This document shows positions 1 to 64,000 of a stretch of DNA of 64,000 bases, in pieces. The stretch spans positions 1-64,000 of the forward strand of contig WQVD01000005.1 in assembly GCA_009781755.1 (NCBI GenBank). The letters run 5' to 3'. The notes beneath the pieces were generated by a model that saw only the letters and a program-made list of their open reading frames with translations, had not been told where the DNA came from and made no database searches. How positions within the stretch are numbered: the stretch's first letter is position 1; every line of letters starts with the position of its first letter. The stretch comes from Defluviitaleaceae bacterium. GTDB taxonomy: Bacteria; Bacillota; Clostridia; Lachnospirales; WQUN01. Both the position numbers and the translations under genes were made by a program.

Positions 1-1
1 A

Positions 2-343
2 CGTCTGCTGGCGCGCAAACGCCCCGATGATAACTTAAATATTGTATACAAACGCCACCAAGATCATATGCTGCTGCATCCCATTGTTATGGAAGAAGTG
101 AAAACTAGACCCGACCTCTTCGATGTCATTACGCTGGACGGCAACCTAAGCGCCGAGGTCGTGTTCAGTAATTTCCTATTGGACGTATTGCGCCTAGTGG
201 ATATGCTGTACTTCTACGACATGACCGATGTAGACACCATCTTTGCCGTCAACAACGACGAAACTTCCGTCAACCCCGCCATCAACCGTTGGATTTGCGG
301 CTTCCTGCGCAGCATCCAGAAGAAGTTGTACGAGCGCACGTAA
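2..343 (+). CDS. C-terminal part of an unrecognised protein (5' end outside window)
   Basis: An open frame runs in from the left edge and stops at TAA 341-343, giving about 113 residues of an acidic, hydrophobic, probably cytoplasmic protein. The first ATG in frame is at 68, but coding-like sequence continues upstream of it (residues RLLARKRPDDN), so the true start is probably outside the window. I see no signal peptide, membrane segment or motif that I can assign. A strong hairpin terminator follows about 30 bases after the stop, so this is the last gene of a rightward transcript. Function is unknown. Confidence 0.6.
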   Translation, partial: RLLARKRPDDNLNIVYKRHQDHMLLHPIVMEEVKTRPDLFDVITLDGNLSAEVVFSNFLLDVLRLVDMLYFYDMTDVDTIFAVNNDETSVNPAINRWICGFLRSIQKKLYERT

Positions 344-371
344 TGGTATTTTAATCAGTTTCTTCAATTGA

Positions 372-409
372 AGAGTCGCGACCCTTGTCCGAGGGGCGAC
401 TCTTTTTTT
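372..409 (+). terminator. Rho-independent terminator
   Basis: The 8-bp stem AGAGTCGC/GCGACTCT (372-379 with 396-403) is followed by a run of T. It ends the partial gene at the left edge. Confidence 0.85.
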
Positions 410-735
410 ATGTTTCATTGAATGCCTACCGGCGAAGAAAGATGAGAACACTTGTCATTGTACATATTGCACATAAACCGAACGTAATTTTTGCATATTA
501 TTTACGCAGACTCTTAGAAACGCGTTAAACCCCCATGCTATACTCCGTCCAAGTCATCGGCGTATCCTAGACATCCGCACATGTACACACGGCTCTCCCG
601 ACAAACGTATGCAAACGTCCCTGCGTGCATCCCGTAACTCACATGCTTAAGGATCGAATCGTTACCACCGGACTACAGACTCACAAAAACCTCTGGCCAG
701 AGAGAGTCAACAACAGGAAGTACTATAATGGGCTG

Positions 736-927
736 CCCGCCTGAATCATTGCAACAAACATAAAATTTAATAAAAAGCCGGCAACTACGAATTCATCGCA
801 ATCACTGGCAATGCTTCACAGTTGCCACCGGCAAGAGAAACAAATGAACCATCCGCGTACCTCAAGCCATGAGGTTACGCTTATCAACCATGCTCATGCA
901 GGTGAATACTTGCATGGGCCTTTTTTA
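736..927 (+). ncRNA. Candidate structured small RNA of about 190 nt
   Basis: The gap 344-1001 has no credible gene. A perfect TATAAT lies at 724-729 (the -35 is poor), and a hairpin plus T-run terminator ends at about 927. Between them I see two further helices. GCCGGCAACT (776-785) pairs with AGTTGCCACCGGC with a small bulge. GCGTACCTC pairs with GAGGTTACGC around 855-880 with one bulged base. No ORF with a ribosome binding site lies inside, and the next gene downstream is on the other strand, so this is not a 5' leader. Length and layout would suit a free-standing RNA such as the raiA-motif or 6S class, but I cannot assign the family by eye. Bases 410-720 hold only a short hairpin around CTCTGGCCAGAG (about 692-703). 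Confidence 0.35.
892..927 (+). terminator. Terminator of the candidate small RNA
   Basis: GCTCATGCA (892-900) pairs with TGCATGGGC (911-919), followed by a run of T at 921-926. No rightward gene precedes it except the candidate RNA. Confidence 0.65.
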
Positions 928-939
928 TTTGTCAATGCA

Positions 940-979
940 AATCGGGGGTTGCCTCATGCAAATGAAGCAACCCCCGATT
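940..979 (-). terminator. Hairpin at the end of the surface-protein operon
   Basis: A perfect 13-bp stem, AATCGGGGGTTGC (940-952) with GCAACCCCCGATT (967-979), lies 22 bases beyond the stop of the leftward AbrB-like gene. The T-run in that direction is poor, so it may act as a terminator or as a 3' stabilising hairpin. Confidence 0.55.
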
Positions 980-1001
980 ATTCTACTTCTTTAATTATTG
1001 T

Positions 1002-1196
1002 TTAACCTACGGCGGTGTTGGTGTCTAGCACCGGCGACTTGCGCAGGTTGGCTACGTTTAGTTTTTGCACGATGATTTCACCGTTTTCGTTTTGCAGGAA
1101 GACGATTTTGTCCTCGGCTTTGACGTTTAGCATGCGGCGGATTTCTGCGGGTACGGTGATTTGTCCGTTGGTGGACATTTTGGCTAGGTTCATCAT
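1002..1196 (-). CDS. AbrB/MazE/SpoVT-type swapped-hairpin DNA-binding protein
   Basis: This 64-residue protein consists almost wholly of a SpoVT/AbrB-like domain. The typical run of STNGQITVPAEIRRML near residues 8-23 is followed by the second half-barrel (DKIVFLQNENGEIIVQK). Such proteins dimerise and bind DNA as transition-state regulators or antitoxins. The start ATGATG overlaps the stop of the upstream surface-protein gene by 4 bases and has the ribosome binding site GGAGGTAAC, so it is translated from the same mRNA. No toxin gene is adjacent, so regulation of the surface-protein operon is more likely than a toxin-antitoxin role, but that is inference. Confidence 0.85.
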   Translation of the reverse strand: MMNLAKMSTNGQITVPAEIRRMLNVKAEDKIVFLQNENGEIIVQKLNVANLRKSPVLDTNTAVG

Positions 1197-4100
1197 AGGT
1201 TACCTCCGCGTTTGCGTTTTTTGGCTCTCATGTAGGTTAGGGTGCCCAGGCTGGCGGAGAGGGCGACAAAGAGGGCGGAAGCCAGCCACAAGATGTTGTC
1301 CATGATACCCGTTTGGGGCAGTGCGCCTATGGTTATAGCGCCGCGGGGTACGCCTTGGTTGTCGAGTTCAAAGTAACCGGTGCCGATGCCGTTGGGTACA
1401 TGGTTGCCGGTGCCCGGCGGGCCGAAGGGTGGGGTGACGTTGGGGGTGTTGGTGGTACCGGTGTTTGTGGGATTGGATGCGGTGGGTGCGGCGTGGGGTG
1501 GCGTGGTGGTGGCAAGCGGGAATGTTTGGATGGTGCCGCCGGGGGTTGTTGTTGAAGTGGTGCCGCTGCCGCCGGGGGTCGTTGTTGCAACGGGCGGTGT
1601 GGTGGGTGTCACGACGATAGGCCGGTAAGGGCTATAACCGTCATATTGGATATTGTCAAAGCTGAATACAAAGTTATTAACCAGCACATTATTGGGTGCA
1701 TTACCGACCACGAAGGTCAACACAATTTCGCTACCCAAGGCGAAGTCTGCGGGCACGTTGCCAAAGTAGAAACCGATGGCGGTGTAGTGTAGGTTGCCCG
1801 GTTGCGGAAGCGAGAAGCTGTGCGGATTAGCAGCGTTGATGCCGGTTTGCAACACACGCCATTGGGTTTCGCCTGCACGCATATAGCGGATTTCGTAGGT
1901 TACACCCGCGCCGTTGGTGAAGGCCGGTAACAAACCGGATCGGAAGTTAAGACCCACGCCGGGTATGTCAACAATGGTGAAGTTGGCAACTTCCGTACCC
2001 GTGGAGTTTTGGAAACCGTTCAACGTCCAGTTAATGGTTTCGCCGACGACTGCCGTCATGCGATCGGGTGTTTTAATTAATTGCGCCGGAGCGGTGGTTG
2101 CCGCTGCGGTTGTTTGTTGTGTTGTGGTTTGCCGTGTTGTTGTTTGTTGTGCTGTCGTTTGCTGCGCGGTTGTTTGTTGCGCGGTTGTTTGTTGTGTCGT
2201 TGTTTGCTGCGTGGTTGTTTGTTGTGCTGTCGTTTGCTGCGCCGTTGTTTGTTGCGCTGTCGTTTGCTGCGTGGTTGTTTGTTGTGCTGTCGTTTGCTGC
2301 GCCGTTGTTTGTTGCGCTGTCGTTTGCTGCGCCGTTGTTTGTTGCGCTGTCGTTTGCTGCGCCGTTGTTTGTTGCACTGTCGTTTCCGCCGGGGTCGTTT
2401 CCGCCGGGGTCGTTTCCGCCGGGGTCGTTTCCGCCGGGGTGGTGGTTGCGGGTACGTAGGTATACGTGTTGGTGAAGATCGAATCCCAATTGGCTACGGT
2501 TGCTGCCAGCGGATTGCCGGCCACATTAACGGTTACGATGCGCTCGACGGTATCGTTGTTCCAATTGGGGTTGGTTGCGTCATATACCGTTTCAGCGATG
2601 CTGAAGAAGTGTGTGCCTGCGAGCAGATTGTCGATGACGAAGTGGAAATTATAATCACCCGCGCCAGTGGTTATACGCGATACCGTTTGGATGATGGGTG
2701 TACCGTCAAAATAATCGCCTGCGGCATTGGCCACTTGTCTTAGCGTGAAGCCGAAGGTGAAATTGGGTGCATTTGCGCCTTCTACGCGTTTGATGGCGTT
2801 GATGGCGACAGGAACAGCCGAATTCGGTTGCCACAGGGCAATGTACGACACATTGGCTGCAGGCATGGCGAAGATGTAGACGTTGGTTGTCACCAAGTTG
2901 GCAGCGGGGATGTTGTTGAAATCCGCCGGGGGGGTCGTGCCACGGTACCAACCGATGAAGGTGTAGCCCGCTACCGTACCGGCAGTGAGGGTTACACCCC
3001 TGCCGGATTGTGCGTTGTGTGTGCTCACTACGGGGGTCAAGGGCGTGGTAGTTACGCCACCCAATACGCCCGTTTGGCCGACGTGGGCCAAGCCAAAAGG
3101 GCTGTTGGCCACAGTTAAATTATATATATTGGCTGCATATATACCGAATACGGTGATGTTACCCATGGTCATCAAAGTAGTTTCGTCGAACCAGCCGCCT
3201 ACGGTATCAACATTTGCGTTGGCATCGGTATTCCAACCGATGAACGTATAGTTGGGGCGGTTCACTTGTGTGGGATCGGGGAAGTTGGGGTTGGTGATGC
3301 CACCCACAGTTGCGCCGTTGGCGGTGCGGTTTTGCACGATATTAATAGGGGATGGCGGCTGATTCATGCCGCCGAAGGAAGCCCCCGCACCATTCAAGTC
3401 AAACGTGACACGTCCGGCGAACATGGCATGTAAATCCAGCGTACCCGTATCCAGCCCGTAGATGGGGGTGGAATGCAAGTATATATTGCCCATGCCCGCA
3501 CCCGTGGCATCCGTATTCCAACTGTGGAACGTCCAATCCTGCTTGAATACATGGTTGATATTCACTGTGTCGCTGGCGGGGCGGCCCGCTACTTGCGCGG
3601 GTGCCGTTACCATACTAGGATCAAATACACCTGTGCCGGGGTGGAAAACAACGTCCACGTTCCAAATGGCGTGAAGCATAAAGAATTGCGCCACAGGGGT
3701 AGATGCATCAAATATTAAGCCACCAATGCCACTGGGTGATGTATTCCAATGACGGAAAGTACGGCCCGGCCATGTGGGGTTGGGCGGCATTACGATGCCT
3801 TGTTGAGTCAAGTTTTGTGGGGGGCTCAACACTTGTACGTCCTCTAGCCTGCCATTGTTGTTAGCCGCTAGCCAGGCTACACCGTTAGGGTGCGTTGCTG
3901 CGCCACCCAAGTTAAAAACAATTGCGTCTGCCCAATGGGCGTATACTTGCATGTTTTCATGCACGATGGTTTGCGCGGTGAAGCGGTTTTCATCGTTACG
4001 CTCCGTGGGGTGCGTGTACCAACCCAAAAATACGAAGCCTTCCAATTGGAATGCACCCCAATTGGCTGCAGGGTCACAAGGGAGGATGTGCTGCCTTGCC

Positions 4101-6490
4101 ATTTGTGCCGCAGAAATCAAAACAACATTGTTGTATGGCGCGCCGTTACGATGAATGGTGCCCATTTGTGTATTTGGATTACTACCCACGCCAAACATCA
4201 ACTCTGCAATGTTATTACTTTCAATGCTTTGTCCGGCAATTACTTGTCTAACCATTTGACTATTGCTGGCGTTGCTGAAGCTGTCGTGATTGTTGTTAAA
4301 TGTAACCACGCCCGTCCATGTGGCGTATACCGTCCTAGGGCCGGTAACAACCGTACTGCGGCCAAAGGTATACCCAGTGCCATCCGGTTCGGAATTCCAT
4401 GCCGCATGATGCGTGGTTGAGTTTCCGCTTTGCCCATGAGCGGTTAATCCGGATACCCCTTGAGAAAAACGTAATGGCACTTGGTTGGCACGTGCTCCGC
4501 TGGGCGCGCCAGACAGGCTTCCGACATTGAAAGTATCGCCACTGTTACCAGCGGTATCACGACGGATTTGACCCGCCGTCAATTGACTGTATCCAACGGG
4601 AAAATTAATCGTTGTAACTGCACCTTGACCGTTGCGGTCAAAAGTCACCGGCACGTTGGGTACCCAACGTGCATACACCGTTAGGGTTGGGTTAAGCAGT
4701 ACACCTTCATCTGATAGCAAGGGTGAATCGGCTTGGATGGGATTGCGCCCATCGGTAGGCCATGGTAAAGCGGGCGGATTTTCATAAAAAACGATGGTTG
4801 CGTTATTTAATCGGTTACCGATGCCTTCGTTGGTGACCGGGTCAATTGCTTGATACCAACCCAAAAATACATAACCAGCCCTAACCGGCACAGACGGCCA
4901 TGCAACCGCATTAGGTGCCGGACGCAACGAAACGATTACGCTATTGCCATCGGGGATGGTTACAATACGGTTGGCGGTGGTGCCCCCGTTGGAATCGAAT
5001 ATAATTTCTACCGATTCGGGAATAGGTGTCCACATAGCGCGGAAAGTAATGTTTTGCGTCATGGGCCAATCGGCGACTTCATCGTGTGTTAATCCCGACT
5101 GAACAACGGAGCCGCCAACAATCGCATCCCAACCATTAAACACGTGGCCGTTTCTGCGGGGGATAGGCACATTACCGTTGTGGTATTGTGTTTCATCATT
5201 AACAACGTTTTGCGGTGCACCGCCAAGGTTGGTTGCGTTTCGGCCATGTGTGCGTATAGTTTGCCCCGTTAGTGGCGTGCCGTCTGTATCAAAGATTCGT
5301 ACATCTCTGCCGCGGCGTGCGCTTCGGCTGGCGTTGGTTCCTCCGGTTGCGGGGGGCAAAATATCCGGGTTTCGCCAATCGCCGCCGTTGGGTTCGAACA
5401 CGGCGCGGAATACCCAATGCGCATATACGGTCATATCTTCAAGAACAACGGTATTTGCCCGGTCACGCGGTTCGTTGTAACCGGACATCGCATGCAATGT
5501 TGCGCGACCTGGTGGTGAAAAACGTGTTCCCATACCGAATGGTTCTGTCCACCAGCCTTGTAATGTAGCATTTGCTAGATTTGCACGGGGAGCGGCACGT
5601 TGGTATAAAAATTCATGATTAAGATAATGCGGATTTAACCATGAATTTGCGATGGATAATCCGGGAATCGCAAAACGGTAATTGTTATGCCCCGAATGCC
5701 AAGCACCCGGTTCAGGCCTGAAGGTAACCGTCACGGCACCAATCGGCGTCCAAATCGCCACCAAGAAAATCGTACCGGTTATTACGCTGTCGCCATCTAT
5801 GATTACATTGCCGATGGACGTGCGCCATCCGTTAAATTCATATCCAGGGTGAATGCCCTCCGGCGGGTCGTTGGGCCATGCTACACCCGCCAACCCATTG
5901 ATGGTGGTGCTGCCTGCTTCGGGTACGTAAATATCGCGGTGCCCCCAGTTATTGGGGTTGCCGGGGTCGGTACTTATATCGCCGATGCCGGTTAATGCCG
6001 CTATTACGCTGGCGGGTACCGAACCCGCGCTGAACGTGATGCGCCAGCCCCATTGGGCGTACACGATTTTATTTCCGTATATGGGCGTGTTTGCGTCAAA
6101 CACATCGCCCGAGCCGTCGGGTTCGGTGTTCCATGACATGAATACATGCAGGTCGGTACGTTCGGGCTGCAAGGGCATGCCCTCGCCCAGTACATCACCC
6201 GCATTGATGGGTACTGTTTCGCTACCCACTATTATAGAGTCACGGAAGTGATGCCCCGGCTCCGTAATGGCGTTGATGTGGTTGTTATCAAAATCAACCC
6301 TGAAACCATCGCCGAACGGCACGACCCCCATTGCAGGGGGTGATGTCACACTTGCATCGTTAAAATCGGCGAGGGGGGTGAGGGAGTTTTGTGGGTCGTC
6401 ATAACCCAACGCAAAGTATCCCAGTGTTGCTGTAAACAGGACAAATGCCATTATTAAGGCAATTTTCCGTTTTGTACTCAGTTTCTTCAT
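1193..6490 (-). CDS. Giant LPQTG-anchored surface protein with InlB-type repeats
   Basis: The 1765-residue precursor starts with a signal peptide (KK-rich, then a hydrophobic stretch to about residue 29). About eleven Listeria-Bacteroides (InlB B-repeat/Flg_new) modules follow, each ending in a W-x-x-x-P-D-G...YAxW-like unit, up to about residue 1240. Next is a pilin-like isopeptide module (about 1245-1345, resembling Spy0128/FctA) ending in FTNTYTY. A low-complexity stalk of PAETT and AQQTT units covers about 1349-1465, and a further beta-sandwich reaches about 1640. The C-terminus has LPQTG at 1724-1728, a membrane helix and the tail KKRKRGG, a sortase A-type signal. The ribosome binding site is AAGGAGGAAG. 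The gene lies directly downstream of an ECF sigma gene, which probably controls it. It is likely an adhesin or a binding stalk on the cell wall; the ligand is unknown. Confidence 0.92.
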   Translation of the reverse strand: MKKLSTKRKIALIMAFVLFTATLGYFALGYDDPQNSLTPLADFNDASVTSPPAMGVVPFGDGFRVDFDNNHINAITEPGHHFRDSIIVGSETVPINAGDVLGEGMPLQPERTDLHVFMSWNTEPDGSGDVFDANTPIYGNKIVYAQWGWRITFSAGSVPASVIAALTGIGDISTDPGNPNNWGHRDIYVPEAGSTTINGLAGVAWPNDPPEGIHPGYEFNGWRTSIGNVIIDGDSVITGTIFLVAIWTPIGAVTVTFRPEPGAWHSGHNNYRFAIPGLSIANSWLNPHYLNHEFLYQRAAPRANLANATLQGWWTEPFGMGTRFSPPGRATLHAMSGYNEPRDRANTVVLEDMTVYAHWVFRAVFEPNGGDWRNPDILPPATGGTNASRSARRGRDVRIFDTDGTPLTGQTIRTHGRNATNLGGAPQNVVNDETQYHNGNVPIPRRNGHVFNGWDAIVGGSVVQSGLTHDEVADWPMTQNITFRAMWTPIPESVEIIFDSNGGTTANRIVTIPDGNSVIVSLRPAPNAVAWPSVPVRAGYVFLGWYQAIDPVTNEGIGNRLNNATIVFYENPPALPWPTDGRNPIQADSPLLSDEGVLLNPTLTVYARWVPNVPVTFDRNGQGAVTTINFPVGYSQLTAGQIRRDTAGNSGDTFNVGSLSGAPSGARANQVPLRFSQGVSGLTAHGQSGNSTTHHAAWNSEPDGTGYTFGRSTVVTGPRTVYATWTGVVTFNNNHDSFSNASNSQMVRQVIAGQSIESNNIAELMFGVGSNPNTQMGTIHRNGAPYNNVVLISAAQMARQHILPCDPAANWGAFQLEGFVFLGWYTHPTERNDENRFTAQTIVHENMQVYAHWADAIVFNLGGAATHPNGVAWLAANNNGRLEDVQVLSPPQNLTQQGIVMPPNPTWPGRTFRHWNTSPSGIGGLIFDASTPVAQFFMLHAIWNVDVVFHPGTGVFDPSMVTAPAQVAGRPASDTVNINHVFKQDWTFHSWNTDATGAGMGNIYLHSTPIYGLDTGTLDLHAMFAGRVTFDLNGAGASFGGMNQPPSPINIVQNRTANGATVGGITNPNFPDPTQVNRPNYTFIGWNTDANANVDTVGGWFDETTLMTMGNITVFGIYAANIYNLTVANSPFGLAHVGQTGVLGGVTTTPLTPVVSTHNAQSGRGVTLTAGTVAGYTFIGWYRGTTPPADFNNIPAANLVTTNVYIFAMPAANVSYIALWQPNSAVPVAINAIKRVEGANAPNFTFGFTLRQVANAAGDYFDGTPIIQTVSRITTGAGDYNFHFVIDNLLAGTHFFSIAETVYDATNPNWNNDTVERIVTVNVAGNPLAATVANWDSIFTNTYTYVPATTTPAETTPAETTPAETTPAETTVQQTTAQQTTAQQTTAQQTTAQQTTAQQTTAQQTTTQQTTAQQTTAQQTTAQQTTTQQTTTQQTTAQQTTAQQTTAQQTTTRQTTTQQTTAAATTAPAQLIKTPDRMTAVVGETINWTLNGFQNSTGTEVANFTIVDIPGVGLNFRSGLLPAFTNGAGVTYEIRYMRAGETQWRVLQTGINAANPHSFSLPQPGNLHYTAIGFYFGNVPADFALGSEIVLTFVVGNAPNNVLVNNFVFSFDNIQYDGYSPYRPIVVTPTTPPVATTTPGGSGTTSTTTPGGTIQTFPLATTTPPHAAPTASNPTNTGTTNTPNVTPPFGPPGTGNHVPNGIGTGYFELDNQGVPRGAITIGALPQTGIMDNILWLASALFVALSASLGTLTYMRAKKRKRGGNL
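2098..2446 (-). repeat. In-frame tandem repeat encoding the (T)TAQQ/PAETT stalk
   Basis: Near-identical 15-base units, read on the minus strand as ACA-ACG/A-GCx-CAA-CAA, encode about 20 copies of QQTTA. Four longer-conserved PAETT units precede them. The repeat stays in frame and is rich in Thr/Gln, a typical wall-spanning O-glycosylated or extended stalk. Its DNA similarity makes it a likely site of copy-number variation and of assembly collapse. Confidence 0.9.
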
Positions 6491-6532
6491 TCTTACTTCC
6501 TCCTTATATATGTAGCTTCATAAAAGCCAAGG

Positions 6533-8005
6533 TTAAAGGTATTCCATGAAAAGCAGGCGTTGCATTACATCTGTGGGTGCTTGCCCGGCGGGGAAAAGGT
6601 CAAACCGCATGTGCCAGCCCATTCCATCTGCTTGCACCCCCGTACCCACCAAGATATCGCCACTGCCATCGTCCAATACATAAAATTGAAATGTCGTGCC
6701 CGATCGGGTTTGCATGACCGCTTTGTCGGCAAAACCGTAGTAAGTGATGATGCGTGCAACGTCCGCAGGCGTGGTGGCAACGGCCAAGCTTGCAAGGATG
6801 GCTTGTGTCCGGTCGGCGGGGGGTGGTTGGGTTTCTGGGGGCTCGGTGGGGGGCGGTTCGGTTATGGGGGGTTGGGTTTCGGGTGGTTCGGTTATGGGGG
6901 GTTCAGTAGCGGGCGGCTGGGTTATGTGTGGTTCGGTTATGGGTGGTTCGGTAGCGGGCGGCTGGGTTGCTGCTGGTTCGGTAATCGGTGATTGGGTTAT
7001 AGGTGGCTCGGTTATGGGTGATTCGGTAGGAGCAGGCTCCTCCGATAAGGCTTCAGTACTAGGCGCTGCTGTGGCGGGCGTTGGCGGTTCATCAATGACA
7101 GTGATATGCGGTAAAACAATGGTGGCGGGGGGTTCTGCAGTAGAGTCTTCTGTGGGTGTTGTAACGATTTCATAATAGGGTTGAATTTCTGAGGTTGGAG
7201 CGTCGTCCGTAGATAAATACAGGATAGTTCCGATGACGCCCACACCCACCAAGCAAGCCGCAACAATGCAGCCTTTAATGACAGAACTGACGGAAAGCGT
7301 TGCGGTCGTTGCGGCGGCTGCTGCCGTTGTACTGCCTGCGGTTGCGGGTAAGTAGCTTGCAGCAAATACCTGCTCTTCGACAAAAAACAGCGCACCCAGT
7401 GCCACCAGTACAGCGGGTGCCGCTTTTTTGCTTGCAAACTTCTTTTTGCCTTCCAGCCGATTTTTGATGGCTTGGCGAGCGCGGTGCAGGTTGGCACGCA
7501 CGGTGCTGCTGGTGCAGTTATACAAACGGGCAATTTCTTCTGCATTCATATTGAAGTAATAATAAAGGTAGGTCATTTCGCGCTGAACTTTGGATAATGA
7601 GTTGATAATTTGTAATAATTCGTCTTGACGTTCTTTGTTACGAAGCGATTCTTCGGGTAGGAAATCTTCATCTGCGTCGGGGATATCCATCATGTCTTCA
7701 TCCAACGAGAACAAAACAAAGGATTGCTGTTGCCGTTGTGACTTGCGCTTGCGGAAACATTCGTGGATAGCAATTTTTTTTAAGTAAGCAAGCAGGGTAT
7801 CGCCGCGTAGGTCGCGCGGTTTTTTGAAGGCGATGACAAAGATGTCTTGCATCACTTCTTCCGCGTCTTCTTTGTTATCGCAAAATTTTTGGCATAAGAA
7901 AGCCAAGGGCGTAGCGCAACGCTTGTAGATAACATCAAAAGCGGATGCGTCACCCTCGTTGTAACGCGCGATTAAATTATTAAAGTCATTGCTTATCGAT
8001 TTGAT
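6533..8005 (-). CDS. Membrane-anchored ECF-type sigma factor with outer Pro/Thr-rich domain
   Basis: The N-terminal 190 residues form an ECF sigma factor. Region 2 contains DNKEDAEEVMQDIFV, and region 4 (about 130-187) contains NAEEIARLYNCTSSTVRANLHRARQ. Two hydrophobic stretches follow (about 195-220 and 241-264). Then come a long extracellular-type linker of PPITEP/PPATEP units (about 300-400) and a small C-terminal domain of about 85 residues. A sigma factor on the same chain as a membrane helix and outer domain suggests a built-in sensor or anti-sigma. No ATG, GTG, TTG or CTG exists between the preceding in-frame TAG (8015-8017) and a TTG at 7906, which would cut away half of region 2. 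I therefore place the start at ATC 8005, which has the ribosome binding site GAGGTG four bases upstream. Downstream are the surface-protein and AbrB genes. Confidence 0.75.
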   Translation of the reverse strand: MKSISNDFNNLIARYNEGDASAFDVIYKRCATPLAFLCQKFCDNKEDAEEVMQDIFVIAFKKPRDLRGDTLLAYLKKIAIHECFRKRKSQRQQQSFVLFSLDEDMMDIPDADEDFLPEESLRNKERQDELLQIINSLSKVQREMTYLYYYFNMNAEEIARLYNCTSSTVRANLHRARQAIKNRLEGKKKFASKKAAPAVLVALGALFFVEEQVFAASYLPATAGSTTAAAAATTATLSVSSVIKGCIVAACLVGVGVIGTILYLSTDDAPTSEIQPYYEIVTTPTEDSTAEPPATIVLPHITVIDEPPTPATAAPSTEALSEEPAPTESPITEPPITQSPITEPAATQPPATEPPITEPHITQPPATEPPITEPPETQPPITEPPPTEPPETQPPPADRTQAILASLAVATTPADVARIITYYGFADKAVMQTRSGTTFQFYVLDDGSGDILVGTGVQADGMGWHMRFDLFPAGQAPTDVMQRLLFMEYL

Positions 8006-8014
8006 GGCACACCT

Positions 8015-8311
8015 CTATGTAAGTATCGCTTTTATGCTGATTTCATCGTTACTGTCGTGGGGCAATACTTTTTTGAACAATTCCAGCAAATTTATGATCC
8101 GTGCGCTATATAGCCCCAACACACTGATTACGTGCGGCTCGGTCATTTCCAACAACCACGCAATGCCTTGAACAGGAACAGACAAGTAACAGTAGTAATA
8201 AATGACTTGCCGTTCTTCAAATCCAAATTCATCCACCGCGTGTGCCAAGATGCGCTTGGCATGGTTGTTGGCGATAAATGACCGCGGTATATCGGGCATT
8301 TTTATTTCCAA
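8015..8311 (-). CDS. Small sigma-70 region-4-like HTH protein
   Basis: A protein of about 98 residues resembling region 4 of a sigma-70 factor without region 2. It has an FEERQVIYYYCYL helix, then a helix-turn-helix-like stretch (VQGIAWLLEMTEPHVISVL). The start is uncertain. TTG 8311 has GAGGGTG seven bases upstream, and ATG 8299 is a weaker choice. It stops at TAG 8015-8017, in the same frame as the ECF sigma gene that follows, so the two are translationally coupled or joined by readthrough. It could be a partner or regulator of that sigma factor, as in split sigma systems such as SigO/RsoA, but this is inference. Confidence 0.6.
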   Translation of the reverse strand: MEIKMPDIPRSFIANNHAKRILAHAVDEFGFEERQVIYYYCYLSVPVQGIAWLLEMTEPHVISVLGLYSARIINLLELFKKVLPHDSNDEISIKAILT

Positions 8312-8400
8312 TTGCCAGCACCCTCTTTGTACGGTTTGTTCCCAGCGAAAAGGGCTTACACCTATTAATAGGGTCAAAATTCAAAAAGCGCACTAATTTT

Positions 8401-8420
8401 TTGAAAAATATTTTTTTCAA
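8401..8420. promoter_or_regulatory. AT-rich dyad upstream of the sigma/surface-protein operon
   Basis: TTGAAAAA (8401-8408) is mirrored by TTTTTCAA (8413-8420). It lies about 90 bases upstream of the sigma-region-4-like gene, in the expected promoter region. It could be an operator, possibly for the AbrB-like protein of the same operon. No clear -35/-10 pair was found here. Confidence 0.3.
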
Positions 8421-8511
8421 GTTTTCTATGTGGCAACCGTCGCATTATCAATACTCCTCACATACCATGTACGTAAGGTTTCTTATGTTTAGCATTTAAT
8501 TTTTGCAAATA

Positions 8512-8541
8512 AAAAATCGCCGATGGGTTTCGGCGATTTTT
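8512..8541 (-). terminator. Terminator after fusA (bidirectional)
   Basis: The stem AAAATCGCCGA/TCGGCGATTTT (8513-8523 with 8530-8540) has A/T runs on both sides. It closes the leftward str operon. Confidence 0.85.
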
Positions 8542-8563
8542 ATTTTATATCTTGGTAAATTGC

Positions 8564-10651
8564 TTACTGGTCCTTCTTCATGCCCAAGTGTTTCTCTTGT
8601 ACGCTCTTGGGTACGGGTTCGTAGTGGTGGACTTCCATGTTGTAGATACCGCGGCCTTGTGTTTTGGAGCGCAGGTCGGTGGCGTATCCGAACATTTCAG
8701 CCAAGGGTACGAAGGAGTGGATGACTTGCGCGTTGTTTTGCGCTTCCATGCCTTCAATGCGGCCACGGCGTGAGTTAATGTCGCCGATGACATCGCCCAT
8801 GTATTCCTCGGGTACGGTTACGTCTACTTTCATGATAGGCTCAAGGAGGGCGGGGTCGGACTTGCGCATCGCTTCTTTGAAGGCCATGGAGCCGGCGATT
8901 TTAAACGCCATTTCGCTGGAGTCTACATCGTGGTAGGAGCCTTCGTAGAGGGTGGCACGCACGCCCAGTACCGGATAACCGGCGATGATGCCCGAGGCCA
9001 TGGCCTCGCGGATGCCTTGCTCTACAGCGGGGATATATTCGCGGGGAACGGTGCCGCCCACAATTTTATCTACAAATTCGAATGCTTTGTCGGAGTCGTT
9101 GGCATCCATGGGCTCGAACAGGACTTTTACATGGCCGTACTGACCACGTCCGCCGGATTGGCGCACGTATTTGCCTTCCACGTCGGCGGCTTTGCGGAAT
9201 GCCTCGCGGTAGGCTACTTGCGGTTTGCCCACGTTGGCTTCTACGCGGAATTCACGCAGCAGGCGGTCTACGATGATTTCGAGGTGGAGCTCGCCCATGC
9301 CGGAGATAATGGTTTGACCGCTGTCTTGGTCGGTGTGCGTTTTGAAGGTGGGGTCTTCTTCGGCCAGTTTGCTCAGGGCAATGCCCATTTTGTCGCGACC
9401 GGCTTTGGTTTTGGGCTCGATGGCAACGGAGATTACCGGCTCGGGGAAAGTCATGGATTCGAGGATAACCTCGTGTTTTTCATCGCACAGGGTGTCGCCG
9501 GTGGTGGTGAATTTGAGACCTACCACGGCGGCGATATCGCCCGCGTGTACTTCGGTTATGTCTTCGCGATGGTTGGCGTGCATCTGTAGGATGCGGCCCA
9601 TGCGTTCTTTTTTGCCCTTGACGGAGTTGTACACGTAAGAGCCTGCCGACAGTTTGCCGCTGTATACGCGGAAGAATGCCAGCTTGCCTACAAACGGGTC
9701 GTTCATAATCTTGAATGCCAGCGCGCTGAAGGGTTCCGTGTCGGATGCTTTGCGATCGGTTTCGGCTTCGGTACCGGGCACGATGCCTTTGATGGCTGCG
9801 ATATCGGTGGGTGCAGGCAAATAAGAAACAACGCCATCCAATAATTTTTGGATGCCTTTATTCTTATATGCCGACCCGCAGAAAACGGGGGTGATGGTAC
9901 AGGCTAGACACGCTTTGCGCAGGCCTGCTTTCAACTGTTCGACGGTCAGTTCTTCGCCGCCCAAGTACAATTCCATCAGCTCGTCGTCGGTTTCTGCTAC
10001 TGCTTCAATTAAGATGCTGCGTTGTTCTTCGCAGGCGGCTTGATATTCTGCAGGGATTTCTACGGCTTCAAGGGGTTTGGTTACATCTTCCGGGTAGAAG
10101 AAGGCTTTCATTTCCAACAGGTCGATGTTACCTTTGAATTCGCTTTCTGCGCCGATGGGCAGCTGCACGGGCACGGCATTGGCACCCAAGCGTCCTTTAA
10201 TCATGCTCACAACGTTCAGGAAGTCTGCGCCCATGATGTCCATTTTGTTGACGTAGGCGATGCGGGGTACGGCGTATTTGTCGGCTTGACGCCACACGGT
10301 TTCGGACTGGGGTTCTACGCCCGATTTGGCGCAGAAAACACCTACCGCACCATCCAGTACGCGCAGGCTCCGTTCCACTTCTACGGTGAAGTCTACGTGG
10401 CCGGGAGTGTCGATGACGTTGATGCGGTGGTTATCCCACTGCGTGGTTGTGGCGGCGGACGTAATTGTGATGCCGCGTTCTTGTTCCTGCTCCATCCAGT
10501 CCATGGTGGCGGTACCCTCGTGGGTTTCGCCCAATTTATAGTTGCGTCCGGTATAGAAGAGGATGCGCTCGGTCAACGTGGTTTTGCCCGCATCGATGTG
10601 CGCCATGATGCCGATGTTACGGGTTCTTTCCAGTGGGAAAGTTCTACTCAT
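8564..10651 (-). CDS. fusA: Elongation factor G
   Basis: This 695-residue translation GTPase drives ribosomal translocation and, with RRF, ribosome recycling. The P-loop AHIDAGKT is at residues 17-24, switch II DTPGHVD and NKMD follow, and the full set of domains to the C-terminal KKDQ gives the normal family length. I chose ATG 10651 ([10 protein letters not shown]) because it has the ribosome binding site GGAAAGAAGGAAC and matches the usual EF-G N-terminus. The longer frame upstream of it runs through palindromic intergenic DNA. It is the last gene of the rpsL-rpsG-fusA operon; the usual tuf gene does not follow. Confidence 0.97.
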
Positions 10652-10686
10652 TTGGTGTTCCTTCTTTCCTAAGGTTAAAAGACAAA

Positions 10687-10760
10687 CCGCGGGGCTTCGC
10701 CCCGCACCCCACAAGGGGAATAATCCCCTTGACCCCTTTACTGAAACCGCAAGCGGTTTC
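10687..10760. repeat. Cluster of three short palindromes between rpsG and fusA
   Basis: Three perfect or near-perfect hairpins stand in a row: GCGGGGCTTCGCCCCGC (10689-10705), AAGGGGAATAATCCCCTT (10713-10730) and GAAACCGCAAGCGGTTTC (10743-10760). None has a T-run. They look like a REP-type intergenic element or an mRNA processing/stabilising site inside the str operon. Confidence 0.55.
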
Positions 10761-10860
10761 GACACTGACGAATGTGTCGTGCTATTTTGGCACAAGGCAT
10801 TCGACATTGATGGTTGGGTGTGCGGAGCCGAAGCCCCCCGAAAAATTCGTCAGTTGTTGA

Positions 10861-11331
10861 TTACCACTTATAGTGGGCGAACGCTTTGTTGGCGTCGGCC
10901 ATGCGGTGCATTTCTTCTTTACGTTTGACGGCTGCGCCGGTGTTGTTGGATGCGTCCAGCAACTCGTTGGCTAAGCGGTCGGTCATGTTTTTTTCGCTGC
11001 GGCGGCGGGCGAAGTATACCAACCAACGCAAGCCCAAGGCTTGGCGGCGGTCGGGTCTTACTTCGATGGGCACTTGATACGTGGCACCACCTACGCGGCG
11101 TGCTTTAACTTCCAATACGGGCATGATGTTGTTCAATGCCTCTTCGAACACTTCGATCGCGGGCTGGCCTTTTTTGGCGGCCGCTTTTTCGAATGCGCCG
11201 TAAACAATTTTTTGGGCTACGCCTTTTTTGCCGTCCAACATGATGCTGTTAACCAGCTTGGTGACTACCTTGCTGGCAAACAACGGATCGGGCAAAACCG
11301 AGCGTTTTGCTACGTGACCTTTCCTTGGCAC
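10861..11331 (-). CDS. rpsG: 30S ribosomal protein S7
   Basis: This 156-residue protein begins [16 protein letters not shown] and shows the S7 signature ([22 protein letters not shown], then [13 protein letters not shown] and RPDRR). It nucleates the head of the 30S subunit by binding the 3' domain of 16S rRNA. The start codon is GTG, with the ribosome binding site AAGGAGGG. It lies between rpsL and fusA on one transcript. Confidence 0.98.
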
Positions 11332-11493
11332 GAGGCTTCCCTCCTTAAATATGGGATTTAATTCATCGGTACTCGTGCGGGTTTTTCGCAGTTTCTATAA
11401 AACTGCCAGACCCTAACGTTCGCACCTTATAGGGAGCTGTCACTCTATATAAGGAAGCGATTGCTTCATTGCATTTTTGATGATGGGTACGAA

Positions 11494-11910
11494 TTACGCC
11501 TTCTTCGGCTTCTTCGTGCCGTACTTGCTGCGGGCTTGGCCGCGTTTGGCTACGCCTGCGGTGTCCAGTGTGCCGCGCACGATGTGATAGCGCACACCGG
11601 GAAGGTCGCGTACACGACCGCCGCGGATCAATACCACGCTATGCTCTTGCAAGTTGTGGCCTTCGCCGGGGATGTAGCAGGTCGCTTCCATGCGGTTGGA
11701 CAAGCGTACACGGGCAATTTTGCGCAGTGCGGAGTTGGGCTTCTTGGGTGTTTTGGTACGCACATAAGTGCAAACGCCGCGCTTGTGCGGTGCAGATTGA
11801 TCCAATTCCTTGTCGCGCAAAGAGTTGAGACCTTTTTGCAATACGGGGGAGCCGGACTTGCGCACTTTGGACTTGCGTCCTTGCTTTACCAGTTGGTTGA
11901 AAGTCAGCAT
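11494..11910 (-). CDS. rpsL: 30S ribosomal protein S12
   Basis: This 138-residue decoding-centre protein has the Gram-positive length, including the insertion before residue 45, and the [10 protein letters not shown] loop at 55-64. The second loop reads [13 protein letters not shown]. The usual lysine there (K101 in Bacillus subtilis, K88 in Escherichia coli counted from Met1) is arginine, a change known to give streptomycin resistance when selected in other bacteria. The lysine at 57 is conserved. It is the first gene of the str operon, with the ribosome binding site GAAAGGAGAAAC and a promoter about 45 bases upstream. Confidence 0.98.
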
Positions 11911-11952
11911 TTAGTTTCTCCTTTCTTCGAAAATGAATATAAAATGCAAGGG

Positions 11953-11982
11953 ATAGTAACAGTGCGATGCGACAAAAGTCAA
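11953..11982 (-). promoter_or_regulatory. Promoter of rpsL-rpsG-fusA
   Basis: Read on the minus strand, TTGACT (11982-11977) is followed after 18 bases by TACTAT (11958-11953). This is a good sigma-A-type match just upstream of rpsL. Confidence 0.65.
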
Positions 11983-12091
11983 GGAATTACGCGAAAAAAC
12001 AGCATTCGTGGAAATTGCAACGGCGCATTGTTCGCATCGTGATACTTTGTGCTCTTTTTTACATACAAACGCACTTGTAAACGCGGTTTGT

Positions 12092-12120
12092 TTGAACGCG
12101 CACGTTAAATCATGTACTAT
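12092..12120 (+). promoter_or_regulatory. Promoter of the DUF512 gene
   Basis: TTGAAC (12092-12097), a 17-base spacer and TACTAT (12115-12120) lie 44 bases before the chosen GTG start. Confidence 0.6.
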
Positions 12121-12163
12121 ATTTGCAATTAAAATCGCAAAATATTTAAGCGAGTGGGTAGCC

Positions 12164-13570
12164 GTGGCCTTTCAAAACCGCAAGCACCGCATCACCGCCG
12201 TAACCCCGGACAGCATCGCCGACCAATTGGAAATCGCCGCCGGGGATTTTTTAATGGAAATCGATGGCACCCATGTGGACGATGTTTTTGACTACCGCAT
12301 GGCGATTGCGTCCGAGGAATTGACCCTGCTCATCGAAAAAGCCGACGGCGAGCTGTGGGAGCTGGAAATTGAAAAAGACGAAGATGAAGACTTGGGGTTG
12401 GAATTCGAATCTGCGCTGATGGACGATGTGCGCATTTGCCGCAACCGCTGCATCTTTTGTTTTGTGGATCAACAACCGCCGGGGCTGCGCGATAGCCTGT
12501 ACATAAAAGACGACGACGTGCGCTTGTCGTTTTTGCACGGCAATTATGTAACGTTAACCAACATTGACGAAGCCGAAGTGGCGCGTATCGCGCGGTATCA
12601 CTTGTCGCCGTTGCGGATATCGGTGCATACGACGGATGCGGACCTGCGGTGCCAAATGACGGGCAACCCCCACGCGGGCAAATTATTCTCCGCGCTGGAA
12701 GCATTCAACGCCGCAGGCATACAGATGCATTTTCAAGCAGTGATTTGCAAGAGTTACAACGACGGCGCACAGTTAGATAAAACGATATCGGGTTTGTTGC
12801 AGTATCGACCGGGGGCGCAGTCGTTGGCTATTGTGCCGGCGGGCACAACCCGCCACCGCGATGATTTGGCGGCGCTAGCGCCCTTGACGCCGGGGGATGC
12901 ACTGCGCGTCATCCGCCAAGTGGAGGCGTGGCAGGTAAAATGTTTGGCACAAATCGGCACACGGTTTGTCTACGCGGCGGATGAATGGTATGTATTGGCA
13001 GAGCTACCCGCTCCGGATGCGGCCGCGAATGAGGATTTCCCGCAGTTGGAGAATGGCGTGGGATTGTGTGCGTTGTTTGCAGAGGAGTTTGCTGATGGGT
13101 TATGTACAGCCAGCCCATCACATGCAACCGACCAATCACGTACAAGCCAACTGCCGAATACAACCAATCAACCGCGTTCCCTCCCCCCACCCACCGTGCG
13201 CGTCGGCATCATCACAGGCATAGCCGCCGCCGATTGCATGCGCGGGTTGGCGGCACGATTTATGGAACATCACCCCCACTCCCCCTGCGAAATCACAATC
13301 TACCCCATACGCAACGACTTTTTTGGCGACTCCGTGACGGTTAGCGGCTTGCTCACGGGGCAGGATGTCATAAACCAGTTGGCCCCAATTTGGAACCAAC
13401 TGAATCCGCCGCAAGCAATCTTCCTGCCCGCCAACGCCTTCCGCGCCGACACAGAAGACATGCTGGACGGCCTAACTCGCACCGATGTAGAAGCCGCGTT
13501 GGGCATACCCGTATATATCGGCAGCGCAGACGGCGCTATTTTCGCAAACCAACTGTTACTAGCGCAATAA
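12164..13570 (+). CDS. DUF512 / PDZ-linked radical SAM protein
   Basis: This 468-residue protein has an N-terminal PDZ-like segment (SIADQLEIAAGDFLMEIDG), then a radical-SAM cysteine cluster C92-x3-C96-x2-C99 followed by FVDQQPPGLR, then a DUF512 C-terminal region. The family is widespread in clostridia; its substrate is not known to me. I chose GTG 12164 because homology begins there and a TTGAAC/TACTAT promoter lies just before it. The frame is open further upstream, but that part overlaps the promoter. A Ser/Thr/Pro-rich insert (about residues 308-343) separates the core from the last domain. It is divergent from rpsL and ends at a hairpin terminator. Confidence 0.85.
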   Translation: MAFQNRKHRITAVTPDSIADQLEIAAGDFLMEIDGTHVDDVFDYRMAIASEELTLLIEKADGELWELEIEKDEDEDLGLEFESALMDDVRICRNRCIFCFVDQQPPGLRDSLYIKDDDVRLSFLHGNYVTLTNIDEAEVARIARYHLSPLRISVHTTDADLRCQMTGNPHAGKLFSALEAFNAAGIQMHFQAVICKSYNDGAQLDKTISGLLQYRPGAQSLAIVPAGTTRHRDDLAALAPLTPGDALRVIRQVEAWQVKCLAQIGTRFVYAADEWYVLAELPAPDAAANEDFPQLENGVGLCALFAEEFADGLCTASPSHATDQSRTSQLPNTTNQPRSLPPPTVRVGIITGIAAADCMRGLAARFMEHHPHSPCEITIYPIRNDFFGDSVTVSGLLTGQDVINQLAPIWNQLNPPQAIFLPANAFRADTEDMLDGLTRTDVEAALGIPVYIGSADGAIFANQLLLAQ

Positions 13571-13603
13571 TCGCAGGCTTTTCTTGCGAGTATTACGCGG
13601 AGC

Positions 13604-13627
13604 AATTCCGCAAAGCGGAATTTTTCT
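13604..13627 (+). terminator. Terminator after the DUF512 gene
   Basis: ATTCCGC (13605-13611) pairs with GCGGAAT (13615-13621), followed by TTTTTCTC. It lies about 35 bases past the stop and may be partly read through into the TPR gene. Confidence 0.7.
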
Positions 13628-13657
13628 CAAATAAATCTCAAGCAAACGAGGCGCATA

Positions 13658-14812
13658 ATGCTGCAATTCACCCTCTCCCAACAATTGAATACGCATCCCT
13701 ACGCGTTCACGGCTACGGGCATCCGCGTGTACAGCTTCGAGGAGGCGATGTACCACGTCTACCATTATTGGCGAGAATCTGCGGACGACTTATTGTCCGA
13801 CGGCTTGGCCGCGTGGGTCATGGATTTGGGGCACAACTACCAAGCTGCCCGAATAAAGGAGCTGCGCAATGTTAGGACCTTCACCGAGCGCATGGTGGGT
13901 TTTCTACGGCTTGCGCCCTACTTTGATGACACAGAAATCGCCGCGCTCACTACCGAATTAAAGCAATGGGAATCGCGCCGCGAATGGGAGCAACTCAAGG
14001 AACGCGCCGACGCATTCCTCACGCGCAACGACCCCGCCAAAGCCATTCCCCTGTATCGCCGCGCCTTGCAACACGGCGAAAACGTGCCGCTGCTCAACAA
14101 CTTAGCCGTGGCGTACCTGCGCTTGGGCGCAAACGGCGAAGCCTATCGCCTATTGCAACGCGCCCGCGTCATGGAGCCCAACAACCTCGACTTGACCCTG
14201 CACTATGCCGAAGCGGCTATCTTGACCCACCAATTCGACGACGCGCAGCAAGTGTTGCAACAAGCGGCGACTTCATCACCCGATTCCGCAACCCAAGCCA
14301 TCGTTTGCTATTTGCATGGCCTAGCGGTTTTCGAGCAAAACGACTTTGCACGTGCACTATCCTTCTTCGAAGCCGCCATGCAGCACGACAGCAGCATCCC
14401 TCTATACGCCATGAAAATAGCCGACACGCACTTGAAAATGCGCCAATACGATCAAGCCCTAACTGCACTGGATCGCACCCCCACCCGCGACGAGGACTAT
14501 TACATCAAACAAGCCGAAATCCACACCGCCTGCGGCAACAGCCCACTGGCCGTGCGCGCCATCCGGCAAGCATTGGAACGCAATAACTCCGCCGCCCTTT
14601 GGACGCGGATGGCGGCCTGCTACCGCCAAGATTATGACTTCACCCGTGCCAACGAAGCCATCACAAAAGCCCTAACCCTGGATCCCGATTCCGAACCCGC
14701 CCGCATGGAAAACGCCCGCATCAAAAAAAGCATGGGCCGCACCCGCGAATACCAAGCCGAAATGTCCAACATCCTGCGCACCTTAAAAACCCGCTACCGC
14801 GAACATAATTAA
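13658..14812 (+). CDS. Tetratricopeptide-repeat protein
   Basis: A 384-residue soluble protein, with no signal peptide or membrane helix. After an N-terminal alpha-helical region of about 110 residues (YSFEEAMYHVYHYW...) it has about six TPR units, for example AIPLYRRALQHGENVPLLNNLAVAY and ARALSFFEAAM. TPRs mediate protein contacts; no enzymatic motif is visible. The start ATG 13658 has GAGG six bases upstream. It stands alone between the DUF512 gene and the attenuator region. Confidence 0.8.
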   Translation: MLQFTLSQQLNTHPYAFTATGIRVYSFEEAMYHVYHYWRESADDLLSDGLAAWVMDLGHNYQAARIKELRNVRTFTERMVGFLRLAPYFDDTEIAALTTELKQWESRREWEQLKERADAFLTRNDPAKAIPLYRRALQHGENVPLLNNLAVAYLRLGANGEAYRLLQRARVMEPNNLDLTLHYAEAAILTHQFDDAQQVLQQAATSSPDSATQAIVCYLHGLAVFEQNDFARALSFFEAAMQHDSSIPLYAMKIADTHLKMRQYDQALTALDRTPTRDEDYYIKQAEIHTACGNSPLAVRAIRQALERNNSAALWTRMAACYRQDYDFTRANEAITKALTLDPDSEPARMENARIKKSMGRTREYQAEMSNILRTLKTRYREHN

Positions 14813-14905
14813 AGATAATTTGTTTATAACCAATCTTTCTGTTGCGCCCCGCGCGCAAAGGGGGTACAATGCGCCTATCCTTACCCAAGAAAGGAGTGGT
14901 TCAAA

Positions 14906-14935
14906 TTGGCAAATAAAGGGTGGTTTTTGTCCTAA
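14906..14935 (+). CDS. Leader peptide, 9 residues
   Basis: TTG starts the peptide MANKGWFLS, ending at TAA 14933-14935. A strong ribosome binding site (AAAGGAGTGG) lies seven bases upstream. Its position directly before two hairpins and a terminator indicates a regulatory leader peptide rather than a functional protein. What stalls the ribosome, for example an antibiotic or a tRNA shortage, cannot be told from sequence. Confidence 0.45.
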   Translation: MANKGWFLS

Positions 14936-14955
14936 CCTTAAAAGGACGATAGGCT

Positions 14956-14981
14956 GCCCCGTTAACGCGGGGCGGCTTTTT
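14956..14981 (+). terminator. Attenuator terminator
   Basis: The stem GCCCCG/CGGGGC with loop TTAACG is followed by GGCTTTTTAA, about 55 bases before the first gene of the operon. Confidence 0.65.
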
Positions 14982-15036
14982 AACGAAAAACAAAAATTCG
15001 GGCGTACCGCGTCCACTAATTCGAAAGGAGATAATC

Positions 15037-15168
15037 ATGAACAACTTAAAATCCAGAAACGAGACCTATCGCAAGTCCCATAGCATTGTAACCCCGTCAA
15101 GTGTGTTAATATTCCGGGAGGGAACCCCAATTGAAATATGTAAACGCAAAGGATGTGCTGCCACCTGA
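15037..15168 (+). CDS. Small basic protein, 43 residues, function unknown
   Basis: ATG 15037 has a near-perfect ribosome binding site (AAAGGAGATAATC). The product is basic and contains two cysteines (ICKRKGC) near its C-terminus. It overlaps the start of the next gene by 38 bases in another frame, so it could be a real small protein or a coupling ORF that sets translation of the downstream regulator. I do not recognise it. Confidence 0.45.
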   Translation: MNNLKSRNETYRKSHSIVTPSSVLIFREGTPIEICKRKGCAAT

Positions 15169-15415
15169 GGTATTGCGTGAGGTGCAGAAGTACTCCGGAG
15201 GCGCGTTAATATACGTGCCCAAAAAGGAAGCAGACCGCATCGGTTGGGGCCAACTCAACGGAGCCAAAGCCCACGTAGCCGGACGTAACCGAAGCATCAT
15301 CACCGCCTACCACAATGGCACATCCGTCATACAACTTATGAAACAACACTGCCTATCAGAGGCCAGCATACGCAAAATCATATACAATAAGGCATCACTG
15401 GATAAAGAAGCTTAA
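15131..15415 (+). CDS. CD3324-family Mor-like DNA-binding protein
   Basis: This 94-residue protein begins MKYVNAKDVLPPEVLREVQKY, continues with IYVPKKEADRIGWG, and ends in a helix-turn-helix (IQLMKQHCLSEASIRKIIYNK). This matches the clostridial CD3324 family, related to the Mor/C transcription activators. The start is TTG, with GGGAGGG eight bases upstream. It lies behind the attenuator and is followed by a terminator. It is likely a small regulator; target unknown. Confidence 0.8.
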   Translation: MKYVNAKDVLPPEVLREVQKYSGGALIYVPKKEADRIGWGQLNGAKAHVAGRNRSIITAYHNGTSVIQLMKQHCLSEASIRKIIYNKASLDKEA

Positions 15416-15423
15416 CCATAACA

Positions 15424-15460
15424 AACCCCGCCGGCGCACAATGCACTTGCGGGGTTTTTA
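15424..15460 (+). terminator. Terminator after the CD3324-family gene
   Basis: AACCCCGC (15424-15431) pairs with GCGGGGTT (15449-15456), followed by TTTA. Confidence 0.8.
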
Positions 15461-15582
15461 CTTGCACAGCGGCGCAAACTCGAAAATAGAAATACACACA
15501 CCCCGCCAAATAACACCCCTCCCCCTTGCGTACAAGCTAAAAATGCGGTAAACTGCGATGCGCGTCGTTCCAACGATGCCAT

Positions 15583-15671
15583 GGAGAAGTACCCAAGCGG
15601 CTCAAGGGGCGCGCCTGGAAAGTGCGTAGGTCGTTAATAGCGGCGCAGGGGTTCAAATCCCCTCTTCTCCG
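15583..15671 (+). tRNA. tRNA-Ser (anticodon GGA)
   Basis: The acceptor stem GGAGAAG/CTTCTCC closes an 89-base class II tRNA. The anticodon stem CGCGC/GTGCG holds loop CTGGAAA (anticodon GGA). A long variable arm follows, then T-arm GGGGTTCAAATCCCC. The CCA end is not encoded. It reads the UCC and UCU serine codons. It is the last housekeeping gene before the glycan locus. Confidence 0.95.
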
Positions 15672-15688
15672 TACATAGCAAGACATAG

Positions 15689-15737
15689 AAAAAGCCCGCC
15701 GAATCAAGATTTTCTTGATTCGGACGCGGGCTTTTTT
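15689..15737 (+). terminator. Terminator after tRNA-Ser
   Basis: A long two-part stem, AAAAAGCCCGC with GCGGGCTTTTTT and an inner CGAATCAAGA/TCTTGATTCG-type helix, ends in a T-run. The 270 bases from the tRNA to the next gene hold this terminator and an AT-rich promoter region. Confidence 0.85.
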
Positions 15738-15836
15738 GTTGCTAAATTATCATTTTGGGGACTGCTTGGGGATTATCGTGCTTATTTTAGCTTTTTTTTG
15801 TTTATTTTATTTTGAGGGGAACCGAGAATAAAGTGC

Positions 15837-15850
15837 GTTCATTTGTTCAT
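15837..15850 (+). promoter_or_regulatory. Possible DeoR-type half-sites upstream of the first glycan operon
   Basis: A direct repeat GTTCAT-TT-GTTCAT lies about 90 bases before the first gene of the locus. The same GTTCATTTGT core occurs beside the perfect dyad at 32867-32887 next to the DeoR gene, so one regulator may serve both promoters. Confidence 0.35.
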
Positions 15851-15940
15851 AACCTTTTATCTTTTCTTTACTTACAACAAACAAAGATAATTTATTTCAA
15901 TATGATTGGCATCGTAATATGGTTGTGTGGGTGATTTTGT

Positions 15941-16963
15941 ATGAAACCGCTTACACGCGACGAAGTCAAAACTGTTATTGAAGGCAAAGGACATGCATCA
16001 CGCGTACCCATTGCCATACAGGACTGGATAAGCACGGATCTATTTGGTGCGCACAAATATCCTTCAGACATCCATGTGATGCATATCCATATGCCGTCGA
16101 TGTTTGATGCTCCGGTTGATGACCCCGCGTATCGCTGGATGAGTTTTGATAAACCGGAGCCGACGGGTGACACGGCGGTTGCCATTGACGCGGATGTTTG
16201 CATCACCGATTGGGCGCAATTGGATGAAATAATTGCGGACTTTCCCAATGCCGATTATCATGGACTTACGGCCAGTAATGCGCCGGATGACGGACGGTAC
16301 CGCGTGGGGCTCTGGTGGTTTTGGCTGTTTGAACGGTTATGGTCATTTCGCGGAATGGAAAACGCGCTGGTAGATTTTTATGAATCGCCTGATGAAGTAC
16401 ATAAATTATTCCGCGTGTTGACGGATTTTTATAAAGACGTGCTAACGCGTTGTAAACACGAAATGCAATTGGATGCCATATGGACCAGTGACGATATTGG
16501 AACGCAAACCGGGCCTTTTTTTTCGCCCGGTATTTTTGATGAATTTTTTAAGCCTTACTACAAGGAATTAATTGATCATGCGCATAGCTTGGGGATGCAT
16601 TTTTGGATGCACACATGTGGAAATATTATTCCCTTCATCCCGGAGCTGATTGATATCGGATTGGATGTGCTGCATCCCATACAGAAATACACCATGGATG
16701 AAAAGGAAATCGCAGAACGGTTCGGGAACAAGATTTGCTTTTGGGCCGGTTTTGACGTACAGCAAATCATTCCCTACGGCACGCCGGAAGATGTGCGTCG
16801 CGAAGTGCGTTTTATGATTGACACGTATTTCCGCACGGATGGGCGTTTTATGCTGGCGGCGGGTAATTGGCTAACACCGGACACACCGGCCGAAAGTATC
16901 GAAGCGTTATTTGACGAAGCGTACAAATATGGTGCCCTGGTCGCCACCACAAGGAGGACTTAA
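15941..16963 (+). CDS. UroD/MtaA-fold protein A
   Basis: This 340-residue protein belongs to the uroporphyrinogen-decarboxylase-like superfamily, which includes MtaA/MtbA/CmuA methylcobamide methyltransferases. The motif FWMHTCG (His224, Cys226) corresponds to the first two zinc ligands of MtaA. The third, a Cys in the late GGFMLATGC-like segment, is replaced (RFMLAAGNW). True UroD is unlikely because no heme-pathway genes are nearby and the N-terminal UroD signature is absent. It opens a rightward operon with GH2 beta-mannosidase, a second UroD-like gene, GH2 beta-galactosidase, a CE15-like esterase and an epimerase. A role on a sugar-derived substrate, perhaps methyl transfer, is inferred. 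Confidence 0.8.
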   Translation: MKPLTRDEVKTVIEGKGHASRVPIAIQDWISTDLFGAHKYPSDIHVMHIHMPSMFDAPVDDPAYRWMSFDKPEPTGDTAVAIDADVCITDWAQLDEIIADFPNADYHGLTASNAPDDGRYRVGLWWFWLFERLWSFRGMENALVDFYESPDEVHKLFRVLTDFYKDVLTRCKHEMQLDAIWTSDDIGTQTGPFFSPGIFDEFFKPYYKELIDHAHSLGMHFWMHTCGNIIPFIPELIDIGLDVLHPIQKYTMDEKEIAERFGNKICFWAGFDVQQIIPYGTPEDVRREVRFMIDTYFRTDGRFMLAAGNWLTPDTPAESIEALFDEAYKYGALVATTRRT

Positions 16964-19432
16964 ATGAAAATTTCGTTAAACCACAACTGGAAGCTTTATC
17001 AACACGATCCTGCCGAAAAGCCGTCGGAATTTCTTCCTGCGGGTTCGTTGCCGTTGGATGTGCGTATGCCGTTCATCGAAGCGGGCATCATTAAAAACCC
17101 TGTCGTAGCGGATTATTGCTATGAAAACGCGTGGGTCGAAGATCAAGCATGGTGGTTTGTCAATGAATTTACCTTAACTGACATTGATGCTGACGGGGTA
17201 CGCATCGTATTTGAAAGTTTGGATTACAACGCGGATGTGTATGTAAACGGTGCACACATAGGCTCGCATGCAAATGTGCATTATCCTTTCGAAGCGGAAA
17301 TCATCAAGCATGTGCAAAAGGGCGTGAACACGGTCGTGGTGCAACTTACGTGCGGCCACCAGCACATCCCTGAAGAACATGTGGAGGAATTTAAAGACAT
17401 CGTATGTACGGAAAAGCGCGACCATCGGGGTGACAGGGGCGATACCCGCCGTGTCTTCATGCGCAAGCCGCAATACGTATATGGCTGGGATTGGGCACCG
17501 CGCATACCCAGCATCGGCATTATAAAAAACGCTTATGTTTTGGCTAACCGCAAGTTGTCATCACCGTCGGTTTGCTTGGTTACAAAAGGGTTAACCGAAA
17601 ACACAGCGATTGTATCGCTTGAAGTAGAATTTGAAAGTTTTGCGCCGACATCTACTTATGATGCGGATGTAAAAGTCGAAATGAAATTAAATGGCACAGA
17701 AGTTTTAAACTTGCACAAAGAAGTATTTGTCATGCCGGGCACGAATACCATTATATTTAATGCGGAAGTAGTAAACCCGCAATTATGGTGGCCGGCAGGC
17801 GCGGGCGAACAACCGCTGTACGACGTGACCGCTGTTGTTGCATACAAAGAAATAAAAATGATGGGAAAAACCATCAAAGCGGGCATCCGCACAATTGAAT
17901 TAAATACCGACAAAATTTCCGACAAGCGCCGCTTGTTCGGTTTGCGCGTGAACGGGAAGGATATTTTCCTCAAGGGTGCCAATTGGATACCTTCCGACTC
18001 CATTCATGCCCGTATCACCGACGAAAAATATGAAGCGCTCGTTTCCGAAGCCGCCGCATGTAATTTCAACACCCTTCGTGTATGGGGTGGCGGTTATTAT
18101 GAAAACGATATTTTTTATGAATTATGCGACCGTTACGGCATGCTGGTGTGGCAAGATTTTATGTTTGCATGTGCGTTATATCCCGACCATTTACCAGGAT
18201 TTATGGACAGTGTGCAAAAAGAAGCGGATTACCAAACCCGCCGTTTGCGCCGTTTTGCTTGTTTGGCGTTTTGGTGCGGCAACAACGAAATCCCCGCTAT
18301 TTTTAACCGCGAAATCAATGAAAATATGAAAGTCGGGTTTTCGGGCGGCATGAATATTTTTAATAAGCTGCTGCCCAAGACCGTGCGGGCCAATTCTCCG
18401 GAGGTACCATATTGGCGCTCGTCCCCCTTCGGCGGCAGCGAAAACCCCAACGAAGCGGAATACGGCAACGTGCACCACTGGTGGGCGTGTACCATGAACC
18501 CGGAAATGGCAAAGCGCATTACCCCGGAAGAGTATGATGCCGTAGTGTCGTCCATGGTGTCGGAGTACGGATATATCGGTCCATGTTCCGAACGCACCAT
18601 CAAAAAATATTACGGCGATAACGAAATCAAACGCGATGACAAGATTTGGAACTTGCATAACAATACCTTCGAAAAAGAAACCGTAGCCGCCGGGGTACGC
18701 AAGCATTACATCGAACCGGATGAATTGTCGCTGGCGGAATATTTGCATTACGCACGCTTGGTGCAAGGGTTAATGTACGGGTATTCGCTGGAGGCGTTGC
18801 GATACTTCAAGTACAGCGGCGGTTCGCTGTTTTGGATGTACAACGACGCGTGGGGCGAAGTGGGCTGGAGCATTGTGGATTATTATTTGGACCGCAAGCC
18901 TTCCTATTATTATGTAAAACGGACATATGCCCACAAGAAACTCATCCTCCGCGCCGCCGATGGCCAAGTAAATGTCATGGCGATCAACGACACGCAAGCA
19001 CCCGTAACCATGGAAATTGAATATGGCTACGTAGACTTCGACGGAAAATATGACACCGCCGAAAAAACCGTAACCATTGCGCCATTTAGTCGCCAAATTG
19101 CGTTTTCATTTGACATGCCGGCGTATGATTTGACCAAGGGTGTTGTATTCGCGCGAACGGATGGCGCACCGCTTGCTGTTTTACGCACCGGTGATTACAA
19201 GGATTATGCCGCCCGCACCCAGGCCGTTTCGATTGAAAACATCGAACGATGTGGCGACGATTACAAGATAACCGTAAAGAGCAATGGATATAACCATGCT
19301 GTACATTTTGCACCGTACATGCACCTGTGCGACGATTATTTTGATATGTTACCGGGTGAAGTGCGCACATTGACCGCATTGAGAGCGGCAAATTCCATTA
19401 AAACAGAAGAAATAACCGTGTCTGCCGTATAA
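16964..19432 (+). CDS. GH2 beta-mannosidase-like glycosidase
   Basis: An 822-residue cytoplasmic GH2 enzyme of the beta-mannosidase branch. It has an N-terminal jelly-roll domain (residues 1-190, with WAPRIPSIGI), an Ig-like domain, and a TIM barrel with general acid/base Glu442 in WCGNNE and nucleophile Glu534 in SEYG. The C-terminal beta domains run to residue 822. There is no signal peptide, so it acts on imported oligosaccharides, releasing a beta-linked sugar such as mannose. The ribosome binding site is AAGGAGGACTTAA, directly after the first UroD-like gene. A hairpin-forming repeat follows the stop. Confidence 0.88.
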   Translation: MKISLNHNWKLYQHDPAEKPSEFLPAGSLPLDVRMPFIEAGIIKNPVVADYCYENAWVEDQAWWFVNEFTLTDIDADGVRIVFESLDYNADVYVNGAHIGSHANVHYPFEAEIIKHVQKGVNTVVVQLTCGHQHIPEEHVEEFKDIVCTEKRDHRGDRGDTRRVFMRKPQYVYGWDWAPRIPSIGIIKNAYVLANRKLSSPSVCLVTKGLTENTAIVSLEVEFESFAPTSTYDADVKVEMKLNGTEVLNLHKEVFVMPGTNTIIFNAEVVNPQLWWPAGAGEQPLYDVTAVVAYKEIKMMGKTIKAGIRTIELNTDKISDKRRLFGLRVNGKDIFLKGANWIPSDSIHARITDEKYEALVSEAAACNFNTLRVWGGGYYENDIFYELCDRYGMLVWQDFMFACALYPDHLPGFMDSVQKEADYQTRRLRRFACLAFWCGNNEIPAIFNREINENMKVGFSGGMNIFNKLLPKTVRANSPEVPYWRSSPFGGSENPNEAEYGNVHHWWACTMNPEMAKRITPEEYDAVVSSMVSEYGYIGPCSERTIKKYYGDNEIKRDDKIWNLHNNTFEKETVAAGVRKHYIEPDELSLAEYLHYARLVQGLMYGYSLEALRYFKYSGGSLFWMYNDAWGEVGWSIVDYYLDRKPSYYYVKRTYAHKKLILRAADGQVNVMAINDTQAPVTMEIEYGYVDFDGKYDTAEKTVTIAPFSRQIAFSFDMPAYDLTKGVVFARTDGAPLAVLRTGDYKDYAARTQAVSIENIERCGDDYKITVKSNGYNHAVHFAPYMHLCDDYFDMLPGEVRTLTALRAANSIKTEEITVSAV

Positions 19433-19446
19433 GGAGGTATTATACT

Positions 19447-19595
19447 ACTCCTTGATTAAAATCTTCGGTAAGCTACGAGGATTTTGTTGCAAGACAAGGA
19501 GATAGTGACGCGGCGCACCGGAGCGTGCGCAAGGAGCAATCGACGAAGGATTGCGACAAAAGACCGGAGCCTATCGAAGATTTAAATTAAGGAGT
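19447..19595. repeat. MITE-like element with about 25-bp terminal inverted repeats
   Basis: The left end (19447-19471, ACTCCTTGATTAAAATCTTC...) and right end (19571-19595, ...GAAGATTTAAATTAAGGAGT) are imperfect inverted repeats. Inside, GATTTTGTTGCAA and TTGCGACAAAA fold together further. The element is 149 bases with no ORF. It sits between two genes of one operon, and its right terminal repeat supplies the AAGGAGT ribosome binding site of the next gene. It looks like a non-autonomous mobile element or a dispersed structured repeat. Confidence 0.6.
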
Positions 19596-19603
19596 GGTAT
19601 TAT

Positions 19604-23682
<4,079 letters not shown>

Positions 23683-23793
23683 GATCAAAACTTTCATAAA
23701 AAAGGGACTGTCTCGCGAAATCCGCGGATTTATTTGAAATCCATTAACAAATCCATAAATTGCCTTACCCTATTGCATATACAGGAAGTGATT

Positions 23794-24963
23794 ATGATAC
23801 AACAAGCATTAAACACCCGCTGCATCCCCCCGTTATTTCCTACATGGGACAGGAATAAAACATTGGATATGTTCCAACGGTTGGAGTACGGTTATGTGCC
23901 GTGCAAACCTTTGTCCGTAACGAGCCATGAGGGCGATACGGAGGATTGCTTCGGCGGCATGGCGCGGTATAGGAAGGTTAATATCCATTGCCGGTTGGCG
24001 GAAGCGGATTATCCGGGGATAACGCTGGCACCGCAGTTGGGTGATACCTTTGTTTTTGACATTGATTGTTACATCCCTTCAATTGAAAAGGAGCAACGGG
24101 TACCCGCCGTGATAGCATGCAATGACCGCGAAGCATTTGATTTTGGCACATGCCCCGCGGATTTTTTATGCGCGCAGGGGTTTGCGGTGTTTAACCTACG
24201 CTACCGCAAGATTGCCAACGATCCCGTTAACCCCAACGGGTTAACGCAATTTGAACAACGGGGTATTGACCATTTTTACTACGGCAATCACCTAACCGCG
24301 TTGGATAAACGCAGCCGCGCCCCCCATGCACCCGGGGTGCTGGCGTTGTGGGCATGGGGTTTCTCCCGTGTGGCAGATTATGTTACGACGTTGGATTTTG
24401 TAGACAAGACGCATATCATAGGGGCGGGACATTCACGTATCGGCAAAGCGGTATTGCTGGCCGGTGCCCTGGATAACCGTTTTGCCTGTGTGTACCCCAA
24501 TGCCTCCTGCGCGGGAGGGGTTTCCCTCTCCCGCGGGTGCGGTAAGGAAACACTCGGCTCGTTGGTGGGGCTGTACCCCAACAGCGACTTGTGGTTCTGT
24601 GATAATGCATGGCAATTCGCCCATAAAAATTATGTGGACGAAGCAGGCGAACCTTTTGACCAACACGCCCTGCTTGCGTGTGTGGCCCCGCGCAAGGTGT
24701 ATGTAGGCAACGCGGATAACGACGAATATTGCGAAGCCGCCAGCGAATACCTGGCCTGCGCCGCCGCAAATGAAGTGTACCAACAAGCGGGGGGCAAGGG
24801 TTTTATACACCCCAACCGATTCCCCCACACGGGGGATACCTTTCATGAAGGTGATATCGGCTACCACCTGCGCGCAGGTCACCACGCCTTTAACCGGGAT
24901 GATTGGGCGCTGTTTGCAACATTTTACACAAGTAAAATGAAGGAAGTGAAGGCATGCAGCTAG
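23794..24963 (+). CDS. Alpha/beta hydrolase, CE15 (glucuronoyl esterase)-like
   Basis: A 389-residue hydrolase with nucleophile Ser214 in GHSRIGKAVLLAGALDNRF and a late histidine segment YHLRAGHHAFNRDDW, both typical of bacterial CE15-type esterases. CE15 enzymes cleave ester bonds of (4-O-methyl-)glucuronic acid. There is no signal peptide, so it would act on imported oligosaccharides. I chose ATG 23794 because AGGAAGTGATT precedes it; the frame upstream lacks a ribosome binding site. It overlaps the epimerase gene by 10 bases. A more general acetyl- or feruloyl-type esterase cannot be excluded. Confidence 0.65.
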   Translation: MIQQALNTRCIPPLFPTWDRNKTLDMFQRLEYGYVPCKPLSVTSHEGDTEDCFGGMARYRKVNIHCRLAEADYPGITLAPQLGDTFVFDIDCYIPSIEKEQRVPAVIACNDREAFDFGTCPADFLCAQGFAVFNLRYRKIANDPVNPNGLTQFEQRGIDHFYYGNHLTALDKRSRAPHAPGVLALWAWGFSRVADYVTTLDFVDKTHIIGAGHSRIGKAVLLAGALDNRFACVYPNASCAGGVSLSRGCGKETLGSLVGLYPNSDLWFCDNAWQFAHKNYVDEAGEPFDQHALLACVAPRKVYVGNADNDEYCEAASEYLACAAANEVYQQAGGKGFIHPNRFPHTGDTFHEGDIGYHLRAGHHAFNRDDWALFATFYTSKMKEVKACS

Positions 24964-25718
24964 GGATATGTGCGGATGTGAAAGATATCAAGCACATCGC
25001 GGAAATGGATTTCGATTATATCGAATTATATCTGACGCAAATTGCCGCGCTAAGCGACGAAGAATTTGATACGGTGCGGCTTATGTTAACCGATGTATCA
25101 TTACGGTGCGCGTCTTGCTGTATTATGTTCCCCCGCGAATTTAACATCCATACGCAGGCGTTTGCGGAGTTGCTGGAATATGCCGCCGCCGCCTTTGCGC
25201 GTGCGGCGCTGTTGGGCGCAAAATATATTGTGTTTGGCAGCGGTGCCGTGCGCAGTTATGGGGAAGGTACGGGCACCGCGGAAGCATACCAACGGTTAAG
25301 GGATTTTGTTACGCTGCTTGGTGATGAGGCCGCCAAGCACAACATAATAATCACCGTGGAGCCGTTGAATAAAGGCGAAAGCAATATGATCAACAGCATA
25401 ACCGATGGTTTGGCGTTTGTGGAAAGTGTGAACCATCCCCATGTCGCGCTGCTGGCGGATTTTTACCATATGCGGATGGAAAACGAGGCGGTGTCAGCTT
25501 TACTTTCCGCGGGTAAGCACCTCCGACATGCGCATATTGCCAATGGCAACGGGCGGGGTTTCCCGCTGCACGCGCAAGAGGATGATTATGCCGCGTTTAT
25601 ATCAACGCTGCGCCAAATCGGTTATAACGGCGGTATAAGCATAGAAGGCTACACAAACAACCTTACGCAAGATGCGCCCAACAGCTTGGCGTTTTTGCGG
25701 GAATCAATGTTCCCATAA
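24954..25718 (+). CDS. Sugar phosphate isomerase/epimerase (xylose-isomerase-like TIM barrel)
   Basis: A 254-residue protein of the AP-endonuclease-2/IolE-type barrel family. It has metal-site-like segments (VEPLNKGESN, LLADFYHM, HAHIANGNGRG and SIEGY near the end). Family members isomerise or epimerise sugars, or process oxidised sugar intermediates. It is the last gene of the first glycan operon, overlaps the esterase gene, and is followed by a terminator. The substrate is unknown. Confidence 0.78.
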   Translation: MQLGICADVKDIKHIAEMDFDYIELYLTQIAALSDEEFDTVRLMLTDVSLRCASCCIMFPREFNIHTQAFAELLEYAAAAFARAALLGAKYIVFGSGAVRSYGEGTGTAEAYQRLRDFVTLLGDEAAKHNIIITVEPLNKGESNMINSITDGLAFVESVNHPHVALLADFYHMRMENEAVSALLSAGKHLRHAHIANGNGRGFPLHAQEDDYAAFISTLRQIGYNGGISIEGYTNNLTQDAPNSLAFLRESMFP

Positions 25719-25764
25719 AAAAGGAGCTGCCTTGTTTTCTTTAACCAGACAGCCCCTTTTTTAT
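25717..25764. terminator. Bidirectional terminator between convergent operons
   Basis: AAAAAAGGAGCTGCCTTG pairs with the CAGACAGCCCCTTTTTT segment around a 16-base loop. It serves the rightward glycan operon and the leftward rhamnose/corrinoid operon. Confidence 0.8.
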
Positions 25765-25791
25765 TTGTTACATGTTTATTTGCATGCGTTG

Positions 25792-26835
25792 TTATTTTTC
25801 GTATTTCCCGTAGGTTTTTGCCAACTCCACCATGCGCTTGGCGCGCGTAAGGTCCGTGCCTGATGGATATTCGCATCCGGTTGCCAGCATGAAGCCGCCA
25901 CCTTTTTTGAATGTATCGATGAAGAACTTGCATTGCTCATCCCATTCTTCATCGGTGCCGATTTCTGCTAAAGCGGGGGTTACGCAACCGATGAGCGTAA
26001 TCTTGTCTCCGTATTTTTCTTTGCATTCGGCAAAGTCCTTGCAGTCGGCGGGCACGTGCAAAAATGATATGGCACAGGGACGCATCGTTTCGATTTGCTC
26101 TTTGAAGTAAATCTTCTCTCCGCAGTTGTGGATCATCACCAACGTGCCGCGGTCATGGCAAATATCCGCTAACTCCCGCACCAATCCGCCTTCAAACTCC
26201 ATCCACATGGACGGCGACATGATGGACGCGGATGCAAACAACGTATCCAACATAACGGCGTTGACACCGGTGTCGATGAGTGCGTTTGTATATTCTTTCA
26301 ATGTTTCGTTGATTTCGCGTGCGGCATTTTTTACTTCGCCCGGTACATCGTAGATGTCCATGTACATGTCCGCTTGGTTGCGCAGCATGGACAATACACC
26401 CAATGGCCCGAATACGAAGGTTACGACAGGCAATTCGCCGTTGGCCATTTCTACCAAGCGTTTGCACACGTCGATGTGCATCATCATGCGCTTACTGGTA
26501 CGGTAGTCCACTTTTTTTATTTTTGCGTAGTCATCGGTGTTTTTGATCACGCAATTGTCATAATTGGGATGAGCGGCTTGGTCTGCGGGGTACACAATTT
26601 CTTGGCCCCATGCGTCACATTCGATGGAAAGGTCAATGAGTGTGACGATGCAATCCAAGTCGAAATCTTTTGCCGCTTTGTATAATGCGTTGGCGCAGGT
26701 TTCGGCATCGGTTGCCCATTTTTCGTAGGATGCGCCCACGAGGTTGCGCGTCACCCCTGCCAGAATCGGATATACCGGCACACGGTCCGGCTCGCGGTGA
26801 AATAAACTTTCGACCACGCGTTCCATTTTTGTCAT
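25792..26835 (-). CDS. MtaA/MtbA-like corrinoid methyltransferase (UroD fold), protein C
   Basis: This 347-residue protein is the only one of seven UroD-fold proteins here with a complete zinc motif: His236-Asn-Cys238-Gly, then Cys321 in GGFMLATGCEYP. In MtaA, MtbA and CmuA this site holds zinc, which activates a thiol to accept a methyl group from methylcobamide. It is the last gene of a leftward operon with a DUF1638 gene and a corrinoid-protein gene directly upstream, which supports methyl transfer to or from that corrinoid. The ribosome binding site is GGAGTATATTC. The acceptor (coenzyme M is not expected in clostridia) and the methyl donor are unknown. Confidence 0.85.
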   Translation of the reverse strand: MTKMERVVESLFHREPDRVPVYPILAGVTRNLVGASYEKWATDAETCANALYKAAKDFDLDCIVTLIDLSIECDAWGQEIVYPADQAAHPNYDNCVIKNTDDYAKIKKVDYRTSKRMMMHIDVCKRLVEMANGELPVVTFVFGPLGVLSMLRNQADMYMDIYDVPGEVKNAAREINETLKEYTNALIDTGVNAVMLDTLFASASIMSPSMWMEFEGGLVRELADICHDRGTLVMIHNCGEKIYFKEQIETMRPCAISFLHVPADCKDFAECKEKYGDKITLIGCVTPALAEIGTDEEWDEQCKFFIDTFKKGGGFMLATGCEYPSGTDLTRAKRMVELAKTYGKYEK

Positions 26836-26858
26836 GAATATACTCCTTCAAACATTTT

Positions 26859-27608
26859 TTATTGGGTGGTGATGACCCTGTCCATGTCATACAGCGCGCG
26901 TACCCGTTGCCCGGGTTGGACGGTTAGAAAACGCGCGTCATCCCACGGCCCGTTAATCAACGCGTCGAGGTAAGAAATGTCACCTTGCAAAATCCGCACG
27001 GTTTTCCCTTGTTCGCTTACCATTTTGCTAAAACGTTCTTCGCAGGCGGTGTCGTTATACGCAGGAACGTTCATGCGGATGTACGCTGCCTCAGCGGTTC
27101 CCATTTCCGAGTACATGGTTTCCCATATATAGGCGGCGTTTTCTTCGCCGTATTGCTCAACCCATTGCATATATTCCGGATGTGCGGAGCGTTGCCCGGG
27201 TGATAAGGCATCCCAATCGTAGTTGCTGTCGCCTTGGTTGTACCCCCGTTCAAAGTAACCACCCGTACACCAATGCATACTCAAGTGGTCGCCAAACGCT
27301 TCCATGAACCGTTCCTTCGAACCCATAAAAAGCGTACAACAATCATGCACCCGCGGAATAACCATGGGAATCGGGCATACAAGGTCAACAATGGTATTGC
27401 CGCACAACCCAAAACCCAGCAATACTTGGTCATAACTGCGCTCGGTTGTGGCGGTATGAATCCGCCTTTGCAAATCCGCGCCCATTTCGGCAGGTTTGAC
27501 ATGGTTTAACATCGGCACAAACTCTACGTCTATCGTGTGTGCCGAAACCGCCACCAACGCACAAACCTGTCGAAAGAACACATCGCAGCAAATAAGTTTA
27601 TTACGCAC
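26859..27608 (-). CDS. DUF1638 protein
   Basis: A 249-residue protein with Cys-containing segments (LICCDVFF, FGLCGNTI, RVHDCCTLFMGS) typical of DUF1638. Proteins of this family are often encoded next to corrinoid proteins and MttB/MtaA-type methyltransferases; their exact role is not known to me. The GTG start overlaps the stop of the corrinoid-protein gene by 8 bases with no separate ribosome binding site, so the two are translationally coupled and may act as one unit. Confidence 0.75.
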   Translation of the reverse strand: MRNKLICCDVFFRQVCALVAVSAHTIDVEFVPMLNHVKPAEMGADLQRRIHTATTERSYDQVLLGFGLCGNTIVDLVCPIPMVIPRVHDCCTLFMGSKERFMEAFGDHLSMHWCTGGYFERGYNQGDSNYDWDALSPGQRSAHPEYMQWVEQYGEENAAYIWETMYSEMGTAEAAYIRMNVPAYNDTACEERFSKMVSEQGKTVRILQGDISYLDALINGPWDDARFLTVQPGQRVRALYDMDRVITTQ

Positions 27609-28239
27609 TTACTAAGATGTTTCGTGCTACGTCACCGGCGCTTGCCGCATCGGCGGTGTAATAATCCGCGCCGATTTCTTTGCAAAACGCTTCGGTGATG
27701 GGGGCACCGCCAACCATGATTTTTACCTTGTCACGCAGGCCGCGTTCGACGAATACTTCTACGACGCGTTTCATTTCGGTCATGGTGGTGGTGAGCAATG
27801 CCGAGCAGGCTACGATGGTCGCATCGTGTTCAGCTGCTGCATCAGCGAATTGTTCGGCAGATACATCCACGCCCAAGTCAAACACTTCAATGCCTTTGCC
27901 TTCCAGCATCAAGCGCACCAAGTTTTTGCCGATGTCGTGCAAGTCGCCTTTGACAGTGCCGATAACAGCGCGGCCAATGGGTTTTACACCGGCATCCACC
28001 AGCATGGGCTTTAAGATTTCCATGGCGGCGTTCATGGCGCGGGCGGCAATCAGCATTTCGGGCACATAGATTTCATTGGCGGTAAATTTTTGCCCGACGA
28101 TATCCATCGCGGGAAGCAAACCCTCGGTAAGGATTTGTTCCGCTTTGATGCCCTCACTAAGTGCTTCTTGTACGAAGGTCACCGCATCATTTTTTTTCCC
28201 TTTTTGGACAGCCAGGGAAATGTCGTTACATTTGCTCAT
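27601..28239 (-). CDS. Corrinoid (B12)-binding protein of a methyltransferase system
   Basis: A 212-residue two-domain protein. A helical cap (residues 1-88) precedes a Rossmann-like B12-binding domain. The base-off/His-on signature is GDLHDIG (Asp99, His101, Gly104), followed by the S146-x-L148 and GG (177-178) motifs. The layout matches MtaC/MtbC/MttC-type shuttles, which carry a methyl group on cobalt between two methyltransferases. It lies upstream of DUF1638 and MtaA-like genes and downstream of GH4 and RhaD genes. No reductive activase (RamA/DUF4445) is in the window. Ribosome binding site GAGAGGAGC. Confidence 0.92.
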   Translation of the reverse strand: MSKCNDISLAVQKGKKNDAVTFVQEALSEGIKAEQILTEGLLPAMDIVGQKFTANEIYVPEMLIAARAMNAAMEILKPMLVDAGVKPIGRAVIGTVKGDLHDIGKNLVRLMLEGKGIEVFDLGVDVSAEQFADAAAEHDATIVACSALLTTTMTEMKRVVEVFVERGLRDKVKIMVGGAPITEAFCKEIGADYYTADAASAGDVARNILVSA

Positions 28240-28271
28240 GATATTGCTCCTCTCAATTTTTATATTAAAAA

Positions 28272-29681
28272 TTATTTTCTAACACCTTTGTAAGGTCGCG
28301 GGGGGATGAGCGTGCCGTTTTTTTCGGCCTGCGCCCGTCGTGTTTTTGCTTCGGAAATTGCTTTGGTGTATTGCGGCAGCCATTGTTCCTGCGCGATGAG
28401 CATTTCGTCCACCATTTGATCGATTTCACGCGGGGTGCATACCGCTCCGGTTAGGGGGTCAAGCAATACTGCTTGACGCAACAACCAATCGTCACCGGCA
28501 ATAGCGGCCTTAACCGCCAAGCGTTGCACGTTGACGCTTTGTGAACAAATGGCCGCAGGGCCATCAGGCAAATCACCGACAAAGGGCACGCTGATACCGT
28601 TGCCGTCGGCGTAGCAAGGAACTTCCACAATGCAGTCGTTGGGCAGGTTGGTGATGCAACCGTTGTTGACGACATTAAAGGTACCGCGATACAACCGACG
28701 CGTTTCGAGCGCTTCAATGATATAAGAACCATGCTCATGACCGCGATCGGTTCCATCAAATTTCATTGGCGGTGCATTCATGGCATTGGGGAAATCTTGC
28801 ACAAACCAATCACGCCTACCGGAACACTCACGCAAGTATCCGCCTGTTTCGCCATTAATCCAATCATCAAGGCTGATCCAATCCGCCAATTCGTCTTCGC
28901 GCTTGCGGTACCAAGCCACGTATTCGGATAAATGTCCGTTGGATTCCGTCGAGTAATACCCAAAGCGGCGCAATATATCAATGCGGACTTTTTCTTGTTG
29001 AGAGAAAATGGGATGCGCTTCATACGCGGCAAGCAGTTTGTCGCGCAATTCGACACCGTCTTTTTTTACGGACAAATACCAAGTTTGATGGTTGATGCCC
29101 GCGCATACGAAGTCTAATTCCTCGCGCTTCATATCAAGCGCAGAGGCAATTTGCCATTCGCCACCCATAACACCATGACACAAACCAATCGTGTTAATGC
29201 CGAAGTAATGGTTGCATGCCCACGTTGCCATGGCATTGGGGTTTGAATAATTTAAATGCAAAACCCCCGGTGCGCATACCTCGCGCATATCTTTGCAAAA
29301 ATCCTTCATGGCGGCGATAACACGCTGGCCATACATGATGCCGCCGATGCAAAGCGTGTCGCCCACGCATTGGTCTACGCCGTATTTCAAGGGTATCTCG
29401 ACATCGGTGGTAAAAGCATCAATAACACCAATGCGCACACAATTAATTACATAATTGGCACCGGTGAAGGCTTCGCGGCGGTTGAGCGTGGATTGGATTT
29501 TGGTGTTAATGCCGTTGGAATCCAAGTCGCGTTGGCAAAGTTCCGTCACCATGTCCAGATTGTGTTGATTAATGTCGGTGAATGCAATCTCCGCGCCGCG
29601 CAGTTCGGGCACGCTCATGATGTCGGTTAATAACTTCCGCGTGAAGCCCAAGCTCCCCGCACCGATGAATGCAATTTTCAT
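28272..29681 (-). CDS. GH4 NAD-dependent glycosidase (alpha-galactosidase/galacturonidase type)
   Basis: A 469-residue GH4 enzyme. It has an N-terminal Rossmann motif GAGSLGFTR, Asn-rich NYSNPNA (about 145-150), metal ligands Cys168 (LCHGVMG) and His198 (GINHQTW). GH4 enzymes cleave glycosides by an NAD+/Mn2+ redox-elimination route. Cys-His-Gly at the signature places it with the unphosphorylated alpha-galactosidase/alpha-galacturonidase branch rather than the 6-phospho branch. Its place in the rhamnose operon could suit a galacturonide from pectin, but that is inference. Confidence 0.85.
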   Translation of the reverse strand: MKIAFIGAGSLGFTRKLLTDIMSVPELRGAEIAFTDINQHNLDMVTELCQRDLDSNGINTKIQSTLNRREAFTGANYVINCVRIGVIDAFTTDVEIPLKYGVDQCVGDTLCIGGIMYGQRVIAAMKDFCKDMREVCAPGVLHLNYSNPNAMATWACNHYFGINTIGLCHGVMGGEWQIASALDMKREELDFVCAGINHQTWYLSVKKDGVELRDKLLAAYEAHPIFSQQEKVRIDILRRFGYYSTESNGHLSEYVAWYRKREDELADWISLDDWINGETGGYLRECSGRRDWFVQDFPNAMNAPPMKFDGTDRGHEHGSYIIEALETRRLYRGTFNVVNNGCITNLPNDCIVEVPCYADGNGISVPFVGDLPDGPAAICSQSVNVQRLAVKAAIAGDDWLLRQAVLLDPLTGAVCTPREIDQMVDEMLIAQEQWLPQYTKAISEAKTRRAQAEKNGTLIPPRPYKGVRK

Positions 29682-29705
29682 GTTGTTCCCCCTTAAGATG
29701 GCTTC

Positions 29706-30524
29706 TTAAATAAACGCCGGGTTAAGTTTCGCGCCGAAGGCTTCGGTCAGCACTTTTAAATTTTCGTCTGTAATGGTTTGCAAAACGGGTTTGCCCGTGT
29801 GCAATACGGTCATGTAGATTTCTGCCGCGTTTTCGATGGTGTGGATGAGTCCGAACGCTTCGTCAAATGTTTCGCCTGCGGCAAAGAGCCCGTGAAATGC
29901 CCACACAGCGGAGGTGAATTCTTCCATGACCTTGCAAGTGGCATGTGCGATTTCTGCCCCACCGGGAAGCAACCACGGCACAACGCCCACCCCATGTGGG
30001 AACACGACAGCGCATTCGGTCATACTTTGCCACAAGGCACGGCTAAATTCGCGCGCGCAAAGCGGCAATACATACGTCATGGCGACAATGTTTGTGGGAT
30101 GCGCGTGGTAGATAACGCGGTTTTTACCATTCGTAGCGCGGTAACGCACGACGTGATTTAAATAGTGGGTGGGGAATTCGCTGGTGGGACGCGCATCGTT
30201 GACCAGCCCCCAAACAACGCGCCAAGCACTGCCCGTTGCGTTGATTTCCACAATGCCGATGTTTTCTTCATGTGCGAGCATTACATTTCGGAAATATTTG
30301 CCGCTGCCGGTACTGATAAAGAACCGTCCGCCCAGCGCTGCGTCAGCCACACCCATATCCACCCATGCAAGCGGGGCATGGAAAAACGGTTTGCACGCGG
30401 CCACATCTTCATCGGACATAAGATAAGTAAGGTTGCCGCCGTTGCGTTCGTGCCAATTTTGTTCCCAACCGTCGTTGCACATACGGAGAAATTGCGCCAC
30501 GCAGGGGATGCCTAAAATATTCAC
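29706..30524 (-). CDS. rhaD: Rhamnulose-1-phosphate aldolase
   Basis: A 272-residue class II aldolase that splits L-rhamnulose 1-phosphate into dihydroxyacetone phosphate and L-lactaldehyde. It matches the Escherichia coli enzyme throughout (WxERNGGNLT, STGSGKYFRNV, TNGKNRVIYHAH). The zinc ligands His140, His142 and His211 and catalytic Glu116 are all present. The start codon is GTG, with AGGAGGT upstream. rhaA and rhaB are not in the window, so the rest of the pathway lies elsewhere. It ties this operon to the rhamnose released by the GH78 enzyme. Confidence 0.93.
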   Translation of the reverse strand: MNILGIPCVAQFLRMCNDGWEQNWHERNGGNLTYLMSDEDVAACKPFFHAPLAWVDMGVADAALGGRFFISTGSGKYFRNVMLAHEENIGIVEINATGSAWRVVWGLVNDARPTSEFPTHYLNHVVRYRATNGKNRVIYHAHPTNIVAMTYVLPLCAREFSRALWQSMTECAVVFPHGVGVVPWLLPGGAEIAHATCKVMEEFTSAVWAFHGLFAAGETFDEAFGLIHTIENAAEIYMTVLHTGKPVLQTITDENLKVLTEAFGAKLNPAFI

Positions 30525-30528
30525 AATG

Positions 30529-32064
30529 CTACCTCCTGATTAAAAACACAGGTACCAAACCCTTGGTGGGCCGCCCCTGCGATGAAACTTCAATGACAAA
30601 TGAATAATCGGGTGCGGTCATTTTGTCGGTAGCGCGCAGTGTGAAGGTGCGCGCTACCCAGCCGAGGTTGCCCAAATGATACGCTTCCAACGGTACGGCA
30701 GATACTTCGCCTTCCTCGATTTCAAACCCGGGGGGCAAAAACCACTTGACGGTCATCCATTGCTGGCGGCGCACTTGGTTTTCTATCCGCAGCGTAAAGG
30801 TAACCGGACTATCTTGGCCTATGTACGGCTCGCCGCCGTAGTCCAGCACCGTATTAAAAATCACATGGTCATGCCGCACGCAAAACGGGCTTTGCCGCAG
30901 TAAATCATTGAAATCATGCCAATACCACAAGTCGCGCTGGTGCGGACGAGGCGTAGGACAGCGTAATTCGTCACCGGTTTTCATTTTGATGGTGTAACCG
31001 TTGTCGGCGGTTACATAATCACAAAGGTCGCAACCCAATATTTGCGGGGTGACACGGAGGACACGTTCGGTCATTTCGTCAATGGTTTGCGGTGGGAAGA
31101 ATATCCAGTCTGTGGCGTGGATGCTCATGGTTTTAATATTGCGGCCGATGGGGGTGATCCATTTTTCCGGGATGTTCTCGATGCCCATGATAATACCCAG
31201 TGTGGCACCCACGGTACCGGCGGTGCAGTCGGTGTCTTCGCCGCAATTGGTTGCAATACACACGCTCTTGCCCATATCGCCCTCACCATACAGCAAGCCG
31301 ATGATGACAATGCCCACATTGCCCGGCGCATCCCATCCTGCGGGGCCGACGGGTACGTCTTTTACAAAGCCGGGTTCGCTTCGGTCAAAATGCAAAAAGC
31401 TCCCCGGGTAGTCTGTCAGTACCTTCATGCGCGCTTCTTGCCAAGAGCATCCGCTTTTATGGCATTCGATCACACAGTTGATGGCACGCGCCACACCGCT
31501 GTCCGCGGGGATATAACTAAGCCCGATTTGAATGAGCTTGTGAATGTCGGATTCTGCGAAAGCCGCGCTTTGCATGGCCGCACAAAAAACCTCCGCGTAC
31601 AATCCTTCATGGCTGTGGTCCACGATGGCATCTTCACGCGCGTAGCGCACGGCAATATTGGGATGTCCGGGTGCCACACACGCCCATATCTCGCTGCGGA
31701 TCCACGCGCCGTTCGAATCACGGTAGGGATTGTTCATATACCCGGACATGGGCGGTACGATGTTGTAACGCATATTATTTTTTCCTGCGCCGTATTCCAC
31801 CCAATCCGGCGGTATGTAACTTAACCACAATTCGCCCAATTTGGCGGCGTCCACTTGCTTGCCGTAACGTTCCAACGCATACAGCCATACCAGTTGCAAA
31901 TCCAAATCATCGTTGGGCAACGGGTCACCGGTGATGTCATGCGTATAAAATTCCACATCCAGCATCGTTTGCGCGCCCTCAAACGGCCCGCCCAGTGTTC
32001 CGCCAATGTTTTTACCCATCCAGCATCCCAGTAGTTTGCTCCTGAATTGCGCAAGCGTCATCAT
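30529..32064 (-). CDS. ADP-ribosylglycohydrolase-fold enzyme with extra C-terminal domain
   Basis: A 511-residue protein. Residues 1 to about 370 have the DraG/ARH fold, with metal-binding Asp52, Asp53, Asp55 (PNDDLDLQLVW) and Asp277/Asp279 (GEDTDCTAG). About 130 further residues form a beta-rich domain (YIGQDSPVTFTLRIENQVR...), like an Ig or substrate-binding module. Classical members remove ADP-ribose from proteins, but homologues are common in Firmicute sugar operons and may hydrolyse other N- or O-glycosides. It lies between the DeoR gene (4-base overlap) and rhaD, favouring a metabolic role. Confidence 0.8.
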   Translation of the reverse strand: MMTLAQFRSKLLGCWMGKNIGGTLGGPFEGAQTMLDVEFYTHDITGDPLPNDDLDLQLVWLYALERYGKQVDAAKLGELWLSYIPPDWVEYGAGKNNMRYNIVPPMSGYMNNPYRDSNGAWIRSEIWACVAPGHPNIAVRYAREDAIVDHSHEGLYAEVFCAAMQSAAFAESDIHKLIQIGLSYIPADSGVARAINCVIECHKSGCSWQEARMKVLTDYPGSFLHFDRSEPGFVKDVPVGPAGWDAPGNVGIVIIGLLYGEGDMGKSVCIATNCGEDTDCTAGTVGATLGIIMGIENIPEKWITPIGRNIKTMSIHATDWIFFPPQTIDEMTERVLRVTPQILGCDLCDYVTADNGYTIKMKTGDELRCPTPRPHQRDLWYWHDFNDLLRQSPFCVRHDHVIFNTVLDYGGEPYIGQDSPVTFTLRIENQVRRQQWMTVKWFLPPGFEIEEGEVSAVPLEAYHLGNLGWVARTFTLRATDKMTAPDYSFVIEVSSQGRPTKGLVPVFLIRR

Positions 32065-32837
32065 AATATCCTCCGTGCATCCTCGTCCGGGGTGATAATA
32101 CGTATGTTCTGTTCTATCATCTTTTCAAACAGTGCTTCCGGGGGGCGTTGGTCGGTAACAAGCACATGTATCTTGTTTAAGTCGCATATACGGTAAAGCG
32201 CTGTTTTATCAAATTTGTCTGCGCTGCACAGCAATACATTCATTTGACTTTGGTTCATCATCACACGGCGCAGTTCCGCTTCTTCTGAGGACGAATCCAT
32301 GAGTCCGTGTTTTTCTGATATAGCGCGGCACGAAAAAAACAATTTATTTACACAAAAATTCCTTACTGAGCTTTCTGCGATGTCCCCTATAAAGGAAAGT
32401 GAATTTTCTCGCAGTTTGCCGCCGGTGGAAATAACATTGATGCGCCGTTCGTTTAATGAAAGGGCTGTCTTGGCTCCGTTGGTGATTACGGTAAGGCCTT
32501 TTTTTATACAGCGGATCATTTCGTGCGTGGTGGACGATGAATCCAGGATAATTACATCGCCTTCGTTGATTAACCCTGCGGCCAATTCTGCAATGAGCCT
32601 TTTTTCGTTACGCATTTCCTTTTCACGCAGGTACAAGGGGAGCTCGCGGTTTAATCCTTCTACCAACACCGCGCCCCCGTGTGTACGCACGATGAGCCCC
32701 TGCGTTTGCAAGTTCTCCAAGTCGCGTCGGATGGTGGCTTCGCTGCTGAATTGCGCTTTGGCCAACTCGGTTACCGTAGCGGTTTTATGTTTTTTCAAGT
32801 GCTCGACGATGGCTTGTTGCCGTTCTACGACAAACAT
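32061..32837 (-). CDS. DeoR/GlpR-family transcriptional regulator
   Basis: A 258-residue regulator with an N-terminal winged helix (TVTELAKAQFSSEATIRRDLENL) and a C-terminal sugar-phosphate sensor domain (DSSSTTHEMI, ITNGAKTALSL, GLMDSSSEEAELRR). Such proteins normally repress and are released by a sugar phosphate. It is the first gene of the leftward rhamnose/corrinoid operon and is divergent from a second rightward operon. A perfect dyad in the intergenic region is its likely operator. The effector could be rhamnulose 1-phosphate, inferred from rhaD in the same operon. Confidence 0.9.
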   Translation of the reverse strand: MFVVERQQAIVEHLKKHKTATVTELAKAQFSSEATIRRDLENLQTQGLIVRTHGGAVLVEGLNRELPLYLREKEMRNEKRLIAELAAGLINEGDVIILDSSSTTHEMIRCIKKGLTVITNGAKTALSLNERRINVISTGGKLRENSLSFIGDIAESSVRNFCVNKLFFSCRAISEKHGLMDSSSEEAELRRVMMNQSQMNVLLCSADKFDKTALYRICDLNKIHVLVTDQRPPEALFEKMIEQNIRIITPDEDARRIL

Positions 32838-32866
32838 CTTATATCACTCTCCCCAACATGCGCAAT

Positions 32867-32887
32867 ATGAACATTAAAAATGTTCAT
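32867..32887. promoter_or_regulatory. Likely DeoR operator
   Basis: A perfect dyad ATGAACATT-AAA-AATGTTCAT, followed by a further half-site in TTTGTGCTCATTTC, lies 30 bases upstream of the DeoR gene in the divergent promoter region. The half-site ATGTTC(A/G) resembles that of GlpR-type operators. Confidence 0.6.
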
Positions 32888-32931
32888 TTGTGCTCATTTC
32901 ATTTCGAAAATATAAATGATCCATGAATATT

Positions 32932-32961
32932 TTGCAACATTACCGTAAGCCTTTCTATTCA
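32932..32961 (+). promoter_or_regulatory. Possible promoter of the rightward operon at 33017
   Basis: TTGCAA (32932-32937), 18 bases, TATTCA (32956-32961). A moderate match, about 55 bases before the start codon. Confidence 0.35.
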
Positions 32962-33016
32962 TTGGAAAAAGATTTATGATCAGCACAGCGCATAAGTTTG
33001 AAAGGATGAGGTATAC

Positions 33017-34138
33017 ATGTCAAAAATCACCCCCATTCGTTCCCCTTGGAAGGGCACCATGACCCCGCGTGAACGTTTTAACCGGCAGATGCAATTTAAA
33101 TCGGTAGACCGCAGCTTTCACATGGAATTTGGTTACTGGGCGGAAAATTATTCGCAGTGGGATTTATTCGTGGACAACGGCATCAAGCACGAACATCAAG
33201 CGAATGAATTTTTCGGTTTTGATCCCATTGCCCAGGTGTGGATGGATGTATGGATGAACCCGCCGTTCGAGAGAAAAGAAATCGGGCGCAAAGGAAATAA
33301 AATTATTATGCAGGATGAAAACGGCTTGACCGCCGAAGTGCCGGAATCCGGATTGTCCACCATCCCGCACTACACGGATTCGGCCATAAAAAACCCCGAC
33401 GACTGGAAACGCGTCAAAGAAGAACGTTTTCAAATGAAACCATCGCGCATCCCCGATGTAGAGGGGATATTGAAAGCACACCCGAGTACGCGCGAGTACC
33501 CGTTGGGCATCGACTGCGGCTCCATGATTGGACGAATCCGCGATATGCTCACCTTCGAAGGCATTTGCTATATGTGGGCAGACTACCCCGATATGTTGGA
33601 AGATATGGTAGAAACTTGCTGTGTATTGGTAGAAGAATCGCTCAAACATGTGCTGGGCAAAGTGGATTTCGACTTCGCTACCGGCTGGGAAGATATCTGC
33701 TTCAACTATGGCCCCATTTTGCCGCCATCGTTTTTTGCGGAAGTCGTTGCCCCACGGTATAAGCGCATTGCGAAAATGCTCAACGCCAACGGTATTGACT
33801 TGTGGTATACCGACTGCGACGGCGATGTACGTCCGCTGCTTCCCATTTTTCTGGAATCAGGGATTAACTGCTTGTTCCCATATGAAGTTAACTCATGTAC
33901 GCACCCCGGCGAATTATTGGATGCATACCCCAACCTGCGCATTATGGGCGGCGTGGATAAAATGAAAATGATCGCAGGGAAAGAAGAAACGAAAAAATAC
34001 CTCGAAAGCTTGGTCCCCTTTGTGGAGCGCGGCGGGTTTATCCCCTTCTGCGATCATCGCTGCCCACCGGATGTAACCCCGGAAAATTACTTATATTACT
34101 TAGACCTTAAACACGCTCTCTTCGGCGGCAAGATGTAA
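33017..34138 (+). CDS. UroD/MtaA-fold protein D
   Basis: A 373-residue UroD-like protein. It has a 20-residue N-terminal extension and the zinc-motif position changed to Asp266-Cys-Asp268-Gly (DLWYTDCDGDVRPLLP). It shares GDVxPxxP, FLESG and YPNLRIMGGVDK with the protein at 19604, so both belong to one His/Cys-lacking subgroup. Cys267 is offset by one from the ligand position. It is the first gene of the operon to the right of the DeoR regulator, and a hairpin separates it from the next GH2 gene. Ribosome binding site AAAGGATGAGG. Substrate unknown. Confidence 0.78.
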   Translation: MSKITPIRSPWKGTMTPRERFNRQMQFKSVDRSFHMEFGYWAENYSQWDLFVDNGIKHEHQANEFFGFDPIAQVWMDVWMNPPFERKEIGRKGNKIIMQDENGLTAEVPESGLSTIPHYTDSAIKNPDDWKRVKEERFQMKPSRIPDVEGILKAHPSTREYPLGIDCGSMIGRIRDMLTFEGICYMWADYPDMLEDMVETCCVLVEESLKHVLGKVDFDFATGWEDICFNYGPILPPSFFAEVVAPRYKRIAKMLNANGIDLWYTDCDGDVRPLLPIFLESGINCLFPYEVNSCTHPGELLDAYPNLRIMGGVDKMKMIAGKEETKKYLESLVPFVERGGFIPFCDHRCPPDVTPENYLYYLDLKHALFGGKM

Positions 34139-34141
34139 TAA

Positions 34142-37288
<3,147 letters not shown>

Positions 37289-37317
37289 TTGCCGACACCC
37301 ATTAGGAGTGAAATGAA

Positions 37318-38265
37318 ATGTTTGATAATAACCCCGTCCACATTACCGCAAACCACAGCGACCCGCGAATAAACATCATTAGCAACCCCGACCCTTACGC
37401 TATTTTCCATGAGGGCATGTATTATATTTATTCCACCGGGCATTACGGTGTTAACGTACTGCGCTCGAAGGATATGGAAAACTTCGAGCACATGGGGCTT
37501 GCACTGGAAGATAATGAATGGGAATCGTACTGGGCACCCGCCGTTATTTTCTATGAAGGCAAGTTTTATATGTATTATGCGTCCAAGCGCGTGACGGAAA
37601 CGGGCGGGCACCATATGCAAATCGCCGTCGCAAACCATCCGTTGGGGCCGTTCACGTATACCGGTAAGCGATTCGACGATTTTTCCATAGACGCACATGT
37701 CATCGAAAAAAACGGAGATTTATATTTATTCTATACCCCAACCGTCGAACATGATGGGAAAAAAGGTTCCATGATTGTCGTGGACAAAATGATTGACCCC
37801 CTGACCCCCTGCGGCAATCCGCGGCTGTTATTATACCCGACATTCCCGCAGGAAATGTTCGTGAAGGACCAATTTGGCGAGGGGATCGACGGTTATACCG
37901 TTGAAGGCGCGTTTTATTTTGAACATGAAGGTACGGGTTTCTTGATGTACAGCGGCGGCAATTTTACCGGCGGTGATTATTTTGTTAATTACGCCGTTTG
38001 TGATGCATCGTTGCCGCTCGATGAAGCCGTGTTCACAAAATACCCTAATAACCATACCTTCCACGCGTTAATGGGCAAAGACGACCATTGCACCGGTTGC
38101 GGGCACAATTCGTTAATAACCGGCCCCAAGGGGGAATTGCTGGTGGTATACCATGGCCGCTCTCGCATCCCGGCAACAAACCCGATGCCCGGCGATGATC
38201 GGCAACTTTGCGTAAGTGAAATTAAAATCGAAGGAAATAAACTCATATTAAACCGGCGTAAATAA
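37318..38265 (+). CDS. GH43 glycosidase
   Basis: A 315-residue single-domain five-bladed propeller enzyme. The three family acidic residues are visible: Asp25 (NPDPYAI, base), Asp125 (SIDAH, pKa modulator) and Glu196 (TVEGAF, acid). GH43 enzymes are mostly alpha-L-arabinofuranosidases, beta-xylosidases or exo-galactanases; the type cannot be fixed by eye. There is no signal peptide, so it is intracellular. Ribosome binding site TTAGGAGTGAAA. The two-component sensor gene follows after 21 bases. Confidence 0.9.
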   Translation: MFDNNPVHITANHSDPRINIISNPDPYAIFHEGMYYIYSTGHYGVNVLRSKDMENFEHMGLALEDNEWESYWAPAVIFYEGKFYMYYASKRVTETGGHHMQIAVANHPLGPFTYTGKRFDDFSIDAHVIEKNGDLYLFYTPTVEHDGKKGSMIVVDKMIDPLTPCGNPRLLLYPTFPQEMFVKDQFGEGIDGYTVEGAFYFEHEGTGFLMYSGGNFTGGDYFVNYAVCDASLPLDEAVFTKYPNNHTFHALMGKDDHCTGCGHNSLITGPKGELLVVYHGRSRIPATNPMPGDDRQLCVSEIKIEGNKLILNRRK

Positions 38266-38286
38266 GAACACGTTATGAGGTGATGT

Positions 38287-39807
38287 ATGAAGCGGCTGAC
38301 TTTATTCACAAAAATCTTCCTTGTTTTTCTCATCACGATCAGCCCGCTTTATATATTGAGCGTTTATTTTAATTCCTTCGGCCGCGAACAAGTACGGCAA
38401 GAAATGCGCACCGCCCTGATGGGCAACATCGAGTTGTATATCAGCAACATTGAAAGCAGCATCGCGTGGATCATTAATTCGTCTGCGCAATTTGTTAACA
38501 ATGACGATACGCACATCATCGGCAACCACGATACATTACCCACCGATTTGGAAACCATCAACCAAGTGCGGCGCATTCAACACATTTTGGCCGGTACGTC
38601 GGGTATATTCGAATACATGGCGGAAGTATATGTCCTGTTTCCGCATTCCGGTATGAAAATTACGCAACGCAATTTATTACCCATGACACCGTTGGATGTG
38701 TTGCAAGCAGGGGATCCGTCTTTTTTCACGGGGTTTCCATTTATTCATTGCCTACACAGCGGCGGTACATATATTAATTTTTCTTCGCAATATCACTTGG
38801 CGCATTATCGCCAACCGTTGGTAGAAGAAGTCCGCTGGATTGTTGTAACCCAAATCGACACAGCACGCATCAAAAGCGATACGCTTGCTTTTTTTAATGA
38901 GAACATAGCGTTTGTTGGTGGGGTTAACGGCCTTTCCATAAACGCGGATGCTACCGGTGAAATACTTGCATACAGGCATTCTGCGGCACTGGATTCGACT
39001 TTTTTGCTTTTTGGCAGTGAATCGGAAATGTTTAACATCCTCAGTTTCTTTTCTTGGCACATCTTGATATTAACCGCCGTAATGGTCGGATTGTTTGCTT
39101 TGTTTGTACTGGCGACTCATCGGGTGATCCTTCCCATTCACCGTGCCGCCATCGACAAGTTGCACGAACAGGAAATGACCATCAAAGATACAGAACTTAA
39201 AATGCTGCAATATCAAATTAACCCGCATTTTTTATATAATACATTCTTCACCATGTACCAAATGCTCCAAGCTTCTCAATATGACGGTTTGAAGCAAATC
39301 ATGTTCCACATGGGGCGTTACTTCAGCTTCATCACCAAGAGCGAGGACTTCATCCCCCTTGCGGACGAAATGCAATTTTGTATTGACTACATGGAGATCC
39401 AAACGTTGCGGTTTTCCAACCGAATCACCGCAGAAATAGAACCACTGCCCGATGAAATCAAAAACTTGCGACTTCCCCGTTTGTCATTGCAACCTTTATT
39501 GGAAAATTGCTTCAAGCACGGACTCGCCAACAAAGAAGAAAACGGTATGGTACGCCTGCGCTATTACATTAATGAAACAACGGTTAAAATCCATATCGAA
39601 GACAACGGTGATGAACTCACCAACGATGCGCTGGAATTAATCAACCAAGCGTTATCCGCGCAAAAACAGGCAAGTGCGTTGGGTTTGCGCAATGTTCACA
39701 AGCGTTTGCAATCCCGTTTTGGGGCGCAATACGGCATCACGGCAAAACGTAGCGAACTGGGTGGGCTGCTGGTGGAAGTGGAGTTGCCAAAATGTATCAA
39801 CTACTGA
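38287..39807 (+). CDS. YesM-type sensor histidine kinase
   Basis: A 506-residue membrane sensor. Transmembrane helices at about 8-28 and 258-278 flank an extracellular domain of about 230 residues. Then comes a His_kinase domain with phospho-accepting His314 in QINPHFLYN and an ATPase domain (PLLENCFKHGL, HIEDNG, GLRNVHKRL). The family usually senses extracellular oligosaccharides or their binding proteins. It overlaps the response-regulator gene by 16 bases and sits among glycosidases, so it likely controls this locus. Confidence 0.93.
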   Translation: MKRLTLFTKIFLVFLITISPLYILSVYFNSFGREQVRQEMRTALMGNIELYISNIESSIAWIINSSAQFVNNDDTHIIGNHDTLPTDLETINQVRRIQHILAGTSGIFEYMAEVYVLFPHSGMKITQRNLLPMTPLDVLQAGDPSFFTGFPFIHCLHSGGTYINFSSQYHLAHYRQPLVEEVRWIVVTQIDTARIKSDTLAFFNENIAFVGGVNGLSINADATGEILAYRHSAALDSTFLLFGSESEMFNILSFFSWHILILTAVMVGLFALFVLATHRVILPIHRAAIDKLHEQEMTIKDTELKMLQYQINPHFLYNTFFTMYQMLQASQYDGLKQIMFHMGRYFSFITKSEDFIPLADEMQFCIDYMEIQTLRFSNRITAEIEPLPDEIKNLRLPRLSLQPLLENCFKHGLANKEENGMVRLRYYINETTVKIHIEDNGDELTNDALELINQALSAQKQASALGLRNVHKRLQSRFGAQYGITAKRSELGGLLVEVELPKCINY

Positions 39808-41339
39808 TTGTAGAAGACGAACGCATGATTGCGGACTTGCTGTACGAAGCCATATCTGCCGAACTGGAAGATGAGGTGGTTATACTCAAGGCGTATTCCG
39901 CACGCACTGCAATCAACATCATGGATGAATCGATCATTGACATCATTGTGACAGACATCAACATGCCGGGCATAAACGGGCTCGATCTGGCTAAAGCATT
40001 TATGTTAGTTAACCCGCGTTGCAAAGTGATTTTCTTAACGGGGTTTAATGATTTCTCTGCCATTCAATATGCGTTGCGCAACAACAGCGTGGACTTCATT
40101 TTAAAATCTGAAAGCAATGATGTTATTTTTAACGCCATTCGCAAGGCATTAAAAACGCTGGACGACGAATTACATATGGAAAACATGCGCGTATTATCAA
40201 ACCGGCAATGGGAACTATCCCTGCCCATCATGCAAGAACGGCTCGTGCTGGCATTATTGGACGGCGAATTATTTGTAAAAGAAGCCTTCACGGAAGTGAA
40301 GTTTCCCTTGTGCCCTGATAACCGCGTGCGGCTCATGATGGCACGCGCCGATGGCAATGCAACCATTTCCGGCACAGACCTGTACAAGCTCAAATGCAGC
40401 GTGGACGAATATTTGAACATCGATGTCTTCAGCGTCATAAAAGGCAATGACATCATATGGTTTTTGCAATCGCCCAACAAAGTCAATTTTAACATGGCGG
40501 CAATTCAAGATTTGTGTCACAAGTCTTTTAACACCATGATGTCCTTTGTTTTATCCGAGGATTTCGTTAAATTTGAAGAAATATTTTCTGCGTTGCATGG
40601 CATGAAGCAAACGATATTAAACATGCACACCCTAAGCCCCGGAATGTTGCTGATTGAAAACAGCCAACAAAAAGACGCGCTGGGTTTGCGGCGCACAATC
40701 GGCAATATCATGCGCAAAATAAACCTAAGCATCGAAAGCTTGCAACGCGAAAGCTACGAAAGCCAAATGGCGGAACTCGGCGGCATCATACAAAGCACCC
40801 AACCCGACGCATCGGCGAAAATCGAAATTGCGCTGCATGTGTATCTTGCCTTTTTGTCCCGCGCAAACATGGGGGGTGTCAGCCTTGATGTCGGCTTCTC
40901 AATGTTTCTTTCCTGTGACGACGATTGGGACAAATTTACGAAGCTGTTCGAAAAAATCGCCGAAGACTTCTTTACCAAACATTATGAAACGGCGTTCAAA
41001 CACACCAACGAAGTGTTGGGCAACCTACGCCGCTACATCCACGCAAACTTAGACGGGGATACCTCTTTAAATAAATTGGCAGAGATATCGCATTTTAATC
41101 CATCGTATCTTTCACGCTTGTTTAAACAACTCACCAACGAAAGCCTAAGCGAATACATCGGGCGGCTCAAATATAAAAAGGCCGTAAAACTCCTGACCGA
41201 AACGGACATGAAAATCATTCAAATATCAACGGAACTGGGCTTTGAAACGCAATCTTATTTTTGGCGCTTTTTCAAAAAATACGCGGGGGTCGGCCCGCAA
41301 GAATTTAAGGAGGCTAACAATGAAATACCTGTGGTTTAA
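39792..41339 (+). CDS. YesN-type response regulator, AraC family output
   Basis: A 515-residue regulator. The receiver domain has Asp55 (VTDINMPG) as phosphorylation site and Lys104 (FILKS). A long middle region of about 260 residues follows, then a C-terminal AraC helix-turn-helix pair (TSLNKLAEISHFNPSYLSRL and IIQISTELGFETQSYFWRFFKKY). Partner of the upstream sensor kinase. It overlaps the kinase gene by 16 bases and the GH78 gene by 20 bases, so all three are co-translated. It likely activates the glycosidase and transporter operons in response to a glycan. Confidence 0.95.
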   Translation: MYQLLIVEDERMIADLLYEAISAELEDEVVILKAYSARTAINIMDESIIDIIVTDINMPGINGLDLAKAFMLVNPRCKVIFLTGFNDFSAIQYALRNNSVDFILKSESNDVIFNAIRKALKTLDDELHMENMRVLSNRQWELSLPIMQERLVLALLDGELFVKEAFTEVKFPLCPDNRVRLMMARADGNATISGTDLYKLKCSVDEYLNIDVFSVIKGNDIIWFLQSPNKVNFNMAAIQDLCHKSFNTMMSFVLSEDFVKFEEIFSALHGMKQTILNMHTLSPGMLLIENSQQKDALGLRRTIGNIMRKINLSIESLQRESYESQMAELGGIIQSTQPDASAKIEIALHVYLAFLSRANMGGVSLDVGFSMFLSCDDDWDKFTKLFEKIAEDFFTKHYETAFKHTNEVLGNLRRYIHANLDGDTSLNKLAEISHFNPSYLSRLFKQLTNESLSEYIGRLKYKKAVKLLTETDMKIIQISTELGFETQSYFWRFFKKYAGVGPQEFKEANNEIPVV

Positions 41340-44025
41340 GGATCATGACACCTCGCGAAGCCCCTACGCGGCGTTCCGCGCAAGCTTTGACGTACAAGAA
41401 TTAAAGCGCACCGCATTTCATATTTTTGCGGACACGGTGTATACGCTGTTTGTGAACGGTGTGTTCATTGGTTTTGGGCCGACACGGTTTGACCCGCGTT
41501 TCCCGCAATATGACACGTATGATTTGCACAAGCACTTGCGCATGGGCAAAAACGTTATTGCCGTGTTGGTGAACTACCACGGGCACAAGGTGTTCAAGAG
41601 CATCCCCCGTGAAGCCGCATTTACCGCATGGGGCGATATCCCCTTGGTTTGGAAGTGCAAGGAACACACCGGACACACGCAATTTACGCCCAAACTCAGC
41701 TTCGCCCTTGAAACGCAAATCCATTACAACCAAGGCGGATTTGATGAAAATTGGATCAACACGGATTATGACGACAGCGATTGGCAACAAGCCGTGCCGC
41801 TTGCCAATCAAAACGCATACGGCAAGCTCACCCCGCGTGAAATCCCCTTTATGGAATTAACCCCGATAAAACCTGCGTCCGTAACGGTTTTTCCATTGGA
41901 AAAACGCGAGAATGTATATTCGTTTTACCTACCCACCGGCACATCCGACGAAGCAACCATGATCGGCAAAAAATTTATTGCGTGGAGTACCTATGTTTAT
42001 TCACCTAAAAAACAAACCATCACGGCGGGTGTGTTTTATGACAGTCTTTGGGTAAACGGATCAGCCTGCGAAAAAACCGAGGATTACGACCGTGCGGTGC
42101 GTTATAACGCGGTCATGCATTTGGATGAAGGTTGGAATTATGTTTTCGGGCAACTCTTTGTTTATCAGGATATTTTCCAAGCCTATTTATCGCTGCCCGT
42201 AGATTGCGGTTTGTTGTTGTCCGCCGACAAGGACGAAAGCAGCGGTTTCAATTTCCGCCATATTCCTCTGCAAGATGACGAAAAAGATAACGAATTAAAA
42301 TCAATGTCCATGCCGCTTACAGAAGACTTTGATGCAACGCGGTACGGCGGCTGGGTATATACCACCGAAGCCGACCGCGCCCAATGCCCCATCCGCGCAT
42401 CAAGCTGGACAACATACGCCCCACCCGTACAAACCATCACCGACTTGTCAGCCGTTACGTTCAAAAAGGAAATGTACCCAAACGGCTTTACCCTTTTGGT
42501 TGACATGGACCATATGTGCCTCGTATTCCCGTTGCTCCATATGCGCGGTATGCAGGGCGCAACCGTGGATTTCTTGTACGGCGACCGCTTTATGGCAGAC
42601 GGGAAGCATTTGCGCTCGCTTTCTTGGGTGCCGCTGGGCGACCGCGTCGTATGCGCCAATGACGCATTAAGTTGGCAACCCATCCAACCCCGCGGTTTTA
42701 AATATGTAAGCATAACCATCAACAACGCCCCAAGTGATGTGGTGATTAACAAAATTGACTTCCTGTCTGCACATTATCCCGTCAATCGAATCGGCAGCTT
42801 TGAATGTTCCGATCCATTATTGAACCGCATATGGCAATCGGGCGAGTTAACATTGCGCATCAACATGGAAGACACCTACACCGACTGCGTGGACCGCGAG
42901 CGCGGTTTATACGCGCTGGATTTGCTGGTGCAATACTGTGTAAACCTTGCGACTTTTGGTGACCATGCACTAATGAAACGCGCATTGGAACTATACGGAC
43001 AAAGCAACCACGAACCCACGGGCGTTTTCCGTTGTTTGTACCCCAATACGGGGGATTATGTGCTGCCCGATTTTTGTTTGTATATTGTGCATTCCTTCCA
43101 CGCGTACTTTAAGCAAACCAACGACATCGCTTTCATTAAGACTTATTGGCCGGCCATGATGGAAAATATCGCCCGCTTTAACCGCTTGTCCGACGAGCGT
43201 GAAGATAAGCTATTAAACGCCGAATGGCCCGAAGGCGGATGGCCGCCCAAAGAAGGCGACAACCGCATGGGTTTCCTTGGCGACGGCATTGATAGCTTCA
43301 AAGAAGCCTTGAATAACACAGGTATCAACTGCATGTTTTCTGCCATGTATTTGTTGGCGTTGCGTAATATGCAAGAAATGGCAACCGCTACACAAGCCGC
43401 CGACGACTTTTCCGCACGCATTGCCATTTTGGAAAAATCCATCCCCGATGCCTACTGGAACGAAGAAAAGAACTTGTTCGCCGACAACTTAGACCATGCG
43501 GATTTTTCTCCCCATGCGTCGTTGTGGGCTGTATTGGCGGGCGCCGCCACAAATGAACACAAACGAGCATTGCAAACGAGCATTCCGCCATTGCTAACGC
43601 CATTTTTCATCAACGGCGTGGATTTTGCCGAAGGCTGCCGGTTTGAAACCTCGCGCGGTTTCCATTTGTTTGTTGCACTTTATGAACTTGGGCTCGATAA
43701 CTTGGTGGAGCAATTAATCAAAGAAGGTTGGGGTTATTTCCTGGATAAAGGATTAAAAACCACGCCCGAACATTTCAGTTTGAGCGCAAGCCAATGCCAC
43801 GCGTGGACGGCGCACCCCACTTATATGTTGACGCGATACGCGCTGGGCATTTCAATTGATGCAAATGGCGAAGTAAAAATGGACCCCCGCCCCGGTACAT
43901 TGACATGGGCAAAAGGCACCGTGCCGCACCCCAACGGCGTGGTAGAAGCGGAGTGGCACTTGGAAAACGGCAAAGTCATTGCAAAATACAACCTCATCCG
44001 TAAAGATAGTGCAACGATTTTGTGA
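41320..44025 (+). CDS. GH78 alpha-L-rhamnosidase-like enzyme
   Basis: A 901-residue protein. N-terminal beta domains (FADTVYTLFVNGVFIGFGPTR) and a second jelly roll precede an (alpha/alpha)6 barrel. The signature TDCVDRERGLYALD contains likely general acid Glu527. A C-terminal beta domain ends it (HPNGVVEAEWHLENGKV). GH78 enzymes release terminal alpha-L-rhamnose from pectin, arabinogalactan or plant glycosides. I chose ATG 41320, which has AAGGAGG upstream, inside the response-regulator gene. There is no signal peptide, so it is intracellular. With rhaD in the divergent operon it forms a rhamnose release and catabolism pair. Confidence 0.85.
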   Translation: MKYLWFKDHDTSRSPYAAFRASFDVQELKRTAFHIFADTVYTLFVNGVFIGFGPTRFDPRFPQYDTYDLHKHLRMGKNVIAVLVNYHGHKVFKSIPREAAFTAWGDIPLVWKCKEHTGHTQFTPKLSFALETQIHYNQGGFDENWINTDYDDSDWQQAVPLANQNAYGKLTPREIPFMELTPIKPASVTVFPLEKRENVYSFYLPTGTSDEATMIGKKFIAWSTYVYSPKKQTITAGVFYDSLWVNGSACEKTEDYDRAVRYNAVMHLDEGWNYVFGQLFVYQDIFQAYLSLPVDCGLLLSADKDESSGFNFRHIPLQDDEKDNELKSMSMPLTEDFDATRYGGWVYTTEADRAQCPIRASSWTTYAPPVQTITDLSAVTFKKEMYPNGFTLLVDMDHMCLVFPLLHMRGMQGATVDFLYGDRFMADGKHLRSLSWVPLGDRVVCANDALSWQPIQPRGFKYVSITINNAPSDVVINKIDFLSAHYPVNRIGSFECSDPLLNRIWQSGELTLRINMEDTYTDCVDRERGLYALDLLVQYCVNLATFGDHALMKRALELYGQSNHEPTGVFRCLYPNTGDYVLPDFCLYIVHSFHAYFKQTNDIAFIKTYWPAMMENIARFNRLSDEREDKLLNAEWPEGGWPPKEGDNRMGFLGDGIDSFKEALNNTGINCMFSAMYLLALRNMQEMATATQAADDFSARIAILEKSIPDAYWNEEKNLFADNLDHADFSPHASLWAVLAGAATNEHKRALQTSIPPLLTPFFINGVDFAEGCRFETSRGFHLFVALYELGLDNLVEQLIKEGWGYFLDKGLKTTPEHFSLSASQCHAWTAHPTYMLTRYALGISIDANGEVKMDPRPGTLTWAKGTVPHPNGVVEAEWHLENGKVIAKYNLIRKDSATIL

Positions 44026-44098
44026 AATTTGTATAAAAAGCCGTAGGAACAATATAATATCATTGTGCAATAGTACGCCATTACAGGAGAAATGCCTC

Positions 44099-46915
44099 AT
44101 GAAAAAGCGTGTTATTGCATTTTTTTTGGTTTTAATATTTGTCTTGTCATTATTGCCATCGACGGCGTATCGCGTAACGGCCAATGTGCCGGAACCATAC
44201 ATAAACCAAATGGCGCAATTTGAAGGCAGGTATTTGTATGCCGATTACATAGCAGAACGCCAAGGCTTGCCCAAGCCGAATGCGTTTTATTCTGTTGCTT
44301 TTGATGACGAATTTATACCTGAGTACGGATACCTATCATTTGAAGTAAATGTCGCGCAGGCGGGTTTGTATAACATTGCCGTCACTTATTTTAATACGCC
44401 CGGCAGAAGCAGTGACATCCAACGCGCATTGTTCATTAATGGCGAAATGCCGTTTTTCGAAGCAGGTTCGCTCACATTCGTGCGCACATGGACCAGCGAA
44501 ACCAATGATTTCCTGGTCGATAATCAAGGCAACGAGATACGCCCGGCCCAAATAGAAGAACGCATGTGGCACACCCATACCATCAACAGCCCGGAAAACG
44601 GTTATTCAACCCCTTTGTTCTTCCATTTGAACGCAGGGGTTAATGTGATTACCTTCGTGTCCGTGCGTGAGCCAAAGTTAATCCGCGATGTAACGATATT
44701 CCAAGCAAGTGTACCGGTGCCTTACGCAGAAATTAACTTCCACGGGTTATCCCCCGCCGGTGGCGATACCATCCGTGTTGCGGGTCAGTTGGCAAACCGC
44801 CGTTCCGCACCTACATTGTTCCCCGTGGCAGACCGCAGCTCCCCTGCCCCACAACCGTACAGCCCGCGTCATATCCTGCTCAACACCATCGGCGGCCAAA
44901 CATGGAGCATCCCCGGCCAATGGATTGAATGGGATTTTTATGTAGAAACCCCCGGTTTGTATAACATCGCCATGAGCCTAAACCAAAACATCATTCAAGA
45001 TGCGCATGTGTACAGAAGCATCACCATCAATGGCGTGCATCCTTTTGCGGAGATGCAAGCCGTTTCCTTCCCCTATTCAAACACTTGGCGCGTGGACACC
45101 TTGGGCGGAAGCGATAATCCGTTCCAATTTTATTTCCCTGCCGGGCACCACACCATCCGCATGGAAGCAACGCTGGGCAGCTACGCCGAATATTTGCGCG
45201 ATATAGAAGAAGCCGTATTGCGCATCAGCGCGTTGTACCGCCAAATCGTCATGATCACCGGCCCAACGCCGGACAACCAACGCGATTATCAAATTGCACG
45301 CCGTTTGCCTCACTTAGAGAGCGCATTGCGTGCTGAACGTATTGAAATGGACCGCATCCACGCGGGTTTGAGCGCAATTTCCGACGGGGTAAACGTGCAG
45401 CGCGATGCCGTTATCCGCACGATGAGCACACAGTTATCCGCTATTTATGCCAACGTAGATAACGTCACCCGCCACATGAACCGCTTGCAAAACAGCATTG
45501 GCGCATTGGGTACATGGATGATGGATGTCCGTCATCAGCCCCTTCAAATCGATTATATTTTCATCATGAGCGCGGGCGAAAGCGCACCCCGTATCAACAA
45601 CGGCATTTTCGCACGTATATGGCACGAAATCCGTACCCTGTTTTGGTCGTTCTTCATCGATTACAGCGCCATTGGAGATGTTTCGGAACCGGGCGAGGCA
45701 CGCACCATCACCGTGTGGACGGGTGCGGCAGGGCTCACGGGTGCCGGTCGCGACCAAGCCAACGTAGTGCGTGCGCTCATCGACAGTGACTTTACCCCCA
45801 ATACAGGGATTAATGTGAATTTAATGCTGGTAGATATGAGCACGTTGTTACCCGCGACGCTTGCCGGGCAGGGGCCTGACGTGGCGCTCATGGTAGGTGC
45901 CAGTATTCCCATGGACTTTGCCATGCGGGGCGCGGTAGCAGATTTATCCGGCTTCCCCCGCTTTGATGAAGTTGCCGCGCGGTTTAATCCGGAGGGCATG
46001 GTGCCGTACCGCTTCCGTGATTACGCCTTTGCCCTGCCCGTTACGCAAACCTTCCCCATGCTTTTTTACCGCAGGGATATATTAAATGAACTTGAAATCG
46101 AACCGCCCGATACATGGGACGATGTGCGTACCATTTTGCCCATACTCAGCGAAAACCACATGGGCTTTGGTTTGCCGGTGGGTACCATGGACATGACGGC
46201 AGCGACTTTTGCATTGTTTTTATACCAAGCGGGCGGCAGATTTTTCGCCGATGACGGGTTGTACAGCGAGCTGGATTCCGACATTTCCATCAGCGCGTTC
46301 AGGAATTTTACCCGTTTCTTTACCGATTACCGCTTGCCGGAGCAATATGACTTTGCCAACCGCTTCCGCATGGGCGAAATGCCTTTGGCGATCGCCGATT
46401 TCAGCACCTACAATTTACTACAAGTGTTCGCGCCGGAAATCAGCGGCCTGTGGTCGTTCAGAAGAGTGCCCGGCACGGTTCGTTCGGACGGTACCGTTGA
46501 CTACTCCTCCATCGTCGGCGGTACCGCCATTGTCATGATGGAACGTTCCAACGACCAAGACGCCGCGTGGGAATTCATGGAGTGGTTTACCTCCGCAAGT
46601 GTCCAAACGGATTTTGGCCGTGCGATGGAATCGTTGATGGGTGCGGCGGCGCGCTTCCCCACCGCCAACGAAGAAGCCTTCATGCAATTACCTTGGGGTA
46701 TACATGAATTTAACCGCTTGATGGAGCAATACGAGCACATCGTGGGTATCCCCCAAGTGCCGGGCGGTTATCTGGCAGGCAGGCAAATCCACAATGCATT
46801 TTTCCGTGTGTTGCATGGCGGACGCGTCGGCCCGCGTGAGGCGCTAACCGACAACGTGCGTTATATCAACGACGAAATCCGACGCAAACGCCGCGAATTT
46901 GGGCTTGCGTATTAA
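44099..46915 (+). CDS. Extracellular solute-binding protein with two N-terminal carbohydrate-binding-like modules
   Basis: A 938-residue secreted protein with a signal peptide to about residue 30 but no lipobox cysteine. Two beta-sandwich modules follow (GLYNIAVTYFNTPGR and GLYNIAMSLNQN units, CBM35/CBM6-like). Next are a helical spacer (about 380-520) and, from about 536, a family 1 sugar-binding protein domain (TITVWTG...GQGPDVALMVG...RRDILNELEIEPPDTWDDV). This is an unusually large architecture for an ABC binding protein. The frame is open upstream, but ATG 44099 has ACAGGAGAAA and begins the signal peptide. It is followed by two permease genes. It could dock on long glycans at the cell surface. 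Confidence 0.85.
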   Translation: MKKRVIAFFLVLIFVLSLLPSTAYRVTANVPEPYINQMAQFEGRYLYADYIAERQGLPKPNAFYSVAFDDEFIPEYGYLSFEVNVAQAGLYNIAVTYFNTPGRSSDIQRALFINGEMPFFEAGSLTFVRTWTSETNDFLVDNQGNEIRPAQIEERMWHTHTINSPENGYSTPLFFHLNAGVNVITFVSVREPKLIRDVTIFQASVPVPYAEINFHGLSPAGGDTIRVAGQLANRRSAPTLFPVADRSSPAPQPYSPRHILLNTIGGQTWSIPGQWIEWDFYVETPGLYNIAMSLNQNIIQDAHVYRSITINGVHPFAEMQAVSFPYSNTWRVDTLGGSDNPFQFYFPAGHHTIRMEATLGSYAEYLRDIEEAVLRISALYRQIVMITGPTPDNQRDYQIARRLPHLESALRAERIEMDRIHAGLSAISDGVNVQRDAVIRTMSTQLSAIYANVDNVTRHMNRLQNSIGALGTWMMDVRHQPLQIDYIFIMSAGESAPRINNGIFARIWHEIRTLFWSFFIDYSAIGDVSEPGEARTITVWTGAAGLTGAGRDQANVVRALIDSDFTPNTGINVNLMLVDMSTLLPATLAGQGPDVALMVGASIPMDFAMRGAVADLSGFPRFDEVAARFNPEGMVPYRFRDYAFALPVTQTFPMLFYRRDILNELEIEPPDTWDDVRTILPILSENHMGFGLPVGTMDMTAATFALFLYQAGGRFFADDGLYSELDSDISISAFRNFTRFFTDYRLPEQYDFANRFRMGEMPLAIADFSTYNLLQVFAPEISGLWSFRRVPGTVRSDGTVDYSSIVGGTAIVMMERSNDQDAAWEFMEWFTSASVQTDFGRAMESLMGAAARFPTANEEAFMQLPWGIHEFNRLMEQYEHIVGIPQVPGGYLAGRQIHNAFFRVLHGGRVGPREALTDNVRYINDEIRRKRREFGLAY

Positions 46916-46944
46916 TACTCCCTTGCTTTTAAGGAGCGTATATC

Positions 46945-47829
46945 GTGAAGACATTGGCCAAATACAAACATAGCTACATATTAATGGCACCGTTTTTGCT
47001 GTTGTTCTTTCTGTTCAACTTGCTTCCGGTACTTATTTCTATGCTGGCGAGTTTTACGGATTTTAATATGCTTCAATGGCCGAGCTTCGTCGGGCTCGAA
47101 AACTACGCCCGTTTATTCTTGGAAGACGATGTATTTATCGTGGCACTCACCAATACGATGATTTTCGCGGTTGTCACCGGGCCCATCAGTTACCTTTTAT
47201 GCTTTACCTTCGCGTGGATTATTAATGAATTGTCGCCCAAGCTGCGCGCGTTTATGACGGTGATATTCTACGCGCCGTCCATTGCGGGCGGGGTGGTTTT
47301 CTTCGTTTGGTTATATATTTTCAGCGGTGACCGCTACGGGTTGCTTAACGGGATTTTGCTCAACTTGAATTTCATCACCGAAGAAATCAACTGGCTGCGC
47401 GACGTTGATTACATCATGCCCATTTTGATTCTCGTTCAATTGTGGATGAGTTTGGGTACGGGTTTCCTTGCGTTTATCGCCGGTTTGCAAACGGTTGACC
47501 GCACCTTGTATGAGGCCGGTGCCGTAGACGGCATCCGCAATCGTTGGCAGGAGCTTTGGTTTATCACCCTCCCCAGTATGAAGCCGCAACTCATGTTTGG
47601 CGCGGTAATTCAAATTACGGGTTCATTTGCGGTGGCGGGTATTAGCATCCACTTGGCAGGGTTCCCATCCACCAATGATGCGGGTGCCACGGTGGTTACG
47701 CATCTTATGGACTTCGGCACGTTCCGTTTTGAAATGGGTTACGCATCCGCCATTGCCACAGTACTTTTCTTGATGATGGTGGGAACGAACAAGTTAGTCC
47801 AAAAAATGCTGGGAAAGGTGGGTGAATAG
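46945..47829 (+). CDS. Sugar ABC transporter permease (MalF/LplB type)
   Basis: A 294-residue inner-membrane protein with six predicted helices and the EAA loop EAGAVDGIRNRWQELWFITLP. It forms the channel of a CUT1-family importer with the permease encoded next. The start codon is GTG, with TTAAGGAGCG upstream. No ATPase gene is near, so it probably shares a general MsmX/MsmK-like ATPase encoded elsewhere. Confidence 0.93.
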   Translation: MKTLAKYKHSYILMAPFLLLFFLFNLLPVLISMLASFTDFNMLQWPSFVGLENYARLFLEDDVFIVALTNTMIFAVVTGPISYLLCFTFAWIINELSPKLRAFMTVIFYAPSIAGGVVFFVWLYIFSGDRYGLLNGILLNLNFITEEINWLRDVDYIMPILILVQLWMSLGTGFLAFIAGLQTVDRTLYEAGAVDGIRNRWQELWFITLPSMKPQLMFGAVIQITGSFAVAGISIHLAGFPSTNDAGATVVTHLMDFGTFRFEMGYASAIATVLFLMMVGTNKLVQKMLGKVGE

Positions 47830-47831
47830 CG

Positions 47832-48701
47832 ATGAAATGGTTGCGACGCCTTAAACCCGCCCGCCAAATAAACCGCTCCTTCGCCGGAAGCCTTGCCTTG
47901 TTTATGGTGCTGGCATTGGTGGGTGCGTTTATGATCATGCCCATCGTGCTCATGGTTATGAATGCTTTCAAACCATTGGATGAGTTGTTCTATTTTCCGC
48001 CGCGCTTTTTTGTGCGAAACCCCACTTTACGTAATTTCACCACCTTGTTCACGCTTATGTCAGAATCGTGGGTGCCTTTCTCGCGATATGTTTTCAACAC
48101 GTTGTTTATCACGGGCGTGGGCATTTTTGGACACGTAATACTGGCATCGGCGGCGGCATACCCGCTTGCGAAGCATAAAGTGCCGGGCAAGGCATTTATT
48201 TTCTCGATTATCGTTTTGTCGCTCATGTTTGCGCGTGAAGTCACCGCCGTGCCCAACTACATGATTATTACGGCACTGGGCGTGAACAACACGTATTGGG
48301 CGGTCATCATGCCCGCGTTTGCTATGTCGTTAGGTTTATATTTAATGAAGCAATTCATGGAGCAAATCCCCGACTCGCTTATCGAATCCGCACGTATCGA
48401 CGGTGCCAACGAATATGTAACTTGGTGGAAAATCGTCATGCCCAACGTGCGCCCCGCATGGCTCACGCTAACCATCCTCATGTTCCAAGCATTATGGGGC
48501 GAAACAGGCGGCCAATTCTTGCGTGATGAAGCCATTAAACCCTTGAGCTTTGCCATGCAGCAAATCGCCATGGGGGGCGTTGCGCGGCAAGGCGCGTTCA
48601 GCGCAGTGAGCTTGCTCATGTTTGTCGTTCCTGTTGCGTTTTTCATCTTCACACAAAGCCATATCATCGAAACCATGGCCACATCCGGGATGAAGGAGTG
48701 A
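47832..48701 (+). CDS. Sugar ABC transporter permease (MalG/LplC type)
   Basis: A 289-residue membrane protein with six helices and the EAA-loop sequence ESARIDGANEYVTWWKIVMPNVRP. It pairs with the permease just upstream (2-base gap) and with the large binding protein at 44099. Ribosome binding site AAGGTGGGTGA. Confidence 0.93.
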   Translation: MKWLRRLKPARQINRSFAGSLALFMVLALVGAFMIMPIVLMVMNAFKPLDELFYFPPRFFVRNPTLRNFTTLFTLMSESWVPFSRYVFNTLFITGVGIFGHVILASAAAYPLAKHKVPGKAFIFSIIVLSLMFAREVTAVPNYMIITALGVNNTYWAVIMPAFAMSLGLYLMKQFMEQIPDSLIESARIDGANEYVTWWKIVMPNVRPAWLTLTILMFQALWGETGGQFLRDEAIKPLSFAMQQIAMGGVARQGAFSAVSLLMFVVPVAFFIFTQSHIIETMATSGMKE

Positions 48702-48705
48702 GGAT

Positions 48706-50145
48706 ATGAAAAAATTCGTGCTTTTTTGTCTGATTTTTATATTCGCATTTCCGCTTTCGGTAAACGCGGTGCCTTACCGCGGCTTCACTTACAATTATTG
48801 GGGGGGGCCCATCCCCGCTCCGGTGGCTTATGTGCCACTCAGTCATGTTAACGCAAGCGATATTTGCGCATCGCTGGGGTCATTTAACATGCCGCAGGAT
48901 TTGCATGTAGATATCAACGGGAATATTTATATCGCCGACACGAGCAACCACCGTATTGTCATTTTTGACCGCCATTTGGAATTAATAAATGTGATTGATT
49001 CATTTTACATGCACGGTGCGTTACAAACCTTCAATTTCCCGCGTGGGGTGTTCGTAACCCGTGATTTGGATATTTACATCGCGGACACAGAAAACCGACG
49101 AATCGTGACACTCGACCAACAGGGCAACTTCTTGCGCGTTAACAACGGCCCGGAATTCGGCGAAATCGACGACCATTTTCAATTTTTCCCATTAAAGATC
49201 ACGGTAGACAACGCAGGACGGCAATTTGTTATCGTGCGCGGTGTGTTCGAAGGCATCATGCGATTTGACCCGCGCGGCAACTTCACGGGTTATTTCGGCA
49301 CGATTCAAGTTTCGGTAAGCGCCATAGATTGGTTTTGGCGCTTAATCTCAACGGCAGAACAACGCGCACGCCAGCAATTGTTTATCCCAACGGAATTTAC
49401 GGGCATGGATATTGATGAATACGGCTTTGTGTTTACCACCAACCTCGCCACCGGTGCAGGCGCAAAGGTGCAACGCCTAAACCCCGCCGGGGAAGATGTA
49501 TTACACAATTTCACGGACATTGAAATCGTGGGGTCTGCGAATTATTCTGCGTTGGGCCAATTTAGCGGACCGTCACAATTTATTGATATCGTAGCACGGG
49601 GCAATGGCATGTACACCGCATTGGACCGCAACCGTGGGCGACTTTACACCTACGACCGCGAAGGTAATCTTTTATATGTATTTGGCGGTACGGGTAATGT
49701 GTTGGGCATGCAGCGCATACCGACCGCGCTGGCAGTGCTGGACGATACCATTCTCGTTTTGGATGCGTTGCGCGGCGAAATCACTTTTTATGAACCGACA
49801 GAGTTGGGATGGTTAATCAATGAAGCCGTAGCGCTTTTGTACGACGGTGATGTAACCCGCGCAGTGGAAATGTGGCACCGCGTGCTAGAAATTGACGCAA
49901 ACTTCCGCTTGGCACTGGTAGGCGTAGGCCGTGCATACTTAGCCGCCGGAGAAAATCGTTTGGCTATGAATTATTTGCGCCGCGGCATTGACGTAGAATA
50001 TTTTTCCATCGCGTTCCGCCGTCATCGCACAGAATTGATGCGTGACAATTTTTATTTGATATTTTTTGCTGTAGTCGGGTTGGCATTTATCAAACCCGCT
50101 GTATGGGTAGTTAAAAAAGTCAGGAAGAAGGTGCGACCCGCATGA
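48706..50145 (+). CDS. NHL-repeat beta-propeller protein with C-terminal TPR and membrane anchor
   Basis: A 479-residue exported protein. It has a signal peptide (to about 22), then NHL-type propeller repeats (MPQDLHVDINGNIYIADTSN, IYIADTENRRIV, GMDIDEYGFVFTTN, LYTYDREGNLLYVFGG). One or two TPR-like units (AVEMWHRVLEIDANFRLALVG) precede a C-terminal membrane helix (FYLIFFAVVGLAFIKPAVWVV) and a basic tail. The topology places the propeller outside the cell. It may bind glycans or act as a scaffold for the importers encoded around it. No enzymatic residue is evident. The next gene overlaps it by ATGA. Confidence 0.8.
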   Translation: MKKFVLFCLIFIFAFPLSVNAVPYRGFTYNYWGGPIPAPVAYVPLSHVNASDICASLGSFNMPQDLHVDINGNIYIADTSNHRIVIFDRHLELINVIDSFYMHGALQTFNFPRGVFVTRDLDIYIADTENRRIVTLDQQGNFLRVNNGPEFGEIDDHFQFFPLKITVDNAGRQFVIVRGVFEGIMRFDPRGNFTGYFGTIQVSVSAIDWFWRLISTAEQRARQQLFIPTEFTGMDIDEYGFVFTTNLATGAGAKVQRLNPAGEDVLHNFTDIEIVGSANYSALGQFSGPSQFIDIVARGNGMYTALDRNRGRLYTYDREGNLLYVFGGTGNVLGMQRIPTALAVLDDTILVLDALRGEITFYEPTELGWLINEAVALLYDGDVTRAVEMWHRVLEIDANFRLALVGVGRAYLAAGENRLAMNYLRRGIDVEYFSIAFRRHRTELMRDNFYLIFFAVVGLAFIKPAVWVVKKVRKKVRPA

Positions 50146-50765
50146 AGAAATTAAAAGAGCAGATCGCGCTTCCTTTGTATATTATGCGCCACCCATTTGA
50201 TGGCTTTTATCGCATGAAGCACATGAACGAAGGCAAAATGAGTACGGCATTTATTTTATTTTTCTTGTTTTGGATATCATTCGTGTTTATGCAGCAATAC
50301 GGCAGCATTACCGTAAGCACATCGCATCCGCAAATGCATAATTCCATCCGCGACGGCGCTTCTATTTTTGCCATCCTTGTGTTGTGGAGTTTGAGCAATT
50401 GGGCGGTTACCTCCCTAACCGACGGCGAAGGGAAATTTAAAGAAATTTTCATGGGCAATTGCTATGCATTTACGCCATTAATATTAACGTTGCTACCGAT
50501 GACGCTGGCCAGCCATTTGATGACCGACACGGAAAGCGCGTTCTTTTTTATCGTGATTACGGCGGCGGTGATTTATTTTATCTTTTTGGCTTATGTCGCC
50601 ATGGTGTCTGTACAAAATTATGGTGCAGGCAAAGCATTGGGCACTATATTTTTAACAATTTTTGCCATGCTTATCATTGTATTTCTGGGAACCGTCCTAA
50701 TGGTTTTGTTGCAGCAGATGTATAACTTTGCCGTTAACATCTATACGGAATTGGCTTTTAGGTAG
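50142..50765 (+). CDS. YIP1-family membrane protein
   Basis: A 207-residue integral membrane protein with about five helices and a YIP1-like organisation (short cytoplasmic start PLYIMRHPFDGFYRMK, then SNWAVTSLTDGEGKFKEIF). Bacterial YIP1 proteins have no established function. It overlaps the NHL gene by 4 bases and is followed after 10 bases by the DUF5696 gene, so it belongs to the same unit and may form a complex with them. Confidence 0.75.
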   Translation: MKKLKEQIALPLYIMRHPFDGFYRMKHMNEGKMSTAFILFFLFWISFVFMQQYGSITVSTSHPQMHNSIRDGASIFAILVLWSLSNWAVTSLTDGEGKFKEIFMGNCYAFTPLILTLLPMTLASHLMTDTESAFFFIVITAAVIYFIFLAYVAMVSVQNYGAGKALGTIFLTIFAMLIIVFLGTVLMVLLQQMYNFAVNIYTELAFR

Positions 50766-50775
50766 GGGGGCATAT

Positions 50776-53352
50776 ATGAAAAGACGATTGAAAAAAGCGT
50801 TGCCGTTGATATGCTTCTTCGCGTTGGTTGTGGTTACGGTTGTTGGGGTTATTCTTTACAACCGCGGCGGGCGTTATTATAACTTTCATTACTTGTGGCC
50901 CTCCGCATCAAATGTGCAAACAACCCCATTGCAAATTATCGACCGCGCCGACGTAGCCGGCATGGTTGCCGTATACGAAACGGCCCATTTGGTTTTGTAT
51001 GTTGATATAGAAGGCAGCGGCAGCTTTGCCGTGTATGATAAACGCAACGCATTTGTTTGGCATTCCAACCCGTTGTTCGCAGGTGATGATGCGCTGGCGT
51101 TGGCGCATGAGCAAAATATCATGCAATCTGTTTTAGGGTTTCATTATTTTAACGAAACACGCATCCCCCTTACTTATTGGTCACACCGCGACAGTGCCGC
51201 ATTTGACCAGGTGGTGTTTTTGTCGATTCCCGGTGGTGTACGCATGGAGTTGACTTTGGGCACCACGGATTTGGGTATTCGCGGCGTACCTACCACAATC
51301 TATAGCGACCGCCTCGAAGAACGCATTATGGTCCATCTTGATGCGGATGACCGCATTGCACTCAGGCGACATTTTTCACGATTGCGTCAAATGCCCGGTT
51401 TTTTACGGCTCAACCCCAGTGCAATAAACGCCCCGGCTTCGCGCAATGAGATTATCCGCATGTTTGCCATCGCGGGTTATACGCTCGAGGATTTGATCTA
51501 TGACAACGAACTCGCCGGCATAGAAACAGATATCAGTCTTGATGTATTCCGTATGTTCATCGATTTTACGCTGGATGGCGACACCATGACCGTCAACATT
51601 CCCTTGTCGGAAATTAACCCTGAGCGTGAAGAAAATTTGTTGCGTGGCTTAGAGTTGATGCGTTATTTCGGCGCGGGCGGCATAGATGAAGAAGGATACA
51701 TCTTTGTGCCCAGCGGCAGTGGCGCACTCATCGAATTTAATAACGGTAAAACCGCGCACGAAGCATTTACCGGGCGTGTGTACGGACTTGACCCAATGGG
51801 TGCGCGTGTAGTCGCGCAGCAAACAAACCCCATCCGTATGCCCGTATTCGGCATTGCACGAGATGGTGCTGCCGTGCTGGCAAATGTCATAAACGGTAGT
51901 GCGCTTACTACCATTCACGCGGATGTATCCGGGCGTTTAAGTTCATTTAACACCGCTTGGTTTAATTTCAATTTGCGTGAAAGCGACACCATCACCGTAA
52001 ACTTGTTGGACGAAAACAGCAATATGCGCATATTGCAACAACAAATATATGAAGGCGACATAACCGTACAATACATCTTCCTTGCGGGGGATGATGCCGA
52101 CGTGAACGGAATGGCATCGGCATATCGAAGGCATTTGATCGATACAAATGTATTATCACCGCTTACTGTTGCGGGCGATATTCCCTTTTACTTATCTATA
52201 TTGGGCGCAGTGGAGCGCCGCGAATTTATTGTAGGTGTGCCGTATAACGCCACCGTTGTCATGACGACTTACAACCAAGCTGCCGACATCATCGAAAGAT
52301 TAAACACAAGCGGTATCAGCAATATCCAAATGCAATGGATGGGTTGGTTCAACCGTGGTGCCAACCATGATTTGGCTACCAATGTAAATCCCCTGCGGCG
52401 TTTGGGTTCGACCGCCGAACGCGATAATCTCATCGCCTTATTGGAACAAGGCGGCGGCGGATTTTATCCGGCGGTGCGCTTCCAGTCTATCAGGCGCGAC
52501 TCCCGCGGACTCAATACCACAAGGGAAGTTGCACAGGATATGCAAGGGTTTGTGGGTGTGTTTACGACCTTTTCCCGTGAATTGCTTAGTATGCGCACAA
52601 CCATGTTTCGTTCGGATGTGTATTTGATTATCCATCCGGCGGTGCTTCCTTATCATATAGATGCATTTATTCCTGCATTTCGCAGGACAGGGTTGGGGTC
52701 TATCGCACTTGAAGACTTGGGTGACATGGTTTCGCAAAGCCTGCACCGCCGCAATCCCATTGACCGCGAAAGCGCTCGTTTAATCGCCGCCGAGCAAATC
52801 CGCCGTATGTATGACGAAATGGGCCCCATGATGGTGGTAGGCGGCAACGATTATTCGCTGTTTTCGGCGAGTCATTTGTTGGATGTGCCTACCCAAGCGG
52901 ATCGTTTTCTTATTCTTGACCACAGCGTGCCGTTTATGCAAATGGTTTTGCGTGGTTATGTGGAATATACCGGCCCGGCCATTAACGCGTTTGATGTCAT
53001 TGATAATGATTTGATTTTCTTGCACATGTTGGCATCCGGCACGGCACCCCATTTCTTGTGGACACACGAACCGATGGAAACCATGTCGTTCACACAATAT
53101 ATGCAACTGTATTCCACGCATTACGAAGTATGGATAGAGGACGCCATCACAATGTATCGCGCATTCAATGAGGTGTTCGCCGGTATGAGAACCGCGCCCA
53201 TTACGCGGTTTGAAATACATGGCCCAAATGTGAGCATGACGGAGTTTGGCGGAAGCTTGCGCGTGTATGTCAACACCGGCCTGCTGCCTGCCACCATTGG
53301 TGATGTAACCGTAGCACCCATGGACTTTTACGTTGTGAGGACGGGCGCATGA
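50776..53352 (+). CDS. DUF5696 membrane-anchored protein, possibly a glycosidase-like enzyme
   Basis: An 858-residue protein with one N-terminal membrane helix (about 7-27). Residues about 40-440 are beta-rich, like the sandwich domain of large retaining glycosidases. Residues about 470-800 look like an alternating alpha/beta barrel (IPFYLSILGAVERREFIVGV, GISNIQMQWMGWFNRG, GGGFYPAVRFQSI, GSIALEDLG). I recognise it as DUF5696, which occurs with YIP1 and sugar ABC genes in Firmicutes. Catalytic acids are not assigned. The start ATG 50776 has TAGGGGGGC upstream. It could process glycans at the outer membrane face before uptake. Confidence 0.7.
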   Translation: MKRRLKKALPLICFFALVVVTVVGVILYNRGGRYYNFHYLWPSASNVQTTPLQIIDRADVAGMVAVYETAHLVLYVDIEGSGSFAVYDKRNAFVWHSNPLFAGDDALALAHEQNIMQSVLGFHYFNETRIPLTYWSHRDSAAFDQVVFLSIPGGVRMELTLGTTDLGIRGVPTTIYSDRLEERIMVHLDADDRIALRRHFSRLRQMPGFLRLNPSAINAPASRNEIIRMFAIAGYTLEDLIYDNELAGIETDISLDVFRMFIDFTLDGDTMTVNIPLSEINPEREENLLRGLELMRYFGAGGIDEEGYIFVPSGSGALIEFNNGKTAHEAFTGRVYGLDPMGARVVAQQTNPIRMPVFGIARDGAAVLANVINGSALTTIHADVSGRLSSFNTAWFNFNLRESDTITVNLLDENSNMRILQQQIYEGDITVQYIFLAGDDADVNGMASAYRRHLIDTNVLSPLTVAGDIPFYLSILGAVERREFIVGVPYNATVVMTTYNQAADIIERLNTSGISNIQMQWMGWFNRGANHDLATNVNPLRRLGSTAERDNLIALLEQGGGGFYPAVRFQSIRRDSRGLNTTREVAQDMQGFVGVFTTFSRELLSMRTTMFRSDVYLIIHPAVLPYHIDAFIPAFRRTGLGSIALEDLGDMVSQSLHRRNPIDRESARLIAAEQIRRMYDEMGPMMVVGGNDYSLFSASHLLDVPTQADRFLILDHSVPFMQMVLRGYVEYTGPAINAFDVIDNDLIFLHMLASGTAPHFLWTHEPMETMSFTQYMQLYSTHYEVWIEDAITMYRAFNEVFAGMRTAPITRFEIHGPNVSMTEFGGSLRVYVNTGLLPATIGDVTVAPMDFYVVRTGA

Positions 53353-54257
53353 AAAAATTACAAATGAAAATGCACCACAAAAAAATGATGATAGGTTACA
53401 TTTTCATCGCGCCGTGGCTCGTGGGGATGATCATTTTCTTTGCATACAATTTGTTCCGCAGTGCGCAGTTCAGCTTAAACCATGTTGATTTGGCGGTGGC
53501 GGAGCGTTTTGAATTGAATTATGTAGGCATGGACAACTTTAATTTCGCATTCAGGGAGCACGCCACATTTCTGCGCGTCTTGACGGAGTCCATCACAGAA
53601 ACGTTAATTGCCGTGCCGTTAATTATCTTTTTCAGCTTGTTTGTGGCGATGTTGATTAACCGGAAATTCGCGCTGCGGGGATTTGTACGCGCGATATTCT
53701 TTTTGCCGGTCATTATGGCTTCCCCGGCGATCAACTCGGCGCTTGATGGTGCGGCGCGTGCCATTGCGGGCGGCGTAACATCCATGGCACCCGATATGGC
53801 AGGAGCAGCGGCGGGCATTAATACAATGGCTTTGTTAGTAATGCTTACGGATTTCGGCTTGCCGTTACAAGTAGCGAATTATATTGCGGATGCGATTGCG
53901 CAGTTATTTATCATCATCCGCGCATCCGGCGTGCAGATTATTATTTTCCTTGCGGCATTGCAATCCGTGCCGTCGTCCATGTACGAAGTAGCAAAAATCG
54001 AAGGCGCTACGGCATATGAAACGTTTTGGAAGGTGACTTTCCCATTGGTGAGTCCGCTGGTTTTGACCAATGTGGTGTATACAATCATCGATGGGTTCTC
54101 GCGGACAGAAGTGGTTGAACTGGCGCACGAAACGGCGTTTTTCAGAATGAATTTTGGGTTATCGGCGGCCATGTCGTTGTCAAGTTCACTTGCGATTAGT
54201 GTTGTGCTTGTTGTGATTGGGTATTTTGTTTCAAAGAAGGTGTTCTACCATGTTTAA
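53349..54257 (+). CDS. Sugar ABC transporter permease, second importer
   Basis: A 302-residue CUT1-type permease with six helices and EAA loop EVAKIEGATAYETFWKVTFPLVSP. A Gly/Ala-rich insert (about 137-160) lies in the middle, longer than in the first importer. It overlaps the DUF5696 gene by ATGA and the next permease gene by 8 bases. Confidence 0.9.
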   Translation: MKKLQMKMHHKKMMIGYIFIAPWLVGMIIFFAYNLFRSAQFSLNHVDLAVAERFELNYVGMDNFNFAFREHATFLRVLTESITETLIAVPLIIFFSLFVAMLINRKFALRGFVRAIFFLPVIMASPAINSALDGAARAIAGGVTSMAPDMAGAAAGINTMALLVMLTDFGLPLQVANYIADAIAQLFIIIRASGVQIIIFLAALQSVPSSMYEVAKIEGATAYETFWKVTFPLVSPLVLTNVVYTIIDGFSRTEVVELAHETAFFRMNFGLSAAMSLSSSLAISVVLVVIGYFVSKKVFYHV

Positions 54258-55179
54258 AGGGGTCCGGGTAAAGAATAACACGGCAAAAATGGCGAACACC
54301 CTGCGCGAACTGGGGCTTAGTTTGGGTCGCGGCATTATCTTGGCGGGCATCATGTTTGTTATTTTGACGCCCCTCATCAGTATTATTTCCGACGCGTTTA
54401 TGGACGAAGTTGATGTCTTTAACCCATTAATATTCTTGATCCCGGAAACGTTTACGTTGGAGAACTTCCGCATGGCGTTTACGCATTTGAACTATGTATC
54501 TACGCTTGGTACGACAATGGGCTTGGCGCTGTCTGCCATGGTATTGCAGGTGCTTGCGTGCTCATTGACGGGGTATGGTTTTGCACGGTTTGACTTCCCG
54601 GGCAAGAATGTTCTTTTCGGTGTGGTAATTCTATCCATCGTCGTGCCGGTACAGAGTTATATGGTTAGTTTGTTTACGCAGTTTCGTTTTTTTGGCGCGT
54701 TTGGGTGGGAAACAAATTTGTTGAACACCTTTGGGCCGGTGTTAATCATGTCCTCGCTTGGCATGGGGTTGCGGAGCGGTTTGTTCATTTATATATTCCG
54801 GCAGTTTTTTAAAGGACTGCCTAAGGATTTAGAGGAAGCCGCGTTGATTGATGGTGCGGGATGGTTGCGCACGTATGTCAGCATCATGCTTCCCAACGCC
54901 GCATCGGCCATTATTACCGTAAGCGTGTTTTCATTCGTGTGGCAATACAACGACACCTTTTTCGCCTCCATGTTCATGCAACAATTAAACCTGATGCCCG
55001 TGCGGCTTGTTTCGTTACCCGGATTCTTGCAACACGGTGTCAGCATCGGTTCCAGTGCTTTTGTTACCTTGGTGGTAAGTGCGGCGGTTCTGTTGGCTAT
55101 CGCACCGGTTATTATCCTTTATTTTGGGATACAACGATTTTTTATGGAAGGAGTGGAGAGAAGCGGTATTGTAGGCTAG
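54250..55179 (+). CDS. Sugar ABC transporter permease, second importer, partner subunit
   Basis: A 309-residue MalG-type permease with EAA loop EEAALIDGAGWLRTYVSIMLPN and six helices. I chose ATG 54250, which has AAGAAGG upstream and gives a normal start just before the first helix. It works with the permease encoded just upstream and the lipoprotein that follows. Confidence 0.92.
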   Translation: MFKGVRVKNNTAKMANTLRELGLSLGRGIILAGIMFVILTPLISIISDAFMDEVDVFNPLIFLIPETFTLENFRMAFTHLNYVSTLGTTMGLALSAMVLQVLACSLTGYGFARFDFPGKNVLFGVVILSIVVPVQSYMVSLFTQFRFFGAFGWETNLLNTFGPVLIMSSLGMGLRSGLFIYIFRQFFKGLPKDLEEAALIDGAGWLRTYVSIMLPNAASAIITVSVFSFVWQYNDTFFASMFMQQLNLMPVRLVSLPGFLQHGVSIGSSAFVTLVVSAAVLLAIAPVIILYFGIQRFFMEGVERSGIVG

Positions 55180-55231
55180 GCAATCATCACAGAGGGAAGT
55201 ACATTTTTAACATATATAAGGAGGATTCGTA

Positions 55232-56719
55232 ATGAATCGCATCAGAATCGGTTTTATCGCAGCCCTGTTGGTTATGGCATTGGCTTTCCTTGCGGCATGT
55301 GGCGGCAACGACAATGACACGCCCCCGCAAGACGACCCCCCGGCAACCACGACCGATGCACCCGCACCCCCCCCGACGGAAAACAACCAACAAAACGCAA
55401 ACAACAATGAAGAAACACCCCCGGTATCCGGAACGGAATTCGCCCCGCGCGAATTTGTGTGGGTAACTTGGATGCCCGACCACCAAACACATGATCCGGA
55501 CCCCACCATCGCAGACCCCGATTATCTCGATCAGCGCTGGATCAACTTGCAACGTATCTACGAAGAATTCGGCTGGAGCATCCGCTACGAAATCATTAGT
55601 TATGAAGAAATATTCCCCGCGTTTGTTGCCAGCGTAATGGCAGGCACGCCGCTGGGCGACATCGTTGAATTGCCGACGACGGCATTGTTGGTAGCCGCGC
55701 AAATGGGCTTACTTCAAGCAGTCGAAGATTTTGCACCCCCGGGCGCTGATATTTGGCAAGACGATATGTGGGTACGCCCCGGCACCTTCTTTGGCGGGAA
55801 TCATTATGCAGTGGCATCCCGCAGACTCAATACAGAAAACACGGTATTCGCTTATCGTCAAGATTTGATTCAAGCTGCCGGTCTTGAGCTTCCCTCCGTG
55901 CTTTATGAAAGAGGCGAATGGACTTGGGATGTATTCCTTGATTATTTGCGTGCAACCACCATTATCGGCCCGGATGGCAATGTAGTGCAGTACGGTTTGC
56001 GCGGCACCCCCCGTCACTTGATGCCGTTAATCGTTGCTTCCAACGACGGACACTTTATTACACCTGAACTCACCAGTGGCTTCCATTTGCCGGAAACAGT
56101 TCGCGCATTCGAATTCCTACATCAAATTTACCAAACCGAAGGTTTGGGTCACCCCCCTGTAAACGATTGGTATGACCACATCGGTGAAGGCGAAATTGAC
56201 GCTGCCTTCTTCGTAGCCGAAATGTGGGCATTGGGTGATTGGACGCCCCGCGGCCAACACATTGGCGTGCGTGGCGGTGTGCCCTTCCCCATCGGACCCA
56301 ACAACACAAGCGGCAATCTTTCCATGAGTAGAATATTGGCCGGCCCCGCTATTCCGCGCGGCGTAGAAAATCCTTATGAAGTGTACCGTATGCTTACCGA
56401 AATGCGTCACTCCTTCCGTTATTTCTCGGAAGAAGCGTATGAAAGCCCCATCGGTGAAGCCACCAACGCGCAATACCAAAACGCAACCCGTGAAGGCTGG
56501 GTACACACCATGTTTGCCTCCGGCGAAGACGCAGATCGCGTGCTGGCGGCCATGAACGGCTTGGATACATTCGACGTTGGCACCAACATCGGCGAAATCC
56601 AAGACATCATAACCAGCATTGGCATTCAAATTATGGAAGGCAATGGTATGCCTGCGCAACTTTTGGAAGCATACCGTCAGCAACTCGAAGACATCATCGA
56701 CACGTTCTTCGGCAATTAA
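55232..56719 (+). CDS. Sugar-binding lipoprotein of the second ABC importer
   Basis: A 495-residue family 1 solute-binding protein with a lipobox LAAC (Cys23) after a short signal peptide. A Pro/Thr/Asn-rich linker (about 27-68) follows, then the binding domain (DIVELPTTALLVAAQMG, VFAYRQDLIQAAGLELPSVLY, GEWTWDVFLDYLRA). Anchored to the outer membrane face, it delivers an oligosaccharide to the two preceding permeases. Ribosome binding site AAGGAGGATTC. A hairpin follows the stop, which usually stabilises binding-protein mRNA. Confidence 0.93.
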   Translation: MNRIRIGFIAALLVMALAFLAACGGNDNDTPPQDDPPATTTDAPAPPPTENNQQNANNNEETPPVSGTEFAPREFVWVTWMPDHQTHDPDPTIADPDYLDQRWINLQRIYEEFGWSIRYEIISYEEIFPAFVASVMAGTPLGDIVELPTTALLVAAQMGLLQAVEDFAPPGADIWQDDMWVRPGTFFGGNHYAVASRRLNTENTVFAYRQDLIQAAGLELPSVLYERGEWTWDVFLDYLRATTIIGPDGNVVQYGLRGTPRHLMPLIVASNDGHFITPELTSGFHLPETVRAFEFLHQIYQTEGLGHPPVNDWYDHIGEGEIDAAFFVAEMWALGDWTPRGQHIGVRGGVPFPIGPNNTSGNLSMSRILAGPAIPRGVENPYEVYRMLTEMRHSFRYFSEEAYESPIGEATNAQYQNATREGWVHTMFASGEDADRVLAAMNGLDTFDVGTNIGEIQDIITSIGIQIMEGNGMPAQLLEAYRQQLEDIIDTFFGN

Positions 56720-56734
56720 GTATTATCGGTTTTG

Positions 56735-56763
56735 GCGGGGATGGGCGTTATGCCTTTCCCCGC
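56735..56763 (+). other. mRNA hairpin after the binding-protein gene
   Basis: GCGGGGA (56735-56741) pairs with TCCCCGC (56757-56763) without a T-run. It probably protects the upstream message or reduces read-through into the GH4 gene. Confidence 0.5.
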
Positions 56764-56792
56764 TTACATACCCATTTTAAGGAGGAAATGAT

Positions 56793-58115
56793 ATGGCAAA
56801 AATTACGTTTATGGGTGCAGGCAGCACCGTGTTTGCAAGGAATGTATTGGGCGACAGTATGCTCTCGCCGATTTTGGGCGACAGCGAATTCGCGCTTTAT
56901 GACATAGACGGGCAGCGCTTAAAGGAAAGCGAAACGATATTGAAAGCGATTAATGAAGGCCTGGGAAACAAAGCCACCATCAAATCATACCTTGGTGTGG
57001 AAAACCGCAAAGACGCACTGCGTGATGCAGACTTTGTGGTCAACGCCATTCAAGTGGGGTTGTACGACCCTTGTACCATCATTGATTTTGAAGTGCCCAC
57101 CAAGTACGGTTTGAAACAAACCATCGGTGATACGCTGGGCATCGGTGGCATCATGCGTGCGTTGCGCACGATTCCCGTCATGGAAGGTTTTGCGCGGGAC
57201 ATGGAAGAAGTATGCCCGGACGCATGGTTTTTAAATTACACCAACCCCATGAGCATGCTGTGCGGATTTATGCAGCGTTACACGGGTGTTAAAACACTGG
57301 GGCTGTGTCACAGTGTGCAGGGTTGCTCGCAAGATTTGCTCAAGCACTTGGGCATGGAAGATAAATTGGAAGGCCGCAGAGAACTGATTGCCGGCATTAA
57401 CCACATGGGTTGGTTGCTCAAGCTCCATGACAAAAACGGCGTTGACCTGTACCCGGAAATCAAACGCCTGGCAAAAATCAAAAACGAAACTGAAAAGCAT
57501 CATGACATGACGCGCTTTGAATATATAGATAAATTCGGCTACTACTGTACCGAATCCAGTGAACACAATGCGGAATATACTCCGTGGTTCATCAAGAAAG
57601 CGTATCCCGAACTCATCGAAAAATACAACATCCCCTTGGATGAATACCCCCGCCGTTGCGTAGAGCAAATCGCCAATTGGGCCAAGGAATACCATGAGTT
57701 GACCGCCAACTCAATCGGCCGCAAGCATGTACGTTCGCACGAATATGCTTCTTTCATCATGGAAGCCATGGTAACGGGTACGCCGCTTAAAGTGGGTGGC
57801 AACGTCATTAATAACGGCCTTATCGAAAACTTGCCCAAGGAAGCATGCGTAGAAGTACCCTGCATGATTGACAACCACGGTGTTAATCCTTGTGCGGTAG
57901 GCAAATTGCCCGTACAGCTCGCCGCCATGAACATGACGCACGTGAATGTACACCTCGTAGCCATTGAAGCGGCAGTGACACTGAAAAAAGAACATGTATA
58001 TCAAGCCGCATTCCTTGACCCGCACACCGCAGCAGAATTGCCGATTGATAGCATCGTTGCCATGGTGGATGACTTAATCGAAGCACACGGCGATTGGCTG
58101 CCAAGGTACAAATAA
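56793..58115 (+). CDS. GH4 glycosidase (alpha-galactosidase type)
   Basis: A 440-residue NAD+/metal-dependent GH4 enzyme with GAGSTVFARN (Rossmann motif), NYTNPMS (148-154), Cys172-His173-Ser (LCHSVQG) and His204 (GINHMGW). Cys-His-Ser matches MelA-like alpha-galactosidases acting on unphosphorylated sugars. It differs clearly from the GH4 enzyme at 28272, so the two likely act on different linkages. Ribosome binding site AAGGAGGAAATG. The next gene starts directly after its stop codon. Confidence 0.88.
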   Translation: MAKITFMGAGSTVFARNVLGDSMLSPILGDSEFALYDIDGQRLKESETILKAINEGLGNKATIKSYLGVENRKDALRDADFVVNAIQVGLYDPCTIIDFEVPTKYGLKQTIGDTLGIGGIMRALRTIPVMEGFARDMEEVCPDAWFLNYTNPMSMLCGFMQRYTGVKTLGLCHSVQGCSQDLLKHLGMEDKLEGRRELIAGINHMGWLLKLHDKNGVDLYPEIKRLAKIKNETEKHHDMTRFEYIDKFGYYCTESSEHNAEYTPWFIKKAYPELIEKYNIPLDEYPRRCVEQIANWAKEYHELTANSIGRKHVRSHEYASFIMEAMVTGTPLKVGGNVINNGLIENLPKEACVEVPCMIDNHGVNPCAVGKLPVQLAAMNMTHVNVHLVAIEAAVTLKKEHVYQAAFLDPHTAAELPIDSIVAMVDDLIEAHGDWLPRYK

Positions 58116-59147
58116 ATGACAGCACGGGAGATCATCACAAAACGCTTGAACCATGAAGGTACAAGCGTTACACCGTATAATTTATTTATCGAGTACGAGC
58201 TTGAGCAAAAAATAGCGGCATATTACAAAGATGAAAACTGGCGCACAAAAAAGTTGCGCCGGTTTACGACCAATAGCCTTTGGATAGACACGCAACTGTT
58301 CACCCCATATGACGATATCCGTCAAAAGGATGTGTATGGGGCGATATGGCGCATGGACAAACGACCGTGGCATTTGGAAACGCCGCCATTAGATGAACCA
58401 ACCCTGGATGGATATGACTTCCCGGGGGAGGCTGCTTTTGTCACGCCTATTTTGGAACGTAAAGCTGCCGCCATCGAAGCGTACAACGCCGATACCGAAC
58501 ACTACCGCATCATCGACATGGGATGGGGTATTTTCGAACATTCGTGGAAGTTGCGCGGGTTTGAAAATGTACTCATGGATATGATTACCGACGAAGATTT
58601 TTATGCCGAGATGACAACACGCATTACCGATAATTACATTGCCATGATTAAGACTTGTGCGGATGTGCCCGCAGATGCTTTCATGTTTGGCGACGACTGG
58701 GGCGACCAACGCGGTGTCATTATGGGGCCTGACCGTTGGCGCAAGTTCTTAAAACCTTGTTGGGCGCGGATATACGCCGAGGCAAAAAAACAAGGCAAAA
58801 AAACCATCCAACATTCGTGCGGCAGTATTGCCGAAATCTATGACGACCTTATAGAAATTGGTCTCGATTGCCATGAAAGCGTGCAGCCCGAAGCGAACGG
58901 CATGGCACCCGAAGTGTTAAAAGAAAAATGGGGCAAAAAAATGTCCTTTTGGGGCTGCTTGGGTTCGCAAGGCATTCTATGCCATGGCACCCCCAAGGAA
59001 ATCGAAACGGAAATCAAGCGTTTGCACCATTTATTTAAAGACGACGGTGGTTTTGTTTTATCACCCGCCAAGCCGCTGATGGATGAAATGCATGTTGACC
59101 AAGCAATAGCAGTTATCGAAACATTGGGGGAACTCAATGAAAGTTGA
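58116..59147 (+). CDS. UroD/MtaA-fold protein E
   Basis: A 343-residue UroD-like protein. The zinc-motif position is His233-Ser-Cys235-Gly (TIQHSCGSIAEI), keeping the first two ligands. The third Cys is absent (GGFVLSPAKPL). It resembles the protein at 15941 in this respect. A Cys-containing segment (FWGCLGSQGILC) lies near 275-285 and might supply another ligand. The ATG follows the GH4 stop codon with no gap and a weak ribosome binding site, implying coupling. The GH127 gene overlaps its end by 11 bases. A pairing of glycosidase and UroD-like protein is repeated throughout the locus. Confidence 0.78.
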   Translation: MTAREIITKRLNHEGTSVTPYNLFIEYELEQKIAAYYKDENWRTKKLRRFTTNSLWIDTQLFTPYDDIRQKDVYGAIWRMDKRPWHLETPPLDEPTLDGYDFPGEAAFVTPILERKAAAIEAYNADTEHYRIIDMGWGIFEHSWKLRGFENVLMDMITDEDFYAEMTTRITDNYIAMIKTCADVPADAFMFGDDWGDQRGVIMGPDRWRKFLKPCWARIYAEAKKQGKKTIQHSCGSIAEIYDDLIEIGLDCHESVQPEANGMAPEVLKEKWGKKMSFWGCLGSQGILCHGTPKEIETEIKRLHHLFKDDGGFVLSPAKPLMDEMHVDQAIAVIETLGELNES

Positions 59148-61047
59148 CGGGAATAAATGCACAATGCCGCATACGGCATTCGATATACTGAATGTCACGC
59201 GTCGCAAGCGCCTCGCGACATTCAATATAACCGGCGGATTTTGGCGCAATTTGATGGAGTTGGCGCGCACAGAAGTCATCCCTTACCAATGGGAAGCGCT
59301 CAACGACCGCGTGCCTGATGCAGAGCCCAGTTTTTTTATGCAAAATTTCCGCGTGGCATCGGGCGCGCAAGCAGGCAAACACGGCGGATTTGTGTATCAA
59401 GACAGCGACGGCGCTAAGTGGATAGAAGCCGCCGCACACAGTTTGACTTGGCACCCCGATGCGGAGTTGGAAGCCATTGTAGACGGTGCCATCGACGATA
59501 TTGTAGCCGCCCAACAACCGGACGGGTACTTAAATTCCTTTTTCATCAACAACGGACTCGACAAGCGCTTTAAAAATTTGCGTGACGAGCATGAGTTATA
59601 TTGCTTGGGTCATTTCCTTGAAGCGGCGATTGTGTATTACAAAGCCACGGGCAAGGACAAGCTGCTCAATTCCATGATGAAGTACGCGGATTTGATTGAT
59701 GCCACGTTTGGCGAAGATAAAATCCGCGGATATTGCGGCCATCAGGAAATTGAATTGGCGTTGGTTAAGCTCTATGACGTTACGAAAAATGAAAAACATT
59801 TAAAGCTGGCGAAATATTTCGTGGACGAACGCGGAAGATTACCGCTTTATTTTGACGGCGAGGATACCGCCGGTGCAACAGACCACGAATACTTCCAAAC
59901 GCACAAACCCATCCGCGAACAAACCGTAGCCGTAGGCCATGCGGTGCGTGCGTTATATATGTACAGCGGCGTGTTGGATGTGGCGCATGCAACCAACGAT
60001 GCACCATTACTGGATGTGTGCAAAAATTTGTGGCGCAATGTGATCAACAAGCAAATGTATATCACCGGCGGCGTGGGTGCTACCCACCACGGCGAGGCGT
60101 TTACCTATGATTATGACTTGCCCAACGATACGGTGTATGCCGAAACATGTGCGTCGATTGCACTGGTGTTCTTCGCGAAGCGCCTGTTTGACATCGAGCC
60201 GCTCCGTGAATACGCCGATGTCATGGAGCGTGCATTGTATAACGGCATCATCAGCGGCATGGCGGCAGACGGAAAAAGCTTTTTTTATGTAAACCCGTTG
60301 GAAGTGGTGCCCGCTTCGTGCGAGAAGGACGGCGGCCGCAAACATGTGAAAGTACAGCGGCAAAAATGGTTCAGCACTTCATGTTGCCCGCCAAACATTG
60401 CGCGGATGCTTGTTTCGCTGAGCAATTATGTATTCGCGCAAAAAGACGAAACATTATATTTGAATTTGTTTGCAACGGGTTTGGTGGAAGATAAAATTGA
60501 AGTCGAAACCAACTACCCCCATGACGGACGAATAAAAATAACGATAAAAGACGCACCCCCCGAAAAACTCGCCGTGCGCATCCCAAGCTGGTGCGAATCA
60601 TACCGCATTGACATGCCTCACACAGTACAAGACGGATACGCGGTATTTGAAGGGTTATCATCGGGTGATGTGATTGAATTGGTATTTGATATGCATGTCA
60701 CCGTTTTGCAATCCAACGCCCATGTACGTGAAAACATCGGCAAGGTCGCTGTCATGCGCGGGCCGGTGGTGTATTGCCTTGAAGAGGCCGATAACGGAGC
60801 GGATCTGCACCGTGTATTTTTATCAAAAGAGGCCGTGTTTAATGAAGAATTTGAACCTGACTTTTTGGGTGGAGCAGTTATATTACATTCACCGGGAAAA
60901 TTTTTGAGTCAAACATATCCAAGCGGTGCATTGTATGTGAAAGCGTCAACCGCTTCTTATTTTGATGTAAACTTGAAATGGATTCCTTATTACCTGTGGG
61001 CAAACCGGACCGCAGGCGAAATGATTATTTGGGTACACACACTATGA
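59137..61047 (+). CDS. GH127 beta-L-arabinofuranosidase
   Basis: A 636-residue enzyme of the former DUF1680 family. An (alpha/alpha)6 barrel is followed by beta-sandwiches. Glu336 and Cys338 (YAETCAS) and Cys416-Cys417 (SCCPPN) correspond to the zinc ligands and nucleophilic cysteine of Bifidobacterium HypBA1 (Glu338, Cys340, Cys417, Cys418). These enzymes remove beta-L-arabinofuranose, found in hydroxyproline-rich glycoproteins and rhamnogalacturonan II. There is no signal peptide, so it is intracellular. It overlaps the UroD-like genes on both sides. Confidence 0.92.
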   Translation: MKVDGNKCTMPHTAFDILNVTRRKRLATFNITGGFWRNLMELARTEVIPYQWEALNDRVPDAEPSFFMQNFRVASGAQAGKHGGFVYQDSDGAKWIEAAAHSLTWHPDAELEAIVDGAIDDIVAAQQPDGYLNSFFINNGLDKRFKNLRDEHELYCLGHFLEAAIVYYKATGKDKLLNSMMKYADLIDATFGEDKIRGYCGHQEIELALVKLYDVTKNEKHLKLAKYFVDERGRLPLYFDGEDTAGATDHEYFQTHKPIREQTVAVGHAVRALYMYSGVLDVAHATNDAPLLDVCKNLWRNVINKQMYITGGVGATHHGEAFTYDYDLPNDTVYAETCASIALVFFAKRLFDIEPLREYADVMERALYNGIISGMAADGKSFFYVNPLEVVPASCEKDGGRKHVKVQRQKWFSTSCCPPNIARMLVSLSNYVFAQKDETLYLNLFATGLVEDKIEVETNYPHDGRIKITIKDAPPEKLAVRIPSWCESYRIDMPHTVQDGYAVFEGLSSGDVIELVFDMHVTVLQSNAHVRENIGKVAVMRGPVVYCLEEADNGADLHRVFLSKEAVFNEEFEPDFLGGAVILHSPGKFLSQTYPSGALYVKASTASYFDVNLKWIPYYLWANRTAGEMIIWVHTL

Positions 61048-62237
61048 TTTCGCAAAGTGACCGCGTTATATTGCGCGAGCTTGCAAAGCAGCAACAGGAA
61101 TACGCACATTTGCCCATCATGCAAAAACGTGAAGAAATGTGGCATAACCACAACGCGCTCATCGGCAACGATGTACCCATTCATTTTGAGGTAGGCCCGT
61201 TCAGCCATGAATTGACACCACCGCTTAAAACGACTTCCGACTTTGCGCGCAATATTGAGTGGAACATATATGGAAATATGTTAAACCACTTATTTGTTGA
61301 TGACGACCGCGTTGTGCCGAAGACATATGACATTGCGTGGCATACGCGTTTTGTTCTGTTTGGCATCGAAGTTTCGCGTCACCATGGGGAAGGTCTTGCA
61401 TTTTTATATAACCATGTCATCAAAGATTTGCGCGATGATTTTCACAAGTTGGGTGCGCCGATTATTTCGCTCGACAAAGAATCGACATTAAACGAAAAAG
61501 CCATGGTTGAAGATATTATCGGCGATATTTTGCCGACACGCGTGGTTAACGGGTATGCCTATGCAGCCAGTGCCACGCAAGAAATCGTAAAACTCATGGG
61601 CATGGAAGCTATGTACGTGGCACTCTTTGATTACCCGGAGCTTGTCTTGCAAATGATGGAGCGCCTGACGGATGCACATGTGGAATATTTCCGTTTGATC
61701 AAACAAGAAAACATACCAAACAACGGCAACGATTGGGTGTGGCAGGGGAGTTTTGGCTTCCATCCTGATAACGTGTTGTGGGGGTATGCGGACTCGCAAG
61801 AAACCGAAGGCATATCTGCCGAGGCGTATGCTGAATTTTTCTTTCCGTCCTACCAACGCATCGCCGCAGAATTTGATTTATTTTCTTATGCGTGTTGCGA
61901 ACCGGTGCATCGTATATGGGAACCATGCTTGCGTAAGCTCAACAATTTGCGCAAGCTTTCTATTTCAAATTGGTGCGATGAAGCATTCATGGGTGAGGCA
62001 TTACGCGGTACGCAAACGATATACTTCCGCAAGCCCGGCCCCAACTTTGTGGGTGTGGGCAAAACATTGGACGAAGACGCGTTTGCCAAGCACATACAAA
62101 AATCACTAACCGCCGCACGGGGGTGCAAGTTGGAAATCGCCTTCCGCGATGTATTAACCACCGTGGGCGACATGACAAAACCACGCCGCGCCGTGCAAAT
62201 CACGCGCAACCAAATAGAAAAACATTGGGGGAAATAA
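61044..62237 (+). CDS. UroD-fold protein F (divergent)
   Basis: A 397-residue, distant member of the UroD-like superfamily, recognised from the overall order (FFPSYQRIAAEFDLFSYACCEPVH, then SISNWCDE). The zinc-motif position reads Tyr282-Ala-Cys284-Cys285-Glu, so the histidine is lost and two adjacent cysteines are present. It has an N-terminal extension of about 60 residues. I chose ATG 61044, which overlaps the GH127 stop (ATGA); the longer frame lies inside the GH127 gene. The next UroD-like gene starts one base after its stop. Function unknown. Confidence 0.65.
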   Translation: MISQSDRVILRELAKQQQEYAHLPIMQKREEMWHNHNALIGNDVPIHFEVGPFSHELTPPLKTTSDFARNIEWNIYGNMLNHLFVDDDRVVPKTYDIAWHTRFVLFGIEVSRHHGEGLAFLYNHVIKDLRDDFHKLGAPIISLDKESTLNEKAMVEDIIGDILPTRVVNGYAYAASATQEIVKLMGMEAMYVALFDYPELVLQMMERLTDAHVEYFRLIKQENIPNNGNDWVWQGSFGFHPDNVLWGYADSQETEGISAEAYAEFFFPSYQRIAAEFDLFSYACCEPVHRIWEPCLRKLNNLRKLSISNWCDEAFMGEALRGTQTIYFRKPGPNFVGVGKTLDEDAFAKHIQKSLTAARGCKLEIAFRDVLTTVGDMTKPRRAVQITRNQIEKHWGK

Positions 62238-62238
62238 T

Positions 62239-63303
62239 ATGTTTGCACTCAAACCGGATTATGAACAAGCCAAGCGTCGCATTGAAACGTTTTGGCACCA
62301 TGAAGATACCGATCGCCCATTTGCCCGCATCGTGTATCCCAAAGCCAACGCGAAGCCCATCACACAAAAACACCATGCCACCAAAGAAGATTGGTGGCTG
62401 GACGTTGAATATCGTGCGGAAGCGGATGCGCAATACATGGAAAATTTCGTGTATTTTGCAGATGCGTTGCCGTTGTTAAGCCCGAATCTGGGGCCCGGTA
62501 TTTTATCTGCATGGGCGGGCTGCCCGTACACTTTTGGGCTTGAAACCGCGTGGACAGACCCCTGCGTAACCGATTGGGAAAAAGACAAAGCCATCATGGA
62601 CATGAACCATCCGCTGGCAAAAAAATTGGAAAAATATACCGCGCTCTTGTTGGAACGCGGCAAGGGAAAGTTCATCGTTGGGTTGTCAGACTTCCACCCC
62701 GGCGGCGATCACTTGGCCGCATTGCGCGGCAACGAAGCGCTGGCCATGGACATGTATGACAATCCCGATGCGATAAAGGCTTGGTTGGAATCTTCCTATG
62801 CAGAATATTTCCCCATATATGATTACTATGTAGATTGGCTCAGACGCGAAGGGCAGCCCATTGCGTCGTGGTTGCACCTGGTGGATGATGAAAAAATGTA
62901 CATCCCCAGCAATGATTTTTCCTGCATGGTTAGCAAGGATATGTTTGACGAGTTTTTTTTACCGGGGATCATCCGCGAATGCAAGCATTACGGTAAGAGT
63001 ATTTACCACTTGGACGGCCCCGGTGCGTTACAACACTTGGATTCGCTGCTTGCAATACCCGAATTGCATGCCATCCAATGGGTGCCGGGTGCCGGGCAAG
63101 ATGAATTGTATCGCTGGGTGGATGTATGCAAAAAAATATTAAACGCAAAAAAATCGCTGTACTTGGATGTGTTTAGGAAGCATGACTTGGATGTCGTCAT
63201 GGAAAACCTGCCTGCAAAGGGTCTTGCTTTAAATATTTGCAATATCCGCAATGAAGAAGATGCAAATGATGTGTTGAAACGGATTTCGTCATGGCCACGG
63301 TAG
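62239..63303 (+). CDS. UroD-fold protein G (divergent)
   Basis: A 354-residue distant UroD-like protein. The motif position reads SIYHLDGPGALQHL, keeping His257 but with Asp259 replacing Cys. It is followed by a HAIQWVPGAGQDELYRW segment, suggesting a different chemistry from methyl transfer to thiols. Ribosome binding site GGGGGAAAT. It overlaps the CobW-like gene by 13 bases and directly follows the protein F gene; F and G may form a heteromer. Substrate unknown. Confidence 0.65.
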   Translation: MFALKPDYEQAKRRIETFWHHEDTDRPFARIVYPKANAKPITQKHHATKEDWWLDVEYRAEADAQYMENFVYFADALPLLSPNLGPGILSAWAGCPYTFGLETAWTDPCVTDWEKDKAIMDMNHPLAKKLEKYTALLLERGKGKFIVGLSDFHPGGDHLAALRGNEALAMDMYDNPDAIKAWLESSYAEYFPIYDYYVDWLRREGQPIASWLHLVDDEKMYIPSNDFSCMVSKDMFDEFFLPGIIRECKHYGKSIYHLDGPGALQHLDSLLAIPELHAIQWVPGAGQDELYRWVDVCKKILNAKKSLYLDVFRKHDLDVVMENLPAKGLALNICNIRNEEDANDVLKRISSWPR

Positions 63304-64000
63304 ATTTAATTACGGGGTTGCTGGGCGCGGGCAAAACCACATTTATCAAGGGTTATGTCAAATATCTGGCGAAATCCGGCGAACGCGTTGCGGTAGTTGA
63401 AAATGAATTTGGCCGCGCAGGCGTGGACACCGCCATATTAAAAGAAGACGATGACTTAACCGTCATGGAATTAACCGGCGGATGTATTTGTTGCGATTTG
63501 AAAGTAAATTTCGTAAAGACGCTGGCCAAATTGGCTGAAACCTGTGACCGCATTATCGTGGAACCGTCGGGCGTATTTACGCTGGGCGACTTTTTCGAAG
63601 TGATGAAAGCACCGATTTTTAAAGACCGCGTACAAATCGGTACGATCGCCACCATTATCAGCGGCGTTGCACAAATGAACGAAGAAGACGAAAAACTCTT
63701 TGCGTCGCAAGTGTATGGCACGGGTATTATCGTGCTTAATCGGGGTGCATCATACGATGGTGATGTGCCCGTCATTACAGACAGCGGGTTTACCGATGCG
63801 GATTACGAAGCAATAAAAAATGCCAAACCCGGCGATACAGGGCACAAAGCAGATATCAACCATGCGTTCATTTATCAAAGCGCTTCCTTTGCCCCAGTCA
63901 TCGAAAACCAAGACGTAGAAAGCGTTGTCACTTCATTGTTTGCGCCCGAATGCGGCAATGTACTGCGCGTCAAAGGTTATATCGGCGGGTTCTTGGTGAA
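63291..64000 (+). CDS. CobW/G3E-family GTPase (3' end outside window)
   Basis: The first 236 residues of a metal-chaperone-type GTPase. It has P-loop GLLGAGKTT, switch region VVENEFGRAGVD, the metal-binding motif GGCICC and EPSG. The usual guanine motif NKxD reads LNRGASYDG, so nucleotide choice may differ. Family members insert Zn, Co or Ni into enzymes. ATG 63291 overlaps the upstream UroD-like gene by 13 bases, so it is coupled to it. A likely role is delivering zinc or handling cobalt/corrinoid for the locus. The frame is still open at the window end. Confidence 0.88.
   Translation, partial: MATVDLITGLLGAGKTTFIKGYVKYLAKSGERVAVVENEFGRAGVDTAILKEDDDLTVMELTGGCICCDLKVNFVKTLAKLAETCDRIIVEPSGVFTLGDFFEVMKAPIFKDRVQIGTIATIISGVAQMNEEDEKLFASQVYGTGIIVLNRGASYDGDVPVITDSGFTDADYEAIKNAKPGDTGHKADINHAFIYQSASFAPVIENQDVESVVTSLFAPECGNVLRVKGYIGGFLV

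Follow-up and report, generated by a model that had tools for sequence, protein, structure and literature searches.

In the UroD/MtaA superfamily, a His-Cys-Cys metal site marks sulfur or selenium methyltransferases, whereas substitution by a carboxylate or a non-ligand residue marks O-methyltransferases (PMC10418091). In type 1 mlp clusters, Mlp2 and Mlp3, both of them His-Cys-Cys proteins, are encoded together in one cluster (PMC10418091). The substrates of known UroD-family demethylases are aryl methyl ethers (PMC13222342). In addition, methionine synthesis in Phaeobacter needs DUF1638, RamA-like and split corrinoid genes, and a phenotype of the DUF1638 gene is known there (PMC5764234).

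The window, a stretch of 64,000 nucleotides from a Defluviitaleaceae genome (GCA_009781755.1, contig WQVD01000005.1), carries a corrinoid protein, a DUF1638 protein and an MtaA-like UroD-family protein, hereafter the triad, at the distal end of a seven-gene run on the minus strand (Table 1). Like the UroD-family O-demethylases OdmB/VdmB/MtvB/MtoB and CdmBCA (PMC13222342), it has UroD-fold methyltransferase genes near the gene of a cognate corrinoid protein with a cap and a B12 domain, and an ATP-dependent activase is encoded in the genome, but it differs in having a His-Cys-Cys MtaA-like protein instead of a tetrahydrofolate (THF) methyltransferase and in its sugar-operon context. With type 1 mlp clusters (PMC10418091) it shares a His-Cys-Cys MtaA-like protein, a corrinoid protein and the lack of a THF methyltransferase, but there is a single His-Cys-Cys UroD gene rather than the Mlp2 and Mlp3 pair, the activase lies outside the cluster on contig C8, and DUF1638 and sugar genes stand in place of sulfur or selenium genes. 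The adjoining corrinoid and DUF1638 genes, with a RamA-like activase elsewhere in the genome, recall the split methionine synthase of Phaeobacter (PMC5764234), whereas the genome has no pterin-binding component and its homocysteine methyltransferase gene is unlinked.

The reading we favour, to which we give somewhat less than an even chance, is that the triad supplies the shared carrier and the outgoing half of a corrinoid methyl-transfer system serving the plant-glycan locus of contig C5. Methylated sugars occur in plant, algal and microbial glycans, and to our knowledge no enzyme has been described for the anaerobic removal of sugar methyl ethers; a literature search of limited coverage found no paper that connects sugar demethylation with corrinoid methyl transfer. 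UroD-family corrinoid demethylation is known, and what would be new is a variant of it in the plant-glycan/sugar-operon setting of a gut-type Clostridia genome, a proposition that is testable but unproven. The earlier note was right to flag the linkage between corrinoid genes and a sugar operon and to call demethylation testable. If true, sugar O-demethylation by the UroD paralogues u19 and u33 of the same locus would be an anaerobic equivalent of the oxidative demethylation of sugars, and a function for the u19 type would cover a large group, since a two-motif scan of the genome collection found 555 relatives, which match only the URO-D family.

The seven-gene operon

The three open reading frames of the triad were confirmed as the earlier note had described them, including their Pfam matches and the GDLHDIG signature, and they do share an operon with a DeoR regulator, an ADP-ribosylglycohydrolase-family (ARH-fold) enzyme, RhaD and a GH4 glycosidase: all seven genes lie on the same strand and are tightly spaced, with gaps of -8 to +32 nt. 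The DeoR and ADP-ribosylglycohydrolase genes overlap by 4 nt, a 4-nt gap separates the latter from RhaD, and 24 nt lie between RhaD and GH4. At the distal end, the GH4 gene is followed after 32 nt by the corrinoid gene, the 8-nt overlap reported between the corrinoid and DUF1638 genes is real, and 23 nt separate DUF1638 from the MtaA-like gene. A purine-rich Shine-Dalgarno sequence (GGAG-, AGGAGG-, GGGG- or GAGAG-type) precedes six of the seven genes, and the sole exception is DUF1638, again as first noticed. Since its GTG start falls within the last bases of the corrinoid gene without such a site, the sequence makes it likely that DUF1638 is translationally coupled to that gene. The designation "rhamnose operon" fits in part: RhaD is present, but it is alone there, and RhaA and a lactaldehyde-reductase-like enzyme are encoded on the same contig at a distance of some 45 kb.

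Table 1. Positions, strands and distinguishing features of the genes discussed, in window coordinates.
Feature	Position	Strand	Match or remark
UroD paralogue u16	15941..16963	+	H-x-C...N; directly upstream of GH2 gene
UroD paralogue u19	19604..20593	+	D224-x-D226 and D304-H305; 4-nt overlap with next GH2 gene; candidate substrate demethylase
Glucuronoyl-esterase-like (CE15-type) protein	23734..24963	+	PF22244 1.9e-23; same plus-strand run as u19
MtaA-like UroD-family methyltransferase	25792..26835	-	URO-D 4.4e-47 (Pfam); His236-Asn-Cys238 and Cys321
DUF1638 protein	26859..27608	-	PF07796 2.6e-23; GTG start
Corrinoid shuttle protein	27601..28239	-	B12-binding_2 7.6e-22, B12-binding 3.1e-27; cap and GDLHDIG B12-binding domain
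GH4 glycosidase	28272..29681	-	CHGV at metal-site cysteine
Rhamnulose-1-phosphate aldolase RhaD	29706..30524	-	NF002963 292.8 bits (cut-off 170); TIGR02624 301 bits, below its cut-off
ADP-ribosylglycohydrolase-family protein	30529..32064	-	PF03747 1.7e-38
DeoR-family regulator	32061..32837	-	Operon's first gene
UroD paralogue u33	33017..34138	+	D-C-D and D-H; upstream of GH2 gene; candidate substrate demethylase
UroD paralogue u58	58116..59147	+	H-x-C...K; between GH4 and GH127 genes
CobW-type GTPase	63291..64000	+	Runs on to ~64103 of contig C5; 50% identical to CobW GTPase adjoining an MtaA orthologue (L060)

The DUF1638 protein retains the family motifs GLCGN, PRxHDC and GSKE, and the nearest NCBIfam model of the corrinoid protein is of the MtgC/MtbC type, with a score below its cut-off. 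A recent compositional island was considered and rejected on GC content, which is 0.505 in the triad vs 0.513 in the rest of the operon and 0.499 in the window. No Rfam match to a cobalamin or SAM riboswitch was found in 129 kb of the genome's own sequence, and a scanner for promoters and terminators found none above shuffled expectation. Reading by eye, there is an inverted repeat with a T-run between the convergent operons, at about 25720-25760.

Conservation of the operon and the triad

The earlier note had proposed looking for the same seven-gene order in other clostridia, and it was found only in the genome of the window: no second instance appeared when it was sought via DUF1638 (12 of 196 genomes of the order), via MtaA (21 orthologue-type loci) or via the ADP-ribosylglycohydrolase (10 of 196). 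That note had also held that finding the triad mainly in unrelated contexts would count against a sugar function. This did not happen, as none of the other genomes searched yielded the exact triad, a result that speaks neither for nor against a sugar function.

The components taken singly have other neighbours. Few genomes of the order carry DUF1638, and at none of its other loci there does a corrinoid or MtaA gene stand beside it; at one of them only (L025) does an activase adjoin DUF1638. None of the MtaA orthologues adjoins RhaD or GH4, and most are not close to corrinoid genes; their neighbours include CobW GTPases (L060, L061, L063), cobalamin-synthesis genes (L072) and MetH with CobT (L075). 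The nearest relative of the ADP-ribosylglycohydrolase (G141, 63-64% identity) has a UroD gene in its neighbourhood, but neither RhaD nor a corrinoid gene. In a genome of the same family (L228:5159-10002), the closest relative of this enzyme has in its vicinity a UroD paralogue that shares 67% identity with u79 of the window's genome.

Methyl-transfer components elsewhere in the genome

The search for a RamA/DUF4445 activase in the rest of the genome, advised in the earlier note, succeeded: the genome's only corrinoid activase, a RACo/RamA-like protein of 502 aa, is encoded on contig C8 (PF14574, 1.4e-60), with AcsV and RamA as its nearest NCBIfam models, both scoring below their cut-offs. The THF methyltransferase partner named with it was not found, as Pterin_bind (PF00809) has no match in the genome, whose completeness is 94.85%, and thus the classical O-demethylase route to methyl-THF appears not to be encoded. 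MetE was likewise not found in the genome, which has one standalone homocysteine S-methyltransferase (PF02574) on contig C25. A second corrinoid protein, MtgC-like and without a methyltransferase neighbour, is encoded on contig C2 (L006:9417-10109).

The MtaA-like protein

Among eight aligned UroD-like open reading frames, the His-x-Cys...Cys site occurs in the MtaA-like protein alone, in agreement with the earlier description of it as the one intact member. Across 19 sequences of the MtaA-like family, its residues H236, C238 and C321 do not vary. The predicted structure (pLDDT 94.0) has 4ay8/4ay7, methylcobalamin:CoM methyltransferase, as its best fold match (TM 0.81), and by sequence the M. 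mazei methyltransferase 4ay7 is the sole relevant solved relative. The protein is therefore like MtaA/MtbA in fold and in metal-ligand pattern, but unlike them in score: it reaches 113.6 bits with NF004889, the model of the methylcobalamin:CoM methyltransferase subfamily (cut-off 244), and 93 bits with TIGR01463 (cut-off 235.4), and coenzyme M as the acceptor is unsupported. Assignment as the heme enzyme UroD (HemE) was rejected at 40 bits vs a cut-off of 303. Its orthologue group comprises proteins at 47-68% identity in 20 of 391 genomes of the class and one at 38%, below which identity drops to 27%; within the sample of the order, only the window's own genome is represented.

Because the His-Cys-Cys site is typical of sulfur/selenium methyltransferases (PMC10418091), a thiol-directed step is to be expected of this protein. 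Hence, from its sequence, it is more likely an outgoing methyl-corrinoid:thiol transferase than a sugar demethylase.

UroD paralogues and their link to corrinoid machinery

Of the seven UroD-family genes that a genome search returned, six lie on the 90-kb contig C5 (the MtaA-like gene and five others), and a direct scan caught an eighth, weaker member, u33, which that search had missed. Immediately downstream of each of the genes for u16, u19, u33 and u58 is a glycoside hydrolase gene (GH2, GH2, GH2 and GH127, respectively). In the alignment, u19 and u33 have Asp-x-Asp at or near the position of the MtaA His-x-Cys and Asp-His at that of the second Cys, which would place D224, D226, D304 and H305 of u19 at the metal positions. 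None of the four varies among 20 sequences of the u19 family, and on this ground the notion that the other UroD genes are broken copies was rejected for u19. The model of u19 (pLDDT 93.6) has the UroD/MtaA fold, and searches by sequence found no solved relatives of u19 or of DUF1638.

In several other genomes, relatives of u19 and u33 lie with corrinoid genes. One locus of another Clostridia genome (L077, same record as L138) has in a single run an activase, a PocR-AraC regulator, a corrinoid protein (59% identity), u33 (60-67%) and u19 (59%); an MtaA orthologue (47%) is encoded there on the other strand, and further out follow genes for sugar ABC transport. Corrinoid, u19, u33-like and activase genes occur together in L126 and L134, corrinoid, activase and u19 genes in L200 and L212, and an activase, a corrinoid gene, MtaA (65% in L065) and several UroD genes in L065/L080, while in Caldicoprobacter algeriensis (L140) PocR-AraC, corrinoid, CobW and u19 genes are found with sugar transport. 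Across Clostridia, an activase is present in 31 of 34 genomes with u19 vs 13 of 30 without it (Fisher p 4e-5, phylogeny and genome size being ignored), and in other phyla, where only genomes with u19 were compared, in all 27, one by a weak partial match. Nevertheless, at about 70 of 80 loci no corrinoid gene was recognised within 9 kb of the u19 relative, and housekeeping genes adjoin many of these relatives; thus u19 is not sugar-specific by context and is tied more clearly to corrinoid machinery than to sugars.

At L134:13436-15046, beside the MtaA-like, u19, u33-like and activase genes, a single open reading frame fuses an AraC-type regulator to a corrinoid protein, which may represent either an operon whose genes have fused or a sensor that uses a corrinoid. 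In two Opitutae MAGs (L155, L166, at about 7970-11391), u19 is flanked by genes for a ROK-type kinase and a GHMP (galactokinase-like) kinase, and in L166 a GalT-like gene was identified by eye nearby, an arrangement that suggests a galactose-related role there.

A possible methyl route and its alternatives

In the proposed route, u19 and u33 as the best candidates, or other UroD paralogues, would demethylate an O-methylated sugar or a glycan-linked methyl ether and place the methyl group on Co(I) of the corrinoid protein of the triad. The MtaA-like protein would then move it from Co(III) to a thiol, while the contig C8 activase, helped by DUF1638, would re-reduce Co(II); DUF1638 is proposed here as a helper of corrinoid reactivation. 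A thiol is put forward as acceptor because no methyl-THF-forming enzyme of a known kind is encoded, and thiols can serve as methyl acceptors in systems of this kind (PMC10946705); THF as the acceptor is unlikely. The earlier suggestion that a methylated sugar or rhamnoside is demethylated is thus upheld in one part, since other genomes do link corrinoid and sugar genes through u19 and u33, but not in the other, as this link does not run through the MtaA-like gene, whose product is probably not the demethylase. Sugar as the substrate is a candidate that rests on genomic context and is testable but unproven, and the broader proposition that UroD proteins of the u19/u33 type (Asp-x-Asp/Asp-His) are corrinoid O-demethylases of methylated sugars, passing the methyl group via the MtaA-like protein to a thiol rather than to THF, is doubtful. 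The CHGV motif of the GH4 glycosidase, together with the CE15-like gene, allows the guess that the substrate is 4-O-methyl-glucuronate. Against the model stand the neighbourhoods of the u19 relatives and of the MtaA orthologues and the fact that the seven-gene operon is so far unique to this genome, so that the triad may adjoin RhaD and GH4 by chance.

The triad might instead have its role in the metabolism of methyl-sulfur or methyl-selenium compounds, which has been proposed for mlp clusters, with its place in a sugar operon incidental. The His-Cys-Cys site of the MtaA-like protein, the absence of a THF methyltransferase in mlp clusters too, the cobalamin-synthesis, CobT and MetH genes next to MtaA orthologues (L072, L075), and a locus (L079) with a distant MtaA, DUF1638, CobW, activase, corrinoid and sulfur-amino-acid genes all point this way. 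We consider it unlikely, however, since type 1 clusters need both Mlp2 and Mlp3 where this genome has one His-Cys-Cys UroD gene, and the operon, partnered with sugar genes, holds no activase or sulfur gene.

That the same machinery acts not on sugars but on methoxylated aromatics, such as lignin-carbohydrate ends or methoxyflavonoid rhamnosides released by the esterase and glycosidases encoded in the locus, would accord with the aryl substrates of known UroD-family demethylases and with the glucuronoyl-esterase-like gene and GH78-like rhamnosidase in the window. It is likewise unlikely in view of the absence of aromatic-degradation genes from the annotated parts of the locus, of the missing THF methyltransferase, which known O-demethylase systems use, and of the galactose-type kinases and GalT-like gene seen by eye near some u19 relatives (L155, L166). 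Highly improbable is a split methionine synthase in which the corrinoid protein and DUF1638 pass methyl groups to homocysteine via the contig C25 enzyme: the standalone PF02574 protein, the lack of MetE and the gene requirements in Phaeobacter (PMC5764234) agree with it, but without Pterin_bind methyl-THF could not be the donor, which leaves another methyl donor still possible.

Other genes of the glycan locus

The plant-glycan locus that the triad would serve under the favoured reading further comprises, on contig C5, GH43, GH78-like and GH30-like genes, a second GH4, sugar ABC transporters, D-lyxose isomerase, ketohexokinase and an aldolase, in addition to RhaA and the lactaldehyde-reductase-like enzyme. 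The CobW-type GTPase gene at the end of the window also lies in this sugar locus, and its product is a possible metallochaperone for UroD metal sites. Finally, a DUF5696 protein (50728-53352; 2.4e-166) adjoins ABC permease genes of the locus.
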